From IMG/VR virus record IMGVR_UViG_3300042879_002674, positions 1 through 56,755 of that record: a stretch of 56,755 bases of DNA. One strand, 5' to 3'. Position numbers and translations under genes: made by a program. The notes beneath the pieces are model-generated. The model was not told where the DNA came from and searched no databases. It saw only the letters and a list, made by a program, of their open reading frames with translations. This document shows, one piece after another, positions 1-56,755 of the stretch. The stretch comes from a virus. How positions within the stretch are numbered: the first letter of the stretch is position 1; each line of letters opens with the position of its first letter.

Positions 1-2
1 TA

Positions 3-1112
3 TTAGGCAAGTGTTATCTCTTTAATTACTTCTTTTTTAGCTAAGTCGTTTATACGATAAATTAAACAAGGCATTAATTGTGGAATTAACTCAGGACATT
101 TATCACTAAAATGTGTTAGTAATGATTCAAATGCCGGAACATATCCTCTATATTGTATTTTTATACCTAATTTTTTAGTATCTAATACTTTTTTAACTAA
201 ATTATAATTTTTATTAGGACTTGTTTTACGTAAATCCATAAACATATTATATAAAGCTATAATATAAGGTTTTGATGTCTCAAACTCACAGTTAGCAATA
301 ATTTCTTTAGCTACCTCCCAATTACCAGTATCAGTACTTTTTAACATTCCATATAAATTTTGGAATATATCAAAATCAATAATTAATCCTTTATTAATAT
401 CTTCATTTACATTTGAATCAAGTACAACTTTTAAATTATGTTTCTTAACATTATCTAATAGATTAATATAAAACTCTAAACTATCAAATGCTTTTTTAGA
501 ACCGTGTGATCCTTCAAGTCTAATTCCTCTATGTATTGTAGCTTTATCTTTAATAGTTTGGAAGGCAGGAATTTTAGAATATATAGTATTATATTCATCT
601 ATTGATACACAATAATGAGTAATATGTTTTTTTCCTTTTACAGTTATATCATTCCATCTATTGTTATGTGGATTAATATGTTTTTTAAATTTAGGATCTT
701 TTACTAAAACATCTATTGGGAATACTAAATAATCAGTTATATGGTTAGTTAAATATGTTCTTGTAAGACTATCCCATACTGTGATATTATGGTAATGATT
801 CTCAATAAATTCCTTATTAATAATCAGAGTATCTAATTTTTCAAGTTTACGAGCAGTAGTTATATTTAACTTATTTTCTTCAATATAATTTTTAAGTTTA
901 TATGAAGGTAACTCAGATAATGGAGTAACATATACTGTACTATCATCAGTTAATTTATTATCTTTTATTTTATTTAAGAAATTTTTAATTTTAGTTTGAT
1001 AATCTTCGGGTATGATTCCTCCTACTAAATTGTAACCTACATTAAATACTTCGATGCGGTAAGGGTGACCAGAATTAACAGTTGTTAAATGTCCTATATT
1101 TTGATTTTTCAT
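3..1112 (-). CDS. Conserved-looking hypothetical protein (369 aa), third gene after MoxR/VWA
   Basis: I do not recognise this 369-residue protein. It is soluble, Lys/Asn/Ile-rich, with no signal peptide, membrane segment or Cys pair. The N-terminal ~115 residues look like a small alpha/beta domain and the last ~100 are predominantly helical. It ends with TAA two bases inside the window edge, so it appears complete. It lies 2 bp after the stop of the MoxR-type ATPase, which implies co-transcription and a role with the MoxR-VWA pair, perhaps as client or adaptor; that link is inference from position only. Confidence 0.7.
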   Translation of the reverse strand: MKNQNIGHLTTVNSGHPYRIEVFNVGYNLVGGIIPEDYQTKIKNFLNKIKDNKLTDDSTVYVTPLSELPSYKLKNYIEENKLNITTARKLEKLDTLIINKEFIENHYHNITVWDSLTRTYLTNHITDYLVFPIDVLVKDPKFKKHINPHNNRWNDITVKGKKHITHYCVSIDEYNTIYSKIPAFQTIKDKATIHRGIRLEGSHGSKKAFDSLEFYINLLDNVKKHNLKVVLDSNVNEDINKGLIIDFDIFQNLYGMLKSTDTGNWEVAKEIIANCEFETSKPYIIALYNMFMDLRKTSPNKNYNLVKKVLDTKKLGIKIQYRGYVPAFESLLTHFSDKCPELIPQLMPCLIYRINDLAKKEVIKEITLA

Positions 1113-1114
1113 AA

Positions 1115-2308
1115 TTACTTAGTTAAAAATTGAATTAAAGTTTTATTTAACATTAATGATTTGAAAGCTGATGGATTGTTATTATAAGTTGTTTTTATAA
1201 TTTTATATTTTAAATCCATAGCAAACAACTCTTCATTCATTAAAAACGCTAAACGATCAATATATGGTTTCTCAACTTTATTATTCTTAGCATAATATGA
1301 ACTAAAGTTAACAATACGAGTTGCTAAAATTGATGCTAAATCTGCTCTATACTTATCGCCCTTACCAATAATACCTTTTAAAGTATTCAAAACATACTCC
1401 TCACTATCATGAGTCATAATAGTTTCTGGTGAGATAATTTTATCTAGTTTATTATTAATAAACATTGTAAACATAGTTGTGAACTCAGGTCCAACACTAC
1501 CCTCACCTATCATTTGAATTAAACCTAACTCACTATCAAATGAATTTAATGATGAGATTGAATTAAAGAATGTTGTAATACTTCTTGAGTTAGTATTTGT
1601 AGATACTAATTCTGGGTGTTTAAGTAAGAAGTTAATACATCTACTATCTATTGTAGCATCTTCAGCCCACTCACTCCAACAATTAATATCAAATTTAAGA
1701 TTAACTGTAATAAATCGTGTTTTTTGGGCGTTATCAATACTATTAACTAAATAGTCTCCATTATCAGGGTTACTTGTTAAAATAATATGCCAATCTTTAG
1801 GTAATGTCCAACTAATATATTGTTGTCTATCAATTAACTCCATAACAGCTTGAATAAACCTAACATCAGCGCGATTCCAGTCATCTAATAATAAAATACC
1901 TCCATTAGTTTTACCACTAATCCATTCAGGTGGACAGTAACTCATACGATTTAGACCTGTAAATTTGTAACCTTGTTTAGTGTACTCTTCTACTGCATGT
2001 TCATCAATCCATAAACAGTCATTATCAGTTTTACATACTTCAAATTGGCGAATTGGAAAACCTACTAAGTCACCTAGCTCCTCAATTTGAGCTAAGTTTA
2101 ACTTAACAAAGTTTAGATCCGTTTCTTTGGCTAATTGTAAAATTGTTGATGTTTTACCAATACCAGAGTCACCAACTACCTCAACGGCTACAGGCAGTTT
2201 ACCTTGTGCTTGTAAATAACGATTGTTATTTATGATGTGTTTTAAGAATTGTTTTGCCTCTTTAATGTTTAGAGACACTTCAGTGTGTTTTGTTTTTTGT
2301 TTTGCCAT
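1115..2308 (-). CDS. MoxR-type AAA+ ATPase
   Basis: A 397-residue AAA+ ATPase of the MoxR/dynein-like group. Walker A is GDSGIGKTS at about residues 46-54, Walker B is GILLLDDWN near residues 137-145, and a sensor-like stretch (ILTSNPDNGDY) follows. MoxR proteins typically act as chaperones or metal-insertion helpers for partners with a VWA domain, and the gene just upstream encodes a metallopeptidase-like/VWA protein, so the classic pair is present. It has its own early promoter (2327-2360), which overlaps the 3' end of the VWA gene, and the leader AATAAAGGTT directly before ATG. Substrate unknown. Confidence 0.85.
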   Translation of the reverse strand: MAKQKTKHTEVSLNIKEAKQFLKHIINNNRYLQAQGKLPVAVEVVGDSGIGKTSTILQLAKETDLNFVKLNLAQIEELGDLVGFPIRQFEVCKTDNDCLWIDEHAVEEYTKQGYKFTGLNRMSYCPPEWISGKTNGGILLLDDWNRADVRFIQAVMELIDRQQYISWTLPKDWHIILTSNPDNGDYLVNSIDNAQKTRFITVNLKFDINCWSEWAEDATIDSRCINFLLKHPELVSTNTNSRSITTFFNSISSLNSFDSELGLIQMIGEGSVGPEFTTMFTMFINNKLDKIISPETIMTHDSEEYVLNTLKGIIGKGDKYRADLASILATRIVNFSSYYAKNNKVEKPYIDRLAFLMNEELFAMDLKYKIIKTTYNNNPSAFKSLMLNKTLIQFLTK

Positions 2309-2326
2309 AACCTTTATTTATTTTAA

Positions 2327-2360
2327 TTAAATATAACATTTATATCTTAAGAAGCCAAAC
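2327..2360 (-). promoter_or_regulatory. Early promoter for MoxR-type ATPase gene
   Basis: On the minus strand TTTG (2359-2356), 20-nt spacer, TATATTTAA. It overlaps the last codons of the upstream VWA gene and precedes the start at 2308 by about 20 nt. Confidence 0.75.
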
Positions 2361-3540
2361 TTATTTTAATTGTGTGGCCCCATCCATTTTCTTTTACTGA
2401 TTCTACATCATCGCCACTTGAACATATAACCATCATCATTGGTTTAAGTGTCTTAACTGTATTTTCGCCTATATGGCCATCAGTTAATATGATTAAGCTA
2501 TTAAACTCCCTATGCTCGTTAAAATATGTAATAAATGGATTCATATCAGTGCCACCTCTACCTGTTATTTGGTTAGGCATATCACCTTTATATTCATATA
2601 TATTAGTAATACTAGCGTCACCTTCAGCTATAGTGATTGATACACCAGTTTTATACATGTGATTAATTTCATTAAAAAACTCAATCAAATCTTCATTACT
2701 AACTGAGCCTGATGTGTCAACTCCTATTAATATTTTCTTTTTAGTTTTGATTTTTAATGCTGGGTTTTCTTGGAAACGTTTATTTAGCTTACGTCTTGTT
2801 TTTTTAGTATATGTTTTTGATGATGTACCACAGAATCGTCTAAAATATGACTTCCAATCATATGAAGGTTCTGTTTCTTCAAACATATTATCAATCCAAC
2901 TTTGTAATTCTGCGGGTATAAATCCTCTACCTTTATCATTTTGTGAATTAACAATATCTTTAATTTGGTGTTCAATTTGTGCTTTAGCTAATTTAGCATC
3001 AGCTTCACTCATTCCATCAAATTCTTTCCATGTTGGATGTAAACCACCATCCATTTCTGTTAAGTTGTCCATTAATTCTTGTAATGATGGGCATGTACCT
3101 TTGTCTAATGCTTGTTGTAACAACCCATAATACACTTTAGTACCAGCTTTTTCAGGTAGATTTAATTCGGGAAATGATGATAATAATATAATATCAGGAG
3201 TTGGATAATACTCTGGTGTTAGATATTGGTTAATTTCTAAATCCGCAGCTATATTATGTAGTTCTTGATTAGGAAACCACTCTCTATCTTCTAAGTGGTT
3301 AAAACATATATGAAGTAGCTCATGTTTTAATAGACCTATCTTCTTTTTGTCATTATCTAATGAGTTCCAAAATTCCTCATTGATAGCTAGTTGATAATTA
3401 ATATTATTTTTAGAAACTCCAGCAGTAGGTAAATCTTTTCTTACAACTTTATTAAGAGTTGACATGAATATACCGTAGAATGGTTCACTAAACATTAATT
3501 GTTTGCCTATTCTTGATAGGTCTTCTTGTAAATTTACCAT
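2347..3540 (-). CDS. Metallopeptidase-like plus VWA-domain protein (DUF2201/COG3864 type)
   Basis: A 397-residue two-part protein. The N-terminal half carries a zinc-peptidase signature, HELLHICFNH at about residues 73-82. The C-terminal part begins near residue 270 with a VWA-like fold whose MIDAS motif DTSGS and a later GGTDMNP and LTDGH are visible. This order matches the putative metallopeptidase/VWA family (DUF2201, COG3864) that sits beside MoxR ATPases in bacteria. Biochemical role in a phage is not established; remodelling or maturation of a protein complex is a reasonable inference. It is transcribed from its own promoter (3559-3592). Confidence 0.85.
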   Translation of the reverse strand: MVNLQEDLSRIGKQLMFSEPFYGIFMSTLNKVVRKDLPTAGVSKNNINYQLAINEEFWNSLDNDKKKIGLLKHELLHICFNHLEDREWFPNQELHNIAADLEINQYLTPEYYPTPDIILLSSFPELNLPEKAGTKVYYGLLQQALDKGTCPSLQELMDNLTEMDGGLHPTWKEFDGMSEADAKLAKAQIEHQIKDIVNSQNDKGRGFIPAELQSWIDNMFEETEPSYDWKSYFRRFCGTSSKTYTKKTRRKLNKRFQENPALKIKTKKKILIGVDTSGSVSNEDLIEFFNEINHMYKTGVSITIAEGDASITNIYEYKGDMPNQITGRGGTDMNPFITYFNEHREFNSLIILTDGHIGENTVKTLKPMMMVICSSGDDVESVKENGWGHTIKISLAS

Positions 3541-3558
3541 AAGTATTTGTAATTATGG

Positions 3559-3592
3559 CTAAATATAACAAAAGGGTCCGGCAAAGCCAAAC
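3559..3592 (-). promoter_or_regulatory. Early promoter overlapping a terminator-like hairpin
   Basis: TTTG (3591-3588), N20, TATATTTAG, 19 bp before the start at 3540. The -33 box lies in an 11-bp stem (AAGGGTTTGGC paired with GCCGGACCCTT, two G-U pairs) followed by TTTTG, so the same bases may terminate the FAD-dehydrogenase transcript and start the next one. Confidence 0.75.
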
Positions 3593-3620
3593 CCTTCATG
3601 TCAAATGTTATGTATAGTCT

Positions 3621-4901
3621 TTATAAGAGCGACTCAGCTACATATATTCCTTGTGCTCCACTTACTGTAATTCCACGAGCAGATAAAGCATCTCCTACAA
3701 AATGTACATTAGGATAATCTACTAATGCTAAATTTTTATAGTCTACTAATGGTTCAGGACTTAAATACTTAACTTCAGGTATATACATTCCCCAATCATT
3801 ACCAAACTCAAATACTTTATTCATTTGGTCAATAAAGTTAATAATATAATCAGCGTATTCACCCATTGCTTCTTTGAATTGATTTAGATTACCAACTTGA
3901 ACTGTGTTAATACTTTCACCCTCAGATGTTTGTGATGGTGTACGAGATGGACTATAATATAATCCAATATTTCTAAATTGTAATTTACTTACTACTTCTC
4001 TTGACCATTCAAATGGATTTTCAATACCTTTAATTTCCATTAATATACCAAAGTTGGTCATGTCATTTCTAAATTCTTCACCTTTCTTAGCATGACCATT
4101 ATAACTAATATCACCATATGTTTTTTCCACTGCTACATAAGCTGCGTTATTGTTAGTACAAAATGAGCGTAATGATACATTATTGAATTTTTGATATAGT
4201 TTAAAATCATAACTAATATCAATTAAACGTTGGAAATATTTTTGTGGTGCTTCAAAACGTACTCCAATTTGTACTGATTTTGGTTCTGTAGGTAATTGGT
4301 AATTATCTGCTAATTTTTTACCAAAGTCAATACCTGATTTGCCTACGGCAAATATTAATTCATCATATGATATTACTTCTAAACTATCCTTAATATCAAT
4401 ATACTCAGTTTTAAAATCAATAGATGATACTTCAGTATTCCATTTAAATTTTACACCTTTATCAACTAAATATGAGTACCATGTTTTAGCAATTTCATGT
4501 AGATAATTTGAACCAATATGCCATACTGGGAATAAACGTAACCCAAAATATGGTTTAATGAAATCAGGTTCTGCTTGTGGGTCAGAGCAAAATATTTCTT
4601 CTGGTTTAGGGTGAAAACGTCTAAAGTTACTAATAACTTGATCCATTAATTCCATTGCTTTTTCTTCACCACAATACTTTGATAATACACCTCCGATAGC
4701 AGTGTGATATGTTAATTTACCATCTGACCATCCACCAGCACCTAACATACCTGTCATTACCTCTTCAGGTAAACGATTATGTGGGTCATTTCCTTTGTCT
4801 ATAATGGTGATTAATTCACCTGGGTAGCCGTTATCGACTAATTTAGTAGCTGCGTTTATACCCGCTACTCCCGCACCTATAATTACTATTTTCTTATTCA
4901 T
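3621..4901 (-). CDS. FAD-dependent dehydrogenase (COG2509-like)
   Basis: A 426-residue flavoprotein. The N-terminus has the dinucleotide-binding motif IGAGVAGINAA (residues ~8-18) followed by an acidic strand end (IIDKG). A GAGGWSDGKL stretch near residue 60 resembles the conserved GAG-x-SDGKL of COG2509 dehydrogenases, and the C-terminal VGDALSARGITVSGAQGI is the usual second FAD-contact region. It would act in the cytoplasm on an unknown substrate. It is monocistronic: own promoter upstream (4907-4939) and a hairpin/promoter downstream. A flavin oxidoreductase of this family is unusual cargo for a T4-like phage. Confidence 0.85.
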   Translation of the reverse strand: MNKKIVIIGAGVAGINAATKLVDNGYPGELITIIDKGNDPHNRLPEEVMTGMLGAGGWSDGKLTYHTAIGGVLSKYCGEEKAMELMDQVISNFRRFHPKPEEIFCSDPQAEPDFIKPYFGLRLFPVWHIGSNYLHEIAKTWYSYLVDKGVKFKWNTEVSSIDFKTEYIDIKDSLEVISYDELIFAVGKSGIDFGKKLADNYQLPTEPKSVQIGVRFEAPQKYFQRLIDISYDFKLYQKFNNVSLRSFCTNNNAAYVAVEKTYGDISYNGHAKKGEEFRNDMTNFGILMEIKGIENPFEWSREVVSKLQFRNIGLYYSPSRTPSQTSEGESINTVQVGNLNQFKEAMGEYADYIINFIDQMNKVFEFGNDWGMYIPEVKYLSPEPLVDYKNLALVDYPNVHFVGDALSARGITVSGAQGIYVAESLL

Positions 4902-4906
4902 ATAAT

Positions 4907-4939
4907 ATTAATATAATAAATTTATTTTAAAAGCCAAAC
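4907..4939 (-). promoter_or_regulatory. Early promoter for the FAD-dependent dehydrogenase
   Basis: TTTG (4938-4935), 19-nt spacer, TATATTAAT; one base shorter than most copies. Start codon at 4901 follows within 6 nt of the -7 box, so the leader is very short. Confidence 0.6.
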
Positions 4940-4943
4940 TAAG

Positions 4944-4968
4944 GTGGCCCACCTTTTGGGTGGGCCAC
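4944..4968 (-). terminator. Terminator-like hairpin after the 903-aa protein gene
   Basis: Perfect 10-bp stem GTGGCCCACC/GGTGGGCCAC with a 5-nt loop, between the 903-aa protein gene and the next promoter. It has no long U-tract, like several hairpins in this genome. Confidence 0.6.
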
Positions 4969-5019
4969 AGCTCCATAATATTTTTTGTTAAGTCGACTGG
5001 CTATGAATCAGTCTATAAA

Positions 5020-7731
5020 TTATTTATTTAGTTTGCTATATTCATTAGCAGCCTGGATAATAGCATTTTTTAAATTTCTTTTTCCTTCAGCACCATTTCT
5101 TAATTTATCACTTAAGTATGGAATTATATCTCGTAAAATCAATTGTATTGCTTCTTCTACAGTATTAATCTTTTGAAGTTGAGATTTAAGTGTAGTATCA
5201 TTTAAAATAGCTTTAACAGTTGCTGATACGTCTTTAGCTTCAGTTTCTTGTATTCTATTTCTTAAGTTAAAGAATACTGATTTTATTTTGTTTTTGTCTT
5301 TCTTATACTCAGGATCTAAGAATTCATTATTTTGATTAAAAATAGCTAAAACTAAATCTCTAAATTCAGCTACAGTATCAATTCTTTTTAATAATGATTT
5401 TATTGAGCTTCTAGAACTAATAGTTTTACTTATACGATCAACATCAGGTTGAGTTTTATTTTTATCTTGTAATTTATCAAAGAATTGAGATTTAGTTTCT
5501 CCTTTCCCTAAGAAAACATAGTTACCTCCTGGTTGAGCTATGAAACCTAATCCTTGTAATTCTTTCTTTTCAGCATCACTAAGTTTAGAAGAATCTAATA
5601 TACTTAAAGTATTATCACCTTCAGCAGCATACATACTACCTAATAATGCTAATAATCTAACTTTACTTGCTTGTATGATATCATCAGTTATTCCTAATTC
5701 TTGGAATACATCATCTACCATTGCTTCATTAAGTATATTAATTAATTTAAACTCAGTTACGGTTTGAGTTTGAGCTCTGGTTGTTGCTCCAGGTTTAGTA
5801 GCGATAGCTTTAGCTCTTGGTTGGAGATCAACATCTAATGATTTAGATATCTTTTTAAGTAAAGTATCAGGTGATTTTCTTATATTAATAATTAATCTAG
5901 CTAATTTTTTAGCCTCGTCTGATGTTGTTATTTCCCCTTGAGCGTTTTTATATTTACCATTAATGATACCAGTTAGGATAGTGTCAGTTAAATTACTAAC
6001 TTTATTATCTCCTAATTGTTTCCATATGTTGCTTTTATCACTTATACGAGCTAATACTAATCCTATTTGAGAGTTTCTGTTAAATTTATTTAAAGCAGAT
6101 ACATCTTGTTTAGTTTGAGCAGGAGTTTGAGTTACTGGTTTAGCAGTTTGGGTAGCAGGTTTTTCTTTTTTGTCGCTTGTAGGTTCTTTTTGTTTATTTT
6201 TAGCATTTGAAGCATTAAAACCTAATTTATCAGGTTCAGCTAAAAATTGAAAATACAATGTTTTTATTGGTTCTCCTCCTTTTTCAGAAGTATCAATATC
6301 ACTTTCAGAACTTTGGAATGATGATTGTGTTTCTAAAAAGTCTTGAGCATTTTGGATTTTTTGATTATCAATCCCATCATGAGTATCTACTTCAACAAAT
6401 GATACATCTACTGCGACACCACTACCATATGTTTTTTCTACAATATCTTGAACTTTTTGAGCAGCTAATTTAGCTACTTTTTCAGATGAGTTAAGACGTT
6501 GGTCTAATAAATCACCTCCATCATTAGATACATTACTATCATCTCCTTGATTGTGAGATACAGCAGCTCCGTATTTTATCTTTATAGAGATTTTAGTTAA
6601 ATTCTTACCTTTATTAGCTTCAAGCTGGTCATTTAAATCATCTATAGTTTTTTCAGCTAATTCATTAGCTGATTTGTCTACACCTGCAGCGTCTAATGTA
6701 CCTTCACCTGTTTCATAAGTTTGAGTTGTAGCAGTGTTATCTGTTACTTCTAAACCTTGAGTATCTACATTATTTTGATCTAAACCTCTAACAACTTCTG
6801 AGTCATCAATTTCAGCGTTATATGGTGTTCCGGATGTTGGGAGATTTTGGTCTATTTCTATGCCATCTCCACTACTAAGTTGATCAGCTGCTTGGCTAGC
6901 ATCATCTGTTAAGTCTATAACTCCTTGGTCATTAGATAAAGCTAATGCTCCATTAGGACCATATATTCCTAAAGCGTCACCAAATGTAGCGCCAGTTGCT
7001 CCACCTAATACAGATAAAATTCCTAATATAGATAATCCTGCTCCTAAACCTAACTTATTTGCTTTTCTAAAGAAATTTAATAATCCAGTTCCAAAATTAC
7101 CTTTTTTAGCTAAATATTTTACTTCATCAGTTGCTGATATTTGAGCTCCTCTTCCACCTTCCCAATCTTCTTCTGGTTGGACTATATATTCAGTGTTAGG
7201 TTTTAGTCCATACTTTTGTTTAGCAGCGTTAATTGTTATAAGTTCATTATTCCATTTAACTTTAGGATTTTCTTCTCCTTTCCAAACAAATGTATCACCA
7301 GGTTTTAAATTCTTTAATTGATTTAAATCTGTAAATTCTTGTGCTTCGGCTTCTTGGAGATTCTTAGCTAAATTTAATGTTTGGATAGCTCTAAATGTAT
7401 CTAAAAATTCTTGAGATGAATCAAAAGCTCCTGGTTTTATGTTAGAGACGTCTTTAATAAGATCTACAGGATTAGTTCCTGTTTTTTTAATGGCGTCTAT
7501 AACTTTTTTAGATACTTGTTGTGTTTTTGAAGATAATTTAGAAAATTTATCTTTAATTTTATTTACTATACCCTTTAAATTAACTTCATTAATTTCTTCT
7601 TTTAGAATACCTTTAGAATAATAGTTATTATATAAGTATACTTCAGTTAATATATTTATAATCTCACTATAATCTTCTTGAGCAGGTTTAATCCCTGCTA
7701 ATTGTTGCATTCTTAGAAATTCTTTATTCAT
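5020..7731 (-). CDS. Giant virion/head-associated protein (903 aa)
   Basis: Not recognised as a named family. The N-terminus carries NKEFLRMQQLAGI, nearly repeated at the C-terminus of the protein encoded just upstream (NEAFLKMQKLAGV). Residues ~225-250 form a Gly/Ala/Leu-rich hydrophobic segment that could span a membrane. The region ~270-350 is acidic and low in complexity, and ~540-570 is a Lys/Thr/Pro/Gln linker. Several LxE/IxE sites (ILKE, LNE) could be prohead-protease sites. It is in the late cluster, downstream of the late motif at 8302-8309 with its upstream neighbour. An internal or injected head protein is my inference. Confidence 0.7.
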   Translation of the reverse strand: MNKEFLRMQQLAGIKPAQEDYSEIINILTEVYLYNNYYSKGILKEEINEVNLKGIVNKIKDKFSKLSSKTQQVSKKVIDAIKKTGTNPVDLIKDVSNIKPGAFDSSQEFLDTFRAIQTLNLAKNLQEAEAQEFTDLNQLKNLKPGDTFVWKGEENPKVKWNNELITINAAKQKYGLKPNTEYIVQPEEDWEGGRGAQISATDEVKYLAKKGNFGTGLLNFFRKANKLGLGAGLSILGILSVLGGATGATFGDALGIYGPNGALALSNDQGVIDLTDDASQAADQLSSGDGIEIDQNLPTSGTPYNAEIDDSEVVRGLDQNNVDTQGLEVTDNTATTQTYETGEGTLDAAGVDKSANELAEKTIDDLNDQLEANKGKNLTKISIKIKYGAAVSHNQGDDSNVSNDGGDLLDQRLNSSEKVAKLAAQKVQDIVEKTYGSGVAVDVSFVEVDTHDGIDNQKIQNAQDFLETQSSFQSSESDIDTSEKGGEPIKTLYFQFLAEPDKLGFNASNAKNKQKEPTSDKKEKPATQTAKPVTQTPAQTKQDVSALNKFNRNSQIGLVLARISDKSNIWKQLGDNKVSNLTDTILTGIINGKYKNAQGEITTSDEAKKLARLIINIRKSPDTLLKKISKSLDVDLQPRAKAIATKPGATTRAQTQTVTEFKLINILNEAMVDDVFQELGITDDIIQASKVRLLALLGSMYAAEGDNTLSILDSSKLSDAEKKELQGLGFIAQPGGNYVFLGKGETKSQFFDKLQDKNKTQPDVDRISKTISSRSSIKSLLKRIDTVAEFRDLVLAIFNQNNEFLDPEYKKDKNKIKSVFFNLRNRIQETEAKDVSATVKAILNDTTLKSQLQKINTVEEAIQLILRDIIPYLSDKLRNGAEGKRNLKNAIIQAANEYSKLNK

Positions 7732-7761
7732 AATAATATTTTGAATATTATTTAAAGTTTA

Positions 7762-8283
7762 TTATAAACTTTTTTTCTGATTGTATTGAGACTCAGTGAT
7801 TACACCTGCTAATTTTTGCATTTTAAGAAATGCTTCATTTAACACACCTTCAGGAAGAGCAGGTGATGGGTTTTGTTCAGCTTTTTTTCTTAATTCTTCA
7901 GATTCTTCAGGAGTTAAATTTTCTTCATCAAGATTCATATCTTCATTATAATAACTTCCTTCATCTACTGTGTCTTCAGTAGGTTCATCAGTTACTACTT
8001 TTTTACCTTTGTTTTTCTTTTCTTGAAGTTTTTCTAATTTAGCTTTATTTTTTTCAAGAAGTTTTAAATGTTTTTTAAGTTCATTTAATTTAGCAGGATC
8101 TACTAATTCTTGCATTTCCTCAAGACTTTCAGCGGTCTCAATTTTCTTGTTTACTTTATCAATAGCTTCAGTGTAAGCATTTAATTTAGCTTCCATCGCA
8201 GCGTTTTCTGCCGCGTCCTCAATCTCTTTAAGATTATTACTAATTGATTCTTTTATGATTGAACGTAGTCTGTTAATTTCCAT
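7762..8283 (-). CDS. Coiled-coil, highly charged virion-type protein (173 aa)
   Basis: A 173-residue protein: an amphipathic N-terminus MEINRLRSIIKESI, a long Lys/Glu/Leu coiled coil (residues ~30-100), an acidic linker and a C-terminal NEAFLKMQKLAGVITESQY motif. That last motif closely matches the N-terminus of the 903-aa protein encoded 30 bp downstream, suggesting a shared docking or cleavage signal. The stop codon lies in a perfect palindrome (AAAGTTTA-TTA-TAAACTTT on the plus strand). Late-type box upstream. Scaffold-like or internal head protein by composition; function unproven. Confidence 0.7.
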   Translation of the reverse strand: MEINRLRSIIKESISNNLKEIEDAAENAAMEAKLNAYTEAIDKVNKKIETAESLEEMQELVDPAKLNELKKHLKLLEKNKAKLEKLQEKKNKGKKVVTDEPTEDTVDEGSYYNEDMNLDEENLTPEESEELRKKAEQNPSPALPEGVLNEAFLKMQKLAGVITESQYNQKKSL

Positions 8284-8301
8284 TGTTGTTTGTATTTTAT
8301 T

Positions 8302-8309
8302 ATAAATAT
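8302..8309 (-). promoter_or_regulatory. Late-promoter core ATATTTAT before the coiled-coil gene
   Basis: Coding strand reads ATATTTATAATAAAA, 18 nt before the start at 8283. Same core as before other late genes. Confidence 0.6.
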
Positions 8310-8320
8310 GTTGTTATTTG

Positions 8321-11300
8321 TTAAACTGTTTTCTTTTCTACTGATTTATTTAATTTAAAGTTTCTAACACCTTTAATTGCTCTAATATCAGTAAATAGTT
8401 GTTGTAAATCTTCATCCTTAAATCCATTAGGATATGGATGTGGGTCTACTTTCATTTTAATTATAGTATAGTAATTAGGATTACTAAATGCAGATGATTC
8501 ACCTGATAAATCATAGTCTTTACTTGATACAATTGTTATACCAGGTAATGAACGTATATCAGATAATATATCTTTTTGTGGGCGATCTTCAGTATTAGTT
8601 AATAATAATCCTTCAATATTATATTGAGTAGATTCTTCTTTAATTATTTTTAAAGTTAACTTACCATTACCTTTAATAACACGATGCCATTCACCTTTAG
8701 GTATAGAGATAGGTTGATTCATAGAAATTGGTAGTTGGTTTTCTAATTGTATTTTCCAATCAGTTTCACCTATAATTTCTACTATTCGGTTTTCATTATC
8801 ACGATGCCATTTTAATTCAATAGGATCAATATTCTCATCAAACTCACGAATAATATGTTCATTAGTTACTTCTAAATCTTTATAAGGTTTAGTTTTAGAT
8901 TTCATTTCTTCTATTTCTTCACGTGTTAATGCTCCCGCTGCTACCCGTATTATATCTTCTGTTTCACGTAAGTTACGAGCTGTTAAAGCATCTATAAAGT
9001 TACCTACTCTACCCATATTAAACGCGCTAGCAGCAGTTATAATAAAATGTCTTGCCTCAGGTTGAAACGACGCTTGTCCTATCATAGTACCACTAGCTAA
9101 ACGAATGATATACATTCTACTTTGACCAGCAGATATAATTCTAGTAACTCGTCCTCTGTCTCCTAATGCTCTATTACGACCCGCTACTCCATTATCATTA
9201 GCTACTAATGTACCTGATAATATTCTACTTCTAAGTGGTGCTGGTAAGGCAGTAAATCCTTGTTCTAAACCTGCTCCAACAATTGCTTGTCGTACAGCAT
9301 CATTTACTTGACCAGTAGTTGCAGGTGGTGTAGCTGCTGCTGCAGTTGCTGTTCTAGGTGTTCTTGTTGTTCCAGTACCCCTAACTGCACCAGCAGGTGG
9401 TCTTGTTCCTAGTATTATAGATACTTTAGCTGGGGTAAGATTAGCTCTAAGTAAATTACCTGTTGATGGGCTAATTTTTCTACTTTCAGATGGGTTATTT
9501 TGGTTTATAATATACCATGTTCCTTCATATTGAGCTGGTTTGTATATGTTATCAGCTGTCAAAGGAGGATTAGCTGCTAAGAATTTTTCTCCAGCATAAT
9601 ATTGAGAACTAGCTAAAGGAAGGAGTTGAGTAGGATCATAAGCTAAATTTTGGGATCTTAAATAATTAAAATATTCAGACCATATTTCTTGATTCGCCAT
9701 TTTTCCACTACCAAATCTTCCATCATCTCTGTAATTAAATGCTACAGAACTTCTATCTAAAGGATTATTTGTATTCCATAAATTAAGTTCATTTCCTGTA
9801 TTACTAGGTATTATTACATAGCTTTCATCTCCTCTTCTTACTATTCTTTTTTCAGCTGGGGTTTGTTTTATTATTGAAACTACAGTTGACATAGGTATTG
9901 TTGGAGGAATGCTATCAAATTTTCCAACTATTCTTACAATACCATCTTGAATACCACTACCTACTGTATCTGATTTTAATATACTTTGAACAGAATCATC
10001 TTCAAATGGTACTGGTGTGTATTCTCCATTTTCAGGTTTATATGCTTTAAAAGTATTTGTATCTAACACTATTTCACCTTCATCAGTATTTGCTGTTATG
10101 ATAGCTGATTTGGAGTCTTCTTCTTTTGATTTATCAATTACTTTAGTAATAGTATCTTTAGGTAAAAGATTATCTTTTGTTAACTTTAATAAAGCATCAA
10201 AAGGCATCTCATCAAATCTAGGTAAACTTCTTAATATACTACTTGTACGAGTGTTTATTTTGACATTAGGATATGTATCTTTTTCAGTAAATAAACCCAT
10301 TGATACATCATCACCACTAAATTTTAGTTTAATTATAGCTTTATCATCATTAGAAACGTAATATCTTTCATTACCAGGAACATCAAGTAATCCACCATTA
10401 ACTACTGCTTTTTTAGCTGAGAAAGGAATACCACGTGATTTTAAAGTTTCTGTAGGTACTTTTGTAAATCTTCTAGCGTTAGCTATAATTGATTTTTGGT
10501 TTTGATTAGAGAAAGAATCAAATTCTTGTAATAAAGTATTGATATCTATCATCCCATAGTTTTTAGCTACTACTGTAGCCATATCTTGATTGTCTGGGAG
10601 GATAGTTTTTACAAATTTTTCATTAGTAATATCATTAAAAAGTTTTTTTCCTTTTCTAATAATAAGATATCGTTCTTTGAAGTCAGGTGGTGCCACTTCC
10701 CATTCTTCAACATTCATAGCATTGTTAGCATATTGACGAGTTGATAATTCAACTTTTCCAATAGGAACATATCTGAATATTCTTTCTAAACCTCGAATTG
10801 ATGGGAAATTTTGTTCAACAAATGAAAATGGTTCCCATCTGTTCCATTCTGTTCCTCTACCACCAACATCATTATTTGATCTATCTGATACTTTATAAGT
10901 ATTATCACTACCTACTACAACAACAAAGAAACTTTTTCTATCACTGTCTGGTAAGTTAGTATCTTTTACTAAATAGAATGTTGGGTTTTTTCTATTAGCA
11001 TCATAACGATAATTACCAAATGAACCTTTAGTAATACACCATTGTTCACCTCGACCAAACTTTAAACAGTTTTCTTCATTATGGCCACTATAGATTATAA
11101 GACCATTTTCATTATAAACAACGTCTGGTATGTTTGATACATCTTCATCATCTTCTTCTTTGCTTGAGCCTTTGTAGGCTGATACAAGTTTTATTAATGA
11201 CTTTAATGGATATTTAGCTAAATCTTTTTCAGTTACTTTAGGATTATTTTTTAATCGAGCATCAAAATAGTCAATATAGTCGCTTAGATTTTTATCTGAG

Positions 11301-11437
11301 ATTGTGATGTCAAAATCATCTGCTTCTTGTTTAAATTTATCCATTAACTGTTGCTTAACTCTTGGAGCTAATGCCTCAGATAAATTGTTTGACCAATTGT
11401 TAACTAAATGTTCTATTAATTTATGAATATTACTCAT
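8321..11437 (-). CDS. Giant multidomain virion-type protein with WCIT domain and C-terminal cupin-like region (1038 aa)
   Basis: A 1038-residue protein. The N-terminus MSNIHKLIEHLVNNW is amphipathic like other proteins of this cluster. Residues ~118-200 contain CLKFGRGEQWCITKGSF and later FYLVKD, a pattern I associate with uncharacterised domains of large phage proteins. An Ala/Thr/Pro linker lies near residue 690. Around residues 870-930, ELKWHRDNENR and PKGEWHRVIKG look like a cupin-type beta barrel. The last ~100 residues look like a ferredoxin-like alpha/beta fold. A late motif precedes it (11451-11458). Likely a structural or injected protein; the enzymatic role, if any, is unknown. Confidence 0.75.
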   Translation of the reverse strand: MSNIHKLIEHLVNNWSNNLSEALAPRVKQQLMDKFKQEADDFDITISDKNLSDYIDYFDARLKNNPKVTEKDLAKYPLKSLIKLVSAYKGSSKEEDDEDVSNIPDVVYNENGLIIYSGHNEENCLKFGRGEQWCITKGSFGNYRYDANRKNPTFYLVKDTNLPDSDRKSFFVVVVGSDNTYKVSDRSNNDVGGRGTEWNRWEPFSFVEQNFPSIRGLERIFRYVPIGKVELSTRQYANNAMNVEEWEVAPPDFKERYLIIRKGKKLFNDITNEKFVKTILPDNQDMATVVAKNYGMIDINTLLQEFDSFSNQNQKSIIANARRFTKVPTETLKSRGIPFSAKKAVVNGGLLDVPGNERYYVSNDDKAIIKLKFSGDDVSMGLFTEKDTYPNVKINTRTSSILRSLPRFDEMPFDALLKLTKDNLLPKDTITKVIDKSKEEDSKSAIITANTDEGEIVLDTNTFKAYKPENGEYTPVPFEDDSVQSILKSDTVGSGIQDGIVRIVGKFDSIPPTIPMSTVVSIIKQTPAEKRIVRRGDESYVIIPSNTGNELNLWNTNNPLDRSSVAFNYRDDGRFGSGKMANQEIWSEYFNYLRSQNLAYDPTQLLPLASSQYYAGEKFLAANPPLTADNIYKPAQYEGTWYIINQNNPSESRKISPSTGNLLRANLTPAKVSIILGTRPPAGAVRGTGTTRTPRTATAAAATPPATTGQVNDAVRQAIVGAGLEQGFTALPAPLRSRILSGTLVANDNGVAGRNRALGDRGRVTRIISAGQSRMYIIRLASGTMIGQASFQPEARHFIITAASAFNMGRVGNFIDALTARNLRETEDIIRVAAGALTREEIEEMKSKTKPYKDLEVTNEHIIREFDENIDPIELKWHRDNENRIVEIIGETDWKIQLENQLPISMNQPISIPKGEWHRVIKGNGKLTLKIIKEESTQYNIEGLLLTNTEDRPQKDILSDIRSLPGITIVSSKDYDLSGESSAFSNPNYYTIIKMKVDPHPYPNGFKDEDLQQLFTDIRAIKGVRNFKLNKSVEKKTV

Positions 11438-11450
11438 TACAAAATTTATT

Positions 11451-11458
11451 ATAAATAT
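11451..11458 (-). promoter_or_regulatory. Late-promoter core before the 1038-aa protein gene
   Basis: Coding strand ATATTTATAATAAATTTTGTA then ATG at 11437. Confidence 0.6.
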
Positions 11459-11464
11459 GGGTAA

Positions 11465-11890
11465 TTATTCTTCAGTTTTATCAACTAATGGACCTCCAAC
11501 AACCCAAGCATCACAAGTTCGAGCGGCTGCGCATTTAAATTTTAAAAATCTACAGTACCCTAATTTACCAGCGTCAATTACATCAAATGGGTCTTCTGAT
11601 TCTTCATCATTACCTATTCCTTTAGCTATACAGTCTAAAGTTTTTGTTGTAATATCAAATGCCGCGCAATTACCACATAATGAAGTTTTAGCTTCTTCTA
11701 TAGAGTCAAGTTGCCACATATCTGCTTTAACTTGCCAAAATTTTTCATTAGGTTCGTTTGGATTTAAAGGACCATATCCTTGATTTTTAATAGCTTTTTG
11801 TCTATTTTGAAGATTTAATTCTATATTTTGAGTAGGAGCAGGACATTTATTCATATCTGCTTTATTTAAGATATCTACTAATTTAATCAT
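11465..11890 (-). CDS. Cys-rich small protein, possibly Fe-S or Zn binding (141 aa), with MIKL-type N-terminus
   Basis: I place the start at 11890 (MIKLVDILNK), where ATG overlaps the upstream stop as ATGA; a start 15 nt upstream is possible. The peptide MIKLVDILNK matches the N-terminal signal seen on other late proteins. The body has at least seven Cys: CGNC, a single Cys 13 residues on, then YCRFLKFKC and RTC. The CxxC...C...GYC order resembles high-potential iron-sulfur proteins, but Zn binding is equally possible. Cotranscribed with the two basic proteins upstream. Confidence 0.75.
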   Translation of the reverse strand: MIKLVDILNKADMNKCPAPTQNIELNLQNRQKAIKNQGYGPLNPNEPNEKFWQVKADMWQLDSIEEAKTSLCGNCAAFDITTKTLDCIAKGIGNDEESEDPFDVIDAGKLGYCRFLKFKCAAARTCDAWVVGGPLVDKTEE

Positions 11891-12342
11891 TTTGTTTTCC
11901 CCCATTTTTTACCTTTACCTTTAGTTTTACATTGTGATGGTGTAGGACGACATGATGGGTATTTAGCTCGTTTTTCACCTTCTTTTCTACCACATGGTTT
12001 ACATTTACCATCACGGCATGTGTTACAGTCTACCCATCCACCTTCTTTACCAGGTGTTCCTTTACGTTTGAACCATTTACGTAATGATTCATCTTCATTT
12101 AATATTTTCTGAATTGCTTCTTTTAACCTAGTATATCCTGATCCGTAAGGAGCAGCTTTGCCTGATTGTGGGTCATCTGTTTCTTTTAAGCCTTTCCAAA
12201 TTTTACCTTGGCGACATCTAACAATTGCTCCTGATCTATAAGCTGAGGATTTATCAAATTTTCTTCTAGCTATGCGAAGGCAACGATCTGCTTTTTTCTT
12301 TTCTTCTAGAACAAGTTGTTCTATTAAATGTGTTAGTTCCAT
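11887..12342 (-). CDS. Basic Cys-rich phage protein (DUF5872-like), 151 aa
   Basis: A strongly basic 151-residue protein. The N-terminus MELTHLIEQLVLEE is an amphipathic helix ending in Glu. Then follow DRCLRIARRK and a SAYRSGAIVRC segment, and a C-terminal Cys module GGWVDCNTC...CKPCGR...YPSCRPTPSQC. I associate the last module with the phage domain DUF5872; I could not verify that by search. Four or more Cys arranged in pairs suggest Zn binding, and the charge suggests nucleic-acid contact inside the head. Overlaps the next gene by ATGA. Confidence 0.75.
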   Translation of the reverse strand: MELTHLIEQLVLEEKKKADRCLRIARRKFDKSSAYRSGAIVRCRQGKIWKGLKETDDPQSGKAAPYGSGYTRLKEAIQKILNEDESLRKWFKRKGTPGKEGGWVDCNTCRDGKCKPCGRKEGEKRAKYPSCRPTPSQCKTKGKGKKWGKTK

Positions 12343-12343
12343 A

Positions 12344-12988
12344 TTACCAGTATCCTGAAAATGTTGTTTTAAATCCTAATAACTTAGCGTAACGAGGAAG
12401 ACGACATGACCAATAACTAGCTTTTGTTCTATCTTTCTTTTGTGGGCAATTATGACGTTTAGAGAATGCTGAGCGTGCTTTAGAGTTATTTAACTTAGCT
12501 CGCAATCCACCTCCAGCCATACCAAATGATACTTTTTTAATACGTTTGGTTTTAGGATCTTTAACATAAACATAGAATTTTTTAGAACCACCACGTTTTG
12601 GTTTACCTAATGCTGGTTGTTTCTTTTCTTCTTCTAATTCTGCTTCTGTTAATATTTCGATCTCCATCATTGGTAAATCTAAAGGTACCACTTCATCTTC
12701 AAACATTCCAAAACGACCTAAATCTGTGTTTTCAAATAATTTTTTATCTTCAGCTAAAAGTTCAATAATACCTTGTTTCCATAATATACGAGCTTCATGG
12801 ATTAATTCTATATGTGATTTAGAACCAGGACGAAATATATTCTCATGGATCGGTATTTTATTAGAGATATGGTATCTCATATTTTCAGATATAGGAGAAT
12901 TATATTGTTTAGACTCGTTTAATGTTGGAGCAACATTAGGTTGTTCTAGTAAAGCTGATTTTATTGCTTCTATTATTAGTTGTTTCAT
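12344..12988 (-). CDS. Basic C-terminal-domain virion-type protein (214 aa)
   Basis: N-terminus MKQLIIEAIKSALLE fits the amphipathic leader ending in LxE. Middle residues ~60-125 are helical and acidic, and the C-terminal ~85 residues are very basic with DPKTKRIKKVSFG, KRHNCPQKKDRTKASYWSCR and two Cys. That C-terminal block resembles a family common in T4-like phages but without assigned function. The 1-bp gap to the downstream gene and 4-bp overlap with the upstream gene indicate one operon. Packaged DNA-binding protein is an inference. Confidence 0.75.
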   Translation of the reverse strand: MKQLIIEAIKSALLEQPNVAPTLNESKQYNSPISENMRYHISNKIPIHENIFRPGSKSHIELIHEARILWKQGIIELLAEDKKLFENTDLGRFGMFEDEVVPLDLPMMEIEILTEAELEEEKKQPALGKPKRGGSKKFYVYVKDPKTKRIKKVSFGMAGGGLRAKLNNSKARSAFSKRHNCPQKKDRTKASYWSCRLPRYAKLLGFKTTFSGYW

Positions 12989-14184
12989 GCTGTTCTTATT
13001 TTTAAACTTAGTGGTAATATTCCTTTACCTTGAGAATCTCGTATCTCAATAAGGTAATTTACAGTACCTAATACTGGGCTGTCAGCGGTTAACTTTACCG
13101 TTAATGTTTTAGTCGCGGCATTCGGATACTTAATACTAGCATTCTTTATATCACCAACAAATCGATAAACATCATCTTCTGTTCTATTATCATAAATGAA
13201 TAATCCTTTTTCTTTTTCACGAACATACCAATATCCATAGTCATATCCTGATGCTATAAATTTTTTAAGTTCTTCAGAATTACTTATATTTGTTGGTTCA
13301 AACGTATTAGATATAGAGTTTTCTTTAGTTATGTACTCATTTAATCCTTGAGCTACTTTTTCAGAATCAATATTAAATGTTTCAAATAGTCTAGCTATAG
13401 TTGGTTTTAAATTAAATTTACTAGGATCATAAACTACTTTACCATCTTCAAAAACAATAAATGGAACATTACCTCCATTATAAAATCCACCACCTGATAT
13501 ATTTTTGATAGATAAATAAGTATCAGGTAATATTGTTATATCTGATATGGTTTTTCCTTTATTTTCAGGACCATTAAAATCAATAGGACGTTTAGTATCT
13601 TTATTCCCAGTTTGTATTACTTGTTCTGGGGTTATGTCTTCAGGATCAATACCTATTTTAGTATATAATTCTATTAAATCAGGATCAGTTATGTCTTCTA
13701 ATGAGGTACCAGCTGATGATTTAATTTTATCATAGAAATTACTCTCATATTTTTCACCTAAATTTGACCCACCAGATAATGTTATTTTGACAGGACCTTC
13801 AGAAGTATCAAATAAATACATGTTATATTTAGAACTCTTATTTATTCCCTCTTTAGGTTTAAGTATTGTAATTTGAGGATTATTAAATGTATCTTTGATA
13901 ATTTCTAAAAATTGATCAGAAGATATTTTATCCATATTACCTAATCTATACCAATCTGACTGTAGTTTAAAAGTATGCTGTTTACCTAATTTTGAATTAA
14001 TAATAGCTTGGATAGCTTTAACTGTATTTTGTTTCATACTACCTTCATTTAAACTTACATTTTGTCCTAATACTTCACTTATTAAAGATTCAAGTAATGA
14101 AATATCAGTAGGGTTACTCATATCTGGGTAACCCTTAGGGAATTTGTAAGAAACGCTATGTAGGAATTTATCGAATATATTCAT
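12985..14184 (-). CDS. Late-cluster protein, possible PD-(D/E)XK-like nuclease fold (399 aa)
   Basis: A 399-residue protein whose middle has GEKYESNFYDKI, then ISDITI and YLSIKNISG, an E...D...(I)K order compatible with a PD-(D/E)XK core; this is suggestive only. The start at 14184 is only 4 bp from a late-type box (14189-14196), so either the mRNA is nearly leaderless or translation starts at Met22 (14121), which gives MSNPTDISLLESLISEVLG, more like the signal peptides of neighbouring proteins. A hairpin (GGGTTAC/GTAACCC) places that second ATG in its loop. Confidence 0.65.
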   Translation of the reverse strand: MNIFDKFLHSVSYKFPKGYPDMSNPTDISLLESLISEVLGQNVSLNEGSMKQNTVKAIQAIINSKLGKQHTFKLQSDWYRLGNMDKISSDQFLEIIKDTFNNPQITILKPKEGINKSSKYNMYLFDTSEGPVKITLSGGSNLGEKYESNFYDKIKSSAGTSLEDITDPDLIELYTKIGIDPEDITPEQVIQTGNKDTKRPIDFNGPENKGKTISDITILPDTYLSIKNISGGGFYNGGNVPFIVFEDGKVVYDPSKFNLKPTIARLFETFNIDSEKVAQGLNEYITKENSISNTFEPTNISNSEELKKFIASGYDYGYWYVREKEKGLFIYDNRTEDDVYRFVGDIKNASIKYPNAATKTLTVKLTADSPVLGTVNYLIEIRDSQGKGILPLSLKIRTA

Positions 14185-14188
14185 ATTG

Positions 14189-14196
14189 ATAAATAT
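14189..14196 (-). promoter_or_regulatory. Late-promoter core before the 399-aa protein gene
   Basis: Coding strand ATATTTATCAAT then ATG at 14184. Confidence 0.5.
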
Positions 14197-14649
14197 TTAA
14201 TGAACTAATAAATAAACTAGAGGTGCTATAATTACCACTGCTGCTCCACCTGTTATAAATGTTGATTTGACCCACTTATTCTTTTTATCAGTTATATCTG
14301 CTAATTTAACCTTTGTATTTTCATGAGCTGTGTATTCAGTATTATATTTATTTTGGAAGTCTTTAGATACAACTAATAAGTTATCGTATTCATTATTTAA
14401 ATGATCATACGCTGATCTTTCTCTTTCGATTTGTAAATCAGCATCCATAGCATACTTTTCCCATTTTGCTTTTTCAAGCTTACATCCTTCAAACTGTTTA
14501 AATTTTACTAATAATTCAATTTCTTGTTTGTTAGTAAAAAATATACCAGTATCACCACCAAAAACAATACGTTTAGGGGTTAAGTGTTGACCACATGCTA
14601 TCACGTTGGTCAATAGTAAAATTATGGATATTAGAAATGTCTTTAGCAT
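14197..14649 (-). CDS. Spanin-like lipoprotein with C-terminal membrane segment (150 aa)
   Basis: I choose the start at 14649 because the translation then opens with a clean signal peptide MLKTFLISIILLLTNVIAC ending in a VIAC lipobox. The middle (~residues 60-125) is coiled coil, and the C-terminus has a hydrophobic segment (GGAAVVIIAPLVYLLV). The start lies 77 bp inside the upstream TM/coiled-coil gene, an overlap style typical of Rz/Rz1 spanins. A lipoprotein plus a C-terminal TM would be an atypical outer-membrane spanin. Role in disrupting the outer membrane at lysis is inference. Confidence 0.65.
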   Translation of the reverse strand: MLKTFLISIILLLTNVIACGQHLTPKRIVFGGDTGIFFTNKQEIELLVKFKQFEGCKLEKAKWEKYAMDADLQIERERSAYDHLNNEYDNLLVVSKDFQNKYNTEYTAHENTKVKLADITDKKNKWVKSTFITGGAAVVIIAPLVYLLVH

Positions 14650-14890
14650 TTTGGATTTGGATATATTGGATTTCTGTTTTAACATTTGCTTGAGCACTAT
14701 CATAATCTTGTTTTAGTTTAACATATGAATTGTTCAATGAATCTACAATATGGCTTAAACTATCAATACGATTATCAACCGGGGGTGTTATTGGTCTAGA
14801 TGTAGGGGTAATAGACTTTATTACTAATAATGAAGTTAATAATATAACTAATAACCATGGTAAAACAGGATATTTTATAAATTTTTTCAT
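14573..14890 (-). CDS. Inner-membrane spanin-like (Rz-type) protein (105 aa)
   Basis: A 105-residue protein with an N-terminal transmembrane segment (residues ~8-25, VLPWLLVILLTSLLVI) and a periplasmic coiled coil rich in Ser/Leu/Gln. This topology is that of an i-spanin. Its 3' end overlaps the lipoprotein gene by 77 bp, supporting a two-component spanin. Its ATG shares a base with the stop of the gene upstream. No endolysin is evident next to it. Confidence 0.65.
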   Translation of the reverse strand: MKKFIKYPVLPWLLVILLTSLLVIKSITPTSRPITPPVDNRIDSLSHIVDSLNNSYVKLKQDYDSAQANVKTEIQYIQIQNAKDISNIHNFTIDQRDSMWSTLNP

Positions 14891-15447
14891 TATGCTGGTA
14901 GTGTTTCTTCAGGTGTTTCTTCTGTAGGAGGAGTCTCTTCTGTTGGAATTTCAGGGACTGTCTCATCTTCTGGTGTTTCTCCTCCTGTTGGTACTTCACC
15001 TGTTGGTTCCTCTTTATTTGGCTCTGCCCCACCACCATAGCGTAATATACGAGCTATTGAATCAGCAGCACGTTCTTCTTCATTTAAATTAGCTAAATAG
15101 AATTTTTTTCCTTCAACTTGAGCAATCCAAGAACGTTCAGTGTATATTAAATAGAAAAATTGATCATTAGCTAATATAATTTTAAATGTAGTAGGACGAG
15201 GAGCTACCCACCATATGTCAGATATAAAATCTCCATATTGGTCTGTGAGTAAATCCATTATAACTTGCTTTAACTTAGGAAATTTAGCTAGTACTGGGAA
15301 TAATTCTTCTTCAAAGTTAACATCATCTGGTGTTACACCAAATGTATCTTCTTGGGCTTCTATTGAAGTTTCACCTGCTTTTTTAGCCGCGTAAACACGT
15401 TTAGCTATAGCTTGTATTTTATCTACTAATTCTTTTCTACTTGCCAT
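14890..15447 (-). CDS. Phage protein with Pro/Glu/Thr tail (185 aa)
   Basis: Unrecognised. Residues 1-135 look like a compact alpha/beta domain (helical N-terminus; FKIILANDQFFYLIYTERSW beta-rich middle). The last ~50 residues are a Pro-Glu-Thr-Gly repeat, probably disordered. It is cotranscribed with the spanin-like pair and the EF-hand-like protein upstream (1-bp gap). Virion association is inferred from context. Confidence 0.65.
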   Translation of the reverse strand: MASRKELVDKIQAIAKRVYAAKKAGETSIEAQEDTFGVTPDDVNFEEELFPVLAKFPKLKQVIMDLLTDQYGDFISDIWWVAPRPTTFKIILANDQFFYLIYTERSWIAQVEGKKFYLANLNEEERAADSIARILRYGGGAEPNKEEPTGEVPTGGETPEDETVPEIPTEETPPTEETPEETLPA

Positions 15448-15448
15448 T

Positions 15449-16117
15449 TTATTTGCGTAAAGTGTATTCTGTTCTTTCGTCTATTTCTGGTTTGTTTTCA
15501 GCTTGGAAGTTTAAATATTGGCTAACTGATGCTATATAGTCAGCTGCTTTAGTTATTTTACTTTGTACCCATGCTTCTAATTGAGTGTCGTCATCTAACA
15601 TCTGCATTAACTCTTGTGAGTTTTTAATCAAACGGTATAATTCAGATTTAGCCATTTCACCTTCATAATCAACTTCTTCTTTAAGATCTATCCCACGTCC
15701 TTTTAATATATCAGCTTTAGTTACTTTACCATCACCTGTTAAATCAGGAAACTTTTTACTTTTTTTCTCATTTACTGGTGGTGTAGATAACTTTTTCTTA
15801 ATTATTTCTTTTAATTTAGTATCACTCATAGTCTGTACTTGTTTTTTAGCTGTGTTGATTGCACGACCCCATAATATATTTTCAGCGCTACTACCATGTT
15901 TAGCAACAGCGTTTGATATTGCTTTCCCGTCAGCTTTCATTGCTGAGTAGATGTCATTTGCTCTGTCTAAAACCGCATCTGATAGTCCTTCATTAATAGG
16001 TTCAGAAGCGTATAATGCTTTCATATAAGCCTTAGCTTTTTTAACAGATGAAGAACATCCTTTCTTTTTACCTGTCTCTTTATTATAAACACATTTGCCT
16101 CTTAATTCGTATGGCAT
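15449..16117 (-). CDS. Late protein with dockerin/EF-hand-like calcium loop (222 aa)
   Basis: A 222-residue protein. The N-terminal ~40 residues are basic with a Cys pair and KKAKAYMKALYASE. Residues ~125-145 contain FPDLTGDGKVTKADILKG, a DxTGDGKVTxADxL calcium-binding loop of dockerin/EF-hand type. The C-terminal ~70 residues (ELYRLIKNSQELMQML and AWVQSKITKAADYI) are a helical module I have seen in other T4-like phage proteins, function unknown. A terminator (16138-16157) separates it from the histone-like gene, yet I see no clear promoter at its start. Confidence 0.7.
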   Translation of the reverse strand: MPYELRGKCVYNKETGKKKGCSSSVKKAKAYMKALYASEPINEGLSDAVLDRANDIYSAMKADGKAISNAVAKHGSSAENILWGRAINTAKKQVQTMSDTKLKEIIKKKLSTPPVNEKKSKKFPDLTGDGKVTKADILKGRGIDLKEEVDYEGEMAKSELYRLIKNSQELMQMLDDDTQLEAWVQSKITKAADYIASVSQYLNFQAENKPEIDERTEYTLRK

Positions 16118-16137
16118 ATCTATTTATTTTAAAGTTA

Positions 16138-16157
16138 AGGGGAGCATTTGCTCCCCT
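16138..16157 (-). terminator. Hairpin terminator after the histone-like gene
   Basis: Perfect 8-bp stem AGGGGAGC/GCTCCCCT with a 4-nt loop, 20 bp after the histone-like stop. On the minus strand it runs into TTAACTTT. Confidence 0.7.
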
Positions 16158-16177
16158 ATAACTCAATTTTACAATTT

Positions 16178-16351
16178 TTATTTCGCTTTGTCTTCAGCAG
16201 TAGAAGCTTTACGGTACTCCGCAATTACCTTCTTAATCTCACCTGCAGTTTTACGAGCACGTCCATGTGCTGCTTTTGCTGGTTTTGAGTGTTCTGCTAC
16301 TAATAACTCGAATAACTCTTGCATTCTTTCTAATAACTCTTGACTGTTCAT
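16178..16351 (-). CDS. Histone H1-like (Hc1-type) small basic protein (57 aa)
   Basis: Translation from 16351 gives a 57-residue protein beginning MNSQELLERMQELFELLVA and continuing KPAKAAHGRARKTAGEIKKV. The spacing of the acidic N-terminal helix and the AAxGRARK-x-EIKK block resembles the small histone H1-like (Hc1) proteins of Bacteroidota. It would bind DNA, in the cell or packaged in the head. Followed by a strong hairpin. Family call is from memory and moderately sure. Confidence 0.75.
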   Translation of the reverse strand: MNSQELLERMQELFELLVAEHSKPAKAAHGRARKTAGEIKKVIAEYRKASTAEDKAK

Positions 16352-16374
16352 AGATTTTATTTGTTTGGTTTATA

Positions 16375-16734
16375 TTATGCTTGATCCTTAGTGATTTGTG
16401 TTTTCAAAAAGAATAAAGCGGTGTTTCCGATTTGGCGTACTAATTTGTCTTTATTTTCTCCGTCTGGTAATTGTTTAGCAGCATCTAATGCTGTTTGTAA
16501 ACCTTGGCCAACTTGTTTTTCAATTGAATCACCACCCATATCTGCTCCCATATCCATATCAGCGGTAGGTTCAATAGATATATCCTCTGAAGATACTTCT
16601 TCAGCAGGTGCTTCAGCTTCTGGTTCTATATTTAAATCTAAAGGAGGTAATTCGTCTTTTTTCTTTTTCTTTTCTAATAAAGAGATTTCTTCTTTAATGA
16701 TTTGCTGTATTAATGATTCTAATTTAGTACTCAT
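16375..16734 (-). CDS. Small acidic virion-type protein with signal-like N-terminus (119 aa)
   Basis: Opens MSTKLESLIQQIIKEE, an amphipathic helix with a KEE end similar to the leader peptides of nearby proteins. It continues with a Lys stretch, an acidic Pro/Glu/Ala/Met-Gly linker (residues ~25-70) and a conserved-looking C-terminal helix (GLQTALDAAKQLPDG). Late motif 12 nt upstream. Function unknown; packaging is inferred from the leader and context. Confidence 0.7.
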   Translation of the reverse strand: MSTKLESLIQQIIKEEISLLEKKKKKDELPPLDLNIEPEAEAPAEEVSSEDISIEPTADMDMGADMGGDSIEKQVGQGLQTALDAAKQLPDGENKDKLVRQIGNTALFFLKTQITKDQA

Positions 16735-16745
16735 TGTGTTTTATT

Positions 16746-16753
16746 ATAAATAT
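16746..16753 (-). promoter_or_regulatory. Late-promoter core before the 119-aa protein gene
   Basis: Coding strand ATATTTATAATAAAACACA then ATG at 16734. Confidence 0.6.
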
Positions 16754-16755
16754 AT

Positions 16756-16965
16756 TTATTTTCTAATGGTTTTACATTCATAGCATTTCTTTTTAGATAA
16801 TGCTTCTTTAGCCATTTTTTTGATTTTATCTTGAATATCTTGAGGAAGTTTGGCTATTTCAGCTTCTTTTTCTTTTCCTTCAGCATCCCATTTATCTAAA
16901 AGATCTCTAAACATACCTTTAGTACCAGCATATTTGTCTTCAGCTAATTTATATTTGAAAGCCAT
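16756..16965 (-). CDS. Small Lys-rich protein with C-terminal CxxC (69 aa)
   Basis: A 69-residue helical, Lys/Glu-rich protein ending KKKCYECKTIRK, a CxxC that could bind metal. Its ATG overlaps the stop of the Dps-like gene by one base. No family recognised. Confidence 0.65.
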   Translation of the reverse strand: MAFKYKLAEDKYAGTKGMFRDLLDKWDAEGKEKEAEIAKLPQDIQDKIKKMAKEALSKKKCYECKTIRK

Positions 16966-17327
16966 TATCGTAAGTTTTGTAATTTGTAAATTGTTGATTT
17001 GATTAAATCTGTGATACCATCTAATAGATTCTGTATATTAGTGTCTTCAGTTGATTGGTACACTTCGTAAACTGCTTTACATAACGCGTCTAAGTAGGCT
17101 ACTACTTGTTGAGTGTTATTATACTCCATTAAGTTAAAATTAGAGTAACCTTTTACAATACCATATTTACCTTGATATGCTTCTACAATACCATCAATTA
17201 AAGGTACTATACCATCATAATAAACATTTAAAGCCATATGTTCAGCATATGACTGTGTTTGTAAATGGAAAATGTGAGCTTGGGTACGGGAGTGGAATAA
17301 ATATGATATTAACTTTACAAAATCCAT
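16965..17327 (-). CDS. Dps/ferritin-like phage protein (DUF5856-type)
   Basis: A 120-residue all-helical protein beginning MDFVKLISYLFHSRTQAHIF followed by HLQTQSYAEHMALNVYYDG. The His and Glu residues on two early helices and the YYDGIVPLIDGIVEAYQG stretch resemble the ferritin/Dps-like family I know as DUF5856. A Dps-like role, iron or DNA binding in the head or in the host, is possible. It has a late core 15 nt upstream (17343-17350) and is translationally coupled to the 69-aa gene. Confidence 0.8.
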   Translation of the reverse strand: MDFVKLISYLFHSRTQAHIFHLQTQSYAEHMALNVYYDGIVPLIDGIVEAYQGKYGIVKGYSNFNLMEYNNTQQVVAYLDALCKAVYEVYQSTEDTNIQNLLDGITDLIKSTIYKLQNLR

Positions 17328-17342
17328 GTTTAATTTTTAATT

Positions 17343-17350
17343 ATAAATAT
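17343..17350 (-). promoter_or_regulatory. Late-promoter core before the Dps-like gene
   Basis: Coding strand ATATTTATAATTAAAAATTAAAC then ATG at 17327. Confidence 0.6.
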
Positions 17351-17353
17351 CGG

Positions 17354-17923
17354 CTATTTTTTCAAGCTCTCAAGATACTTAATGGTTTCTTCTTTATTCT
17401 CAAGAAGTTTTTGTTTAGCGTCACCAGACCAACATTCAATATCACCTGCTTCAGTTATATATGACTCATTTTTAGTGTTCATTTCTTCATCAATCCAAAT
17501 GTTAAATTCATGAATTAAACCATCAATATCTGAGTTGGTTACAAACTTTTCATACTCTTCAAGTAATCCTTTTTTTCTAAGGTCAGCTTCAAAATCTACC
17601 TGGCAATTAAAGCATCTTTTGTATTGTAGATAAAAGCGTTTATCTAGATGTGGTTTCATTACTTTACTACAACATGGGCAAAATAATGGTAGGTTAATTT
17701 CTTTTTTAGCAGCGTCTAATTTAGTGATGTTTTGTTTAACACCATTTTTAATAGTCCAAGTACGATCATCTTCTTCCCATATATCACCTTCTTTATGATG
17801 TTCATATTGTTTAGTATAACCAGTACCTACAGTAGCTTTTTCACCATATTTACCTTGCATAAGGTTACGAAGACGTTGTACGTCTTTTTCCTTAAACTCT
17901 TTTTTCAAAACATTTTCTGCCAT
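17354..17923 (-). CDS. Phage protein with treble-clef-like zinc module (189 aa)
   Basis: A 189-residue protein. The N-terminal ~75 residues (EKDVQRLRNLMQGKYGEK, GDIWEEDDRTWTIKNGVKQ) are a pattern common in T4-like phages. A four-Cys site follows: FCPCCSKVMK (~residues 82-91) and RCFNCQVDFE (~103-112). The C-terminal third is helical and acidic. Zn binding is likely; function unknown. It sits between the Dps-like and the head-enzyme genes with 3-bp spacing to its upstream neighbour. Confidence 0.75.
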   Translation of the reverse strand: MAENVLKKEFKEKDVQRLRNLMQGKYGEKATVGTGYTKQYEHHKEGDIWEEDDRTWTIKNGVKQNITKLDAAKKEINLPLFCPCCSKVMKPHLDKRFYLQYKRCFNCQVDFEADLRKKGLLEEYEKFVTNSDIDGLIHEFNIWIDEEMNTKNESYITEAGDIECWSGDAKQKLLENKEETIKYLESLKK

Positions 17924-17926
17924 AAC

Positions 17927-18373
17927 TTATGATTCTTTTTCTGCTATATCATATTTAATTTTAGCATTACCTAAAATTGTTTTGATAATTTTTTTAGTTA
18001 CATCTTTTGATGGGTTATTTCCTTGTGGAAAAACTAACGTTTCACCTTTAGGTACCCATGTTAATAAACGAGTTTTTTTATCTTTTAATAAACCAGCGTA
18101 AAACTCATTTTCCATATCTTTAGTGACAGGTGGTTTTCTACCTGCTCTACGATCATATACAGTACCAAATTTTTCTTCATAATCTTTTTGAAATCTATTT
18201 CTTAAATTAGACATATAAATTCCTAAAAAATTAGGATTAGATAAAGCATCTATAACCTTATCTACAGTTGCTCCTTTAGGTGTTAGTACTAAATTATAAG
18301 TAGCTTTTAAACCAGCTGATGGTCTTTCGTCATCACCTTCATTTTCCATTAGTCTTACTAAACTGTATTTCAT
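17927..18373 (-). CDS. Small late protein with signal-like N-terminus (148 aa)
   Basis: Begins MKYSLVRLMENE, a short amphipathic leader ending in Glu like its neighbours. The remaining ~135 residues form a basic alpha/beta domain (TYNLVLTPKGATVDKVIDAL; RRAGRKPPVTKDMENEF). No family recognised. Overlaps the HAD gene by ATGA (start 18373, HAD stop 18370), so translation is probably coupled. Confidence 0.65.
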   Translation of the reverse strand: MKYSLVRLMENEGDDERPSAGLKATYNLVLTPKGATVDKVIDALSNPNFLGIYMSNLRNRFQKDYEEKFGTVYDRRAGRKPPVTKDMENEFYAGLLKDKKTRLLTWVPKGETLVFPQGNNPSKDVTKKIIKTILGNAKIKYDIAEKES

Positions 18374-18870
18374 AGTCCTAGTTCTTTTAATTGTTTAATT
18401 GTATCTGCGGCAGATGTATGTAATATTCCTATTCCACCTTTATCTCTCCATTGTTGTATGTTTCTTTCCATATCATCAATAAGTATTTTATTTTCTCCTG
18501 AGTATTTTTGTTTAAATCTAGCTGGTGTTAAAATCATTTTAACATCAGGTAAATTATTTTTCTTCCATACTCGTTTACCTATTTTAGATGACTCTTCTTG
18601 GGAAGGTGCTGATAATATTATTGGGTTATATGGAGTGATATAATTCCATAATGTTTTACCATCAGGTAACCATTTTAGTTTAATCCAAAATGCAGCTCCC
18701 ATTTTATGTATTGGTTCCCAAAATTCAGGACCTTCACCTGCGCTTGCCATTGGTTTACCTGACGCTTCTTCATAACCTTTTTCAAAATCAACTAACACAC
18801 CATCTAAATCACAATAGATAGTATACTTGTCTTTTTCAACTTCTTCTAATAACTTTTTTAATTTAATCAT
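18370..18870 (-). CDS. HAD-superfamily phosphatase (5'-nucleotidase-like) with MIKL-type leader
   Basis: A 166-residue HAD protein. The leader MIKLKKLLEEVEKDK precedes the nucleophile motif DLDGVLVDF (residues ~21-29). Motif II is likely the ILSAPS stretch, and ILIDDMERN near residue 130 supplies the acidic motif IV. Such small HADs act as deoxyribonucleotidases or phosphatases. The first ten residues add nothing to the HAD fold and match the leader of other proteins here; cleavage after LLEE would release the bare enzyme. Overlaps the upstream gene by 8 bp. Confidence 0.85.
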   Translation of the reverse strand: MIKLKKLLEEVEKDKYTIYCDLDGVLVDFEKGYEEASGKPMASAGEGPEFWEPIHKMGAAFWIKLKWLPDGKTLWNYITPYNPIILSAPSQEESSKIGKRVWKKNNLPDVKMILTPARFKQKYSGENKILIDDMERNIQQWRDKGGIGILHTSAADTIKQLKELGL

Positions 18871-20506
18871 TTCCTTTTATTGAATTTTCCCAACCTCTAA
18901 ATAATAGACCATTACCATATTCATATGCTTCACGTTCTAATTCTTTTAGATAATCGTCTTCATTTATATTATATCCTTCGATATTTTGTAATTTTCCTTC
19001 AAGATTTTGTTTATGATGTACCATTTCGTGCGCGAAAGAGCGCAATACATCTTTAGGATGACGTTTTAGTGTGTATAACGTGATTGACTTGTCATTTGGG
19101 TTATAATACGCTGTTTTGCCGAAGAAATCATCAGCGTTCTTAGTATCATCTTCAACAAAATTAACATCTGGTAATGGTTCAATATTAATATGATCCATCA
19201 TATAGTCTGTTAATGATATTAGTTTTTCTATAAAATCTTTATCATTTTCTAAACCTTTTTTACTAATATTAGATATTACTATTTTATCTTTATCTTTATC
19301 AACTTTAAAATCTGGTGGTGATAAATTTTTATAATAGTCTTTATAGTAGTCTACTCTAGTAGGTTCTGATGAGATGTTAAAATCTAATTGTTTGTCTTGG
19401 ATTGGTTCAAAGAAATTATCTATTCCTTTAGGTGTGTTATCATGTCCACATTTATGACACATAAATAAGTCATCACCACCATCTTTAATTTTCCAAGTCC
19501 AACCACAACCATCACAAACTATACTATCACCTTGAATTTGTTCAAATGTTAATTTAGTACTTGTAGTTTGGAAATTAGGTTTACGCATTATAGTTTTAGC
19601 TACCGCTACTACTTTATCACGTAATTGACTTTTTCTAATATCTTTAGTTAATGGAATATTAATGTCAGTATCTGAGTCTGTCGCTACTACCTCTCCTTGG
19701 TCTAATAAATCAGCTAATTCATCTTTTTCATCTGATAGTTTATCAAAGAAATCATATAATTCATCTGTCTCAATTTCAGGACGATTACGTTTATCATTAA
19801 CTCTATCAATAAAATGAGGTGGTATATCAATATCAATTGGGTCTAAAACATCATCAGCATAATCATCTATATCATCAATTTCAGGTTCAGGTACAACCTC
19901 ATTAACCCAAGTTGTTATTTCTTCACCTTCAGACATTGGATTAAGTATACTGTATACTTCTTCTCTTTCGCTATCTGATAACTCAGTTGGTAAGTAGTTA
20001 GATAATGCTTCTTTATCTGTTAGTACTTGTCTAGCTTTAGTACCACTAACATCATTAGTAGTAACAATATTGATTGCTTCTAAATTGTCACGAGTACTAG
20101 CTGCTTTAGAGCGTTTATAAAAATCTTGAAAATCTTGGTCATTACCTTGTCTAGATCCTAAAAACCATTTAACATCTTCAAATGGATGTTCTTTAGCGTA
20201 TCTGTAAATTGAAGATACTGGGTTAGGTGAGGCTGCAATTTCAACATTATCAGGTAGATAATTTTTATAGATATTCCAAATAGCTAATGATTGATCTTGA
20301 GTGATATCTGACCTTCCACCCCCTGTCCCAACAAATATAATAAATTTGTTTGGATTGTATTTTTCTATAGCTTTTTTAACTACTTCAAGATGACCCTTAG
20401 TAGGTGGTTGAAACCCACCTCCAAATAAACCTACAGTTGATCCTTCACCTAAAGAATCAACTTCAGTTAAAAATGGTAATATAAGTGATTTAACTAATGA
20501 GTTCAT
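18863..20506 (-). CDS. Nucleotidyltransferase-zinc ribbon-metallopeptidase fusion (547 aa)
   Basis: A 547-residue multidomain protein. After an amphipathic leader (MNSLVKSLILPFLTE) comes a cytidylyltransferase-like domain with GGGFQPPTKGHL, an HxGH-type motif, and a later SGTKAR (ISxSxxR-type), as in NMN adenylyltransferases. Residues ~225-320 hold a phage domain of unknown function. Residues ~330-355 are a zinc ribbon (CDGCGW...CHKCGHD). The C-terminus carries HEMVHHKQ at 493-500 with a downstream EREAYEYGN, a gluzincin-like zinc peptidase. It overlaps both neighbours, HAD and P-loop kinase, so all three are co-made late. Confidence 0.85.
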   Translation of the reverse strand: MNSLVKSLILPFLTEVDSLGEGSTVGLFGGGFQPPTKGHLEVVKKAIEKYNPNKFIIFVGTGGGRSDITQDQSLAIWNIYKNYLPDNVEIAASPNPVSSIYRYAKEHPFEDVKWFLGSRQGNDQDFQDFYKRSKAASTRDNLEAINIVTTNDVSGTKARQVLTDKEALSNYLPTELSDSEREEVYSILNPMSEGEEITTWVNEVVPEPEIDDIDDYADDVLDPIDIDIPPHFIDRVNDKRNRPEIETDELYDFFDKLSDEKDELADLLDQGEVVATDSDTDINIPLTKDIRKSQLRDKVVAVAKTIMRKPNFQTTSTKLTFEQIQGDSIVCDGCGWTWKIKDGGDDLFMCHKCGHDNTPKGIDNFFEPIQDKQLDFNISSEPTRVDYYKDYYKNLSPPDFKVDKDKDKIVISNISKKGLENDKDFIEKLISLTDYMMDHINIEPLPDVNFVEDDTKNADDFFGKTAYYNPNDKSITLYTLKRHPKDVLRSFAHEMVHHKQNLEGKLQNIEGYNINEDDYLKELEREAYEYGNGLLFRGWENSIKGND

Positions 20507-21300
20507 TTAATAAAATTATTAACAACAGTAGGTAATTGTTTACTATCTATAGGATTTAATTTAGATTGAATATCCCCGTAAGTATTAGCTATTTTATCAA
20601 TGTTTTGATAAAGTTGTTGTTTTGTTTTTTCTCTTGATTTCTCTCGTTTAGCTTTTTCTTCAGGTGATAATTCAGTATCATCTTTTCTAAATGATGAAAC
20701 AAATTGACCTGATGATAATAAGTTATCAAAATATTCTTTTAGAGTACCATCTTGATATGCTTTTTCAAAATTAGCAATTTCTGCTTCTTCTTCTGGACCT
20801 GATGGTGTGTTTACTAAAATAAAATTATCTCCAAATATATTTTTATACTCATCTAATAAATTATAAACATTAGCCCAAGTACCTAAAACACCAGCAGCTG
20901 GTACTTTACGTTCACGTTTGTAGTTTCTTAAAAATGATACTATTGGGTGAGCATAAACCATTATCATCATTATATCATATCCACCTTCGTTTAACATATC
21001 TAATGTTGGTTGAAGTGTAGATAGATTAGATGCTGTAGTGTCGTAAATTAAATTACGTTTAGCTGCTATAGCGTTAGGTAAGTCTTGTTTTCTTATTTGA
21101 GATGAGGCAGCAGATAAATTACCAAACATTGGTGAATCTTTATCTTCTACATATTTGTCTGCATTTAAGTTTTCAAATCCTTTTAATTGAGAATCAATTG
21201 TTTTTAGGATTGTTGATTTACCTACTGATGCTCCTCCAGCCATTATTATAGCTTTTGGTTTGTTTTGTACTTCTTTTAGTAAGTCAGTTAGTTTTATCAT
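20503..21300 (-). CDS. Zeta-toxin-like P-loop kinase with MIKLTDLLKE leader (265 aa)
   Basis: I start the gene at 21300 (MIKLTDLLKE), not the ATG 48 nt upstream, because the promoter at 21305-21338 lies between them. Walker A is GGASVGKST near residues 21-29. IYDTTASN and FLRNYKRERKVP fit the zeta-toxin/polynucleotide-kinase-like P-loop fold. The C-terminal ~60 residues are a charged helix. The leader is identical over ten residues to that of the GNAT protein at 46397-47359. Both an early-type promoter and a late core precede it, an unusual combination. Phosphate acceptor unknown. Confidence 0.8.
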   Translation of the reverse strand: MIKLTDLLKEVQNKPKAIIMAGGASVGKSTILKTIDSQLKGFENLNADKYVEDKDSPMFGNLSAASSQIRKQDLPNAIAAKRNLIYDTTASNLSTLQPTLDMLNEGGYDIMMIMVYAHPIVSFLRNYKRERKVPAAGVLGTWANVYNLLDEYKNIFGDNFILVNTPSGPEEEAEIANFEKAYQDGTLKEYFDNLLSSGQFVSSFRKDDTELSPEEKAKREKSREKTKQQLYQNIDKIANTYGDIQSKLNPIDSKQLPTVVNNFIK

Positions 21301-21304
21301 CTTG

Positions 21305-21338
21305 CTAAATATAATAAAGAGATTTGGCATAGCCAAAC
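21305..21338 (-). promoter_or_regulatory. Early-type promoter for the P-loop kinase
   Basis: TTTG (21337-21334), N20, TATATTTAG, ending 5 nt before ATG. The TTTGGC box is in an 8-bp stem (GGTTTGGC/GCCAAATC). Confidence 0.7.
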
Positions 21339-21346
21339 CTTTTATC

Positions 21347-21354
21347 ATAAATAT
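21347..21354 (-). promoter_or_regulatory. Late-promoter core upstream of the early promoter of the kinase
   Basis: Coding strand ATATTTATGATAAAAGG abuts the TTTGGC box, giving tandem late and early signals. Confidence 0.5.
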
Positions 21355-22124
21355 TACAAGTCTTCTCGTTTTGCGGTAGTTCTAAACGACTCAAATACAG
21401 GTGCGGACTTAGGATTTTCAAGATCAAATAACTTACGTACAGTCTTGAATATTTCTAAATTTTCTTCAAATGTACGTTCTGATTCAGCTATTTCCCATCC
21501 CTTACCTTGCATTTTCTCTTTATTAGCTTTACGTTTAGATGATTTTAACCATAACACAGCTGCATGATCAGCTTCTAGACCATAACATTCTTTGTAACAT
21601 TGTTTATAAACAGCTGTTTGTAATTCATATACTGTTTGTAGATGATTAGATGTTTTAAAATCAATAATCCATAACTTACCATCAATTTCACAAACTAGAT
21701 CACATGTACCAGCTACTTTTAATTCATCTGAAAATAAGTGTACTTCAGTCTCAATTAATTTAGGTTTATATGTTTCCCAAAAGTCTACAAAACGTAAGAA
21801 CATAATCCATACTTCAGGATTATACTGTGGTACACCATATGAACTTAAAAATGTTAATTCTTCACCGTTTAAGTATTCTTCAATCATTTCATGAACTTGA
21901 GTACCATCTTCAGCTGCTTTTTTAACAATGTACTCTGAGGCGTAACCTACTTTCTTTAACCAATCTTCAAAATGTTTACCTTTAGGATATGTTCCTAACA
22001 CATAAGTAACAGATGGATAATAATCACTATTTCTTCTATAATACCTAGAATCTGGTAGTGTTATTTGTTTATGGTCATCAGAAATTTCTAATATACGCTT
22101 ATACGAGTGTTTTATTTTGCTCAT
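21354..22124 (-). CDS. PD-(D/E)XK nuclease (Cas4/RecB-like)
   Basis: A 256-residue nuclease-like protein. HEMIEEYLNGEE (~residues 80-90) supplies the upstream His/Glu, GTCDLVCEIDGKLWIIDFKT gives the D...D-x-K core near residues 135-155, and LQTAVYKQCYKE the conserved Gln motif IV. This is the RecB/Cas4-type exonuclease fold; no Cys cluster for an Fe-S centre is evident. It overlaps the primase gene by ATGA, so a role in phage DNA replication or recombination is likely. Confidence 0.85.
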   Translation of the reverse strand: MSKIKHSYKRILEISDDHKQITLPDSRYYRRNSDYYPSVTYVLGTYPKGKHFEDWLKKVGYASEYIVKKAAEDGTQVHEMIEEYLNGEELTFLSSYGVPQYNPEVWIMFLRFVDFWETYKPKLIETEVHLFSDELKVAGTCDLVCEIDGKLWIIDFKTSNHLQTVYELQTAVYKQCYKECYGLEADHAAVLWLKSSKRKANKEKMQGKGWEIAESERTFEENLEIFKTVRKLFDLENPKSAPVFESFRTTAKREDL

Positions 22125-23050
22125 ACTAATTGGAGTTTTTTCTCAAATAAACTTGAGAATGTTAATGGAATGGTTTGTTGGATTAGATTTGTAAAATTTT
22201 CGAATCCCATTTCACCAGGATCTTTATCTTGCATATCTACCAAATATACCTCTTTACCTTCATTGATTAGCTCTTCACAAAATGACAGAGCTTGTTTAAT
22301 AGCATCTTTATCTAATGCTATATATATTTTTTGTACTTTAGAAGTAACTAATTTTTTTCTTAAGTTTTGTTGAATATTTTTACCTAACAGTGGGATAACA
22401 TTGCGTTTAATAGCTAATGCGTCAAATGGTCCCTCACATAATATAATTGGTATATTCCAGTTAATAAACAACTCAAATGGTATTATATCACGAGATACAT
22501 CTGGGTTTTTATATTTTATAGATGAGTTTTTATCAAAACTTCTAGCTGTAAAATAATTTAAGATTCCATCTTTGTCATATGATGGTATTACAATACAGTT
22601 GTTATACTTACCAGATTCACAATAACCTATATTGTATTTAATAATGTCGTTAGGTGTTACTTGTCTGCGTTTTAAATAGCTGATTGCGTGCTTATATGCG
22701 ATGCTACTATATTGGGTTGATAGTGGTTTAAATTCTTTAGGTAATTCTACTTTTTTCTCAACTACTACTGTTTCTACACCTGATGTGTATTTTACTAATG
22801 ACTTTAATTCATTTATTTTTTCAGCAGTAGCCTCTATTACTTTAAATAGTTTAACTAGACTTTTACCTCTTTTATCACAAACCCAACAGTGCCATGGATG
22901 TTCACCTTTTTCATTTTCAGATAAATTAATTTCAAGTTTAGGTTTGTGATGATTACAAAATGGACAATGGTAAGCAAAGTTACCTTTAGAGGTAGACTTA
23001 CCAGTACCTAAAACAGAATTTATTGTTGCTACTAAAGCTTGATTTACCAT
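22121..23050 (-). CDS. 61: DNA primase (T4 gp61-like)
   Basis: A 309-residue primase: an N-terminal zinc finger (CPFCNHHKP...HCWVCDKRG, residues ~29-60) of CHC2 type, then a TOPRIM domain with ILCEGPFDALAIKR (~residues 203-216) holding the catalytic Glu, and IYIALDKDA as the second acidic motif. Length is near that of T4 gp61 (342 aa). It would synthesise RNA primers with a replicative helicase, which is not in the window. Overlapping PD-(D/E)XK gene downstream, GIY-YIG gene 2 bp upstream. Confidence 0.85.
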   Translation of the reverse strand: MVNQALVATINSVLGTGKSTSKGNFAYHCPFCNHHKPKLEINLSENEKGEHPWHCWVCDKRGKSLVKLFKVIEATAEKINELKSLVKYTSGVETVVVEKKVELPKEFKPLSTQYSSIAYKHAISYLKRRQVTPNDIIKYNIGYCESGKYNNCIVIPSYDKDGILNYFTARSFDKNSSIKYKNPDVSRDIIPFELFINWNIPIILCEGPFDALAIKRNVIPLLGKNIQQNLRKKLVTSKVQKIYIALDKDAIKQALSFCEELINEGKEVYLVDMQDKDPGEMGFENFTNLIQQTIPLTFSSLFEKKLQLV

Positions 23051-23052
23051 AC

Positions 23053-23520
23053 TTACAATATATCAATCAGATGTGGATTAGCCAAATCTTTCTTAAAATA
23101 TCGTCCTTGTATGTTATCATTGTAACTGTTTGTTTCTAAACAGCTAGTTGTGAATTGGTATTTAGCTTCAAGATATGATAGATGTTTTGATGTCCATGCT
23201 ATATCTAGTATTTCTCTATAGAATTTATCTTCACCTAAACGTGCTACATCTTCTAGTAATGGTTTACAACTGCCCCAATATGTTTGCCAATCTGACTCAG
23301 CGTATGAAACTTCTTTAGTTTTCTTACGACCAGGACCAGTTTGTTCAGCCATGGCTTTTTTACCTAACTTTTTAGTCTTTTTATGTTGTAAGAATTTTTT
23401 TCCAATATATATTCTACCATCAACTGTATTAGAAATAAGATAAACAAACCCAAATGGAGTATGTTCACCAAAATCTTCTATGTTTTCAACTTTTTTACCT
23501 TTATATAACCAATTTACCAT
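23053..23520 (-). CDS. GIY-YIG-type endonuclease-like protein (155 aa)
   Basis: Contains FGFVYLISNTVDGRIYIGKK (residues ~22-42), a GIY-YIG variant (VYL...YIG), a Lys-rich stretch, and SDWQTYWGSCKPL, a motif often found with it in phage GIY-YIG proteins. The catalytic Arg/Glu pair could be in KFYREIL and YLEAKYQ. It might be a free-standing homing-type endonuclease or a repurposed nuclease. It is in an operon between tail genes and the primase. Confidence 0.75.
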   Translation of the reverse strand: MVNWLYKGKKVENIEDFGEHTPFGFVYLISNTVDGRIYIGKKFLQHKKTKKLGKKAMAEQTGPGRKKTKEVSYAESDWQTYWGSCKPLLEDVARLGEDKFYREILDIAWTSKHLSYLEAKYQFTTSCLETNSYNDNIQGRYFKKDLANPHLIDIL

Positions 23521-23524
23521 AATC

Positions 23525-24472
23525 TTATTTATCTATATTAACTAATATTGTTGTATCAGTTGTTCGACTTGTTGGAAGAGGTTGACCTAATTTAGCTACC
23601 ATTAATAATTCTTGTGCTTCATTATAGAAACCTACTGTTGTAACATATGGACTAAAATATGAACCTGTTACAAAATTATAAACTGTACCTTCTGTAGAAC
23701 CTGATATTAATGATGGGTTTAAACTAAAGTTAAATTCTTCAGGTCTAATAGTACATTTATATTGTGTCTCATATATTGTTCTTGAACTTTGGAAGCTACA
23801 AGTAATATTATTGGTATCAAAAAAGCCATCGTCTATACTTGGTCCAAAATTAGATGGAAATATTACAGTACCATGACTATAGTTTATAATACCTGCTGGT
23901 TGTGATCCTGATATTAATATTCCTTCTCCATTGTCTGTAACTATTGAGATATTTCCAGGGGTTGATCCTTCTACTTTTATATAAAAAGTATTTGGGTTTA
24001 TATAATCTCCAAATAAATCTCTAGGTATGGATAACATAACAAAACCAGCTAAATCAAAATACCTACTAAATCCATAGTTAGAAGTATATCCAATTGAATT
24101 AGTTTGGAATAATGTTGTGGATTCATAGTTATAAAACCTACTATAAACATTAGTTAATGAATCATCTTCTACTACTTGCCCTAAGTAATTAGTGATATAA
24201 GGAGAACCACTAATTGGATTAGGAATGTAATTAGTGTAATATAACTGTTTTATAGAGTTATATAATCCTCCTACAGTTATTGAAGAAGTGATTGAAGGGT
24301 TTGATGAAGCAGAAATATTAAATTGTGAAGAACTTTTATTATAATTTATTCCTGTTAATCCAATAATTCCATTATTAATTAAAGACGCAGTGCCTTCAAA
24401 AGAAAAACTTTTGTTAACAACTAACGGAGATACAATGATATCCGTGCTTAGAAATTGTTTGAAAGCACTCAT
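23525..24472 (-). CDS. Tail/virion structural protein, paralogue of its neighbour (315 aa)
   Basis: A Ser/Thr/Gly/Asn-rich beta protein. Its C-terminal ~75 residues (EEFNFSLNPSLISGST, TTVGFYNEAQELLMVAKLG) match the C-terminus of the adjacent 356-aa protein (AEFNYTENPSFISGST, TTVGLYNDSNELLAVAKLS). The shared end suggests a common docking domain on the virion, with diverged N-terminal ectodomains. Last gene of the tail array, followed by the GIY-YIG gene after 4 bp. Confidence 0.75.
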   Translation of the reverse strand: MSAFKQFLSTDIIVSPLVVNKSFSFEGTASLINNGIIGLTGINYNKSSSQFNISASSNPSITSSITVGGLYNSIKQLYYTNYIPNPISGSPYITNYLGQVVEDDSLTNVYSRFYNYESTTLFQTNSIGYTSNYGFSRYFDLAGFVMLSIPRDLFGDYINPNTFYIKVEGSTPGNISIVTDNGEGILISGSQPAGIINYSHGTVIFPSNFGPSIDDGFFDTNNITCSFQSSRTIYETQYKCTIRPEEFNFSLNPSLISGSTEGTVYNFVTGSYFSPYVTTVGFYNEAQELLMVAKLGQPLPTSRTTDTTILVNIDK

Positions 24473-24475
24473 TCA

Positions 24476-25546
24476 TTAAAAATCTAATTTAACACGTACT
24501 AATGCCTCTTTTGTAAAGTCTTTCTTAAGTGGTTTTGATAATTTAGCTACTGCTAACAATTCATTTGAATCATTATATAAACCTACGGTTGTAATATAAG
24601 TAGTTGGGCTATTGATAAATAAATCATATAAAACAGCTCCTGTGCTACCTGATATGAAGCTTGGGTTTTCAGTGTAATTAAATTCAGCGTTTCTTGCTCT
24701 ACAAAATACAAAATCAGAAGTTATTGTTTCATTACTGTTTAATGAAAAACTACTTGTAAATGAACCTGTAGTTAATCCTATTTTGGCTGAGCTTGTAGAA
24801 TATAAACGAATTGGGTTAGCAGCGTTTACGTTTGATGTTCTTACTGTATTTAAAGAAATACCTCCACTAGCAAATTGTAAATCTAAGACTGGGGCGTTTA
24901 AAATAATAGTTCCAATGTCTGGTAAAAATAGACCATATGAGCCTGAGATTGTCATACCATTACTTACTGCTCCTAAAGCACTATTTGCTGTTGATACAGC
25001 TGTTCCATTACTCCCAGATACAATTTGATATACTCTACCAGCATCACAATAAGTGACAGTTGTAGTATCTAAACTATTATCGGTTAGATTAATTTGTTTA
25101 GAAGCAGAATATAATGTTAAGTTTAATGATCCTGGGAATAATGATTCTTTGAATCTTGCTCTATCAACTGTAATAGCATAAAAATCTTGTTGGGTAGGAG
25201 TAACTGAAGAGAATGAAAATTGAGTATTCTCATCTCCATAAATTAAATTACGGAATTGTCCATAGACTGTTCTTGAAGGTGATAATCCATTTATACCAGC
25301 GTCATATAGTAATGATCCTGATCCGTTTATATTACCGTAAGCTATGTTAAATTGTATTTCAGCTGATGTGTCTGTAGATGGGTTGGTACTATATATATTT
25401 AAATAGTAGTTACCAGATGTTCCAGCTACTTGAACAGAAGATGTATACATTGCTGTTAATGGGGAGACGTAATTAGTCCAACATGGAGCAGTTATACTAT
25501 CAGCACTAACTAAGAAATCTTGAGGGTCTAATGTTTTATATGACAT
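24476..25546 (-). CDS. Tail/virion structural protein, paralogue of its neighbour (356 aa)
   Basis: Beta-rich, Ser/Thr/Asn-rich 356-residue protein with the same C-terminal module as the 315-aa protein 3 bp downstream (AEFNYTENPSFISGST ... VGLYNDSNELLAVAKLSKPL). The N-terminal two thirds have no close similarity between the two. Likely a decoration, fibre or baseplate-periphery protein; exact site unknown. Confidence 0.75.
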   Translation of the reverse strand: MSYKTLDPQDFLVSADSITAPCWTNYVSPLTAMYTSSVQVAGTSGNYYLNIYSTNPSTDTSAEIQFNIAYGNINGSGSLLYDAGINGLSPSRTVYGQFRNLIYGDENTQFSFSSVTPTQQDFYAITVDRARFKESLFPGSLNLTLYSASKQINLTDNSLDTTTVTYCDAGRVYQIVSGSNGTAVSTANSALGAVSNGMTISGSYGLFLPDIGTIILNAPVLDLQFASGGISLNTVRTSNVNAANPIRLYSTSSAKIGLTTGSFTSSFSLNSNETITSDFVFCRARNAEFNYTENPSFISGSTGAVLYDLFINSPTTYITTVGLYNDSNELLAVAKLSKPLKKDFTKEALVRVKLDF

Positions 25547-25563
25547 TTTTTATAATATTTTTA

Positions 25564-26220
25564 TTAGCTAACTTTTGTTATAGTGATTGGGATAGTTACT
25601 CTAGCTCCACTATCTCTACCTTGAACAATCAATATAGTTTGTAATTGAGTTTGTGTTCCAAATAATGTATTAATAGTAGTACCAGTCATGTTTAATGTAG
25701 TACCGATCACGGTCTTAGACACATTAGTTCCAAGAGTAGTTGTTGAGTTTAAAGCTGTTGATGTATTAGTATTAATACCTACACCATTAAACACACTCAT
25801 TGTTCTAACATCACCAATAGTAAAGTTATATCCTGAGGTTTCAAATGTTTGTGTTCCACCTAAATAATTTAATGTTTGGGGAGTAATTGAAAGAGAAGCA
25901 CCTTGTTTTAATACTATGTTAGTATAACCAATATTAATAATAGGCATTTTAGCTGTACCACGTGGTAATGTAGTAAGTTGATACTTCATTATTTGTGTTT
26001 CATCAGAAAATGCTTCTAATAAAGGCATACCTTCAATTGCTTGACCATAATAAGCTGATCCTGAAGGATTATTTGGATTGAATAAGGTGTAATCAATTTC
26101 ATCATCTGATAATGAAAATTGAGTGATACGAAATGAGCCGTCATTTTTGGCTAATAACTCTCTACCTTTTTTAGTTAAAATAGCATCAACTGTTACTATT
26201 TGGTTATTTAAATATCCCAT
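25564..26220 (-). CDS. Virion structural protein (218 aa)
   Basis: Begins MGYLNNQIVTVDAILTKKGR followed by ELLAKNDGSFRITQFSLSDD, a pattern I associate with structural proteins of T4-like phages. The rest is beta-rich with Thr/Asn repeats. A late core lies upstream (26240-26247), so it heads the last tail transcript. Confidence 0.75.
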   Translation of the reverse strand: MGYLNNQIVTVDAILTKKGRELLAKNDGSFRITQFSLSDDEIDYTLFNPNNPSGSAYYGQAIEGMPLLEAFSDETQIMKYQLTTLPRGTAKMPIINIGYTNIVLKQGASLSITPQTLNYLGGTQTFETSGYNFTIGDVRTMSVFNGVGINTNTSTALNSTTTLGTNVSKTVIGTTLNMTGTTINTLFGTQTQLQTILIVQGRDSGARVTIPITITKVS

Positions 26221-26239
26221 TTTTTATATATAATTTATT

Positions 26240-26247
26240 ATAAATAT
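26240..26247 (-). promoter_or_regulatory. Late-promoter core before the 218-aa structural gene
   Basis: Coding strand ATATTTATAATAAATT, 19 nt before ATG at 26220. Confidence 0.6.
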
Positions 26248-27773
26248 TATGTTAATAAGCCTTCTGCGGCAAGTTTTTGGACTATAGTTGTAAAATCACT
26301 TTCTAATTCTTCAGACATATATTGGGGTTTTAAGAAACCTGTTAATGTTTGACCTGTTGTACCTGAGGGTTTAGGTACATCTAATATTATTTGATTACCA
26401 GCATTTGGGTTTATCCTAAATACGGTGAAATGATCGGTTATTGATCCTGATGGGATTGGGGGTTTGATATCAATTTGGGTAACACCTACTCCTAAAATAG
26501 TATATGTGCTAATATTATATATTTTTGATATTTTTGTTTTGTCATATTCAAAACGTATATAATCACCAGGAAGTAAATATGATGGAAAAGTTATATTATT
26601 AAAACCTAAAGATAAAGATGATGTAGGAATAATTTGAACATAATTACTTTGAGGATTTAATACATTTGTTAATCCTATAGATGTTATTAAAGATTGAGTT
26701 GCGTTAGAAGATGTTGGATAATTTAATGGAACCCAATATGGAGATATCACTTCTAAAGCATTAGAGTAATTAGTAGTTGCTAAGAATGAGGTATTTAAAG
26801 TATTAGGAGCTGATCCTAGTACTAGTAAAGATGGAGAAAAAGCACTTAATGATTCTAGTTTATATCTTACTCTTATTCTTGAACCACTTTCAAACACTTG
26901 AGGCACAGTTTGTATGTAATTTAAATATGCTGAGGTGGCGGACCCACCTTGAGCTCTATATACTTGACCTTCATCAGTTGTTATAATACTTTGTATTGGT
27001 GGAGTATTTAAATTATTGGAGAAATTTACCCCAGGTGTAGCAATTGTTAAATCTAAAGATTGAGATGTTACAAAATTATCAGTAGATTTTATTATTTGCA
27101 TGTATAATACTTCACTAGGACTTAACCCATTTACAAACATACTTGCTTTAAAAGTTACTTTGGTACTATAATCATAGGTATTAGTACTAAAAGCATAAGT
27201 GTATGTTGAGTTATTATAACTAGATGATGGATCAGATAATTCATATGGATAATCCATAGTTGTCCATGATGTAGCTGTTATAGCACTAGAATTGACTTTT
27301 TTAGTTGAAAAAGTATAGTCAGGAATAAATCCTGTTTGTAATGAGGTCCCACCTTGAGAAAAACTCATTGTTGTGATATAATCCATTTTTCCAGAACCTG
27401 TTTCTGTAGTTAAGATAGTTTCTATTCTACCTATATCTGTTATAGTTTTAGTACCTAATAAAGTACTAAATAAAGTAGTTCCTTCTAAACTTGTAACATT
27501 TACTGTCTTCCCAACTTCAAAATTTTGTATTAAGTTTAACACATCTATTGAATTAGGTTGAGGGGTCACTACATTACCTTGAGCATCAATTAAATACTTT
27601 ACAAAATAAGCAGTTTGGTCTATAAGTTCAGGGCCTGTTCCTCCTACACTACTAAAATAAGCAAAATATGTTTGATTTTTCTCAGCGGCAGAAAGTGCTC
27701 CATACCCACTATTATCTATGGTAAGATCATTAAAATCTCCTTGTATATTCGCACTATATAAATTTTCTGACAT
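26247..27773 (-). CDS. Tail/baseplate structural protein (508 aa)
   Basis: Ser/Thr/Asn/Tyr-rich beta protein of 508 residues with no catalytic motif. The middle has many alternating hydrophobic strands; the C-terminal ~30 residues (YMSEELESDFTTIVQKLAAE) are helical and may form an assembly handle. It lies in the baseplate/tail cluster 1 bp after the 329-aa gene. Peripheral baseplate or short-fibre component is an inference from position. Confidence 0.7.
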   Translation of the reverse strand: MSENLYSANIQGDFNDLTIDNSGYGALSAAEKNQTYFAYFSSVGGTGPELIDQTAYFVKYLIDAQGNVVTPQPNSIDVLNLIQNFEVGKTVNVTSLEGTTLFSTLLGTKTITDIGRIETILTTETGSGKMDYITTMSFSQGGTSLQTGFIPDYTFSTKKVNSSAITATSWTTMDYPYELSDPSSSYNNSTYTYAFSTNTYDYSTKVTFKASMFVNGLSPSEVLYMQIIKSTDNFVTSQSLDLTIATPGVNFSNNLNTPPIQSIITTDEGQVYRAQGGSATSAYLNYIQTVPQVFESGSRIRVRYKLESLSAFSPSLLVLGSAPNTLNTSFLATTNYSNALEVISPYWVPLNYPTSSNATQSLITSIGLTNVLNPQSNYVQIIPTSSLSLGFNNITFPSYLLPGDYIRFEYDKTKISKIYNISTYTILGVGVTQIDIKPPIPSGSITDHFTVFRINPNAGNQIILDVPKPSGTTGQTLTGFLKPQYMSEELESDFTTIVQKLAAEGLLT

Positions 27774-27774
27774 A

Positions 27775-28764
27775 TTATGTTGTTCTATATGAATTTGTTC
27801 TACTACCGTTGTATCTTAAATTAGACCAAGCTTTTGAATTATAATTTGAGTCTTGAACAAAAGCTCTATCAGCGGTTCCTGATATGATAAGACCAAAGTT
27901 AACAGGAGTCAAGGGATTTTGAGAATAATCTATATCCATCCAAATATTTGAATATTGTGGTGTCTCAGCATTATCTAATAATGGGTTGTAATCATTATAG
28001 TCAAAATTAATAGCATCAGGATCAAAAATTACTAATGATGATGAACCATTAAATGGAGAGGAGTTAATCATTGATAAACTTACATGACATGAATTTATTG
28101 TTAAATTAGTAGAATCTAAACCTTCAGCTACTATAAAATTAATTATGTTATTTTCTACTAATCCTATTCCTGATCCTGTTAAGAATAAAGTAGTGTTAAA
28201 AGTATTAGTACCAACAGATAAATTGATTGATTTAACCGATTGGCCTACTCCGTCTCCATTATTCCAAATTGCTGTTGATAATCCAGCTCCTACTACCATA
28301 TATGTACCTGGGCTGGCTATGTAAGTGTAACTACCACTAATTTGAACTTGTAAGCCTACATTAGGAGTTTGATGGAGATAATAATCACCATTAGAAGCTG
28401 TAAGGAAACCTAATGTATTACCACTTACACTCCCAAAAGATGATATTTTTATACTTCCATATTCTATATCATCTGCACTTACTGGAGTGAAACTACTAGC
28501 AGAAGTAGCTAAGAAGCTATAATTATTTATATCTCCTAATGAAGATGTTATAGGTTGGGGGTAAGTTAAACCAAATATAAAATAATCATTTTGGACTTGT
28601 GTAGTTGATATAGCATATTGTTTAACTCCAATATCAGGATGATTAATACGGATTGAAGTCATTTGAGCTAGATAATCAGATTTATCTGTACCATTAGCAT
28701 CAAATTTATTAATTTTTAAATATTTTATACCATCATTATATATGGTTCCGTATCCTGTAGGCAT
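27775..28764 (-). CDS. Tail/baseplate structural protein (329 aa)
   Basis: A 329-residue beta-rich protein, MPTGYGTIYNDGIKYLKINK at the start. Its position directly after the largest wedge-like protein is that of T4 gp8 (334 aa), and the length agrees, but I see no sequence evidence for gp8. No enzymatic motif. Confidence 0.7.
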   Translation of the reverse strand: MPTGYGTIYNDGIKYLKINKFDANGTDKSDYLAQMTSIRINHPDIGVKQYAISTTQVQNDYFIFGLTYPQPITSSLGDINNYSFLATSASSFTPVSADDIEYGSIKISSFGSVSGNTLGFLTASNGDYYLHQTPNVGLQVQISGSYTYIASPGTYMVVGAGLSTAIWNNGDGVGQSVKSINLSVGTNTFNTTLFLTGSGIGLVENNIINFIVAEGLDSTNLTINSCHVSLSMINSSPFNGSSSLVIFDPDAINFDYNDYNPLLDNAETPQYSNIWMDIDYSQNPLTPVNFGLIISGTADRAFVQDSNYNSKAWSNLRYNGSRTNSYRTT

Positions 28765-28778
28765 ATGACTATTTTATT

Positions 28779-31700
28779 TTATCCTGGTATAAATGCAGTT
28801 GGTATTCCTGGTGGGTTAATGTTAAGTATACTTCCTGTGTCAAACCATAAATATATTTCTCCTTGGTTTGGTGAAGTATTAATATTTAAAAAGTCTTCTA
28901 ATGATGTTATAGTACTTACATATAATGTAGGAGTATATGTATTTTGGGTTGTAGAAGGATATTTAAACTCATTATCTGGGTTTAATTCTCCGTCTGTCAC
29001 TACAAATTCAGTTCCTGGTAGTTCACCATTGTAAAACTCATATTGTGATGATTGAGAAATATATGATATACCTGTTGGGCCCTCATATGTTTGTATCCAA
29101 TCTTGAGCAAATGTAGTAGTATTATATTGATTAAATGTACCTCCAGTACTACCACTTATAAACGCTGTTTGTATAGATCCACTATAATCTAATTCTTCCC
29201 ATTCAACTTGCGGTTGGGGGTATTTATTTCTTTCTAATAAATGTTGTTTAATAACTACACCTGATGTTAGACTTGTTCTTGCGGGAACAAAATCTTTAAT
29301 CATTTTAAATAATGAATTATCAAAATATTTAATTAATCTTACATAGTCTGTTAAATCATAAGTATCAAAATATTTTTGAAAGAAATTATTACTTAAAGTA
29401 TTTAAGTCAGGATATGAAGTAGCAGATGAAGATACTTGTCTTGGATCACCAATATATTCTCCTATATTAAAATATCCTAATGAATCTATAATATCATCAT
29501 TAATTTCATTTTGAGGTGAAAATGCTACTTCTAATAAATTAACATCTGGTGATTCACTACCTAGTGATGGGTATGATTGTTCTATAGAAGTATATTGTGA
29601 TATAACACTTCCTGTAGGTAAACTAGAGGATACAATTTGTATTTTATCTGTTACTCTTCCTTTTAGGCCTACTACAGGTGAGTTTAAGAATCTTGGTCCT
29701 ACATTAACCGCATACCAAGGATTTTTAATTATGTTTATAACAGTATTGTTAGGTCCCCATATGCTACTACTAAATGATTGAGTTGTAGGCCAAGAACCTG
29801 TTACTTTAGGATGGACTGAGGTAAGTCCTGGGCTCCCAGGTATAAGGGAGGATGTAGTGGTTATTAAATCTGCTCCTAATGGTAATCTATGAGCTAAATA
29901 ATTAGCATAGTCTACTTCATTGCTGTAGTCTATAGATTGGGGGTTCATTATAAAATCCTTAAACGAATCCACACTTCCTGTTCTAGCCCAAAATCTTAAT
30001 TCTTGATATGAGCCTGTAAATGGAGTAAAATCACGGCCACTTATATTAACAAAACTATCAGCATTTAAAGTAAAATAACTACCGCTTGGCCAAGCTAAAC
30101 TACTTGTAGTTATAGATGAAGAAGCTAAATACCCTATTTGATTTCCATCATATCCATCATAATATAAGCTATTACCAGCGTATAAAGTATAAGTATTGCC
30201 TGATCTATTAACCATTACTGACCACCATCCTTCATCAAAAAATGGTAAATAAACACTAGCTGTAGCGTTAGGAAAGGAAGTATTAGGGTAAAAATCTAGT
30301 TTAGCAAATTGGTAAGAAGCAGAAGGAGTTGACCCACTATATGAGGCACTGATGTATCCAGAACCAGTATATAATAAAGTTAATCCTGCTTGTATTATGT
30401 TTCCACTTCCAGATGTTATCGAAAATATACTTTGAGAGTGATAGGTGTTAGTTAAGCCAGCAGTTTTAAATCGCAATTGAATACTTTCAGGACGATTATT
30501 ATTAGCACTCCAACTTGGGTGGAGAATGAATGTATTTTCTAACCAGTTAACTCCAATATTATTATCATAAAATGAATCAAAAGCATAATTAAATTGTTGA
30601 TCAAAATAATCATAGGTAGAAGTATCTTTATCTCTACCCCCAAATTCACTAATTCTTAAAACAGTATCAGGTACACCAAAACAATTTATTAAAGCACGTA
30701 AACCAGGTATAGTACCTTTAGTTTTAGCTAAATAAGGTAAGTTATGGTAAATACGTTTATATACTTCTTTATTATAATCATCTATTGGAGTAACAGATGC
30801 TTCATATGAAGCTGTTATATAACTTGTAATTAAGTCTGATCCTGTTGGATGTAAATTTATACCTGTACTACCTGAGTTAAACCCAGTGAATGCGTTAAAT
30901 AAATCATCAGATGTGAAATTATTTTGATATAATTTTATACCAAATGATTTTAATGCTTCAGCTACTAAATCTTTAGAAATACCGTGATCTAATCTATTAT
31001 CAGCATTATAACGATTAGTTACATCTTTATAGTAAGTCCATATATAATCATAATGCTGTCCAACTAATTGTACAAAAGAATAATATGGTGAGTTTCTTTC
31101 ATCATCACGTATATATTCAGGTATAGTGTAGTATAAATAATCTTGATTATTCTCATCATATATGGAAGCACTAAGTAATCTTCCTCCATAATATATAGAT
31201 GTAGGATCAGAACTACCTAACCAATTTAAAACTTGAGTACTACCTGTTGAGTATAAAGTATATGGTACAGTACTATTGGATTTAGGCCACATATATGAGC
31301 CTGATTCGTAGTACATATAATATTCATACCCATCAAAATTTTGAATTATATCTGTTATTTTGTTTTGGATAATAACAGAACTTGTTAATGATGATGTAAC
31401 ACTAGATAATGAGTTTAACTCATTATTGTATGTCTCTATTTGTTTTATTTTATAATAAAAATTATTTAGTCTTACTTCAGCTGAGGAAAAATGTATAAAA
31501 TTAGAAAAATCAGTGTAATCAAGACTGATGTCAATGGCTTTTTCTTCTAGTATACTTTTTATTTGATTTATAGATGAAGTAAGAGTATTAGATAATAATG
31601 AATTGTAATCAGTATAATCTGTTGAATTATTTATCCTATCTTGTATATTTAAATTAAAATTTGGGCCTTTTATATCAAATGTTACTATTGGAGGTGTTAC

Positions 31701-32351
31701 AAGTTCTGGGGTGGAACTTATATTAAATGCTAAAGAATCAGCTATTTTAGTTACAACCCAGAAATCAGAGTTAATAGTAAGATTAGAAGGAAGTGGATTA
31801 TATAAATTAATTAATATATCATTTGTAGTAGGATTAACTTGTATATTGTTAGCTACTAATAATATATTATCACCAAAATTTAAATAAAAATCATTAAAAT
31901 AAAAAGAAGTATTATTACTAGTGAAATTATTAACTATAAGAACAGGATCAATTGATGGAGAAGTATATTTAACAATTAATTCAGTTCTATCCGCTGATAT
32001 ACTTTTTATGAAAAGACCTTTGTTTGTAGGATCAGTTAATAATTCATTTCTATAAAAATTATAATATACATTGTAATCACCAGATGTAATTCCTCTACGA
32101 TTTATATCAACTATTGGATCTATTTCTATAGAACTAATATTGTTTGATACAACTGTACCATCTGTAGGAAATGAGTAAGTATTATAATTATAATCTACAG
32201 TTTGAAAAGAATTATTTGTTGTGGAAATTACATACTCAATATAATCTGTAGATGGGTTAAATGTGGCCTCAATTTGAGTTGGAGAGATTAATCTTTCATC
32301 CTGTAGGGAATAAGGAGAAGAAGAAAATATTTGAGATACAGTTATAGCCAT
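28779..32351 (-). CDS. Large baseplate-wedge-like protein with LamG-type domain (1190 aa)
   Basis: The largest product of the window, 1190 residues. Around residues 640-820 a concanavalin/LamG-like segment is visible (beta strands with FDEGWWSVMVNRSGNTYTLY and YQELRFWARTG), which often binds glycans. The segment ~510-600 (YKRIYHNLPYLAKTKGTIPG) is conserved-looking and basic. By order (gp25, gp6, then this) it occupies the place of T4 gp7 (1032 aa), so a wedge role is plausible; the LamG part may contact the host surface. Confidence 0.75.
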   Translation of the reverse strand: MAITVSQIFSSSPYSLQDERLISPTQIEATFNPSTDYIEYVISTTNNSFQTVDYNYNTYSFPTDGTVVSNNISSIEIDPIVDINRRGITSGDYNVYYNFYRNELLTDPTNKGLFIKSISADRTELIVKYTSPSIDPVLIVNNFTSNNTSFYFNDFYLNFGDNILLVANNIQVNPTTNDILINLYNPLPSNLTINSDFWVVTKIADSLAFNISSTPELVTPPIVTFDIKGPNFNLNIQDRINNSTDYTDYNSLLSNTLTSSINQIKSILEEKAIDISLDYTDFSNFIHFSSAEVRLNNFYYKIKQIETYNNELNSLSSVTSSLTSSVIIQNKITDIIQNFDGYEYYMYYESGSYMWPKSNSTVPYTLYSTGSTQVLNWLGSSDPTSIYYGGRLLSASIYDENNQDYLYYTIPEYIRDDERNSPYYSFVQLVGQHYDYIWTYYKDVTNRYNADNRLDHGISKDLVAEALKSFGIKLYQNNFTSDDLFNAFTGFNSGSTGINLHPTGSDLITSYITASYEASVTPIDDYNKEVYKRIYHNLPYLAKTKGTIPGLRALINCFGVPDTVLRISEFGGRDKDTSTYDYFDQQFNYAFDSFYDNNIGVNWLENTFILHPSWSANNNRPESIQLRFKTAGLTNTYHSQSIFSITSGSGNIIQAGLTLLYTGSGYISASYSGSTPSASYQFAKLDFYPNTSFPNATASVYLPFFDEGWWSVMVNRSGNTYTLYAGNSLYYDGYDGNQIGYLASSSITTSSLAWPSGSYFTLNADSFVNISGRDFTPFTGSYQELRFWARTGSVDSFKDFIMNPQSIDYSNEVDYANYLAHRLPLGADLITTTSSLIPGSPGLTSVHPKVTGSWPTTQSFSSSIWGPNNTVINIIKNPWYAVNVGPRFLNSPVVGLKGRVTDKIQIVSSSLPTGSVISQYTSIEQSYPSLGSESPDVNLLEVAFSPQNEINDDIIDSLGYFNIGEYIGDPRQVSSSATSYPDLNTLSNNFFQKYFDTYDLTDYVRLIKYFDNSLFKMIKDFVPARTSLTSGVVIKQHLLERNKYPQPQVEWEELDYSGSIQTAFISGSTGGTFNQYNTTTFAQDWIQTYEGPTGISYISQSSQYEFYNGELPGTEFVVTDGELNPDNEFKYPSTTQNTYTPTLYVSTITSLEDFLNINTSPNQGEIYLWFDTGSILNINPPGIPTAFIPG

Positions 32352-32354
32352 TTG

Positions 32355-32702
32355 TTATATATTTAAACTAGATGAAATTTGAGTATTAATTAATCTTTGT
32401 TGAGACTCTAATAATTGTTGTCTTAAAGATGTTATTTCATCTAATAAAAGTTGAGTTTCATCATTTGGGGCCGCAGCGTTTATATATTCTCCACTAGTTT
32501 TAACCAAATATTCATGTGAATTAATAGAACCATTAGTTGGAATATCATAAAATATCTTATTATAATATTCAAAAAATTGTTCCACAGTTATAGTATCTTC
32601 AACCGGGGGTGGTGGTGGTTGGAGTTGAGTAAAAGAAGTGTCAATAACATTGACATATTCTCTTTTATTATAAACTGTTTTATTTAAACTATAATTAGCC
32701 AT
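32355..32702 (-). CDS. Small structural protein with coiled coil (115 aa)
   Basis: A 115-residue protein with a PPPPP stretch near residue 30, an aromatic middle (FFEYYNKIFYDIP) and a C-terminal coiled coil (LLLDEITSLRQQLLESQQRL). It overlaps the upstream 362-aa gene by 8 bp and precedes the giant wedge protein by 3 bp. Possible trimerising or bridging piece of the baseplate. Confidence 0.7.
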   Translation of the reverse strand: MANYSLNKTVYNKREYVNVIDTSFTQLQPPPPPVEDTITVEQFFEYYNKIFYDIPTNGSINSHEYLVKTSGEYINAAAPNDETQLLLDEITSLRQQLLESQQRLINTQISSSLNI

Positions 32703-33783
32703 TTATTACTTTAAAAGTATAGTTATCATCAAATATTAAAGTATTACCATTTATGGTAGTTTTAATTAATATATTATAATATCTTTCAGGTTCTAGACCA
32801 TTCATATATAATGTAAAATAACTTCCACTAGTATCCACACTTAATTGAGTAAATTGATTATCAAAATCTATTACATATTCATTAGTATAAGTATCTTTAA
32901 TAGCATAATATGATGCTGTAGGTAGATAGTAATTTTGAGTGAAATAAGAAGAAGTAGCAAATACTCTAGCTGGGTATTCAGGTCTACTATTTACTCTAAA
33001 TTCGTTAATACTATTAGGGTAAAAAGTTCCTGGGTTATTATCTACAGATATAGTCGCTGGGAGTATGTTTAGTTCAGTTAGTGAACCAGTACTAAATGAG
33101 TAGTCTCTCCATTTTATTTCTAATTGTGGAGGATAAATAGTGTGAGTATCTCTTGAAAAATAATCTAAATTAATGTTATATAAAAGATTATCTACAAATT
33201 CAACAGCTTGTTTAATAATAAAACCATTATTAGCTATGGATCCTGAGAACCAGTCATCAACAATTGGTGTTACATCTATATTTATATCTTTATCATCATA
33301 GTATGAGAATGACTGTGTATAAGCGGTGGTATACCAATTACCTCCACCACTCACGGAACCATATGATCCTGTTACTCCTGCTGGGAAACCTGATGTTCTC
33401 CAAGTTCCACTACCTGAGGATAGTCTACTATACCAACTTACTCCATTAGTATACTCTGGTGAGTAAGCATACTTACCAGTACCCATATTCCATGAGCCTG
33501 TCACAGCATATACTTCTAAAGTAGTATCTGAGTTTAATCCATTAACTTCAGATATGAATCCTCTTAAAGAAGCACTCCATATTGAACTATTTACTCTATT
33601 AGTAATAACATCAGCTATCTCTGTTGATGAGAACTGGATTAATGTTCTGGCAGCTTGTGTGTTACCACTGTCTTGAGCATCTTCAATACTTACAGATAAT
33701 ATTTCATTTAGTCCTGTGTTTTTGTCAGGATATCTAGAATATATTGTAGCGTCTTGTGAAGGAAATAATTTGTATACAGCCAT
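32695..33783 (-). CDS. DNRLRE-like virion structural protein (362 aa)
   Basis: Opens MAVYKLFPSQDATIYSRYPD followed by NTGLNEILSVS, the start of a DNRLRE-like beta-sandwich (metal-ion or surface-associated domain of secreted proteins). A second beta domain occupies residues ~245-362. A late core only 5 bp upstream of ATG would make the mRNA almost leaderless. It sits directly after gp6, where T4 has gp7. Confidence 0.7.
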   Translation of the reverse strand: MAVYKLFPSQDATIYSRYPDKNTGLNEILSVSIEDAQDSGNTQAARTLIQFSSTEIADVITNRVNSSIWSASLRGFISEVNGLNSDTTLEVYAVTGSWNMGTGKYAYSPEYTNGVSWYSRLSSGSGTWRTSGFPAGVTGSYGSVSGGGNWYTTAYTQSFSYYDDKDINIDVTPIVDDWFSGSIANNGFIIKQAVEFVDNLLYNINLDYFSRDTHTIYPPQLEIKWRDYSFSTGSLTELNILPATISVDNNPGTFYPNSINEFRVNSRPEYPARVFATSSYFTQNYYLPTASYYAIKDTYTNEYVIDFDNQFTQLSVDTSGSYFTLYMNGLEPERYYNILIKTTINGNTLIFDDNYTFKVING

Positions 33784-33788
33784 TTGTT

Positions 33789-33796
33789 ATAAATAT
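33789..33796 (-). promoter_or_regulatory. Late-promoter core before the DNRLRE-like gene
   Basis: Coding strand ATATTTATAACAA then ATG at 33783; 5 bp to the start codon. Confidence 0.55.
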
Positions 33797-33802
33797 AAAG
33801 TA

Positions 33803-35665
33803 TTAAAAAGATACAACTTTACCTTTAATATCATTGTTAGGGTATTTTACCTCAAATATCATTGGGTCTAAACTTGGGTAAATAACACTATTTTGAGTAG
33901 CACCTGCTATATCATAAGCATATTCTGAGTATCCTAATATGGCTCCAGTTTTATTAGTTATATTTACATTTTTAACAGTTTGTACTCCCTCTACTTTGTC
34001 TAAAAGGAGATAAATATCTTTTAATATAATAGGTTCATTTATTTGCCAATTATTTAAATTAAAAAACTGCTGTAATTGAGTGATACAATTAAATAAAACC
34101 TCATTACTATTATATTGAGGATAGACTGTGATATCAAAATCTGCACCTATATTAATAATAAAAGCATCTTTAATTTTAATAGAATCATTTATTACTCTAT
34201 ATTGTGATAAATAAGTTGATAAATTTTGTTTTAAAGCTGGTGAGGCTTGGGTTAACTTACCATTAGCGTCATATGATAATATAAATAAATCTAATACTGA
34301 AGGTGTTTCCCCAGGAAGTAATGATGATATTTTTTGGGTTTCTATATAAGCTTTTGATATTGATCCATAATCTGGTGGTAAACTCATAGCTCTGATTAAG
34401 TAATCATCTAATGTTACACTCCTTTGTTGGGTTGTAAAACTAGCTAAAGAGTTTAGTCTTATTTGTTCAGTTGTGTCCCCAGTTGATCCACCATTAGCCG
34501 CTAAAGGATTATTTGTAGAAACAGAATTAAATACATATTGAGCTAAAGTAGGATCTAATCCATTATTTAGTTTAATATTATTTTTATTAGTAATAATATT
34601 TAATAAGCCTGAGGCTACATTAGATGTCACTCCTCCTCCGGTTAAATATCTTACTGTTAAAGTAGTATTACTTGGGGCTATACCATAAGTATCAGTGTAT
34701 AAAAAATTAGTAGGTGAAAATGCTGTGGTTAATAATGATCTTTTATAAGGTAAACCTAATCCTATATTATCTGGGTTAGGGGTGATTTCTTCATCAACAT
34801 TTGATGTATTTGTACCAGCACCAAATTGTACTTGTAAAGTAGTAGGTGTTGTGAAACGAGTTACAAATCTACGTGGGGTTTTCTTTAATTGTAATAAAAA
34901 TGGTATATCACCTTGATCTACAGAGAAATTAGGATTATTAATATTAGTATTTTTAATAGTATCATAAATCATTTCTTGCGCTAGGTATGGTACTTCATAC
35001 CAAGTATTACCATCACTATCTACTATATCTAATATTTTAATTATATTAGAGTCTTCAATTTCTATAGTTGGGTATTTTTCAACAGCTCCAAATGAAAATG
35101 TTGCAGTTTTTAATTCAGCAGAGATAGCTTTTCTAGTCTTTTTTAATAAAAAGTAATCAACATTATTACCAGTTGTTTGATAAATAGTTGAGGTTGTTGG
35201 GTCTTGAGAGCTTGAAAATGAAAAATCTACAGAATCTTGTATTAAAAAAGATACATTTTGATTTAATGAAGTATTAATTTGAGTATTTTCAAGTAATTGA
35301 ATAGTATAATTATAATCAGGGACATAGTTTGTACCTGAAAGAATCGCTGGGATTTGTTGGTATACATCTACGTCAACTATAGAGACTCCTGTAATTTTAG
35401 GTCTATATCCTAACATATACGCTAATGAGTATATGTTGTTTTGCTGTCTAGTAAATTGAATAAAATTTTCTTGAATTTGGTTATCAAGATAAAAAGATAA
35501 TACATCACCTACATATGCTGACATTTCCAGGAACATAGTACCTGGTGAGCTAGGAGTAAAGTTGGCATATGTTGTTGGGAAGTAGGTTTTAGAGAATTCA
35601 GTTAATGCACTTTTAAATTCACTAAAATCTTTATTAATATATTTAACGTCAATATTTTCAGCCAT
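33803..35665 (-). CDS. 6: Baseplate wedge protein, T4 gp6-like (Baseplate_J type)
   Basis: A 620-residue protein close in size to T4 gp6 (660 aa). The N-terminus (INKDFSEFKSALTEFSKTYF and PSSPGTMFLEMSAYVGDVLS) is the typical gp6/Baseplate_J opening; the C-terminal part has the LFNCITQLQQFFNLNNW stretch before the final beta domain (VEGVQTVKNVNI). It would form the inner baseplate ring with gp25 and gp53. The gene follows gp25 by 1 bp, as in T4 order. Confidence 0.9.
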   Translation of the reverse strand: MAENIDVKYINKDFSEFKSALTEFSKTYFPTTYANFTPSSPGTMFLEMSAYVGDVLSFYLDNQIQENFIQFTRQQNNIYSLAYMLGYRPKITGVSIVDVDVYQQIPAILSGTNYVPDYNYTIQLLENTQINTSLNQNVSFLIQDSVDFSFSSSQDPTTSTIYQTTGNNVDYFLLKKTRKAISAELKTATFSFGAVEKYPTIEIEDSNIIKILDIVDSDGNTWYEVPYLAQEMIYDTIKNTNINNPNFSVDQGDIPFLLQLKKTPRRFVTRFTTPTTLQVQFGAGTNTSNVDEEITPNPDNIGLGLPYKRSLLTTAFSPTNFLYTDTYGIAPSNTTLTVRYLTGGGVTSNVASGLLNIITNKNNIKLNNGLDPTLAQYVFNSVSTNNPLAANGGSTGDTTEQIRLNSLASFTTQQRSVTLDDYLIRAMSLPPDYGSISKAYIETQKISSLLPGETPSVLDLFILSYDANGKLTQASPALKQNLSTYLSQYRVINDSIKIKDAFIINIGADFDITVYPQYNSNEVLFNCITQLQQFFNLNNWQINEPIILKDIYLLLDKVEGVQTVKNVNITNKTGAILGYSEYAYDIAGATQNSVIYPSLDPMIFEVKYPNNDIKGKVVSF

Positions 35666-35666
35666 G

Positions 35667-36083
35667 TTATAAGGTTATGTCTATAGAATTATTATTCCCA
35701 GCGAATGAATAATCAATAACTATATTAATAGAATTAATATCATGATCTGGGGTTATGATTACATCATTTGTAATTACTTGTGGGAAGTTTACTTTTAAAC
35801 CATCTATGATTTGTAATTTAAGATTATTTAAATTTATCCCTGTTATATTTTGAAAAACAAATCTTCTTAAATCACTACCATAATTTGGATTAAGAACACG
35901 TTCATTTTTATTAGTTAATATATAATTAATAATATCTGATCTTAATTGTTCTGTGGTAGTATAAGTTGAACTAAATACAGCATCTGATCCACTAATTATA
36001 GAACCAACAAATGGGACACTTACCCCAACTGCTAACTTATAATCAAGATCTAATGGATTATTATTTTCTATTCTATATGCCAT
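35667..36083 (-). CDS. 25: Baseplate wedge protein, T4 gp25-like
   Basis: A 138-residue protein of the gp25 family (T4 gp25 is 132 aa). The hallmark ERVLNPNYGSDLRRFVF lies near residues 61-77; the N-terminus LAVGVSVPF and the C-terminal beta strands match the fold. It initiates sheath assembly in the baseplate wedge. ATG shares one base with the stop of the upstream 120-aa gene. Confidence 0.92.
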   Translation of the reverse strand: MAYRIENNNPLDLDYKLAVGVSVPFVGSIISGSDAVFSSTYTTTEQLRSDIINYILTNKNERVLNPNYGSDLRRFVFQNITGINLNNLKLQIIDGLKVNFPQVITNDVIITPDHDINSINIVIDYSFAGNNNSIDITL

Positions 36084-36445
36084 TATTTAGTATTCATTAA
36101 TCCCATTATTTGGTCTAAACCTACTTCACCACCAGGTAAACTTGATCCTTCACCTATAGTGCTCACTGGGGGTGGTGTATATGCCGGTTGAGCATGTGAT
36201 GAATTAGCAGTAATGACTGTGTCAAATTCACCCCCAATCATATTTCTTAGATTACGTCTAAGATCATGATTTACAGTAGTACCATTTGATTGAATATTAA
36301 CTGTTGAAGGTGAGACAGGAACATATGTTTCCTGTACTACTGTTTTAGGTGATTTAACTGCTTCAAGTAGAATGTCTTTTAACTCTTCTTGAATTGCTTC
36401 ACGTACTGCTTCTTTTATTAATTTTTTTAGTCCGTCGATTTTCAT
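36083..36445 (-). CDS. Small baseplate-cluster protein (120 aa)
   Basis: N-terminal amphipathic helix KIDGLKKLIKEAVREAIQEE, then a Pro/Ser/Val-rich stretch and a Gly/Pro C-terminus. The helix resembles the leader peptides of the head-cluster proteins in pattern, but the position before gp25 argues for a tail role. Late core upstream with 6 bp to ATG. Not recognised. Confidence 0.65.
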   Translation of the reverse strand: MKIDGLKKLIKEAVREAIQEELKDILLEAVKSPKTVVQETYVPVSPSTVNIQSNGTTVNHDLRRNLRNMIGGEFDTVITANSSHAQPAYTPPPVSTIGEGSSLPGGEVGLDQIMGLMNTK

Positions 36446-36451
36446 ATGTTT

Positions 36452-36459
36452 ATAAATAT
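36452..36459 (-). promoter_or_regulatory. Late-promoter core before the 120-aa gene / gp25 operon
   Basis: Coding strand ATATTTATAAACAT then ATG at 36445. Confidence 0.55.
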
Positions 36460-36463
36460 TTAA

Positions 36464-37861
36464 TTATTCAGCTGTTACGCTGGGGTTTGAATCTATTATA
36501 AATTTTAATTGGGATATTAATACTGCTGGGTCAGATGCGAATGATGAATCAGTTTTTAATACATCTACACCTTGTTTGTTTTGGGCTACAGCATATCGTC
36601 TAATGTATTTACTTTTGTTTTTTTCATCAATTTTAACTCCTAAAGTAAATCCTTTATAAGTATTATTTTCACTTTGTGTAATGGCTACTGTAGGATTAGC
36701 TAAAGCATTGATTTCATCATTTATAGTTTCAAAATCCATATTTTGATCTTGAGCACAAAATTGTAATATTACATCTAATATACTTAAAAATTTTAAAATT
36801 GTTCCTAATAATATGCTAAATGAACCAACTGTTATATTTATAGATCCAATATTTTTATCTAAAACTTTAAGTTCATTTTCTAATTTAGCTACATAAGAAG
36901 CTATGGTAGTTTGAATCCCAGAAGTTAAGGGTGGAAATGTTGGGGGAAAACCAGTAGCAGGATATGGGTTGGATTTAGCTAATTGAATTCCTAATTGTAA
37001 TGTTGTTGCTATTGTATTTGTTATACCTAAAAAAGTTGTTAATGTAGATGTTGTTTTATAAATTCCATTTATCTGAGTAACTAAAGCATTACGTTGTCTA
37101 ATAATAGATTGTATTTTAGATGATGATGGACAGTCTATTAAAGTGATTAATTGTTCTACAGGAATTAAAGCTAATAATGATGGGGCTGCTCCTTTAGTTA
37201 ACGATTGTAATTTTTCTTTATCTTTAGCTGTGTTTTTAGCTGAGTTGGCTGTGTCTTTGGCTGCGTTAATTTTAGCTTGAGCTTCATCTTTTTTAGCTTG
37301 AGCATTTGCTTTTATAGAATCAACTGAAGAGTCTCCACTTATACCTAGTTGAGAAACTACTATAGGTATAATTTGTGGTGCCATAGGAGTAATTAATCCT
37401 ATAACAAATGGGATTAATCTTTTTTTAATAGTTGATTTTTGGCTATTAATAAAATTAGTAAACCTAACTTCAGGTGGTAGATCTGAGTTTAATGCTTGGG
37501 TTAATGCTTGGTTATCTTGAATTAATATCTCTTTATTAGTTTTAGCTATATTTAAAGCTGTTTCGTCTGTTACTTCAGACATTGTTGTTCTAGGAAGTTC
37601 ATATACAACATTATTCCCCCCAGTACTTGATTGATCTTGTGAGCCTTCAACAGTATATGGTAGTGGTTCGCCTGAGTTAGGGTCAACTATGTTATTAGCT
37701 AATAATATTTCTCTAGCTGCTCCTACTTCAGTGTTGCCCATTCTTGATGGACCATTAATAACTTGCCCATCAGGAGTAGTTAATATAGCAGATAATTCAG
37801 GACCACGTTTTTTAAACGTGATAGTACTTCCGTCACTAACTTTATATATAGGTGTACTCAT
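36464..37861 (-). CDS. Tail-cluster protein with hydrophobic and coiled-coil regions (465 aa)
   Basis: A 465-residue protein. Residues ~140-170 are hydrophobic (LIPFVIGLITPMAPQIIPIV), ~180-220 an Ala/Lys coiled coil (KANAQAKKDEAQAKINAAKD), and ~240-375 a long helical region. The helical, partly membrane-active look would fit a tape-measure-related, hub or injected protein, but the family is not recognised. Late core upstream (37877-37884). Its upstream neighbour is the plus-strand lipoprotein gene. Confidence 0.65.
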   Translation of the reverse strand: MSTPIYKVSDGSTITFKKRGPELSAILTTPDGQVINGPSRMGNTEVGAAREILLANNIVDPNSGEPLPYTVEGSQDQSSTGGNNVVYELPRTTMSEVTDETALNIAKTNKEILIQDNQALTQALNSDLPPEVRFTNFINSQKSTIKKRLIPFVIGLITPMAPQIIPIVVSQLGISGDSSVDSIKANAQAKKDEAQAKINAAKDTANSAKNTAKDKEKLQSLTKGAAPSLLALIPVEQLITLIDCPSSSKIQSIIRQRNALVTQINGIYKTTSTLTTFLGITNTIATTLQLGIQLAKSNPYPATGFPPTFPPLTSGIQTTIASYVAKLENELKVLDKNIGSINITVGSFSILLGTILKFLSILDVILQFCAQDQNMDFETINDEINALANPTVAITQSENNTYKGFTLGVKIDEKNKSKYIRRYAVAQNKQGVDVLKTDSSFASDPAVLISQLKFIIDSNPSVTAE

Positions 37862-37876
37862 GTTTGGTTATTTACA

Positions 37877-37884
37877 ATAAATAT
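37877..37884 (-). promoter_or_regulatory. Late-promoter core before the 465-aa gene
   Basis: Coding strand ATATTTATTGTAAAT, 15 nt before ATG at 37861; it is divergent from the plus-strand early promoter. Confidence 0.55.
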
Positions 37885-37904
37885 GCGAAAGATACGAAAT
37901 TATG

Positions 37905-37936
37905 TTTGGCTTTCCAAGTTATGTTTATTATATTTA
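37905..37936 (+). promoter_or_regulatory. Early promoter of the plus-strand lipoprotein gene
   Basis: The only plus-strand copy: TTTG (37905-37908), N20, TATATTTA, followed by the leader AATAAAGGTT and ATG at 37954. Confidence 0.8.
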
Positions 37937-37953
37937 ATATATAAATAAAGGTT

Positions 37954-38283
37954 ATGAAAAAGACATTATTACTCGGTTTGACAGTATGTTTAATTCAATC
38001 ATGTACTGTTTTTAAACATAAACCTAATTGCAGTCAAGATATTGTAGATTTGGTTAATTATGAAGATACAATTAAAGTTGAATTTAAAGGTATTGATTCG
38101 TTAGTCTTTAAAAATAAAGATTACAAACATGTAGCTGATTCATTGATGGTTAACCATAATGATGTTTATATGAGGATTGATGTTCAAAATATTCATACAG
38201 GATATATTCATCGAATTATTTTTAGTAGAGGAACATTTAATCGTTACCCATATGATGAGACTAATTATAAATGGATCAAATAA
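37954..38283 (+). CDS. Small lipoprotein, plus-strand moron-like gene (109 aa)
   Basis: A 109-residue predicted lipoprotein: signal MKKTLLLGLTVCLIQSC with lipobox IQSC, then a ~90-residue domain rich in Asp/His/Tyr. It is the only plus-strand gene of the window, with its own early promoter, lodged between two minus-strand tail genes with 2 bp to the convergent neighbour. Exposed on the cell envelope it could block superinfection, as the T5 Llp lipoprotein does; that analogy is inference. No family recognised. Confidence 0.8.
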   Translation: MKKTLLLGLTVCLIQSCTVFKHKPNCSQDIVDLVNYEDTIKVEFKGIDSLVFKNKDYKHVADSLMVNHNDVYMRIDVQNIHTGYIHRIIFSRGTFNRYPYDETNYKWIK

Positions 38284-38285
38284 TA

Positions 38286-39827
38286 TTAATTATCTGATTT
38301 TATTGAGTTAAGAGCATTAGTTGAAAATACAGCTGGGTTGGTTTCGGTTATTTTGTCTTTGCAGACATCATATTTGAATAACCATATTGTTTCATCTCTA
38401 TTTGATGGGGTTTTACCTTCTAATGTTTCAGAAGCATATGTGACTACAAATGAATTATTTTGTGGTTTGATTTTATATAACTTAAATGCTCCAACTCCTT
38501 CATGACATTTATTAACTCCCCAAAAATCTTTATAATTTTCAGTTCCTGGGGGTTTAAAACAAGTTATGCTAAAAGTTATAATTTTTTCATTTAAACCAGC
38601 AGTTAATTCTTTTAGTTTAGATGAATTAATTATAAATCTATTATATCTATATCCTCCTATTCTTTTAACTTTTGGAGGAGTACTATTATTAATAGGAAAT
38701 AAGTCTCCTTCTTGAAGAAATTTAAATCTTTCTTCATTTTCAGGTGAAGTAGGTGAATTGTACCCTGTAATTATATTTTCGTAATTTTTTACTTCAGTAT
38801 ATATGTTATTAAAATTACTTTCAGCTAAAGACTGAGGTATATTATTATTTAAACTAGCGTAATCATTTCCATCATCTCTTAATAATATTTTATTATTAGC
38901 CTTTACTTGATATGTAGCTGAGTTGCATTGGTGTCCTTTTCCTATATACATTACATCAAATACTAGATTATTAGCTAAACAATCTTTATTAGCGAGTTCA
39001 ACTGTTATACGTGTATATTGATCTTTTTTATATTTAGGTAAATCCGCTGTTCTTGTGACCTCAGTATTAGGGTCTGATGCTTTTAATTCTTCTAGTAATT
39101 GTTTATTTTTAGCTATAACATCAGGTCTTTCTGTTATAGTTAATATATTAGGGTTTATTGGATTTGGAGTATAAAATCTTTCCCAAAGTTCTTGACCTAC
39201 TCTAGTTATATCACCAAATTCAATTATAGGTCTATTATTTACTTTAATATTAGGATTTTCAATATATTTTCTATTTAAAAAATTATCTACATATTTTTGT
39301 AATGCTTCTGCTCTTGCTTTTGCTAAAGATCCAGGTGTTCTTCTAAACTCATCTGTCCTATCAACCCCATCTCCTGTCTCATTATCAGCGTTAGTTACTT
39401 GTGATTCTGAAGAAGTGATAGTAATTTTTGTATTACCAGGGTTATTTTTTATAAACTCAAATAAATCTTCAAGTTCTTGGTTTATTACTTCTTTAGACTC
39501 ATTACTTAATGAATCTACAAGATATGTTCCTGACTCATATAATCCTTGAAGATCAAGAGTACCACCTTTTACAGGATCTATATATCCATTTAATATTTCT
39601 GTTGGTTGAGGATTAGTAACTTGTTTAGCTTCAAGCCCAGATTTAGAAAATGTAACTGTTATATCTTTTGGATCAAGTGATACTGCTAGTAAAATTATCC
39701 ACTTCCCGTTTTCATCTGTTGCAGTAGAATTGTTAGATACAATTCCTGGGCCTGTGATAGTTACTTTAACATCTTTTAATTTTTGTCCATTTGTATCTAA
39801 GACCTGTCCTTCAAATCTATTAGGCAT
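38286..39827 (-). CDS. Baseplate/tail protein with carboxypeptidase-regulatory-like and OmpA-like domains (513 aa)
   Basis: Residues 1-75 (FEGQVLDTNGQKLKDVKVTI ... SATDENGKW-like) form a carboxypeptidase-regulatory-like beta sandwich. Residues ~115-280 resemble an OmpA-C-like peptidoglycan-associated fold (IKNNPGNTKITITSSESQ; GSLAKARAEALQKYV). The C-terminal ~200 residues are beta-rich with few Cys. Sitting next to the spike-like protein, it may help the tail tip engage peptidoglycan. Domain calls are from pattern only. Confidence 0.75.
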   Translation of the reverse strand: MPNRFEGQVLDTNGQKLKDVKVTITGPGIVSNNSTATDENGKWIILLAVSLDPKDITVTFSKSGLEAKQVTNPQPTEILNGYIDPVKGGTLDLQGLYESGTYLVDSLSNESKEVINQELEDLFEFIKNNPGNTKITITSSESQVTNADNETGDGVDRTDEFRRTPGSLAKARAEALQKYVDNFLNRKYIENPNIKVNNRPIIEFGDITRVGQELWERFYTPNPINPNILTITERPDVIAKNKQLLEELKASDPNTEVTRTADLPKYKKDQYTRITVELANKDCLANNLVFDVMYIGKGHQCNSATYQVKANNKILLRDDGNDYASLNNNIPQSLAESNFNNIYTEVKNYENIITGYNSPTSPENEERFKFLQEGDLFPINNSTPPKVKRIGGYRYNRFIINSSKLKELTAGLNEKIITFSITCFKPPGTENYKDFWGVNKCHEGVGAFKLYKIKPQNNSFVVTYASETLEGKTPSNRDETIWLFKYDVCKDKITETNPAVFSTNALNSIKSDN

Positions 39828-39829
39828 AG

Positions 39830-41107
39830 TTATATTGTTTTAACTGTTTTAGATAATAAATTTTTAGCATTTATTATATTTAAAAGATCATTACTTAAAG
39901 TTTCAGCATCTGAAGCTATAGCTTGTAAGGATACAATTGGTGCTCCATTACTATCAGTAGCTGTTTGGAAGGCTATATTAAGTGTTTGTAAGAATACAGC
40001 TATATCTCCTAATACAAAGTTTAAATTCTCACCTAATACAACAGATTGTATTTTAGTTCCTTCAACACCTTCAGATGAACCTAAATATACTTTATTAGCG
40101 GTTAATGATATTTGTTTAGCATCTACTCCTAAAGTTTCACCACATGATAATTGAATTGATTTATTAGCTAAAGCTAATATTGAATCGGATTTAGCATTAA
40201 ATACTAACCTACCTGAGTTGAGTATAATTTGGTTTCCTTCATATTGTCCTACATTGGTAGGAGGAGTTGATTTAGAAAATGAAAAATTATTTACACTAGC
40301 TGGGAATAGGGGTAGTTGTTGGTTAGAAGTTAAATAAATTGATGATTTATCATTATTGATGTCTTCAGTTACAGGGACCCAAGGATCACTTTCATAATTG
40401 GCTTGCCCATTTCTTATTATAGTAATTGGGTCACCATTTACATAACTAGCACCACCAGACCATTGATTGGGTATAAATGAATTACCTACAGTTGAACCTA
40501 GACGAATTGAATTACCCCATCTACCTTCATATATTACATCTCCTTCATATGGTAATAAAGAATGAATATCTGTTTTTTCATCAAATGTTTTCCCTAAAAA
40601 TATATCAGTACTATTATCTGTTACTCTTCTATAAGATCCTAATGTAGTAGAAACATAATCTCTATTTTCAGCTGGGGTTAAATTAGGGGATACAGGAACT
40701 GCATTATGGTGTTGACTATTCCATATATTTGAAGGAGGAAAATAATACGCTACAGATGAATTTGGGTTATCAGTTAGATTAGCCCCAGGTAAAAATATAA
40801 CATATGTTAATTCATTAATAAGAGGATATTGCTTTATATTAGGGAGTAATGGGGTAGCAACTGTATTAGTTGTTGAATTAGTAGAAATAGCACTTAATCC
40901 ATAATATGCTTCTTCATAGAAAATAGTTCCAATACTATTCCATTCCCCATATTCTTTAAATTTAGGATGAGAATTATCTAATATAATATCTAATACTCTA
41001 ATAGGTATAATTTTAATACCACCTCTACCTAGATTAGCTAATGAAGAAGGACTTACATTAAAAGTATTTTGATATGTACCTGCAGGGCCGAATCTAATAT
41101 TAGCCAT
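39830..41107 (-). CDS. Baseplate spike/hub-like protein (gp5/VgrG-type C-terminus), 425 aa
   Basis: The middle has PYEGDVIYEGRWGNSIRLGS, a motif common to T4-like baseplate structural proteins. The region ~290-345 (IILNSGRLVFNAKSDSILAL, SIQLSCGETLGVDAKQISLT) shows the short alternating strands of a triple-beta-helix needle like the gp5/VgrG tip. No lysozyme domain is visible. Location ahead of gp25 agrees with T4 gene 5. Gene is coupled (1-bp overlap) to the 113-aa gene upstream. Confidence 0.75.
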   Translation of the reverse strand: MANIRFGPAGTYQNTFNVSPSSLANLGRGGIKIIPIRVLDIILDNSHPKFKEYGEWNSIGTIFYEEAYYGLSAISTNSTTNTVATPLLPNIKQYPLINELTYVIFLPGANLTDNPNSSVAYYFPPSNIWNSQHHNAVPVSPNLTPAENRDYVSTTLGSYRRVTDNSTDIFLGKTFDEKTDIHSLLPYEGDVIYEGRWGNSIRLGSTVGNSFIPNQWSGGASYVNGDPITIIRNGQANYESDPWVPVTEDINNDKSSIYLTSNQQLPLFPASVNNFSFSKSTPPTNVGQYEGNQIILNSGRLVFNAKSDSILALANKSIQLSCGETLGVDAKQISLTANKVYLGSSEGVEGTKIQSVVLGENLNFVLGDIAVFLQTLNIAFQTATDSNGAPIVSLQAIASDAETLSNDLLNIINAKNLLSKTVKTI

Positions 41108-41448
41108 TACTCCTCAGTTTTAAATTTATCTAACTCTGCTAATAACTGCTGTTTTTCTTCTTCAGATATACCAAAGCCACCATCACTTGGACCAGCGTTA
41201 TTATTCATAATACGTTGGATAATAGTAGCCATCTTAATTAATTGTTCATCATTTTTAACACTTATTTCTAAGTATTCTTTAATCAAAGGAACAATAAGGG
41301 TAGCATCACCTATTTCTTGTACAAGTGGTTTAAGTTCTGATATTAAGATAGATATTTGTTTGTCTTTCTTTTGTTGGTTGGTGTAAATCTCTTCTAGTAT
41401 ATCAGAGAATTTCTTTTTACCAAATACAACATTGTCTAGTCCATTCAT
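41107..41448 (-). CDS. Small helical protein (113 aa)
   Basis: A 113-residue Lys/Glu/Ile-rich helical protein, likely coiled coil (residues ~20-60) with a Gly-rich break (NNNAGPSDGGFG) near residue 85. First gene of the baseplate transcript, preceded by a late core (41461-41468). Possibly a chaperone or small structural piece; not recognised. Confidence 0.65.
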   Translation of the reverse strand: MNGLDNVVFGKKKFSDILEEIYTNQQKKDKQISILISELKPLVQEIGDATLIVPLIKEYLEISVKNDEQLIKMATIIQRIMNNNAGPSDGGFGISEEEKQQLLAELDKFKTEE

Positions 41449-41460
41449 AATATTTTATTT

Positions 41461-41468
41461 ATAAATAT
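41461..41468 (-). promoter_or_regulatory. Late-promoter core at the head of the baseplate cluster
   Basis: Coding strand ATATTTATAAATAAAATATT, 12 nt before ATG at 41448. Confidence 0.6.
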
Positions 41469-41473
41469 GAACA

Positions 41474-42190
41474 TTAGAAATTTGTATATCCGTTTTCTAG
41501 ATAAAAATAATAATGTTGTTTAAATATATCATATAACTTGTTGGCTATCTTAGTGATTTTAGGGGTTTTAGCATCAATAATCTCACGAATATATATATAC
41601 AGTGCTTTTTTATTAAAAATGTCTATATGCTCTCTTTTACGGAATAACTCAAGAATAGCATCTGCTATTTGAGCGTCTGCTTCTTTAGGAAATAAAGTAT
41701 AGATATTATTTGTACAATAAGTAACATATTCATCTAAGAAATTAGATAATTTATCTTGAGATGAGCCCTCATCTATTCTATAAGAAAAATCTTCATTTGA
41801 TTCAATTTCCTCAATAGGTGCTTTATCTACTCGTTTCTTATAATTTTTAGTATTAGTAATAATTAAGTAACGTTTAGCAATAGTACCAAAATATGAGAAT
41901 GCTTTTGCTCCTTTAGCTGGATTGAATAAATGAATTTTTGAAAGTAAAAATGTTATTACTTCGTGTTGTAAATCTTCAATATTATCTACCTCAGTATAGT
42001 AAAACTTAAAAGTATGAATAATATTTTCTGTTAATTTAAAAAACGCGTAATGAATACGTTCACGATATATCTTATCTTTTAACTCAAAGTCAGTAGTTGA
42101 GTTATACTCATTAATAGCATTTTCTGTGTCTTGAGTGAAGTATTGAACACCTTTAGGTTTTCTTTTTTTAGCCTCTTGTATTTCAATCAT
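41474..42190 (-). CDS. 55: Late-transcription sigma factor, T4 gp55-like
   Basis: A 238-residue protein with the gp55-type core: DNIEDLQHEVITFLLSKIHL followed by FNPAKGAKAFSYFGTIAKRY (~residues 68-108), equivalent to sigma region 2 that opens the late promoter. T4 gp55 is 185 aa. It should direct host RNA polymerase to late promoters; the ATATTTAT boxes before virion genes are the candidate targets. It overlaps the TM/coiled-coil gene upstream by ATGA, so it is made from the HD-hydrolase operon. Confidence 0.85.
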   Translation of the reverse strand: MIEIQEAKKRKPKGVQYFTQDTENAINEYNSTTDFELKDKIYRERIHYAFFKLTENIIHTFKFYYTEVDNIEDLQHEVITFLLSKIHLFNPAKGAKAFSYFGTIAKRYLIITNTKNYKKRVDKAPIEEIESNEDFSYRIDEGSSQDKLSNFLDEYVTYCTNNIYTLFPKEADAQIADAILELFRKREHIDIFNKKALYIYIREIIDAKTPKITKIANKLYDIFKQHYYFYLENGYTNF

Positions 42191-42462
42191 AAATTTTTAA
42201 TTTGGAAAGCATTTAATGCTTCTTGAAGTTGTTTAACAGATTGGAAAAAGAAACCAATTTCATCATCTGATTCGAATGAACCTTTATGGTCTATTTCTTT
42301 AAGTTTTTTATCTGATAATTCGATTATACCTGATATTTTGTTTAGGTATCCCATATATCCTGCTAGGATATCTTCTTGGCGCTCATTCTTTTTAAGAAGG
42401 TTAAAGGTCGTGAATCCTAAGACCACGACCATTAAGCCTAATATTATTGTTAATATTATCAT
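42187..42462 (-). CDS. Membrane-anchored coiled-coil protein (91 aa)
   Basis: One N-terminal transmembrane segment (residues 2-20, IILTIILGLMVVVLGFTTF) and a soluble helical tail of ~70 residues. Overlaps the HD-domain gene upstream and the sigma factor gene downstream by 4 bp each. Role unknown. Confidence 0.7.
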   Translation of the reverse strand: MIILTIILGLMVVVLGFTTFNLLKKNERQEDILAGYMGYLNKISGIIELSDKKLKEIDHKGSFESDDEIGFFFQSVKQLQEALNAFQIKNL

Positions 42463-43229
42463 ATACTATCTAACATGTTCATTAAACCTTGAGACTTAAC
42501 ATTACTTAATGTTTTTGTCTTAATTGTTTGTTTAGGTGCTTTAGTAACAGCAAAATTATTTACTTTTTTAACTTCACCTTTCAATTTAGGATTCCATTCA
42601 CGCTCAAATTCAATACGAGCAGCCATTAAATCTGCTTGGTGAACAATGTAAATTAATGAAGTACGAGGTTTAGTTTCTGGTGACCAAGACATTAAATATG
42701 GCTTGTTAGCATCATCATATAAACCATCATGCAACTTAATTGCTAACCACTCGTTTTTAGACATCTGAATACCATGAGAAAGTAATAAATGTAGACTACG
42801 ATCTGGTACTGACATGAATTCTAAACGATCGTTAAATTTATAATCTTCACCTAGTTTATCTTTACGCCATTGGTCATCCTGAGGAATATATGCTTCATGT
42901 TGTTCATCACCCATTTTACCTAAGTCATGATTTAGAGCTGCAAATACTAATTCTTCTTTAGTGTAAGTAGACTCATCTACTCCCATTTCAACCCAAACAT
43001 TATTTAATTTAAGAGCACAATCTACTACTCGTAATACGTGATCTACGTAACCACCTGGGAAAGCATTATGATATTCTTTCTTATGAGCAGCAGGCATTAG
43101 CATAATACGTTCTGAGTATTTAGAGTAAAAATCTAGTAATTGTGAACGGCGTGGTTCACTGATGTAAGATTTAATGGTTTCTTCTAAATCTACCCAGTTT
43201 TGTTGGATTTGTTCTGCTGTTAAATTCAT
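42459..43229 (-). CDS. HD-domain metal-dependent phosphohydrolase (256 aa)
   Basis: I start it at 43229 (MNLTAEQIQQ), 1 bp after the stop of the 60-aa gene; an upstream ATG 30 nt away overlaps that gene. HD signature: GGYVDHVLRV (His-Val), then AALNHDLGKMGDE (the HD pair, near residue 100) and a later LLLSHGI and IVHQADLMAARIE. Such proteins hydrolyse nucleotides or second messengers. In an early operon with a folded leader and the late sigma factor. Confidence 0.85.
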   Translation of the reverse strand: MNLTAEQIQQNWVDLEETIKSYISEPRRSQLLDFYSKYSERIMLMPAAHKKEYHNAFPGGYVDHVLRVVDCALKLNNVWVEMGVDESTYTKEELVFAALNHDLGKMGDEQHEAYIPQDDQWRKDKLGEDYKFNDRLEFMSVPDRSLHLLLSHGIQMSKNEWLAIKLHDGLYDDANKPYLMSWSPETKPRTSLIYIVHQADLMAARIEFEREWNPKLKGEVKKVNNFAVTKAPKQTIKTKTLSNVKSQGLMNMLDSI

Positions 43230-43230
43230 A

Positions 43231-43413
43231 TTAATTATACATTGTTTGTTCAGACTCAACGAATAAACGAGTTTGTTCGATTATCTCTTTTAATTTATTA
43301 ATACCTTCTAAATAAATTTCTAAAGGTTGTTCTTGTTTAACAATAAAATTCAGTTGGTTAGCAAGATTATCCATCTTATCTAATTGATGTAACACGTTGT
43401 CTTTGTTTTTCAT
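43231..43413 (-). CDS. Small helical protein (60 aa)
   Basis: A 60-residue, fully helical, charged protein (two short helices). First gene behind the structured leader 43436-43497; the HD hydrolase follows after 1 bp. A regulator or leader-encoded partner is possible. Not recognised. Confidence 0.65.
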   Translation of the reverse strand: MKNKDNVLHQLDKMDNLANQLNFIVKQEQPLEIYLEGINKLKEIIEQTRLFVESEQTMYN

Positions 43414-43435
43414 ACGTTTATTATTTGTTTTATAT

Positions 43436-43497
43436 ACCCGTGGTCACATTCCACGTTCTTTATTTCCTACGTTTTAGATGTTTCCTAAAACCCGTAT
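43436..43497 (-). promoter_or_regulatory. Structured 5' leader with two 7-nt-loop hairpins
   Basis: Transcript order: GTTTTAG-GAAACAT-CTAAAAC hairpin (43491-43471), ~15 nt linker, CGTGG-AATGTGA-CCACG hairpin (43455-43439), closed by ATAC/GTAT (43497-43494 with 43437-43434). The loops hold ACAT and ATGT, which can pair. It resembles a three-way junction with kissing loops. Confidence 0.5.
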
Positions 43498-43532
43498 CTA
43501 TATAATACGAATTAGGACTTGCGAGGCCAAGC
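43498..43532 (-). promoter_or_regulatory. Variant promoter for the HD-hydrolase/sigma operon
   Basis: CTTG (43531-43528), N20, TATTATATAG. The first base of the -33 box differs from the TTTG copies, as it does in the HTH-gene promoter. Confidence 0.5.
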
Positions 43533-43537
43533 TATTT

Positions 43538-43951
43538 TTAAGAGGGGTTTGCTACGTCTTGTATTTTTTTAAGAAGAGCACAATTCTCATATTCTTCTAA
43601 ATCTTCAAAATGAGAAAGTGCTGATGATAATGCTTTTAAGAAATGTTCATCTGAATATAATATAAGACAATCACGATGCATTTGGTTAGTAGTGTCTATT
43701 TTAGAGATATGGTCCATAGCCCTAGTGAACACCATCATCCCACCAGCTAACTTGATATCATCAATATCTAATTTAGGGTCAGATGATTCAAAGAATTCTA
43801 TCATCTGTTTACTAAATACTTTATAATTTATGATTAACTTTTTAAACATTCCCATCCATACAATAGGGTGATCTGATAAGTCTACTTGAGTAGTACTTAT
43901 AGTTTCCTCTTCAGGGGACTTAAATAAGTTAAAAATATCATCAATATTCAT
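43538..43951 (-). CDS. Helical hypothetical protein (137 aa)
   Basis: A 137-residue soluble, helical protein, Asp/Glu-rich at the start, with the stretch LAGGMMVFTRAMDHISKID. Preceded by TATATTTAGAT next to ATG without a TTTG box 20 nt away, and by a terminator (43981-43997), so the promoter class is unclear. Function unknown. Confidence 0.65.
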   Translation of the reverse strand: MNIDDIFNLFKSPEEETISTTQVDLSDHPIVWMGMFKKLIINYKVFSKQMIEFFESSDPKLDIDDIKLAGGMMVFTRAMDHISKIDTTNQMHRDCLILYSDEHFLKALSSALSHFEDLEEYENCALLKKIQDVANPS

Positions 43952-43980
43952 ATATCTAAATATATGTTAAGTAGGGAAAT

Positions 43981-43997
43981 AGCGGCTTTAAGCCGCT
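43981..43997 (-). terminator. Hairpin after the 47-aa membrane protein gene
   Basis: 7-bp stem AGCGGCT/AGCCGCT with 3-nt loop, 13 bp past the stop at 44010. Confidence 0.6.
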
Positions 43998-44009
43998 TTA
44001 ACCATCAAA

Positions 44010-44153
44010 TCAACCCTTTAATAATTGTTTGATATGTCGAGTTTTTAACTCACTTATTTCTTTCTCTAATTGTTCTACTCGTTTACTTATAGTAAAGAGA
44101 TAAGTAATTGATAGAATTGTCTCAATAAGTAAAATAATTGTTAATAATAACAT
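44010..44153 (-). CDS. Small membrane protein with coiled coil (47 aa)
   Basis: Start chosen at 44153 because an upstream ATG would lie in the tRNA-Met gene. One transmembrane segment (LLLTIILLIETILSITYLFT) and a Lys/Glu coiled coil of ~25 residues. It follows the tRNA transcript by 14 bp and may be read from the same promoter. Confidence 0.55.
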   Translation of the reverse strand: MLLLTIILLIETILSITYLFTISKRVEQLEKEISELKTRHIKQLLKG

Positions 44154-44167
44154 AATAATAAATTTAG

Positions 44168-44241
44168 TGCGCCCTACAGGAATCGAACCTGTCACCCGCT
44201 GATTATGAGTCAGCTGCTCTAACCAAATGAGCTAAGGGCGC
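44168..44241 (-). tRNA. tRNA with CAU anticodon (Met, or Ile2 after modification)
   Basis: Complete cloverleaf of 74 nt: acceptor GCGCCCT/AGGGCGC, anticodon loop CTCATAA in stem TGACT/AATCA-type pairing, T-loop TTCGATT. Discriminator A; CCA not encoded. Lies in the Thr, tRNA-like, Met cluster. Confidence 0.9.
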
Positions 44242-44246
44242 TATTG

Positions 44247-44387
44247 TACTCAAGGCAGGAGTTGAACCTGCACGGGCTGCCATTATAATGACCACATCTT
44301 ATTCAGACACTTTTTTACCCACGTTGTTATAACCATACGTCGCGTCTACCATCGACCAGGGCCTCCTGATCCTTTCGCCACTTGAGT
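44247..44387 (-). tRNA. Oversized tRNA-Leu-like gene (141 nt) with D-loop hairpin insert
   Basis: Acceptor ACTCAAG/CTTGAGT and T-arm GCAGG-TTCAACT-CCTGC are perfect. The Leu-type D-arm (TGGCGAAA...TGGTAGACGC) is interrupted by a hairpin GATCAGG-AGGC-CCTGGTC. A possible anticodon loop GTTATAA (UAU) sits on a bulged stem, followed by an extra ~50 nt before the T-arm. The true anticodon is not certain; it could be a pseudo-tRNA. Confidence 0.5.
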
Positions 44388-44391
44388 GTAG

Positions 44392-44463
44392 AGCTTCTTG
44401 TAGGAATCGAACCCACTTATCCTGAGTACAAATCAGGTGCATCACCTTTTATGCTTAAGAAGC
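44392..44463 (-). tRNA. tRNA-Thr (UGU)
   Basis: 72 nt: acceptor GCTTCTT/AAGAAGC, anticodon stem CCTGA/TCAGG with loop TTTGTAC (anticodon TGT), T-arm GTGGG-TTCGATT-CCTAC with one G-U pair. First tRNA after the promoter at 44476-44508. Confidence 0.9.
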
Positions 44464-44475
44464 TTTTATATATGA

Positions 44476-44508
44476 TGAATATAATATCCATCTATTGGGA
44501 AGCCAAAC
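44476..44508 (-). promoter_or_regulatory. Promoter of the Thr/Leu-like/Met tRNA cluster
   Basis: TTTG (44507-44504), N20, TATATTCAT; mature tRNA-Thr starts 15 nt after the box. Confidence 0.75.
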
Positions 44509-44517
44509 TCTTATTAA

Positions 44518-44545
44518 TAAAAAAAGCCGGGCTTAACCCGGCTTT
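44518..44545 (-). terminator. Intrinsic terminator after the holin-like gene
   Basis: 9-bp stem AAAGCCGGG/CCCGGCTTT with TTAAG loop, followed on the minus strand by a run of seven T. The best rho-independent terminator in the window. Confidence 0.9.
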
Positions 44546-44570
44546 AAACGACTATCTATATTTTTATATA

Positions 44571-44846
44571 TTAGATATTATCTTCACCGGTATCGTTGGT
44601 ATTTTCCGTTTTTTTACGTGGAGAAGAAAACTTATCTAACGTATCAGCTCCCATTCCTATAGCTGTTATAATTAACACAGCGTCAACTAAATTATCAGCT
44701 GGTGCAAAATCAGCGTGAGAAAATGAGTTAATAGTCATGGTTGTACTTAAAAATAAAGCACCAAGTAATGCGATTACTGGTTTAACTGAAGTTGAGCCAC
44801 GTTCATCTTTGAACAAGTCAATGACCCATTGTTTAAAATTCATCAT
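44571..44846 (-). CDS. Holin-like membrane protein (91 aa)
   Basis: A 91-residue protein, MNFKQWVIDLFKDERGSTSV followed by a transmembrane segment (KPVIALLGALFLSTTMTIN) and a second one (LVDAVLIITAIGMGADTL), ending in a charged tail. Size and two TM segments fit class II holins; I have no endolysin neighbour to support it. It is unusual among its early-type neighbours in having a late core upstream (44872-44879), which fits late timing of lysis. The next Met gives a start one codon later. Confidence 0.65.
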   Translation of the reverse strand: MMNFKQWVIDLFKDERGSTSVKPVIALLGALFLSTTMTINSFSHADFAPADNLVDAVLIITAIGMGADTLDKFSSPRKKTENTNDTGEDNI

Positions 44847-44871
44847 AATTATGTGTGTTTAAGTGTTTATT

Positions 44872-44879
44872 ATAAATAC
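44872..44879 (-). promoter_or_regulatory. Late-promoter core before the holin-like gene
   Basis: Coding strand GTATTTATAATAAAC, 25 nt before the start at 44846. Confidence 0.55.
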
Positions 44880-44883
44880 AACA

Positions 44884-44909
44884 GAGAAAGGAGCTTTCGC
44901 TCCCTTCTC
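44884..44909 (-). terminator. Hairpin terminator after the DUF932 gene
   Basis: 11-bp stem GAGAAGGGAGC/GCTCCTTTCTC with GAAA tetraloop (minus strand), 20 bp after the stop at 44930. Confidence 0.75.
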
Positions 44910-44929
44910 AATAATCAATCCCTAATTGA

Positions 44930-45733
44930 TTAAGCAGCAAACTCAGCTGCTAACTCATACAACTTAGCATTCAAATCTAAGTCTTGTCTGAAGTTCTTAA
45001 TCTTACGAGCTTTTCTAACTTTAGCTCCTGATTGATACTCAAACATACCTTGAGTGATCTTTTCTTGAATCACATTAAACACACTCCACAAATCAGTACC
45101 ACGATCTTCAGGTCTAGTAGCTGTAGTTAAGGCATTATAGTCAATTGCAATGTTTTGTGCTTGTTCCTCACCAAAACGTACTTGAACCGCTTTACGAGCA
45201 AACTCTAAAATCTGTTCTTGAGCTAGTTGTGTTTGTTTGAAACGATTCATTGACTCAACTGCTAACGGTAACGCTCCTACCATTGTATTAATAACAGTTT
45301 GTAACTCATTGAAATCGTACCCGTAGTGGCGAATCTTCATATTTTCAAACTCTTGAGTTGAAATTACTAATCCATTCTCACAAACCAATCGAAACAACCC
45401 AGCTGTAAATGTGAACGCATTTTTACCATCATGACTATTAGTTAATAGAATTTGTGGAAACACATTATCACCATCAGCACCCTCAATGAATAAATCATTG
45501 TTACGGAACACTACTAAGTGTTTTTGGAAACCTTCACCTTTACGGGCACGTACTTGTTTAGCATCTACTACACCCCATCCTAGTTCTTCCATATCATCAA
45601 TGATCTGTTTGGTTGAAATGTGTGAGTACTTTTGACTAGTACCTGGAGCACTTGTAGTTGTGAAAATTGAACTTGCTTTTTCTCTAATTTCAGAAGCAGT
45701 TAAAAACTGGTTGTTGTTTAAATCTAGTGGCAT
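44930..45733 (-). CDS. DUF932 (phage/plasmid-like) protein (267 aa)
   Basis: A 267-residue protein of the DUF932/TIGR03299 type: THKQI-like N-terminus, then HLVVFRNNDLFI, LLTNSHDGKNAFTFTAGLFR (residues ~98-117) and CENGLVIS, characteristic of the family. Exact role unknown; often carried by phages and plasmids. It follows the AT-hook gene by 22 bp with the leader AATAAAGGTT before ATG, so it is likely co-transcribed from the promoter at 46080. Confidence 0.85.
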   Translation of the reverse strand: MPLDLNNNQFLTASEIREKASSIFTTTSAPGTSQKYSHISTKQIIDDMEELGWGVVDAKQVRARKGEGFQKHLVVFRNNDLFIEGADGDNVFPQILLTNSHDGKNAFTFTAGLFRLVCENGLVISTQEFENMKIRHYGYDFNELQTVINTMVGALPLAVESMNRFKQTQLAQEQILEFARKAVQVRFGEEQAQNIAIDYNALTTATRPEDRGTDLWSVFNVIQEKITQGMFEYQSGAKVRKARKIKNFRQDLDLNAKLYELAAEFAA

Positions 45734-45755
45734 AACCTTTATTTTTTATTTTTAT

Positions 45756-46052
45756 TTATAATTCTTGAATTAATGAACACATACGACCAATTGTGTTTCT
45801 ATATTTTTCTCTATAATCCATTCTCCATGGATCCTTATCTATATCTTGAGCTAAAAGAATTGCCTGGTTTGCATATATTTTTAACTTCTCAGATGTTGAA
45901 CCTTCAAATTCACCTTCTAAGGCATCAATTGTAGGTACAATAAATATCTTTTGAACTGCTTTACGGCCTCTTTTTCTAGGTTCAGCTGTGCTTACTTCTA
46001 ATTTAACTTCTTGTTTCTTTGTCCCGGGTGGGCGACCTCTTCTTTTTTCCAT
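45756..46052 (-). CDS. Small AT-hook protein (98 aa)
   Basis: Two AT-hook-like cores, KRRGRPPG at the N-terminus and RKRGRK near residue 27, then a helical C-terminus. AT-hooks bind the minor groove of AT-rich DNA, suitable to this genome. Early promoter upstream and the leader AATAAAGGTT before ATG. First gene of a two-gene unit with DUF932. Confidence 0.75.
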   Translation of the reverse strand: MEKRRGRPPGTKKQEVKLEVSTAEPRKRGRKAVQKIFIVPTIDALEGEFEGSTSEKLKIYANQAILLAQDIDKDPWRMDYREKYRNTIGRMCSLIQEL

Positions 46053-46079
46053 AACCTTTATTTGTGTTTTTAATTATAC

Positions 46080-46113
46080 CTAAATATAACATCCTTATCC
46101 TGGTGAGCCAAAC
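46080..46113 (-). promoter_or_regulatory. Early promoter for the AT-hook/DUF932 unit
   Basis: TTTG (46112-46109), N20, TATATTTAG, then GTATAATTAAAAA. Confidence 0.8.
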
Positions 46114-46115
46114 TC

Positions 46116-46286
46116 TTAACCGAAAATGATTGTCAAAGCGATATAAAACGCAAAATTAACAGTTACATTACCTAAGAAACTAACTAATTCCTGTTTAGTT
46201 GTTGGTTTTACCTCAGCCTTTTTATTCGCGATTACTCGAGCGATTACTGCTCCCAAAATCAAAATTGCAATTACTGTTGTGTTCAT
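46116..46286 (-). CDS. Small two-TM membrane protein (56 aa)
   Basis: A 56-residue protein with two hydrophobic segments, TVIAILILGAVIARVIA and FLGNVTVNFAFYIALTIIF, separated by a Lys-rich link. Own early promoter upstream. Not recognised. Confidence 0.7.
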   Translation of the reverse strand: MNTTVIAILILGAVIARVIANKKAEVKPTTKQELVSFLGNVTVNFAFYIALTIIFG

Positions 46287-46311
46287 AGTCGTTATTATTA
46301 ATTATTATATA

Positions 46312-46345
46312 TTAAATATAACATCCACTCACCAGGAAGCCAAAC
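46312..46345 (-). promoter_or_regulatory. Early promoter for the 56-aa membrane protein
   Basis: TTTG (46344-46341), N20, TATATTTAAT. Confidence 0.8.
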
Positions 46346-46396
46346 ATTCACCCGGAAAGGTTACGAGAAGATACTAGAACGTTGAAAATTAATGGA

Positions 46397-47359
46397 TTAG
46401 ACGATTTCTAGAGTAACATCGTCACCTATCTCACGAATCACTGCTAAAGCGTCCTGAGTCGCTACTACTATAGTTGAGTAGTTATCATCATCATTTAACC
46501 CAACTACTTGTACTAAACCAGCGTCTTCAATTACTTCCTCAATTGAACCAACTTGATCAACAATTTCATCTAATTGAGCTACTTTAAGATTTGTAGTTCT
46601 CATTTCATATATACCATAATCTCCTTTAGATAGAGATAAACCTGATAATGCTTGTTTAATGTCGAGTAATACTTGAGGCGGTTCAGTAGATAGTATTAAG
46701 TGATCTACTCCTATACCTTCCATTAAACTAGCATCACTTATATCTTCAGGTGTGAATGGGACAATAATTCCACCTACTTCACCTCCAATGAAATTACCTT
46801 GTTTTAATCCTATAGGAGCTAACTTACTAATCCACAACTTCCAGCTACCAGGATATAAGATGTTATCTGAGAAAATTGTCTTATATGCTTCTAATAACAT
46901 AGTATACATCTTAACACCTAGTCCTTTGCCGCGGTACTTTGGGCTAACATACGTTAAATGTATCTCTGCGCCCGGTATGCGATATGGCTTAGTACGCCCG
47001 GAATTCGCATTAATATATATTTTTTCTACCTCTACTTGTCCTATAACATAATCATCTAAAGTAGTACCTTTAGTATTTACTAAATATAAAGTACCACGAT
47101 AAGTTGAAGGTACTATAAACTCATAATCACCATCAGATATAAGAGTTGTTTTCTTAAGTATCTTAGGGTTGAATGTAGCACCAGGCTTCAGATCAAAGTC
47201 CTCAGAGTTAAACTTACCTCTACTTACAGTAAAAAATTCATCTTCAGGTATTTGAAAGTCTTCTAAAAATGCTATTAATACCTGTTCTAGAGTGATATTA
47301 TCATCTAAGTCTCCACTACGTAGGTCTAATTCTTTAAGTAAGTCGGTGAGTTTTATCAT
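46397..47359 (-). CDS. GNAT N-acetyltransferase with MIKLTDLLKE leader (320 aa)
   Basis: I start at 47359 (MIKLTDLLKE); ATG two codons earlier is possible. The GNAT acetyl-CoA motif is IHLTYVSPKYRGKGLGVKMY (residues ~145-165, RGKGLG). The leader is identical over ten residues to that of the P-loop kinase 26 kb away, although the codons differ. The last ~110 residues form an extra alpha/beta domain. Unlike its early neighbours it has a late core (47364-47371). The best single piece of evidence for a modular packaging signal. Acceptor substrate unknown. Confidence 0.8.
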   Translation of the reverse strand: MIKLTDLLKELDLRSGDLDDNITLEQVLIAFLEDFQIPEDEFFTVSRGKFNSEDFDLKPGATFNPKILKKTTLISDGDYEFIVPSTYRGTLYLVNTKGTTLDDYVIGQVEVEKIYINANSGRTKPYRIPGAEIHLTYVSPKYRGKGLGVKMYTMLLEAYKTIFSDNILYPGSWKLWISKLAPIGLKQGNFIGGEVGGIIVPFTPEDISDASLMEGIGVDHLILSTEPPQVLLDIKQALSGLSLSKGDYGIYEMRTTNLKVAQLDEIVDQVGSIEEVIEDAGLVQVVGLNDDDNYSTIVVATQDALAVIREIGDDVTLEIV

Positions 47360-47363
47360 GGTC

Positions 47364-47371
47364 ATAAATAT
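47364..47371 (-). promoter_or_regulatory. Late-promoter core before the GNAT gene
   Basis: Coding strand ATATTTATGACC directly at the start codon(s), implying a leaderless or near-leaderless mRNA. Confidence 0.5.
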
Positions 47372-47386
47372 TAAAAAAGTAAGAGA

Positions 47387-47402
47387 GGTCCATGCGTGGA
47401 CC
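47387..47402 (-). terminator. Hairpin upstream of the GNAT gene
   Basis: Stem GGTCCA/TGGACC with 4-nt loop, then TCTCTTACTTTTTT on the minus strand; ends the 47437-48708 transcript. Confidence 0.75.
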
Positions 47403-47436
47403 CCATCTTATTGCATCTTAATACGTATATACGTAT

Positions 47437-47607
47437 CTACAAACAAGTAATAATAAAATCACCAATAGCGTATAGGAGAGACAGCGATGACCATCCTAAA
47501 AAGAACCATGATGTTTTATACCAAAATTTCTTTGGTTCATCTTTATATAAGTAAAGATTGAGGGCATGTAGACCAGTTAATAAGGCCCATCCAATAATTG
47601 ATACCAT
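47437..47607 (-). CDS. Small two-TM membrane protein (56 aa)
   Basis: MVSIIGWALLTGLHALNLYL forms a first hydrophobic segment and WFFLGWSSLSLLYAIGDFII a second, with a Lys-rich loop between. The ATG is 1 bp past the stop of the 80-aa gene. Not recognised. Confidence 0.65.
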   Translation of the reverse strand: MVSIIGWALLTGLHALNLYLYKDEPKKFWYKTSWFFLGWSSLSLLYAIGDFIITCL

Positions 47608-47608
47608 A

Positions 47609-47851
47609 TTATTCTATTGTTAAGTTATCTTCTTGTAGCATTTCTCTAATAACGTCTCTTAGACGGTAACATACATCCATTTCTTCAGGTGTTGCTTGAC
47701 CATTACCTTGTAGTGCGCTTCCGTACTTGTGGACGCTACGTAGTTTTTGATCTAGTTCCCAAAGTAAACTTCTATACTTGTATCCGTATAATGCAGAGTG
47801 TATTCCTTCTGCTTCCTCAACGAGGTCAAATTCTATTGTTAATTTTGCCAT
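47609..47851 (-). CDS. Small conserved phage protein (80 aa)
   Basis: An 80-residue protein with FDLVEEAEGIHSALYGYKYR and LLWELDQKLRSVHKYG, a pattern that recurs in short proteins of many phages; no function is assigned. It follows the oversized tRNA-like gene by 15 bp and is likely on the same transcript. Confidence 0.75.
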   Translation of the reverse strand: MAKLTIEFDLVEEAEGIHSALYGYKYRSLLWELDQKLRSVHKYGSALQGNGQATPEEMDVCYRLRDVIREMLQEDNLTIE

Positions 47852-47866
47852 AATTTTAAAATTTAG

Positions 47867-47972
47867 TAGTCAGGACAGGAATCGAACCTGCTTCAGCTTT
47901 ATCATTCTGAGTGCCATTAGCTGTTAGTCTCAACCCTGGAAGGTGCTGCGCTTTCCAAAACGCCACCTGACT
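47867..47972 (-). tRNA. Oversized tRNA-Leu-like gene (CAG anticodon, 106 nt)
   Basis: Acceptor AGTCAGG/CCTGACT and T-arm GCAGG-TTCGATT-CCTGT are intact. Between T8-G9 and the conserved GGTTGAGAC of the D-loop lies an extra hairpin TGGAA(AG)...(CC)TTCCA. The anticodon loop CTCAGAA (CAG) is closed by TGGCA/TGATA with one mismatch, extended by AGCT/AGCT, so the anticodon stem is nearly doubled. Confidence 0.6.
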
Positions 47973-48072
47973 ATATACCTTTTTAAACGACGTCGAGAAG
48001 GCTAACTCTATCTCCTATACGATGAGAACAGTTACTTTGAGCATTGTCAAGAGGCTTACTGTGTTTTACGAT
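47973..48072. other. Transcribed spacer without a visible gene
   Basis: About 100 nt between the tRNA-like gene and the hairpin at 48073. I see no ORF over 20 codons with a plausible start and no tRNA fold. Confidence 0.4.
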
Positions 48073-48088
48073 CCCCTCGCGAGCGGGG
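48073..48088 (-). terminator. GC hairpin immediately after the 86-aa gene
   Basis: CCCC/GGGG stem around TCGCGA, adjacent to the stop at 48089. No U-tract on the minus side, so it may be a processing site ahead of the tRNA-like gene rather than a terminator. Confidence 0.4.
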
Positions 48089-48349
48089 CTAATTTTTTTC
48101 TATATGATTATATACTAATTTCATTACCCAAGCATCTACAAACTCATACATACCACATATGTTACGTGCTTCTTCTTCGGTATCATAATAAATTATACTA
48201 CCGTTTTCATCCTTCATGTAACCCATGTTTCTGAGATCTATGATTACGTATTTGCCTTCCATTAAATTTAAAACTTCATTTGGTTCAATACCAAATTTAG
48301 CATTTGGGTTATCATAATTGAAATAATGGATATTTTTTTGATCTTCCAT
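48089..48349 (-). CDS. Small acidic hypothetical protein (86 aa)
   Basis: An 86-residue acidic alpha/beta protein (KYVIIDLRNMGYMKDENGS; EEEARNICGMYEFVDAWVMK). Follows the 31-aa membrane gene by 4 bp. Unrecognised. Confidence 0.65.
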   Translation of the reverse strand: MEDQKNIHYFNYDNPNAKFGIEPNEVLNLMEGKYVIIDLRNMGYMKDENGSIIYYDTEEEARNICGMYEFVDAWVMKLVYNHIEKN

Positions 48350-48353
48350 ATTT

Positions 48354-48449
48354 TTAAATTATTCCTCTTTGGACTAAATCGAGTACTATTATACCAACTA
48401 TTCCACCTATAAAAAATCCTATTAAAAAACTCTTTTCGTATTTTTCCAT
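48354..48449 (-). CDS. 31-aa single-TM peptide
   Basis: MEKYEKSFLIGFFIGGIVGI continuing into IVLDLVQRG: one membrane segment with Gly-xxx-Gly spacing and a basic tail. It fits exactly between two genes, 1 bp after the upstream stop, which supports a real gene. Confidence 0.6.
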   Translation of the reverse strand: MEKYEKSFLIGFFIGGIVGIIVLDLVQRGII

Positions 48450-48450
48450 A

Positions 48451-48708
48451 TTAGAATCGTGCTAAAGGATCTGAAGTGATGATACCACCATCTTTTTCAC
48501 CTCGTGAAGTTAACATTTGTTCCTGTGGTATTACTTCCACTATAACGCCGTTAGCAGTGAATTTACCACCCTGTTTTAGCAACTTCGTGAACAGCGTTGC
48601 ATGCTTAGGTTCCCACGTTTTACTCGCTTCTACTACCACTGCTTTGTCTACTACCTTACCATCGAATTTAATAGTAATACCTTTTCTAATTGCTCTTGAT
48701 GAAATCAT
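48451..48708 (-). CDS. Small basic beta protein (85 aa)
   Basis: An 85-residue protein (KGITIKFDGKVVDKAVVVEA ... GGKFTANGVIVEVI) with a compact beta pattern and Lys-rich surface. First gene of the 48708-47437 transcript, own early promoter; the AATAAAGGTT leader precedes ACACATATG. Not recognised. Confidence 0.7.
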   Translation of the reverse strand: MISSRAIRKGITIKFDGKVVDKAVVVEASKTWEPKHATLFTKLLKQGGKFTANGVIVEVIPQEQMLTSRGEKDGGIITSDPLARF

Positions 48709-48735
48709 ATGTGTAACCTTTATTTTTTATTATAT

Positions 48736-48769
48736 CTAAATATACGTATATACTTCCCGATAGCCAAAC
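48736..48769 (-). promoter_or_regulatory. Early promoter for the 48.7-47.4 kb unit
   Basis: TTTG (48768-48765), N20, TATATTTAG. Drives three small genes, the tRNA-like gene and two more small genes. Confidence 0.8.
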
Positions 48770-48779
48770 TTTTTGTTAA

Positions 48780-49020
48780 AGGAGTTTTTTCATTTCTTGC
48801 GATTTTTGGTCAAAGGGGTTAGTTCGGAATTTGGGGTGTGGTTGTGGGTAATATATATATGTATATACAAATCGGGGCGGGAAGATCGTTTACGATCTGA
48901 AGGTTGATCCATTCCCAGGGTTTTCAGGTATACCGGGTATATGGATATCAACGCGCATGGTAGCGCTTACGTCGTACTGTATATGTACATACCGTGTACA
49001 CGCGCACTCCCGCGACACAG
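48780..49020. other. GC-richer noncoding segment with inverted repeats
   Basis: About 240 nt with no convincing gene on either strand and a base composition unlike the flanks. It has AGATCGT/ACGATCT at 48883-48898, GGTATACC at 48927-48934, an alternating AT run near 48850-48868 and several Gs in short runs. It follows the last gene of the 49.0-50.0 kb operon. A terminator region, regulatory RNA or replication/packaging site are all open. Confidence 0.4.
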
Positions 49021-49025
49021 GAGGA

Positions 49026-49187
49026 TCAAGCGTGGTCAGAAATGTAAACCACCTCTTCACTGGTCAGTGACACCGAAATTTGCTCGGCGATTGTCTCCAC
49101 CAGACTAGGTGACAGTTCACCATGTGGCACTTGCTGGCGATGTACTTCCATCATCACTAGTGCGGCGTTGTAGCTCATTGTTGTCAT
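49026..49187 (-). CDS. Small hypothetical protein (53 aa)
   Basis: MTTMSYNAALVMMEVHRQQV opening, 53 residues, helical. Its ATG overlaps the upstream stop as TAATG, which supports translation by coupling. Codon use and GC are higher than in the virion genes. Confidence 0.6.
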   Translation of the reverse strand: MTTMSYNAALVMMEVHRQQVPHGELSPSLVETIAEQISVSLTSEEVVYISDHA

Positions 49188-49369
49188 TATAGTCGTTGGA
49201 GTTTTAATTGGACGAATTCGTTACACATGTCTGCTGTACCTACCATTCTACAAACACCATTCCAGTCTAGTACTTCGTATGCTGGTGCACTTGATGGGCA
49301 GTTGGAATAATTGTCTTCGGGGAACTGGCCCATTGTCTTACCAGTGGATTTGATTTGAAATCGTTTCAT
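49187..49369 (-). CDS. Small Cys-containing protein (60 aa)
   Basis: A 60-residue protein with NCPSSAP, GVCRM and ADMCNE: three Cys that could bind metal. Located between the 45-aa and 53-aa genes of one operon. Unrecognised. Confidence 0.6.
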   Translation of the reverse strand: MKRFQIKSTGKTMGQFPEDNYSNCPSSAPAYEVLDWNGVCRMVGTADMCNEFVQLKLQRL

Positions 49370-49384
49370 GTCTGTATGTTTTTA

Positions 49385-49522
49385 TTATATATAAAATTGG
49401 ATTATTAAAAATGGGATGTCTAATGAGATGTATCTACGTTTTGGTACAACCGAGGTGCCCCAGGTGATCATTAAACCGATTTGGTTGTGAATCATTATTC
49501 TCATTCGCTTATATTCTATCAT
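49385..49522 (-). CDS. Small basic protein (45 aa)
   Basis: MIEYKRMRIMIHNQIGLMIT continues to a hydrophobic C-terminus (FLIIQFYI), 45 residues. Start overlaps the stop of the 69-aa gene as ATGA. The overlap is the main support. Confidence 0.5.
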   Translation of the reverse strand: MIEYKRMRIMIHNQIGLMITWGTSVVPKRRYISLDIPFLIIQFYI

Positions 49523-49728
49523 GGTATGTCTACTTTTTCGATCCACACTTCATCACTTTCACCTACATAGTACATGCAGATCCCTTTGTACATGTATTGG
49601 GTTGTTCCTTTCAAGTACTCAACTATGTTATCATCCATGTAGTGAGCGTCTAACTCTATCACCTCGTCCTCCTCCATGTTTGAGAAACGATCTAAATTGG
49701 TCTCGATGTATTGAATTAATCTGTTCAT
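49519..49728 (-). CDS. Small acidic protein (69 aa)
   Basis: A 69-residue, Asp/Glu/Tyr-rich protein (EEDEVIELDAHYMDDNIVEY; CMYYVGESDEVWIEKVD). Highly acidic, which is compatible with DNA mimicry, but I have no positive evidence for it. Confidence 0.65.
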   Translation of the reverse strand: MNRLIQYIETNLDRFSNMEEDEVIELDAHYMDDNIVEYLKGTTQYMYKGICMYYVGESDEVWIEKVDIP

Positions 49729-49741
49729 ACCTGGTTTTTAA

Positions 49742-49990
49742 TTAGTGTTTAATTTCGTAACTGAATAAATAACCACAGTCGTCATCGTACATGTCTATCT
49801 CAGCTGCTACCAGACCTGATAATTGAGACATTACATCTTCGTTTAGGCGTTGCCAGTAACCGATTCTTAAATGGCGTTCAGTGCCTCGGAATTGGATTTC
49901 ATCTTGCTTAATACCGTTGTTAGTTAAGATGTTCTCGATTGTTCTTTCAATTGTTGTTTGCGGTGCTTCGCTTTCTGATCTAAATTTCAT
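49742..49990 (-). CDS. Small acidic hypothetical protein (82 aa)
   Basis: Start set at 49990 (MKFRSESEAP); an apparent upstream extension is merely the translated promoter. The alpha/beta pattern includes IENILTNNGIKQDEIQFRGT and a C-terminal DMYDDDCGYLFSYEI. First gene of the 50.0-49.0 kb operon. Confidence 0.7.
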   Translation of the reverse strand: MKFRSESEAPQTTIERTIENILTNNGIKQDEIQFRGTERHLRIGYWQRLNEDVMSQLSGLVAAEIDMYDDDCGYLFSYEIKH

Positions 49991-50013
49991 GTTATATCTG
50001 TTTTTAATTATAC

Positions 50014-50047
50014 CTGAATATAACATCACCTGATCGGGAAGCCAAAC
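50014..50047 (-). promoter_or_regulatory. Early promoter for the 50.0-49.0 kb operon
   Basis: TTTG (50046-50043), N20, TATATTCAG, then GTATAATTAAAAACAG. Confidence 0.8.
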
Positions 50048-50052
50048 AAGTG

Positions 50053-50190
50053 TTAACGAAGGGTGTCCACGGCTACCGTATCTGTTACTACGATCGGGAC
50101 TGTCTCACCATATGGACTCACCCAATATATGTCTGTTGTCGTCGGGGAACATCCCGCTAGCACAAGCGCTACTATAAGGATACGTACCAT
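50053..50190 (-). CDS. Small lipoprotein (45 aa)
   Basis: MVRILIVALVLAGCSPTTTD: a signal peptide with lipobox LAGC at residue 14, then ~30 residues of Val/Thr-rich mature peptide. It overlaps the end of the caspase-like gene by 19 bp. A short outer-membrane-attached peptide whose role is unknown. Confidence 0.65.
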   Translation of the reverse strand: MVRILIVALVLAGCSPTTTDIYWVSPYGETVPIVVTDTVAVDTLR

Positions 50191-50720
50191 CTGTCTGAAT
50201 TATATTTGGCGATGTCGTTTGTCTCCGCCAGTAACTGGTACTGCTGTCCGACACTAGCATGGATATCCTCCAGAGCGTCTGACACTAGTAATCGCTCTCC
50301 CAGCAACTGTGCGAACGTATCATTGGATCTGTCTACCGTATCCTGGTCTGTCATTATCTTGAAGTAATTCGCTTCCGCTACCTCACTGATGAACATCCCG
50401 GAGTACATGCCCTTGAGGTTGTAGCGATGGACAAACTGGTCGGCGTTGCACCAGATGAATATGCTGTTGTCCTTATGTGCTAACGCCTCAGCCACTAGCG
50501 CATCCACGATGTACATGCCTGTTCTGAACCCAGATACGTTTAGCAGTCCACCTGGCGTTCCATGGCCTAACATGATCACCTGGTCGTGATCGTCTATCAT
50601 GTCCATGAGCTCTAGGCGGCTGCATCCGGTAGTCACTAGTGTGACGTCTGGTAAGCGATTGTATATCGGCGCTAGGAAGTCTGTAGATGGGTCTGTCGGG
50701 TGTATTACTAGTCGTTTCAT
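50172..50720 (-). CDS. Caspase/CHAT-like protein with H-C dyad (182 aa)
   Basis: Start at 50720 (MKRLVIHPTD), where ATG overlaps the upstream stop as ATGA. Residues 49-58 IMLGHGTPGG and 87-93 FIWCNAD give the His-Gly and Cys motifs of clan CD peptidases (caspase, gingipain, CHAT), with a beta strand before each (QVIMLGHG; SIFIWC) as the fold requires. A GMYSGMF-SEV stretch follows. The gene is GC-richer than the virion genes. It is flanked by a membrane protein and a lipoprotein in one operon. Catalysis is inferred from the dyad only. Confidence 0.8.
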   Translation of the reverse strand: MKRLVIHPTDPSTDFLAPIYNRLPDVTLVTTGCSRLELMDMIDDHDQVIMLGHGTPGGLLNVSGFRTGMYIVDALVAEALAHKDNSIFIWCNADQFVHRYNLKGMYSGMFISEVAEANYFKIMTDQDTVDRSNDTFAQLLGERLLVSDALEDIHASVGQQYQLLAETNDIAKYNSDRWYVSL

Positions 50721-50908
50721 TTGTTTCGGCTTATTAATATTAGTGCCCAATATCCACCTATGGCTATTATAAGCGCTAGCGGTATCCAAAGTGGACTAGT
50801 TACCCACCACCATGACCAATCAATGTTGCCTGTTAATTTAAGTACTAGGAACACTAAGAATAATACCGTTCCAAATCCAATTCCGTTTGATGTGTTTTCG
50901 TTTGCCAT
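50717..50908 (-). CDS. Small two-TM membrane protein (63 aa)
   Basis: VLFLVFLVLKLTGNIDWSWW and SPLWIPLALIIAIGGYWALI are two membrane segments joined by a Trp-rich turn (WSWWWVTSPLWIP). This resembles the small phage proteins known as transmembrane Fragile-X-F-like. The stop overlaps the ATG of the caspase-like gene. Confidence 0.75.
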   Translation of the reverse strand: MANENTSNGIGFGTVLFLVFLVLKLTGNIDWSWWWVTSPLWIPLALIIAIGGYWALILISRNK

Positions 50909-50909
50909 T

Positions 50910-51155
50910 TTATTTATTTGCTATTTGATTCATAATTTCAAGTACATCATCAGGTGAACACCATCCACGAACATCATCATGCTCGCTCAGTTTCACCCAT
51001 TTCCTATCTGGGCCCCATGCTGCGACTTCAGCTGTGGTCTCACCTTCGTCCGAGTAATTGTTTTTACCAAACTGGACACTCATGGTGTATCCGTTCTTGA
51101 ATATCATATGGAACCCGTTATGATATTCGTTTTGTGTTGCTCTAAATTTGCTCAT
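50910..51155 (-). CDS. Small phage protein (81 aa)
   Basis: An 81-residue protein with FHMIFKNGYTMSVQFGKNNY and AEVAAWGPDRKWVKL, a pattern I have seen in other phages without known role. Beta-rich. Second gene of the 51.4-50.0 kb operon. Confidence 0.7.
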   Translation of the reverse strand: MSKFRATQNEYHNGFHMIFKNGYTMSVQFGKNNYSDEGETTAEVAAWGPDRKWVKLSEHDDVRGWCSPDDVLEIMNQIANK

Positions 51156-51415
51156 ATATTTAATGCTTTTCTTTGTACTTCAATAAACCATTCAATTGTC
51201 TTACTATCCTCCTTAACCGTTTCACTAGCGTCATTTAAAACGCAAACGTCAAAATATGATCTGTGATACTCCATACTGTCATGATAATTTTTATGATCAG
51301 GTTTGATAAACGTTACTCGTCCTCCATCCCCATCATCCACTACCTCATAACCTAATCCTGTTACCATTTCAAATACTAGCTTGTTAAGCGCTTTTCTTGA
51401 TTCTGTTTTATTCAT
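51152..51415 (-). CDS. Small hypothetical protein (87 aa)
   Basis: MNKTESRKALNKLVFEMVTG then a beta-rich region; 87 residues. First gene of the five-gene operon that ends with the lipoprotein; its stop overlaps the next ATG. Confidence 0.7.
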   Translation of the reverse strand: MNKTESRKALNKLVFEMVTGLGYEVVDDGDGGRVTFIKPDHKNYHDSMEYHRSYFDVCVLNDASETVKEDSKTIEWFIEVQRKALNI

Positions 51416-51436
51416 GTTCGTGTTATTTAATTATGA

Positions 51437-51470
51437 CTAAATATAACATCACCTTTACCAGAGGCCAAAC
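51437..51470 (-). promoter_or_regulatory. Early promoter of the caspase-like operon
   Basis: TTTG (51469-51466), N20, TATATTTAG. Confidence 0.8.
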
Positions 51471-51483
51471 CTAGGTACAGAGA

Positions 51484-51501
51484 GGGGCCGCAAGCGGCCC
51501 C
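51484..51501 (-). terminator. Perfect hairpin after the 172-aa gene
   Basis: GGGGCCGC-AA-GCGGCCCC. Upstream in the transcript is ATGTGTGTTTTTAATTATA, the reverse complement of the leader type that precedes many start codons. Confidence 0.7.
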
Positions 51502-51535
51502 ATCTCCTATATAATTAAAAACACACATGAACTAC

Positions 51536-52054
51536 TTAACTGATCCTCTCTAGGTACATGTCCCCAAAGATGTCATCTATCTCATCACTTACCGAATCTG
51601 GATCCAAATCAATCGCACCATCAATTTCATCATGGATAGATCTAGCAATTGAATCTTGATCTAGCTCGATCTCAATCTGGTAACCATAACTCATAGATAG
51701 ATCAACTAAACTATCTGCGTCTAGGTTAGTGTCTGTCACTGCTTCCTTACATTTATCAATTATTCGCCCAGCCAACTTAGTGGCGAAGTCGATCATCTCT
51801 GCTCTGGTAAGGTGAACATGTCCTGCGTACTTATCATCCTCTGTTACCACATATGCACTTTCTACTACTGTTCGTTCCACATCACCAAAACCTCTAACAT
51901 CGAATTCAGGACCTTCGTCTACCACCTCCACAGGTGATTCTTCACATCCGCATCCACAGGCACCGTCACCACAAATGGTTTCACCATATACTCGTTTTCC
52001 AATTGCCTCAATCTTATCATTTAACTCCATTAATTGCTCTAATACTGTCTTCAT
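51536..52054 (-). CDS. Acidic protein with Cys-rich CGDGACGCGC loop (172 aa)
   Basis: A 172-residue acidic protein. Near residue 27 it has CGDGACGCGCEES (four Cys), a likely metal site; the C-terminal half is Asp/Glu/Ile-rich helix. Own promoter and own terminator. Not recognised. Confidence 0.7.
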   Translation of the reverse strand: MKTVLEQLMELNDKIEAIGKRVYGETICGDGACGCGCEESPVEVVDEGPEFDVRGFGDVERTVVESAYVVTEDDKYAGHVHLTRAEMIDFATKLAGRIIDKCKEAVTDTNLDADSLVDLSMSYGYQIEIELDQDSIARSIHDEIDGAIDLDPDSVSDEIDDIFGDMYLERIS

Positions 52055-52076
52055 GTTATCTGTTTTTATTATTGAT

Positions 52077-52110
52077 CTAAATATAATGTCTTATCCTCCG
52101 AGAGCCAAAC
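52077..52110 (-). promoter_or_regulatory. Early promoter for the 172-aa gene
   Basis: TTTG (52109-52106), N20, TATATTTAG. Confidence 0.8.
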
Positions 52111-52115
52111 CTACT

Positions 52116-52385
52116 TTAGTTAAGGTAAAACCCTATTTCCTGTACTTCGTTCTTGGCAAAATTTTTAGCCGACTGTAGGAAGTGTAGGTGCAAGTGCAAG
52201 GCATTTATGTCGTCCATAATCTCCCTAGTTGGTCTCATGTCTAGGAACATCATCGAGTTATGTTCTAGTTCCTGTATCTGTTTCAACGCTTGGTCTATCG
52301 ATTTATTAGCCGTGCTTAATATATCTAGGATCTGGTGCGCCTGAATACGCTCTAATACTTCGTCGGTGTGTTTATCGTAATCCAT
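52116..52385 (-). CDS. Small helical protein (89 aa)
   Basis: An 89-residue fully helical protein (VLERIQAHQILDILSTANKS; LHLHLHFLQSAKNFAKNEV). 1 bp after the 88-aa gene. Coiled coil likely; not recognised. Confidence 0.65.
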   Translation of the reverse strand: MDYDKHTDEVLERIQAHQILDILSTANKSIDQALKQIQELEHNSMMFLDMRPTREIMDDINALHLHLHFLQSAKNFAKNEVQEIGFYLN

Positions 52386-52386
52386 C

Positions 52387-52653
52387 TTATTTAAATTTAC
52401 TTATAATGTTTTTGATACAATGTCCTTCTCCTAAATTAATAGTCCAAACACTTCTAACCATTCTTTTTTTACCATCCTTAACTCCTACTACCTTCATAAT
52501 TCGTTCTTCACCTGTAAAACCTTTACATCCTTCCTTTCTCATCCAATAATAAAAAGTAATGTTTACACCATCTACCTTTACATCCTTCTCCCAATACTGG
52601 TTAATGCAATGATCTTTCGTTGAATTAATTTGTTCTTCTCTGAAATTTTTCAT
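52387..52653 (-). CDS. Small basic protein with Cys (88 aa)
   Basis: Start at 52653 (MKNFREEQIN); the upstream in-frame extension is promoter sequence. Strand-rich, basic, with a Lys-rich turn KDGKKRMVRS. The first residues MKNF resemble the MKNL starts of two other early genes, probably because the leader is duplicated. Confidence 0.65.
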   Translation of the reverse strand: MKNFREEQINSTKDHCINQYWEKDVKVDGVNITFYYWMRKEGCKGFTGEERIMKVVGVKDGKKRMVRSVWTINLGEGHCIKNIISKFK

Positions 52654-52673
52654 ATTCGTGTTTTTAATTATAC

Positions 52674-52707
52674 CTGAATATAACATCCATGTTCGGCTAA
52701 GCCAAAC
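52674..52707 (-). promoter_or_regulatory. Early promoter for the 88-aa/89-aa genes
   Basis: TTTG (52706-52703), N20, TATATTCAG. Confidence 0.8.
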
Positions 52708-52713
52708 AGAAGT

Positions 52714-52729
52714 GGGCCCCTTTGGGCCC
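52714..52729 (-). terminator. GGGCCC hairpin after the HTH gene
   Basis: Two self-complementary GGGCCC copies 4 nt apart, after GTGTGTGTTTTTCAGAAA in the HTH transcript's 3' UTR. Confidence 0.6.
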
Positions 52730-52759
52730 CTTTCTGAAAAACACACACATGGCTGGGTA

Positions 52760-52969
52760 TTAACCCACTAGCTCGATAGTCTTCATACGACGACGAGACA
52801 TATTGTACATAGCGTTCGCTACGTCTTGGTTCACCGAACGGCGACCGTTAATGATGTTTGAAACATGACTGGTAGAATAACCAGTTGTCTCTGCTAGGCG
52901 AGCAGTGTCACCTTTACGTTGACGTGCATTGTAGAACGCCAATTTTGCTGTACGATTTAATTTACGCAT
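52760..52969 (-). CDS. HTH (Cro/C1-type) DNA-binding regulator (69 aa)
   Basis: A 69-residue protein with an XRE-type helix-turn-helix: DTARLAETTGYSTSHVSNII (residues ~21-40) with the recognition helix STSHVSNIINGRR. Basic ends (RKLNRTAKLA; SRRRMK). A small repressor or activator of phage promoters. Its own promoter has CTTG instead of TTTG, a possible sign of separate control. Confidence 0.85.
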   Translation of the reverse strand: MRKLNRTAKLAFYNARQRKGDTARLAETTGYSTSHVSNIINGRRSVNQDVANAMYNMSRRRMKTIELVG

Positions 52970-52995
52970 AACTTTTATTAATTATTTATTTATAT

Positions 52996-53028
52996 CTCAA
53001 TATACGATAGCACTAATGTTAGAGCAAG
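52996..53028 (-). promoter_or_regulatory. Variant promoter of the HTH gene
   Basis: CTTG (53028-53025), N20, TATATTGAG; 27 nt before ATG. Confidence 0.55.
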
Positions 53029-53048
53029 CTATCCTTAAGAAAGGGAAA

Positions 53049-53073
53049 GACCTAAGCTGATCAGGCCTAGGTC
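53049..53073 (-). terminator. Hairpin after the tRNA-Leu transcript
   Basis: Stem GACCTA/TAGGTC around the palindrome CTGATCAG, followed on the minus strand by TTTCCCTTTCTT. Confidence 0.6.
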
Positions 53074-53262
53074 TCCATTGTTGGGGCGCTTTGCTTCGCG
53101 TTCGAATCCCATGAGTAAGTTGGTTATTCATCTAACTGGCGTACGTTCCAGTCGATATAGCCTTGCCTAAGGGCCTTCCTCATTGTTACCAGATTAAATG
53201 TCTCATAATCTACCCTTTGGTCCTATAATCTCCCTTCGGGTCTCATAATCAACTACTGGTAT
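53074..53262. other. Noncoding stretch between tRNA-Leu and its terminator
   Basis: 190 nt with no gene. It holds three tandem 20-bp units at 53201-53260 (listed separately) and a lone TTCGAAT that resembles a T-loop but lacks a pairing stem. Confidence 0.5.
53201..53260. repeat. Three tandem imperfect 20-bp units
   Basis: Units start at 53201, 53221 and 53241; TCTCATAATC opens the first and third exactly and TCCTATAATC the second; each ends in a G-rich YTTCGGG/CTTTGG-type tail. Confidence 0.7.
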
Positions 53263-53351
53263 TGGTAGCCGGAGTGGGAATCGAACCCACACTGCCGTTT
53301 CGGGCAACAGGATTTTAAGTCCTGCGTGTCTACCTATTTCACCACCCGGCC
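53263..53351 (-). tRNA. tRNA-Leu (UAA), CCA encoded
   Basis: 89 nt: acceptor GGCCGGG/TCCGGCT with two G-U pairs, anticodon stem CAGGA/TCCTG with loop CTTAAAA, class II variable arm TTGCCCGAAACGGCAGT, T-arm GTGGG-TTCGATT-CCCAC, discriminator A and CCA. Complete and well formed, and co-transcribed with the 53-aa gene. Confidence 0.95.
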
Positions 53352-53360
53352 ATTTGAGGC

Positions 53361-53522
53361 TTATGCCTCCGGAGTCGCTTCCGCTTGTTCAACCTCAGCC
53401 TTAGGCTTAGATGGACGTCCACGTTTAATTACTCCTCCGTTTGCTGCAACTCGTGCTGCGCGGGCCGCTAATCGTGCTTGACGTGCGCTACCCTCTACTA
53501 CTGGTCTTCCTTTTTGTGACAT
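53361..53522 (-). CDS. Small AT-hook, Ala/Arg-rich protein (53 aa)
   Basis: MSQKGRPVVEGSARQARLAA ... VIKRGRPSKPKAE: an Ala/Arg helix and an AT-hook core KRGRPSKP. Small DNA-binding protein for AT-rich DNA. Leader AATAAAGGTT directly before ATG. Stop codon lies in the hairpin GAGGC-TTAT-GCCTC; tRNA-Leu follows 10 bp later. Confidence 0.75.
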   Translation of the reverse strand: MSQKGRPVVEGSARQARLAARAARVAANGGVIKRGRPSKPKAEVEQAEATPEA

Positions 53523-53552
53523 AACCTTTATTTATTTGTTTTTATTATTTAT

Positions 53553-53586
53553 CTGAATATAACATACCTACTTGGCTGAGCCAAAC
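53553..53586 (-). promoter_or_regulatory. Early promoter for AT-hook gene and tRNA-Leu
   Basis: TTTG (53585-53582), N20, TATATTCAG. Confidence 0.8.
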
Positions 53587-53859
53587 CTATCTACCCATTT
53601 CTTTCTCCCACTCATCCCCGTCTATAAACATCCCAGGTCCAGACCCTAGACTATCTACGAACTCTTGAACTTCATCAAACAACTCAGCATTGTCAACATA
53701 GTCATATAATGTTCCTGTTTTACTTGATAATGTAAAGTCAATTACTGTTCCATCTTCACCTGCCCATTCAGTATAGATTAGGATTTTTTCTGTTGGGTGG
53801 TCAATAACATAAACATTCTGTGTTATTCCTGATTGTGTGATTTGATTTCTTAATTTCAT
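53587..53859 (-). CDS. Small acidic hypothetical protein (90 aa)
   Basis: A 90-residue protein with strands NVYVIDHPTEKILIYTEWAG and an acidic helical C-terminus ending EKEMGR. Own promoter. Not recognised. Confidence 0.65.
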   Translation of the reverse strand: MKLRNQITQSGITQNVYVIDHPTEKILIYTEWAGEDGTVIDFTLSSKTGTLYDYVDNAELFDEVQEFVDSLGSGPGMFIDGDEWEKEMGR

Positions 53860-53876
53860 GTGTTTCTTATTTATGA

Positions 53877-53910
53877 TTAAATATAACGTCCTGATCCCCC
53901 TAAGCCAAAC
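53877..53910 (-). promoter_or_regulatory. Early promoter for the 90-aa gene
   Basis: TTTG (53909-53906), N20, TATATTTAA. Confidence 0.8.
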
Positions 53911-54180
53911 TTATTCGTGGATAAGATTCACTTCTTTTACCACTTCTGAAACATTAAACTCTCGCTCCTCAGCTACGGCTATAAGTTGTTTAATCTGTAG
54001 TGCGTCAAAGGCGTTATCTGGGTTTAATACGTCGGTTAAGGCCGTTATAAACGTCTTAAATACCGCATCATCCACATTGTGATAACTGATAACTCCTTTA
54101 ATAGTTCCAATTAACTTGCCGTAACGGGCGTGAATTGATTGTTCTGCATCTTTACCTGGCTCAATTACTAAATTTTTCAT
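53911..54180 (-). CDS. Small helical protein (89 aa)
   Basis: Start at 54180 (MKNLVIEPGKD); the upstream extension is the translated promoter. An 89-residue helical protein (IHARYGKLIGTIKGVISYHN; ITALTDVLNPDNAFDALQIK). Not recognised. Confidence 0.65.
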   Translation of the reverse strand: MKNLVIEPGKDAEQSIHARYGKLIGTIKGVISYHNVDDAVFKTFITALTDVLNPDNAFDALQIKQLIAVAEEREFNVSEVVKEVNLIHE

Positions 54181-54200
54181 ATATCTGTTTTTAATTATAC

Positions 54201-54234
54201 CTGAATATAACATCGCTCTACCTGGAAGCCAAAC
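54201..54234 (-). promoter_or_regulatory. Early promoter for the 89-aa gene
   Basis: TTTG (54233-54230), N20, TATATTCAG. Confidence 0.8.
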
Positions 54235-54248
54235 CTAACACGAAAGAG

Positions 54249-54264
54249 GGGCCATAAATGGCCC
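54249..54264 (-). terminator. Hairpin after the RecA-like gene
   Basis: GGGCCAT-TT-ATGGCCC stem. Between stop and hairpin lies GTGTGTGTTTTTTAATTATAG, complementary to the gene's own 5' leader. Confidence 0.65.
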
Positions 54265-54293
54265 ACCCTTCCTATAATTAAAAAACACACACT

Positions 54294-55097
54294 TTATTCC
54301 TCTTCGTCCGCCTCTGGCAAACTGTACTCAACTTGGTTAAAACCAATTCTATATTTGATATATGATTCAGTATCACAATCTCTGTTTTTACTGAAATATA
54401 CCTTTCTACTATCACTACCTTTAATTCTATCAATATGACACATTGCTTCGGTCATGTGTTTCAATCTGTTACTACCTGCAAAATCACCTGCTTTAGTTAC
54501 TTGTTGAATGTTAATAAACGATGTGTACTTTTTTAATTTATTACCACCTTTCTTAACTGTTGATTGTAAGTTCAAAAACCATAACTCCGCAGCGCTTTCA
54601 GTTGTACGGTAAGTATCTTTAAACATTTCAATTACCTCAGCAATACTATCAATTGCAATCACATCATAACCTTGGTCGAACACATACTCCATTGTCTCAC
54701 GAACCGTTTCAGTATAGTTCTTCAAAAATAATGTCGGTACAACCTTAAAACCAGGCATACGTTTACAATATTTGAAGTGACCAATTTCATCCATCTCACC
54801 ACTCACAAACAATACCTTTTTACCTTTAGACGCTAGTTTAGATAACATATCTAATACCACCGTACTCTTACCTGAACCTGGTCCGCCGCAGATAATCATA
54901 TTAACAGCAGGCATTAAACCCTTATCTGTTGATAAAATCGAATCCATCAACGTTCCAGTTGACATTGGGCGAAATACAGACTCGTTAAATGATAACTCAG
55001 AACCTTTAAATATTTGAACTGATTTTGGGTCGAACGCTACTGTTTCTTTAACTTTTGGCTTACGACCTCTTTTCTTTTGCATTACTAAATTTTTCAT
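54294..55097 (-). CDS. RecA/RadA-like ATPase (recombinase candidate), 267 aa
   Basis: N-terminal basic, AT-hook-like KKRGRKPK, then a RecA core: Walker A GGPGSGKST (residues ~71-79), a catalytic Glu in FVSGEMDE and Walker B VIAIDSIAE (near residue 125). The protein is a core-only RecA-like ATPase; T4 UvsX is ~390 aa, so this is shorter, similar in size to Sak4-type single-strand annealing-associated proteins. A role in recombination or replication is likely, not proven. Own promoter and terminator. Confidence 0.8.
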   Translation of the reverse strand: MKNLVMQKKRGRKPKVKETVAFDPKSVQIFKGSELSFNESVFRPMSTGTLMDSILSTDKGLMPAVNMIICGGPGSGKSTVVLDMLSKLASKGKKVLFVSGEMDEIGHFKYCKRMPGFKVVPTLFLKNYTETVRETMEYVFDQGYDVIAIDSIAEVIEMFKDTYRTTESAAELWFLNLQSTVKKGGNKLKKYTSFINIQQVTKAGDFAGSNRLKHMTEAMCHIDRIKGSDSRKVYFSKNRDCDTESYIKYRIGFNQVEYSLPEADEEE

Positions 55098-55118
55098 GTG
55101 TGTGTTTTTTATTATGAA

Positions 55119-55152
55119 TTAAATATAACATCATCTGACCCAAAGGCCAAAC
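55119..55152 (-). promoter_or_regulatory. Early promoter for the RecA-like gene
   Basis: TTTG (55151-55148), N20, TATATTTAA; leader AAAAAACACACAC before ATG. Confidence 0.8.
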
Positions 55153-55167
55153 AAGAGGTAACAAATG

Positions 55168-55356
55168 TTACCCTTGAATCATCCTACCCTCCTCAAATAT
55201 AACCCAACTAAAATCTGAGTAATGTTCGCCTGGTGATAAGAATTCCTCTTTAATTAAATGATTATTTAACTCATCTTTAAAACATCTAATAGATGTAAAA
55301 TCATAAATGTCATTACGATCTACAAAGATCAAATAGGTGTAAATTTCTTGATACAT
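55168..55356 (-). CDS. Small acidic protein (62 aa)
   Basis: MYQEIYTYLIFVDRNDIYDF and a C-terminal SDFSWVIFEEGRM: a 62-residue alpha/beta peptide with acidic surface. Own promoter. Not recognised. Confidence 0.6.
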   Translation of the reverse strand: MYQEIYTYLIFVDRNDIYDFTSIRCFKDELNNHLIKEEFLSPGEHYSDFSWVIFEEGRMIQG

Positions 55357-55379
55357 GTGTTATTATTTTTTAATTATAC

Positions 55380-55413
55380 CTAAATATAACATCACCTAAC
55401 CCAAAGGCCAAAC
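55380..55413 (-). promoter_or_regulatory. Early promoter for the 62-aa gene
   Basis: TTTG (55412-55409), N20, TATATTTAG. Confidence 0.8.
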
Positions 55414-55415
55414 AG

Positions 55416-55437
55416 AGGGACACATTCCTGTGCCCCT
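55416..55437 (-). terminator. Hairpin after the 115-aa gene
   Basis: 9-bp stem AGGGGCACA/TGTGTCCCT with GGAA loop (minus strand), one G-U pair, 16 bp after the stop. Confidence 0.65.
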
Positions 55438-55453
55438 CCATTTAAAGGTAATT

Positions 55454-55801
55454 TTACTTACCTAAACCCTCTAATACAACCTCAACTACACTCTCAACAT
55501 TCTCCTCATCCAACACCCAATCAATACTATCTACAACCTCACTTAACACTCTACCTCTACTAACTTTAACTTCTAAACCACCCATCACATCACTATTACG
55601 TTTAGTGTATAAGGCACCTCCAAAATCAAAATTATCTTTTTTACTTAACTCAAACTTCACACCATTTGCAACGGCATTACTAATTGTTTTAGTAAATTCA
55701 ATTAACTCCTCTCTTGTGAAAGTAATACTTTCATTATTAATTTCGTTTTCTAACTCTGCAATTTTTGCTTTTAAACCTAACAATTCTGCGAACTTGTTCA
55801 T
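55454..55801 (-). CDS. Small hypothetical protein (115 aa)
   Basis: A 115-residue protein: N-terminal helix (FAELLGLKAKIAELENEINN), then FTREELIEFTKTISNAV and a Val/Glu-rich C-terminus. Own promoter and terminator; A-rich leader. Not recognised. Confidence 0.65.
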   Translation of the reverse strand: MNKFAELLGLKAKIAELENEINNESITFTREELIEFTKTISNAVANGVKFELSKKDNFDFGGALYTKRNSDVMGGLEVKVSRGRVLSEVVDSIDWVLDEENVESVVEVVLEGLGK

Positions 55802-55836
55802 ACTTTTTTGTTTTTAATTATTATTTTTTTATTTGA

Positions 55837-55870
55837 CTAAATATAACATCCCTTTATTACAAGGCCAAAC
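55837..55870 (-). promoter_or_regulatory. Early promoter for the 115-aa gene
   Basis: TTTG (55869-55866), N20, TATATTTAG. Confidence 0.8.
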
Positions 55871-56122
55871 CTACTTTACCCACTCTATAACCTCCCCTAA
55901 ACCGTCTTCTACACTAAACTCTACAGTACCATTCTCATCTTCCTCAAATTCAAACATGTCATTAACATCCTTATCACTAGTAAATAATACTGCATACTCA
56001 TTAATTACGCTTGAAATTAACTTTTCTTGTTCTGTTGTTAACGGCTCATTAAATATTTTTTCAACGTAGCCGTACTGTGAATTGTAAATAAACCCTGTAA
56101 CCCCTTCTTTTAATTTTAACAT
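55871..56122 (-). CDS. Small acidic protein (83 aa)
   Basis: MLKLKEGVTGFIYNSQYGYV then an acidic C-terminus with EFEEDENGTVEFSVEDGLGE. 83 residues. Own promoter. Not recognised. Confidence 0.65.
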   Translation of the reverse strand: MLKLKEGVTGFIYNSQYGYVEKIFNEPLTTEQEKLISSVINEYAVLFTSDKDVNDMFEFEEDENGTVEFSVEDGLGEVIEWVK

Positions 56123-56147
56123 ATTATTTGTGTTTTTTTAATTATGA

Positions 56148-56181
56148 CTGAATATAACATCAATGTTCAGCAGAGCCAAAC
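56148..56181 (-). promoter_or_regulatory. Early promoter for the 83-aa gene
   Basis: TTTG (56180-56177), N20, TATATTCAG. Confidence 0.8.
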
Positions 56182-56186
56182 AAAAT

Positions 56187-56210
56187 GGTGAGGGAGTTTA
56201 AATACTCACC
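56187..56210 (-). terminator. Hairpin spanning the stop of the 65-aa gene
   Basis: GGTGAG/CTCACC stem with the stop codon (56198-56200) in the loop. Confidence 0.5.
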
Positions 56211-56395
56211 TCACAAATACCATAGTCGGTTAAACCATCAAAATCATCATCAAATACATTTCCTACATCAAACCCTGGAAATTCAAAGTTATACTCAAAA
56301 TCTGTGTGGTCAGTAACTGATAATACTAACTCCATTTCTCCGTGACCTTGTTCTTTTAACTCTGTTAATTGGTCGATTAATTCTTGTACTGTCAT
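56198..56395 (-). CDS. Small acidic protein (65 aa)
   Basis: MTVQELIDQLTELKEQGHGE then a beta/acidic tail (VFDDDFDGLTDYGICEVS). The opening TVQELIDQL...GHGEMELVLS is a pattern seen in small phage proteins of unknown function. Own promoter. Confidence 0.7.
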   Translation of the reverse strand: MTVQELIDQLTELKEQGHGEMELVLSVTDHTDFEYNFEFPGFDVGNVFDDDFDGLTDYGICEVSI

Positions 56396-56418
56396 GTGTT
56401 ATTAATTTTTAATTATAC

Positions 56419-56452
56419 TTAAATATAACATCAATGACACACAAAGCCAAAC
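56419..56452 (-). promoter_or_regulatory. Early promoter for the 65-aa gene
   Basis: TTTG (56451-56448), N20, TATATTTAA. Confidence 0.8.
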
Positions 56453-56461
56453 AAAAGGTGA

Positions 56462-56479
56462 GGGAGGTTTAACCCTCCT
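56462..56479 (-). terminator. Hairpin at the end of the partial gene
   Basis: GGAGG/CCTCC stem (extended by a G-U and an A-U pair) containing the stop codon in its loop. Confidence 0.5.
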
Positions 56480-56755
56480 TTTGCGCCGATAAGAATTTCT
56501 CTGCTTGGCTCCAGTTCTGAAACCATGGGTTGTCGTTGTACTTATTCACACTCACATTTAGGTCTATCTGGCCTGGGAAGTGATAGTCGATATGCCTAAG
56601 CACCTTTTGCACCAATGAGGACTTGACGTACACCCAAAACTGGCCTCCCTCGCTGTCGTAAAGGATCCCTTCTCTTGGCTTAAATACCTCTTTGAGTGAG
56701 TCCTCAATGGTGTAGTGAGATAATTCTCCCTTGGCGCACCCAGTTAGTTCAATTG
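56469..56755 (-). CDS. Partial hypothetical protein (C-terminal ~94 aa)
   Basis: The reading frame enters at the window edge, so the start is missing. Visible residues include GGQFWVYVKSSLVQKVLRHI and NKYNDNPWFQNWSQAEKFLS; the composition is aromatic and basic, GC-richer than its neighbours. Not recognised. Confidence 0.6.
   Translation of the reverse strand, partial: IELTGCAKGELSHYTIEDSLKEVFKPREGILYDSEGGQFWVYVKSSLVQKVLRHIDYHFPGQIDLNVSVNKYNDNPWFQNWSQAEKFLSAQKEG

Follow-up and report, generated by a model that had tools for sequence, protein, structure and literature searches.

The window, by which we mean the whole 56,755-nucleotide stretch of DNA analysed, is a 56.7-kb virus fragment that carries baseplate wedge and primase genes. 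On its minus strand, five genes (51415..50053) are bracketed by two copies of a promoter-like repeat, and the fourth of these genes encodes a predicted caspase-like cysteine protease. The features of the locus, in the direction of transcription, are as follows.

51424..51470, minus strand: promoter-like repeat (GTTTGGCCT...GATGTTATATTTAGTCATAATTAAATA; GTTTGGC...GATGTTATATTYAGNNATAATTAAAAA), which precedes the five-gene operon
51152..51415, minus strand: first gene of the operon, encoding an 87-aa protein without a family
50910..51155, minus strand: gene for an 81-aa operon protein, weakly matched by phrog_4074
50717..50908, minus strand: gene for a two-TM protein of 63 aa, phrog_1374 (E 2.5e-23), ATGA-coupled to the protease gene
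50172..50720, minus strand: gene for a caspase-like, predicted clan CD cysteine protease of 182 aa, with the H53 codon at 50564..50562 and the C91 codon at 50450..50448
50053..50190, minus strand: gene for a predicted lipoprotein of 45 aa with the lipobox LAGC, which shares 19 bp with the end of the protease gene
50001..50047, minus strand: next copy of the promoter-like repeat (GTTTGGC...GATGTTATATTYAGNNATAATTAAAAA), which precedes the following gene and bounds the operon

The original prediction described a 182-aa protein with HG (53-54) and C91 each placed after a hydrophobic strand, and direct reading of complement(50172..50720) confirmed this. The ATGA coupling to the two-TM ORF (50908..50717) and the overlap with the small lipoprotein ORF, both also claimed, are present, and the range given (50053-51415) additionally takes in the 81-aa and 87-aa genes of the same operon. 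The pattern of a hydrophobic stretch followed by HG and a second hydrophobic stretch followed by C is found in 1 of the 72 genes called in the window, as compared with 0.07 per shuffled gene set. The protease is a single domain of only 182 aa and has no pro-domain.

The gene is located outside the structural block of the window, among small genes with promoter-like repeats. The second half of the repeat is matched 10 times in the window, where 0.02 matches would be expected, and about 15 looser copies (GTTTGGC...GATGTTATATT) are distributed over 44475-56452 on the minus strand, all in the same orientation and before small genes. We read the element as a putative promoter. G+C content is 0.43 at 50-52 kb, compared with about 0.30 over most of the window. 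Elsewhere in the window, a dehydrogenase-like phage gene lies at 3621-4901 on the minus strand (phrog_12409, E 1.2e-24), and several proteins carry a motif resembling MIKLxxLLxE at or near their start (18370-18870, 20503-21348 and 46397-47365, minus strand). The internal proteins of T4 bear a capsid-targeting leader, and by analogy this motif could be such a leader.

Fold and relation to clan CD proteases

Using 11 sequences, we built an AlphaFold2 model of the protease, which scores a pLDDT of 93.3 and a pTM of 0.90. Its elements run in the order strand, helix, strand, helix, strand 3, GHG, hairpin, helix, strand 4 and C. Specifically, a strand at 47-51 leads into G52-H53-G54 and a strand at 86-89 leads to C91, with a hairpin and a helix in between as in caspases. 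A Foldseek search of the PDB placed caspase-8/cFLIP at the top, as a weak match (E 2.4e-3, prob 0.97, TM 0.45, rmsd 7.7). The list also contains the gingipain RgpB, C11 and Csx29, with receiver and flavodoxin folds scoring close behind, so that the overall fold match does not by itself settle the assignment. In a viral structure library, one unnamed protein matched at E 2e-5, and caspase-like proteins of giant viruses appeared further down with weaker scores. The latter (cedratvirus, pithovirus and the C11 protein of Clandestinovirus) resemble the phage protein in these fold matches alone, and differ from it in being longer and in belonging to eukaryotic viruses.

Neither the window protein nor divergent members of its family matched the Pfam models of C14 (PF00656), CHAT (PF12770), C25 (PF01364) or C11 (PF03415). 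In profile-to-profile comparison with hhalign, C25 was the best match and aligned HG with HG, at an E of 0.0016 and a probability of 16-18% that makes it only suggestive; flavodoxin (E 0.035) and receiver (E 0.35) profiles both matched worse.

Clan CD is defined by a His-Cys dyad in that order (PMC12445089). H53 and C91 are present in this order in 54/54 non-redundant relatives, a glycine adjoins the histidine in all of them (G52-H53-G54), and the model, at pLDDT 93, puts the histidine behind strand 3 of the alpha/beta sandwich and the cysteine behind strand 4. The protein thus shares with C14, C25, C11 and CHAT proteases such as Csx29 the order of the dyad, glycine on both sides of His, the placing after strands 3 and 4, and the intervening hairpin and helix. 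It differs from them in that none of the member families matches it significantly by sequence, in its small single-domain build without a pro-domain, in its weak TM-score and in the residue before Cys. The C11 clostripain motif is His-Gly-(X)n-Ala-Cys (PMC12445089), whereas Trp directly precedes Cys in 53/54 of the family representatives. The assignment to caspase-like clan CD proteins made in the original prediction is supported by the order of strands and helices in the model and by the fully conserved His and Cys; we found neither a predicted fold lacking the alpha/beta sandwich nor a relative that had lost these residues.

Relatives and the membrane link

An initial search gave 26 loci, and an alignment-based search extended these to at least 150 viral contigs, of which 80 were kept, and ten genome-assembly contigs. 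Relatives of the protease are encoded on no fewer than 150 environmental contigs of IMG/VR, and three contigs carry two copies each. Among GenBank phage records, relatives are found in fifteen Lak megaphages, which are giant phages of the gut, and in one doubtful record, MT837816. This record (MT837816.1, L118), labelled Bacteriophage sp., contains the family member beside transpeptidase-like and PP2C-like genes, and because it resembles a bacterial fragment we left it out of the phage evidence. Nine of the ten genome-assembly contigs come from Bacteroidota MAGs. The other one, L037, is assigned to a 'Methanoregulaceae' MAG; it is probably viral, and probably a mis-binned phage, since its ORF is identical to that of a viral contig (L024) over their shared part. 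By sequence reading, some of the MAG contigs have chromosomal-type neighbours, for example ParA/ParB-like genes beside the family gene in L032 and a MetK-like gene nearby in L034; others could be prophages or mis-binned phage. The hosts of the virus are Bacteroidota bacteria, and matches were found in 2 of 395 Bacteroidota genomes in one search and in 3 of 395 in another. A search of plasmids found no relatives. No model in Pfam, PHROGs or NCBIfam matched the window protein, PADLOC had none for it or its relatives, and a sequence search of the PDB returned only chance-level matches.

Clustering at 85% left the 54 representatives on which all conservation counts are based. G52, H53, G54, G58, L59, C91 and M109 are invariant in 54/54, and dN/dS among close relatives is 0.05-0.12, indicating strong purifying selection on the gene.

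We also looked at the membrane protein and lipoprotein that had been proposed as partners of the protease. Among close relatives, both genes are present in L001 and L002, only the two-TM gene in L004, and neither in L005 and L006. Across the family, 13/54 members have a flanking gene that encodes a membrane segment, as compared with 21% of other genes (p 0.59). Relatives that lack the neighbours, together with this background rate, led us to reject a conserved membrane partnership. In L057, L060, L094 and L099, four phage sequences from a neighbouring clade, the protease frame continues into a hydrophobic TM/lipobox segment and a lipoprotein domain. The junction offers no usual start codon in L060. 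It carries an ATG in L057, and a GTG lies close by in L094 and L099, so that the tail might be translated on its own in these three. These four group with the window protein and L045 in the tree with moderate support (94/74), and homology between the window lipoprotein and the fused domains is not significant. With a lipoprotein-type tail fused to the protease in a neighbouring clade, a link to the membrane stays possible.

Proposed function of the predicted protease

We regard the protease nature of the protein as fairly secure, and it is quite probable that it is an active, clan CD-like enzyme. Most likely, it represents a new caspase-like family that is phage-encoded and expressed from an early-type operon. 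In the mechanism we favor, Bacteroidota phages would make a small caspase-fold cysteine endopeptidase, with a predicted His53-Cys91 dyad, in the cytoplasm from an operon presumably transcribed early. A fused or neighbouring lipoprotein segment would sometimes hold it at the inner membrane, and it would cleave, at a specific site, a single host protein or a small number of them for takeover or counter-defence, or else proteins that belong to competing phages. We give this reading as a whole, an active, early-type and sometimes membrane-tethered protease directed at host or rival proteins, a roughly even chance. If the enzyme is indeed an active clan CD-like protease, the odds that its target lies in the host would likewise be close to level.

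Distant relatives in bacteria bear on the first alternative. In genomes G318 and G098 (loci L117/L228 and L229), such a relative closes an operon of three genes.

L228:1414-3560: operon of HATPase kinase-like, receiver-like and caspase-like genes
L229:1-2151: operon of the same three kinds of gene

The first gene is HATPase kinase-like (PF02518, E 7e-10), the middle gene is receiver-like by sequence reading and has no Pfam match, and the last retains GHG and SC. A profile built without L117 detected it at E 8.5e-11, and one that included L117 detected L229 at E 2e-16; the caspase-like genes are thus distantly homologous to the phage protease by profile. PADLOC had no model for the L117/L228 proteins, and the operons may represent a signalling or defence system that has not been described before. 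Their gene order suggests that the domain acts there as the output protease of signalling or defence-like systems. The phage protease could accordingly be imagined as a phage-carried defence or superinfection-exclusion effector, which acts on incoming rivals or kills the doubly infected cell as its cousins in HATPase operons might. Besides these HATPase-receiver-caspase operons, the patchy presence of the membrane and lipoprotein neighbours, the lipoprotein-type fusions and the occurrence of the family on bacterial contigs are consistent with such a role. However, kinase-like and receiver-like genes beside the protease, present in L228 and L229, are absent from the window and the phage loci, where we recognised no sensor gene and no toxin/immunity pair either, and the family, frequent among phages, is seldom seen in genomes of their hosts (2-3 of 395 Bacteroidota). 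We consider an exclusion effector a credible but doubtful explanation.

A second alternative is that the protease processes phage proteins, in virion maturation or in regulated cleavage of a phage polyprotein. A protein family that we call C1 or 'WCT' (317-495 aa, related to phrog_17056 and phrog_28193) is encoded within 3.5 kb of the protease in 16/54 loci (L082:4191-5318 and 15 others), and its members share an invariant Y-G-x-x-T-K-W-C-T as well as an acidic tail that is disordered. In L024, the caspase-like domain is fused to an N-terminal domain matching phrog_17056/phrog_28193, and the window has a distant C1 match in the protein at 8321..11437 (E 1.6e-6). The C1 model reached a pLDDT of 77 and found no match in the PDB. 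Given its nearness to the protease and the L024 fusion, C1 may be a phage-encoded partner or substrate. Against processing, no single neighbour is kept throughout the family loci, and the protease gene of the window is not near recognised structural genes, so that we think this role improbable.

A Rossmann-like protein of receiver or flavodoxin type, in which HG and C serve some purpose other than proteolysis, would explain the closeness of these folds in the Foldseek list. Their sequence profiles match worse than that of C25, and the spacing of GHG and C, the hairpin after His and the invariance of these residues argue for clan CD, which makes this alternative an unlikely one as well. The original prediction also raised the idea of a decoy, in which an inactive protein of caspase fold would titrate a caspase-like defence protein of the host or the activator of that protein. 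Fold cousins in bacterial operons resembling signalling or defence systems are in keeping with it. We consider it very improbable, since a decoy could lose Cys or His without harm, and here the catalytic pair is complete in every relative and the gene is under purifying selection. Nothing positive favors the lysis-timing protease also suggested there.

We thus return to a site-specific protease that acts on host or rival proteins. Its invariant His and Cys allow a clean mutant test of the protease role. Among open-licence PMC papers, we did not find this family reported, and a search by term of two jumbo-phage reviews and one Lak paper found caspases mentioned in none of them. The family may have been hidden by a lack of cultured representatives, as its GenBank phage carriers are the Lak phages and the one doubtful record only. 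In bacteria, caspase-like proteases are chiefly known from systems of defence and cell death. That many phages carry a conserved and apparently active version, and few of their hosts do, suggests use of caspase-type chemistry by the phages themselves. Tentatively, and at somewhat less than even odds, Bacteroidota phages up to the Lak megaphages would share a set of unnamed early caspase-fold proteases, some of them membrane-tethered, that cut host or rival proteins and form, on the phage side, a counterpart to the caspase-like proteases found in bacterial immunity.
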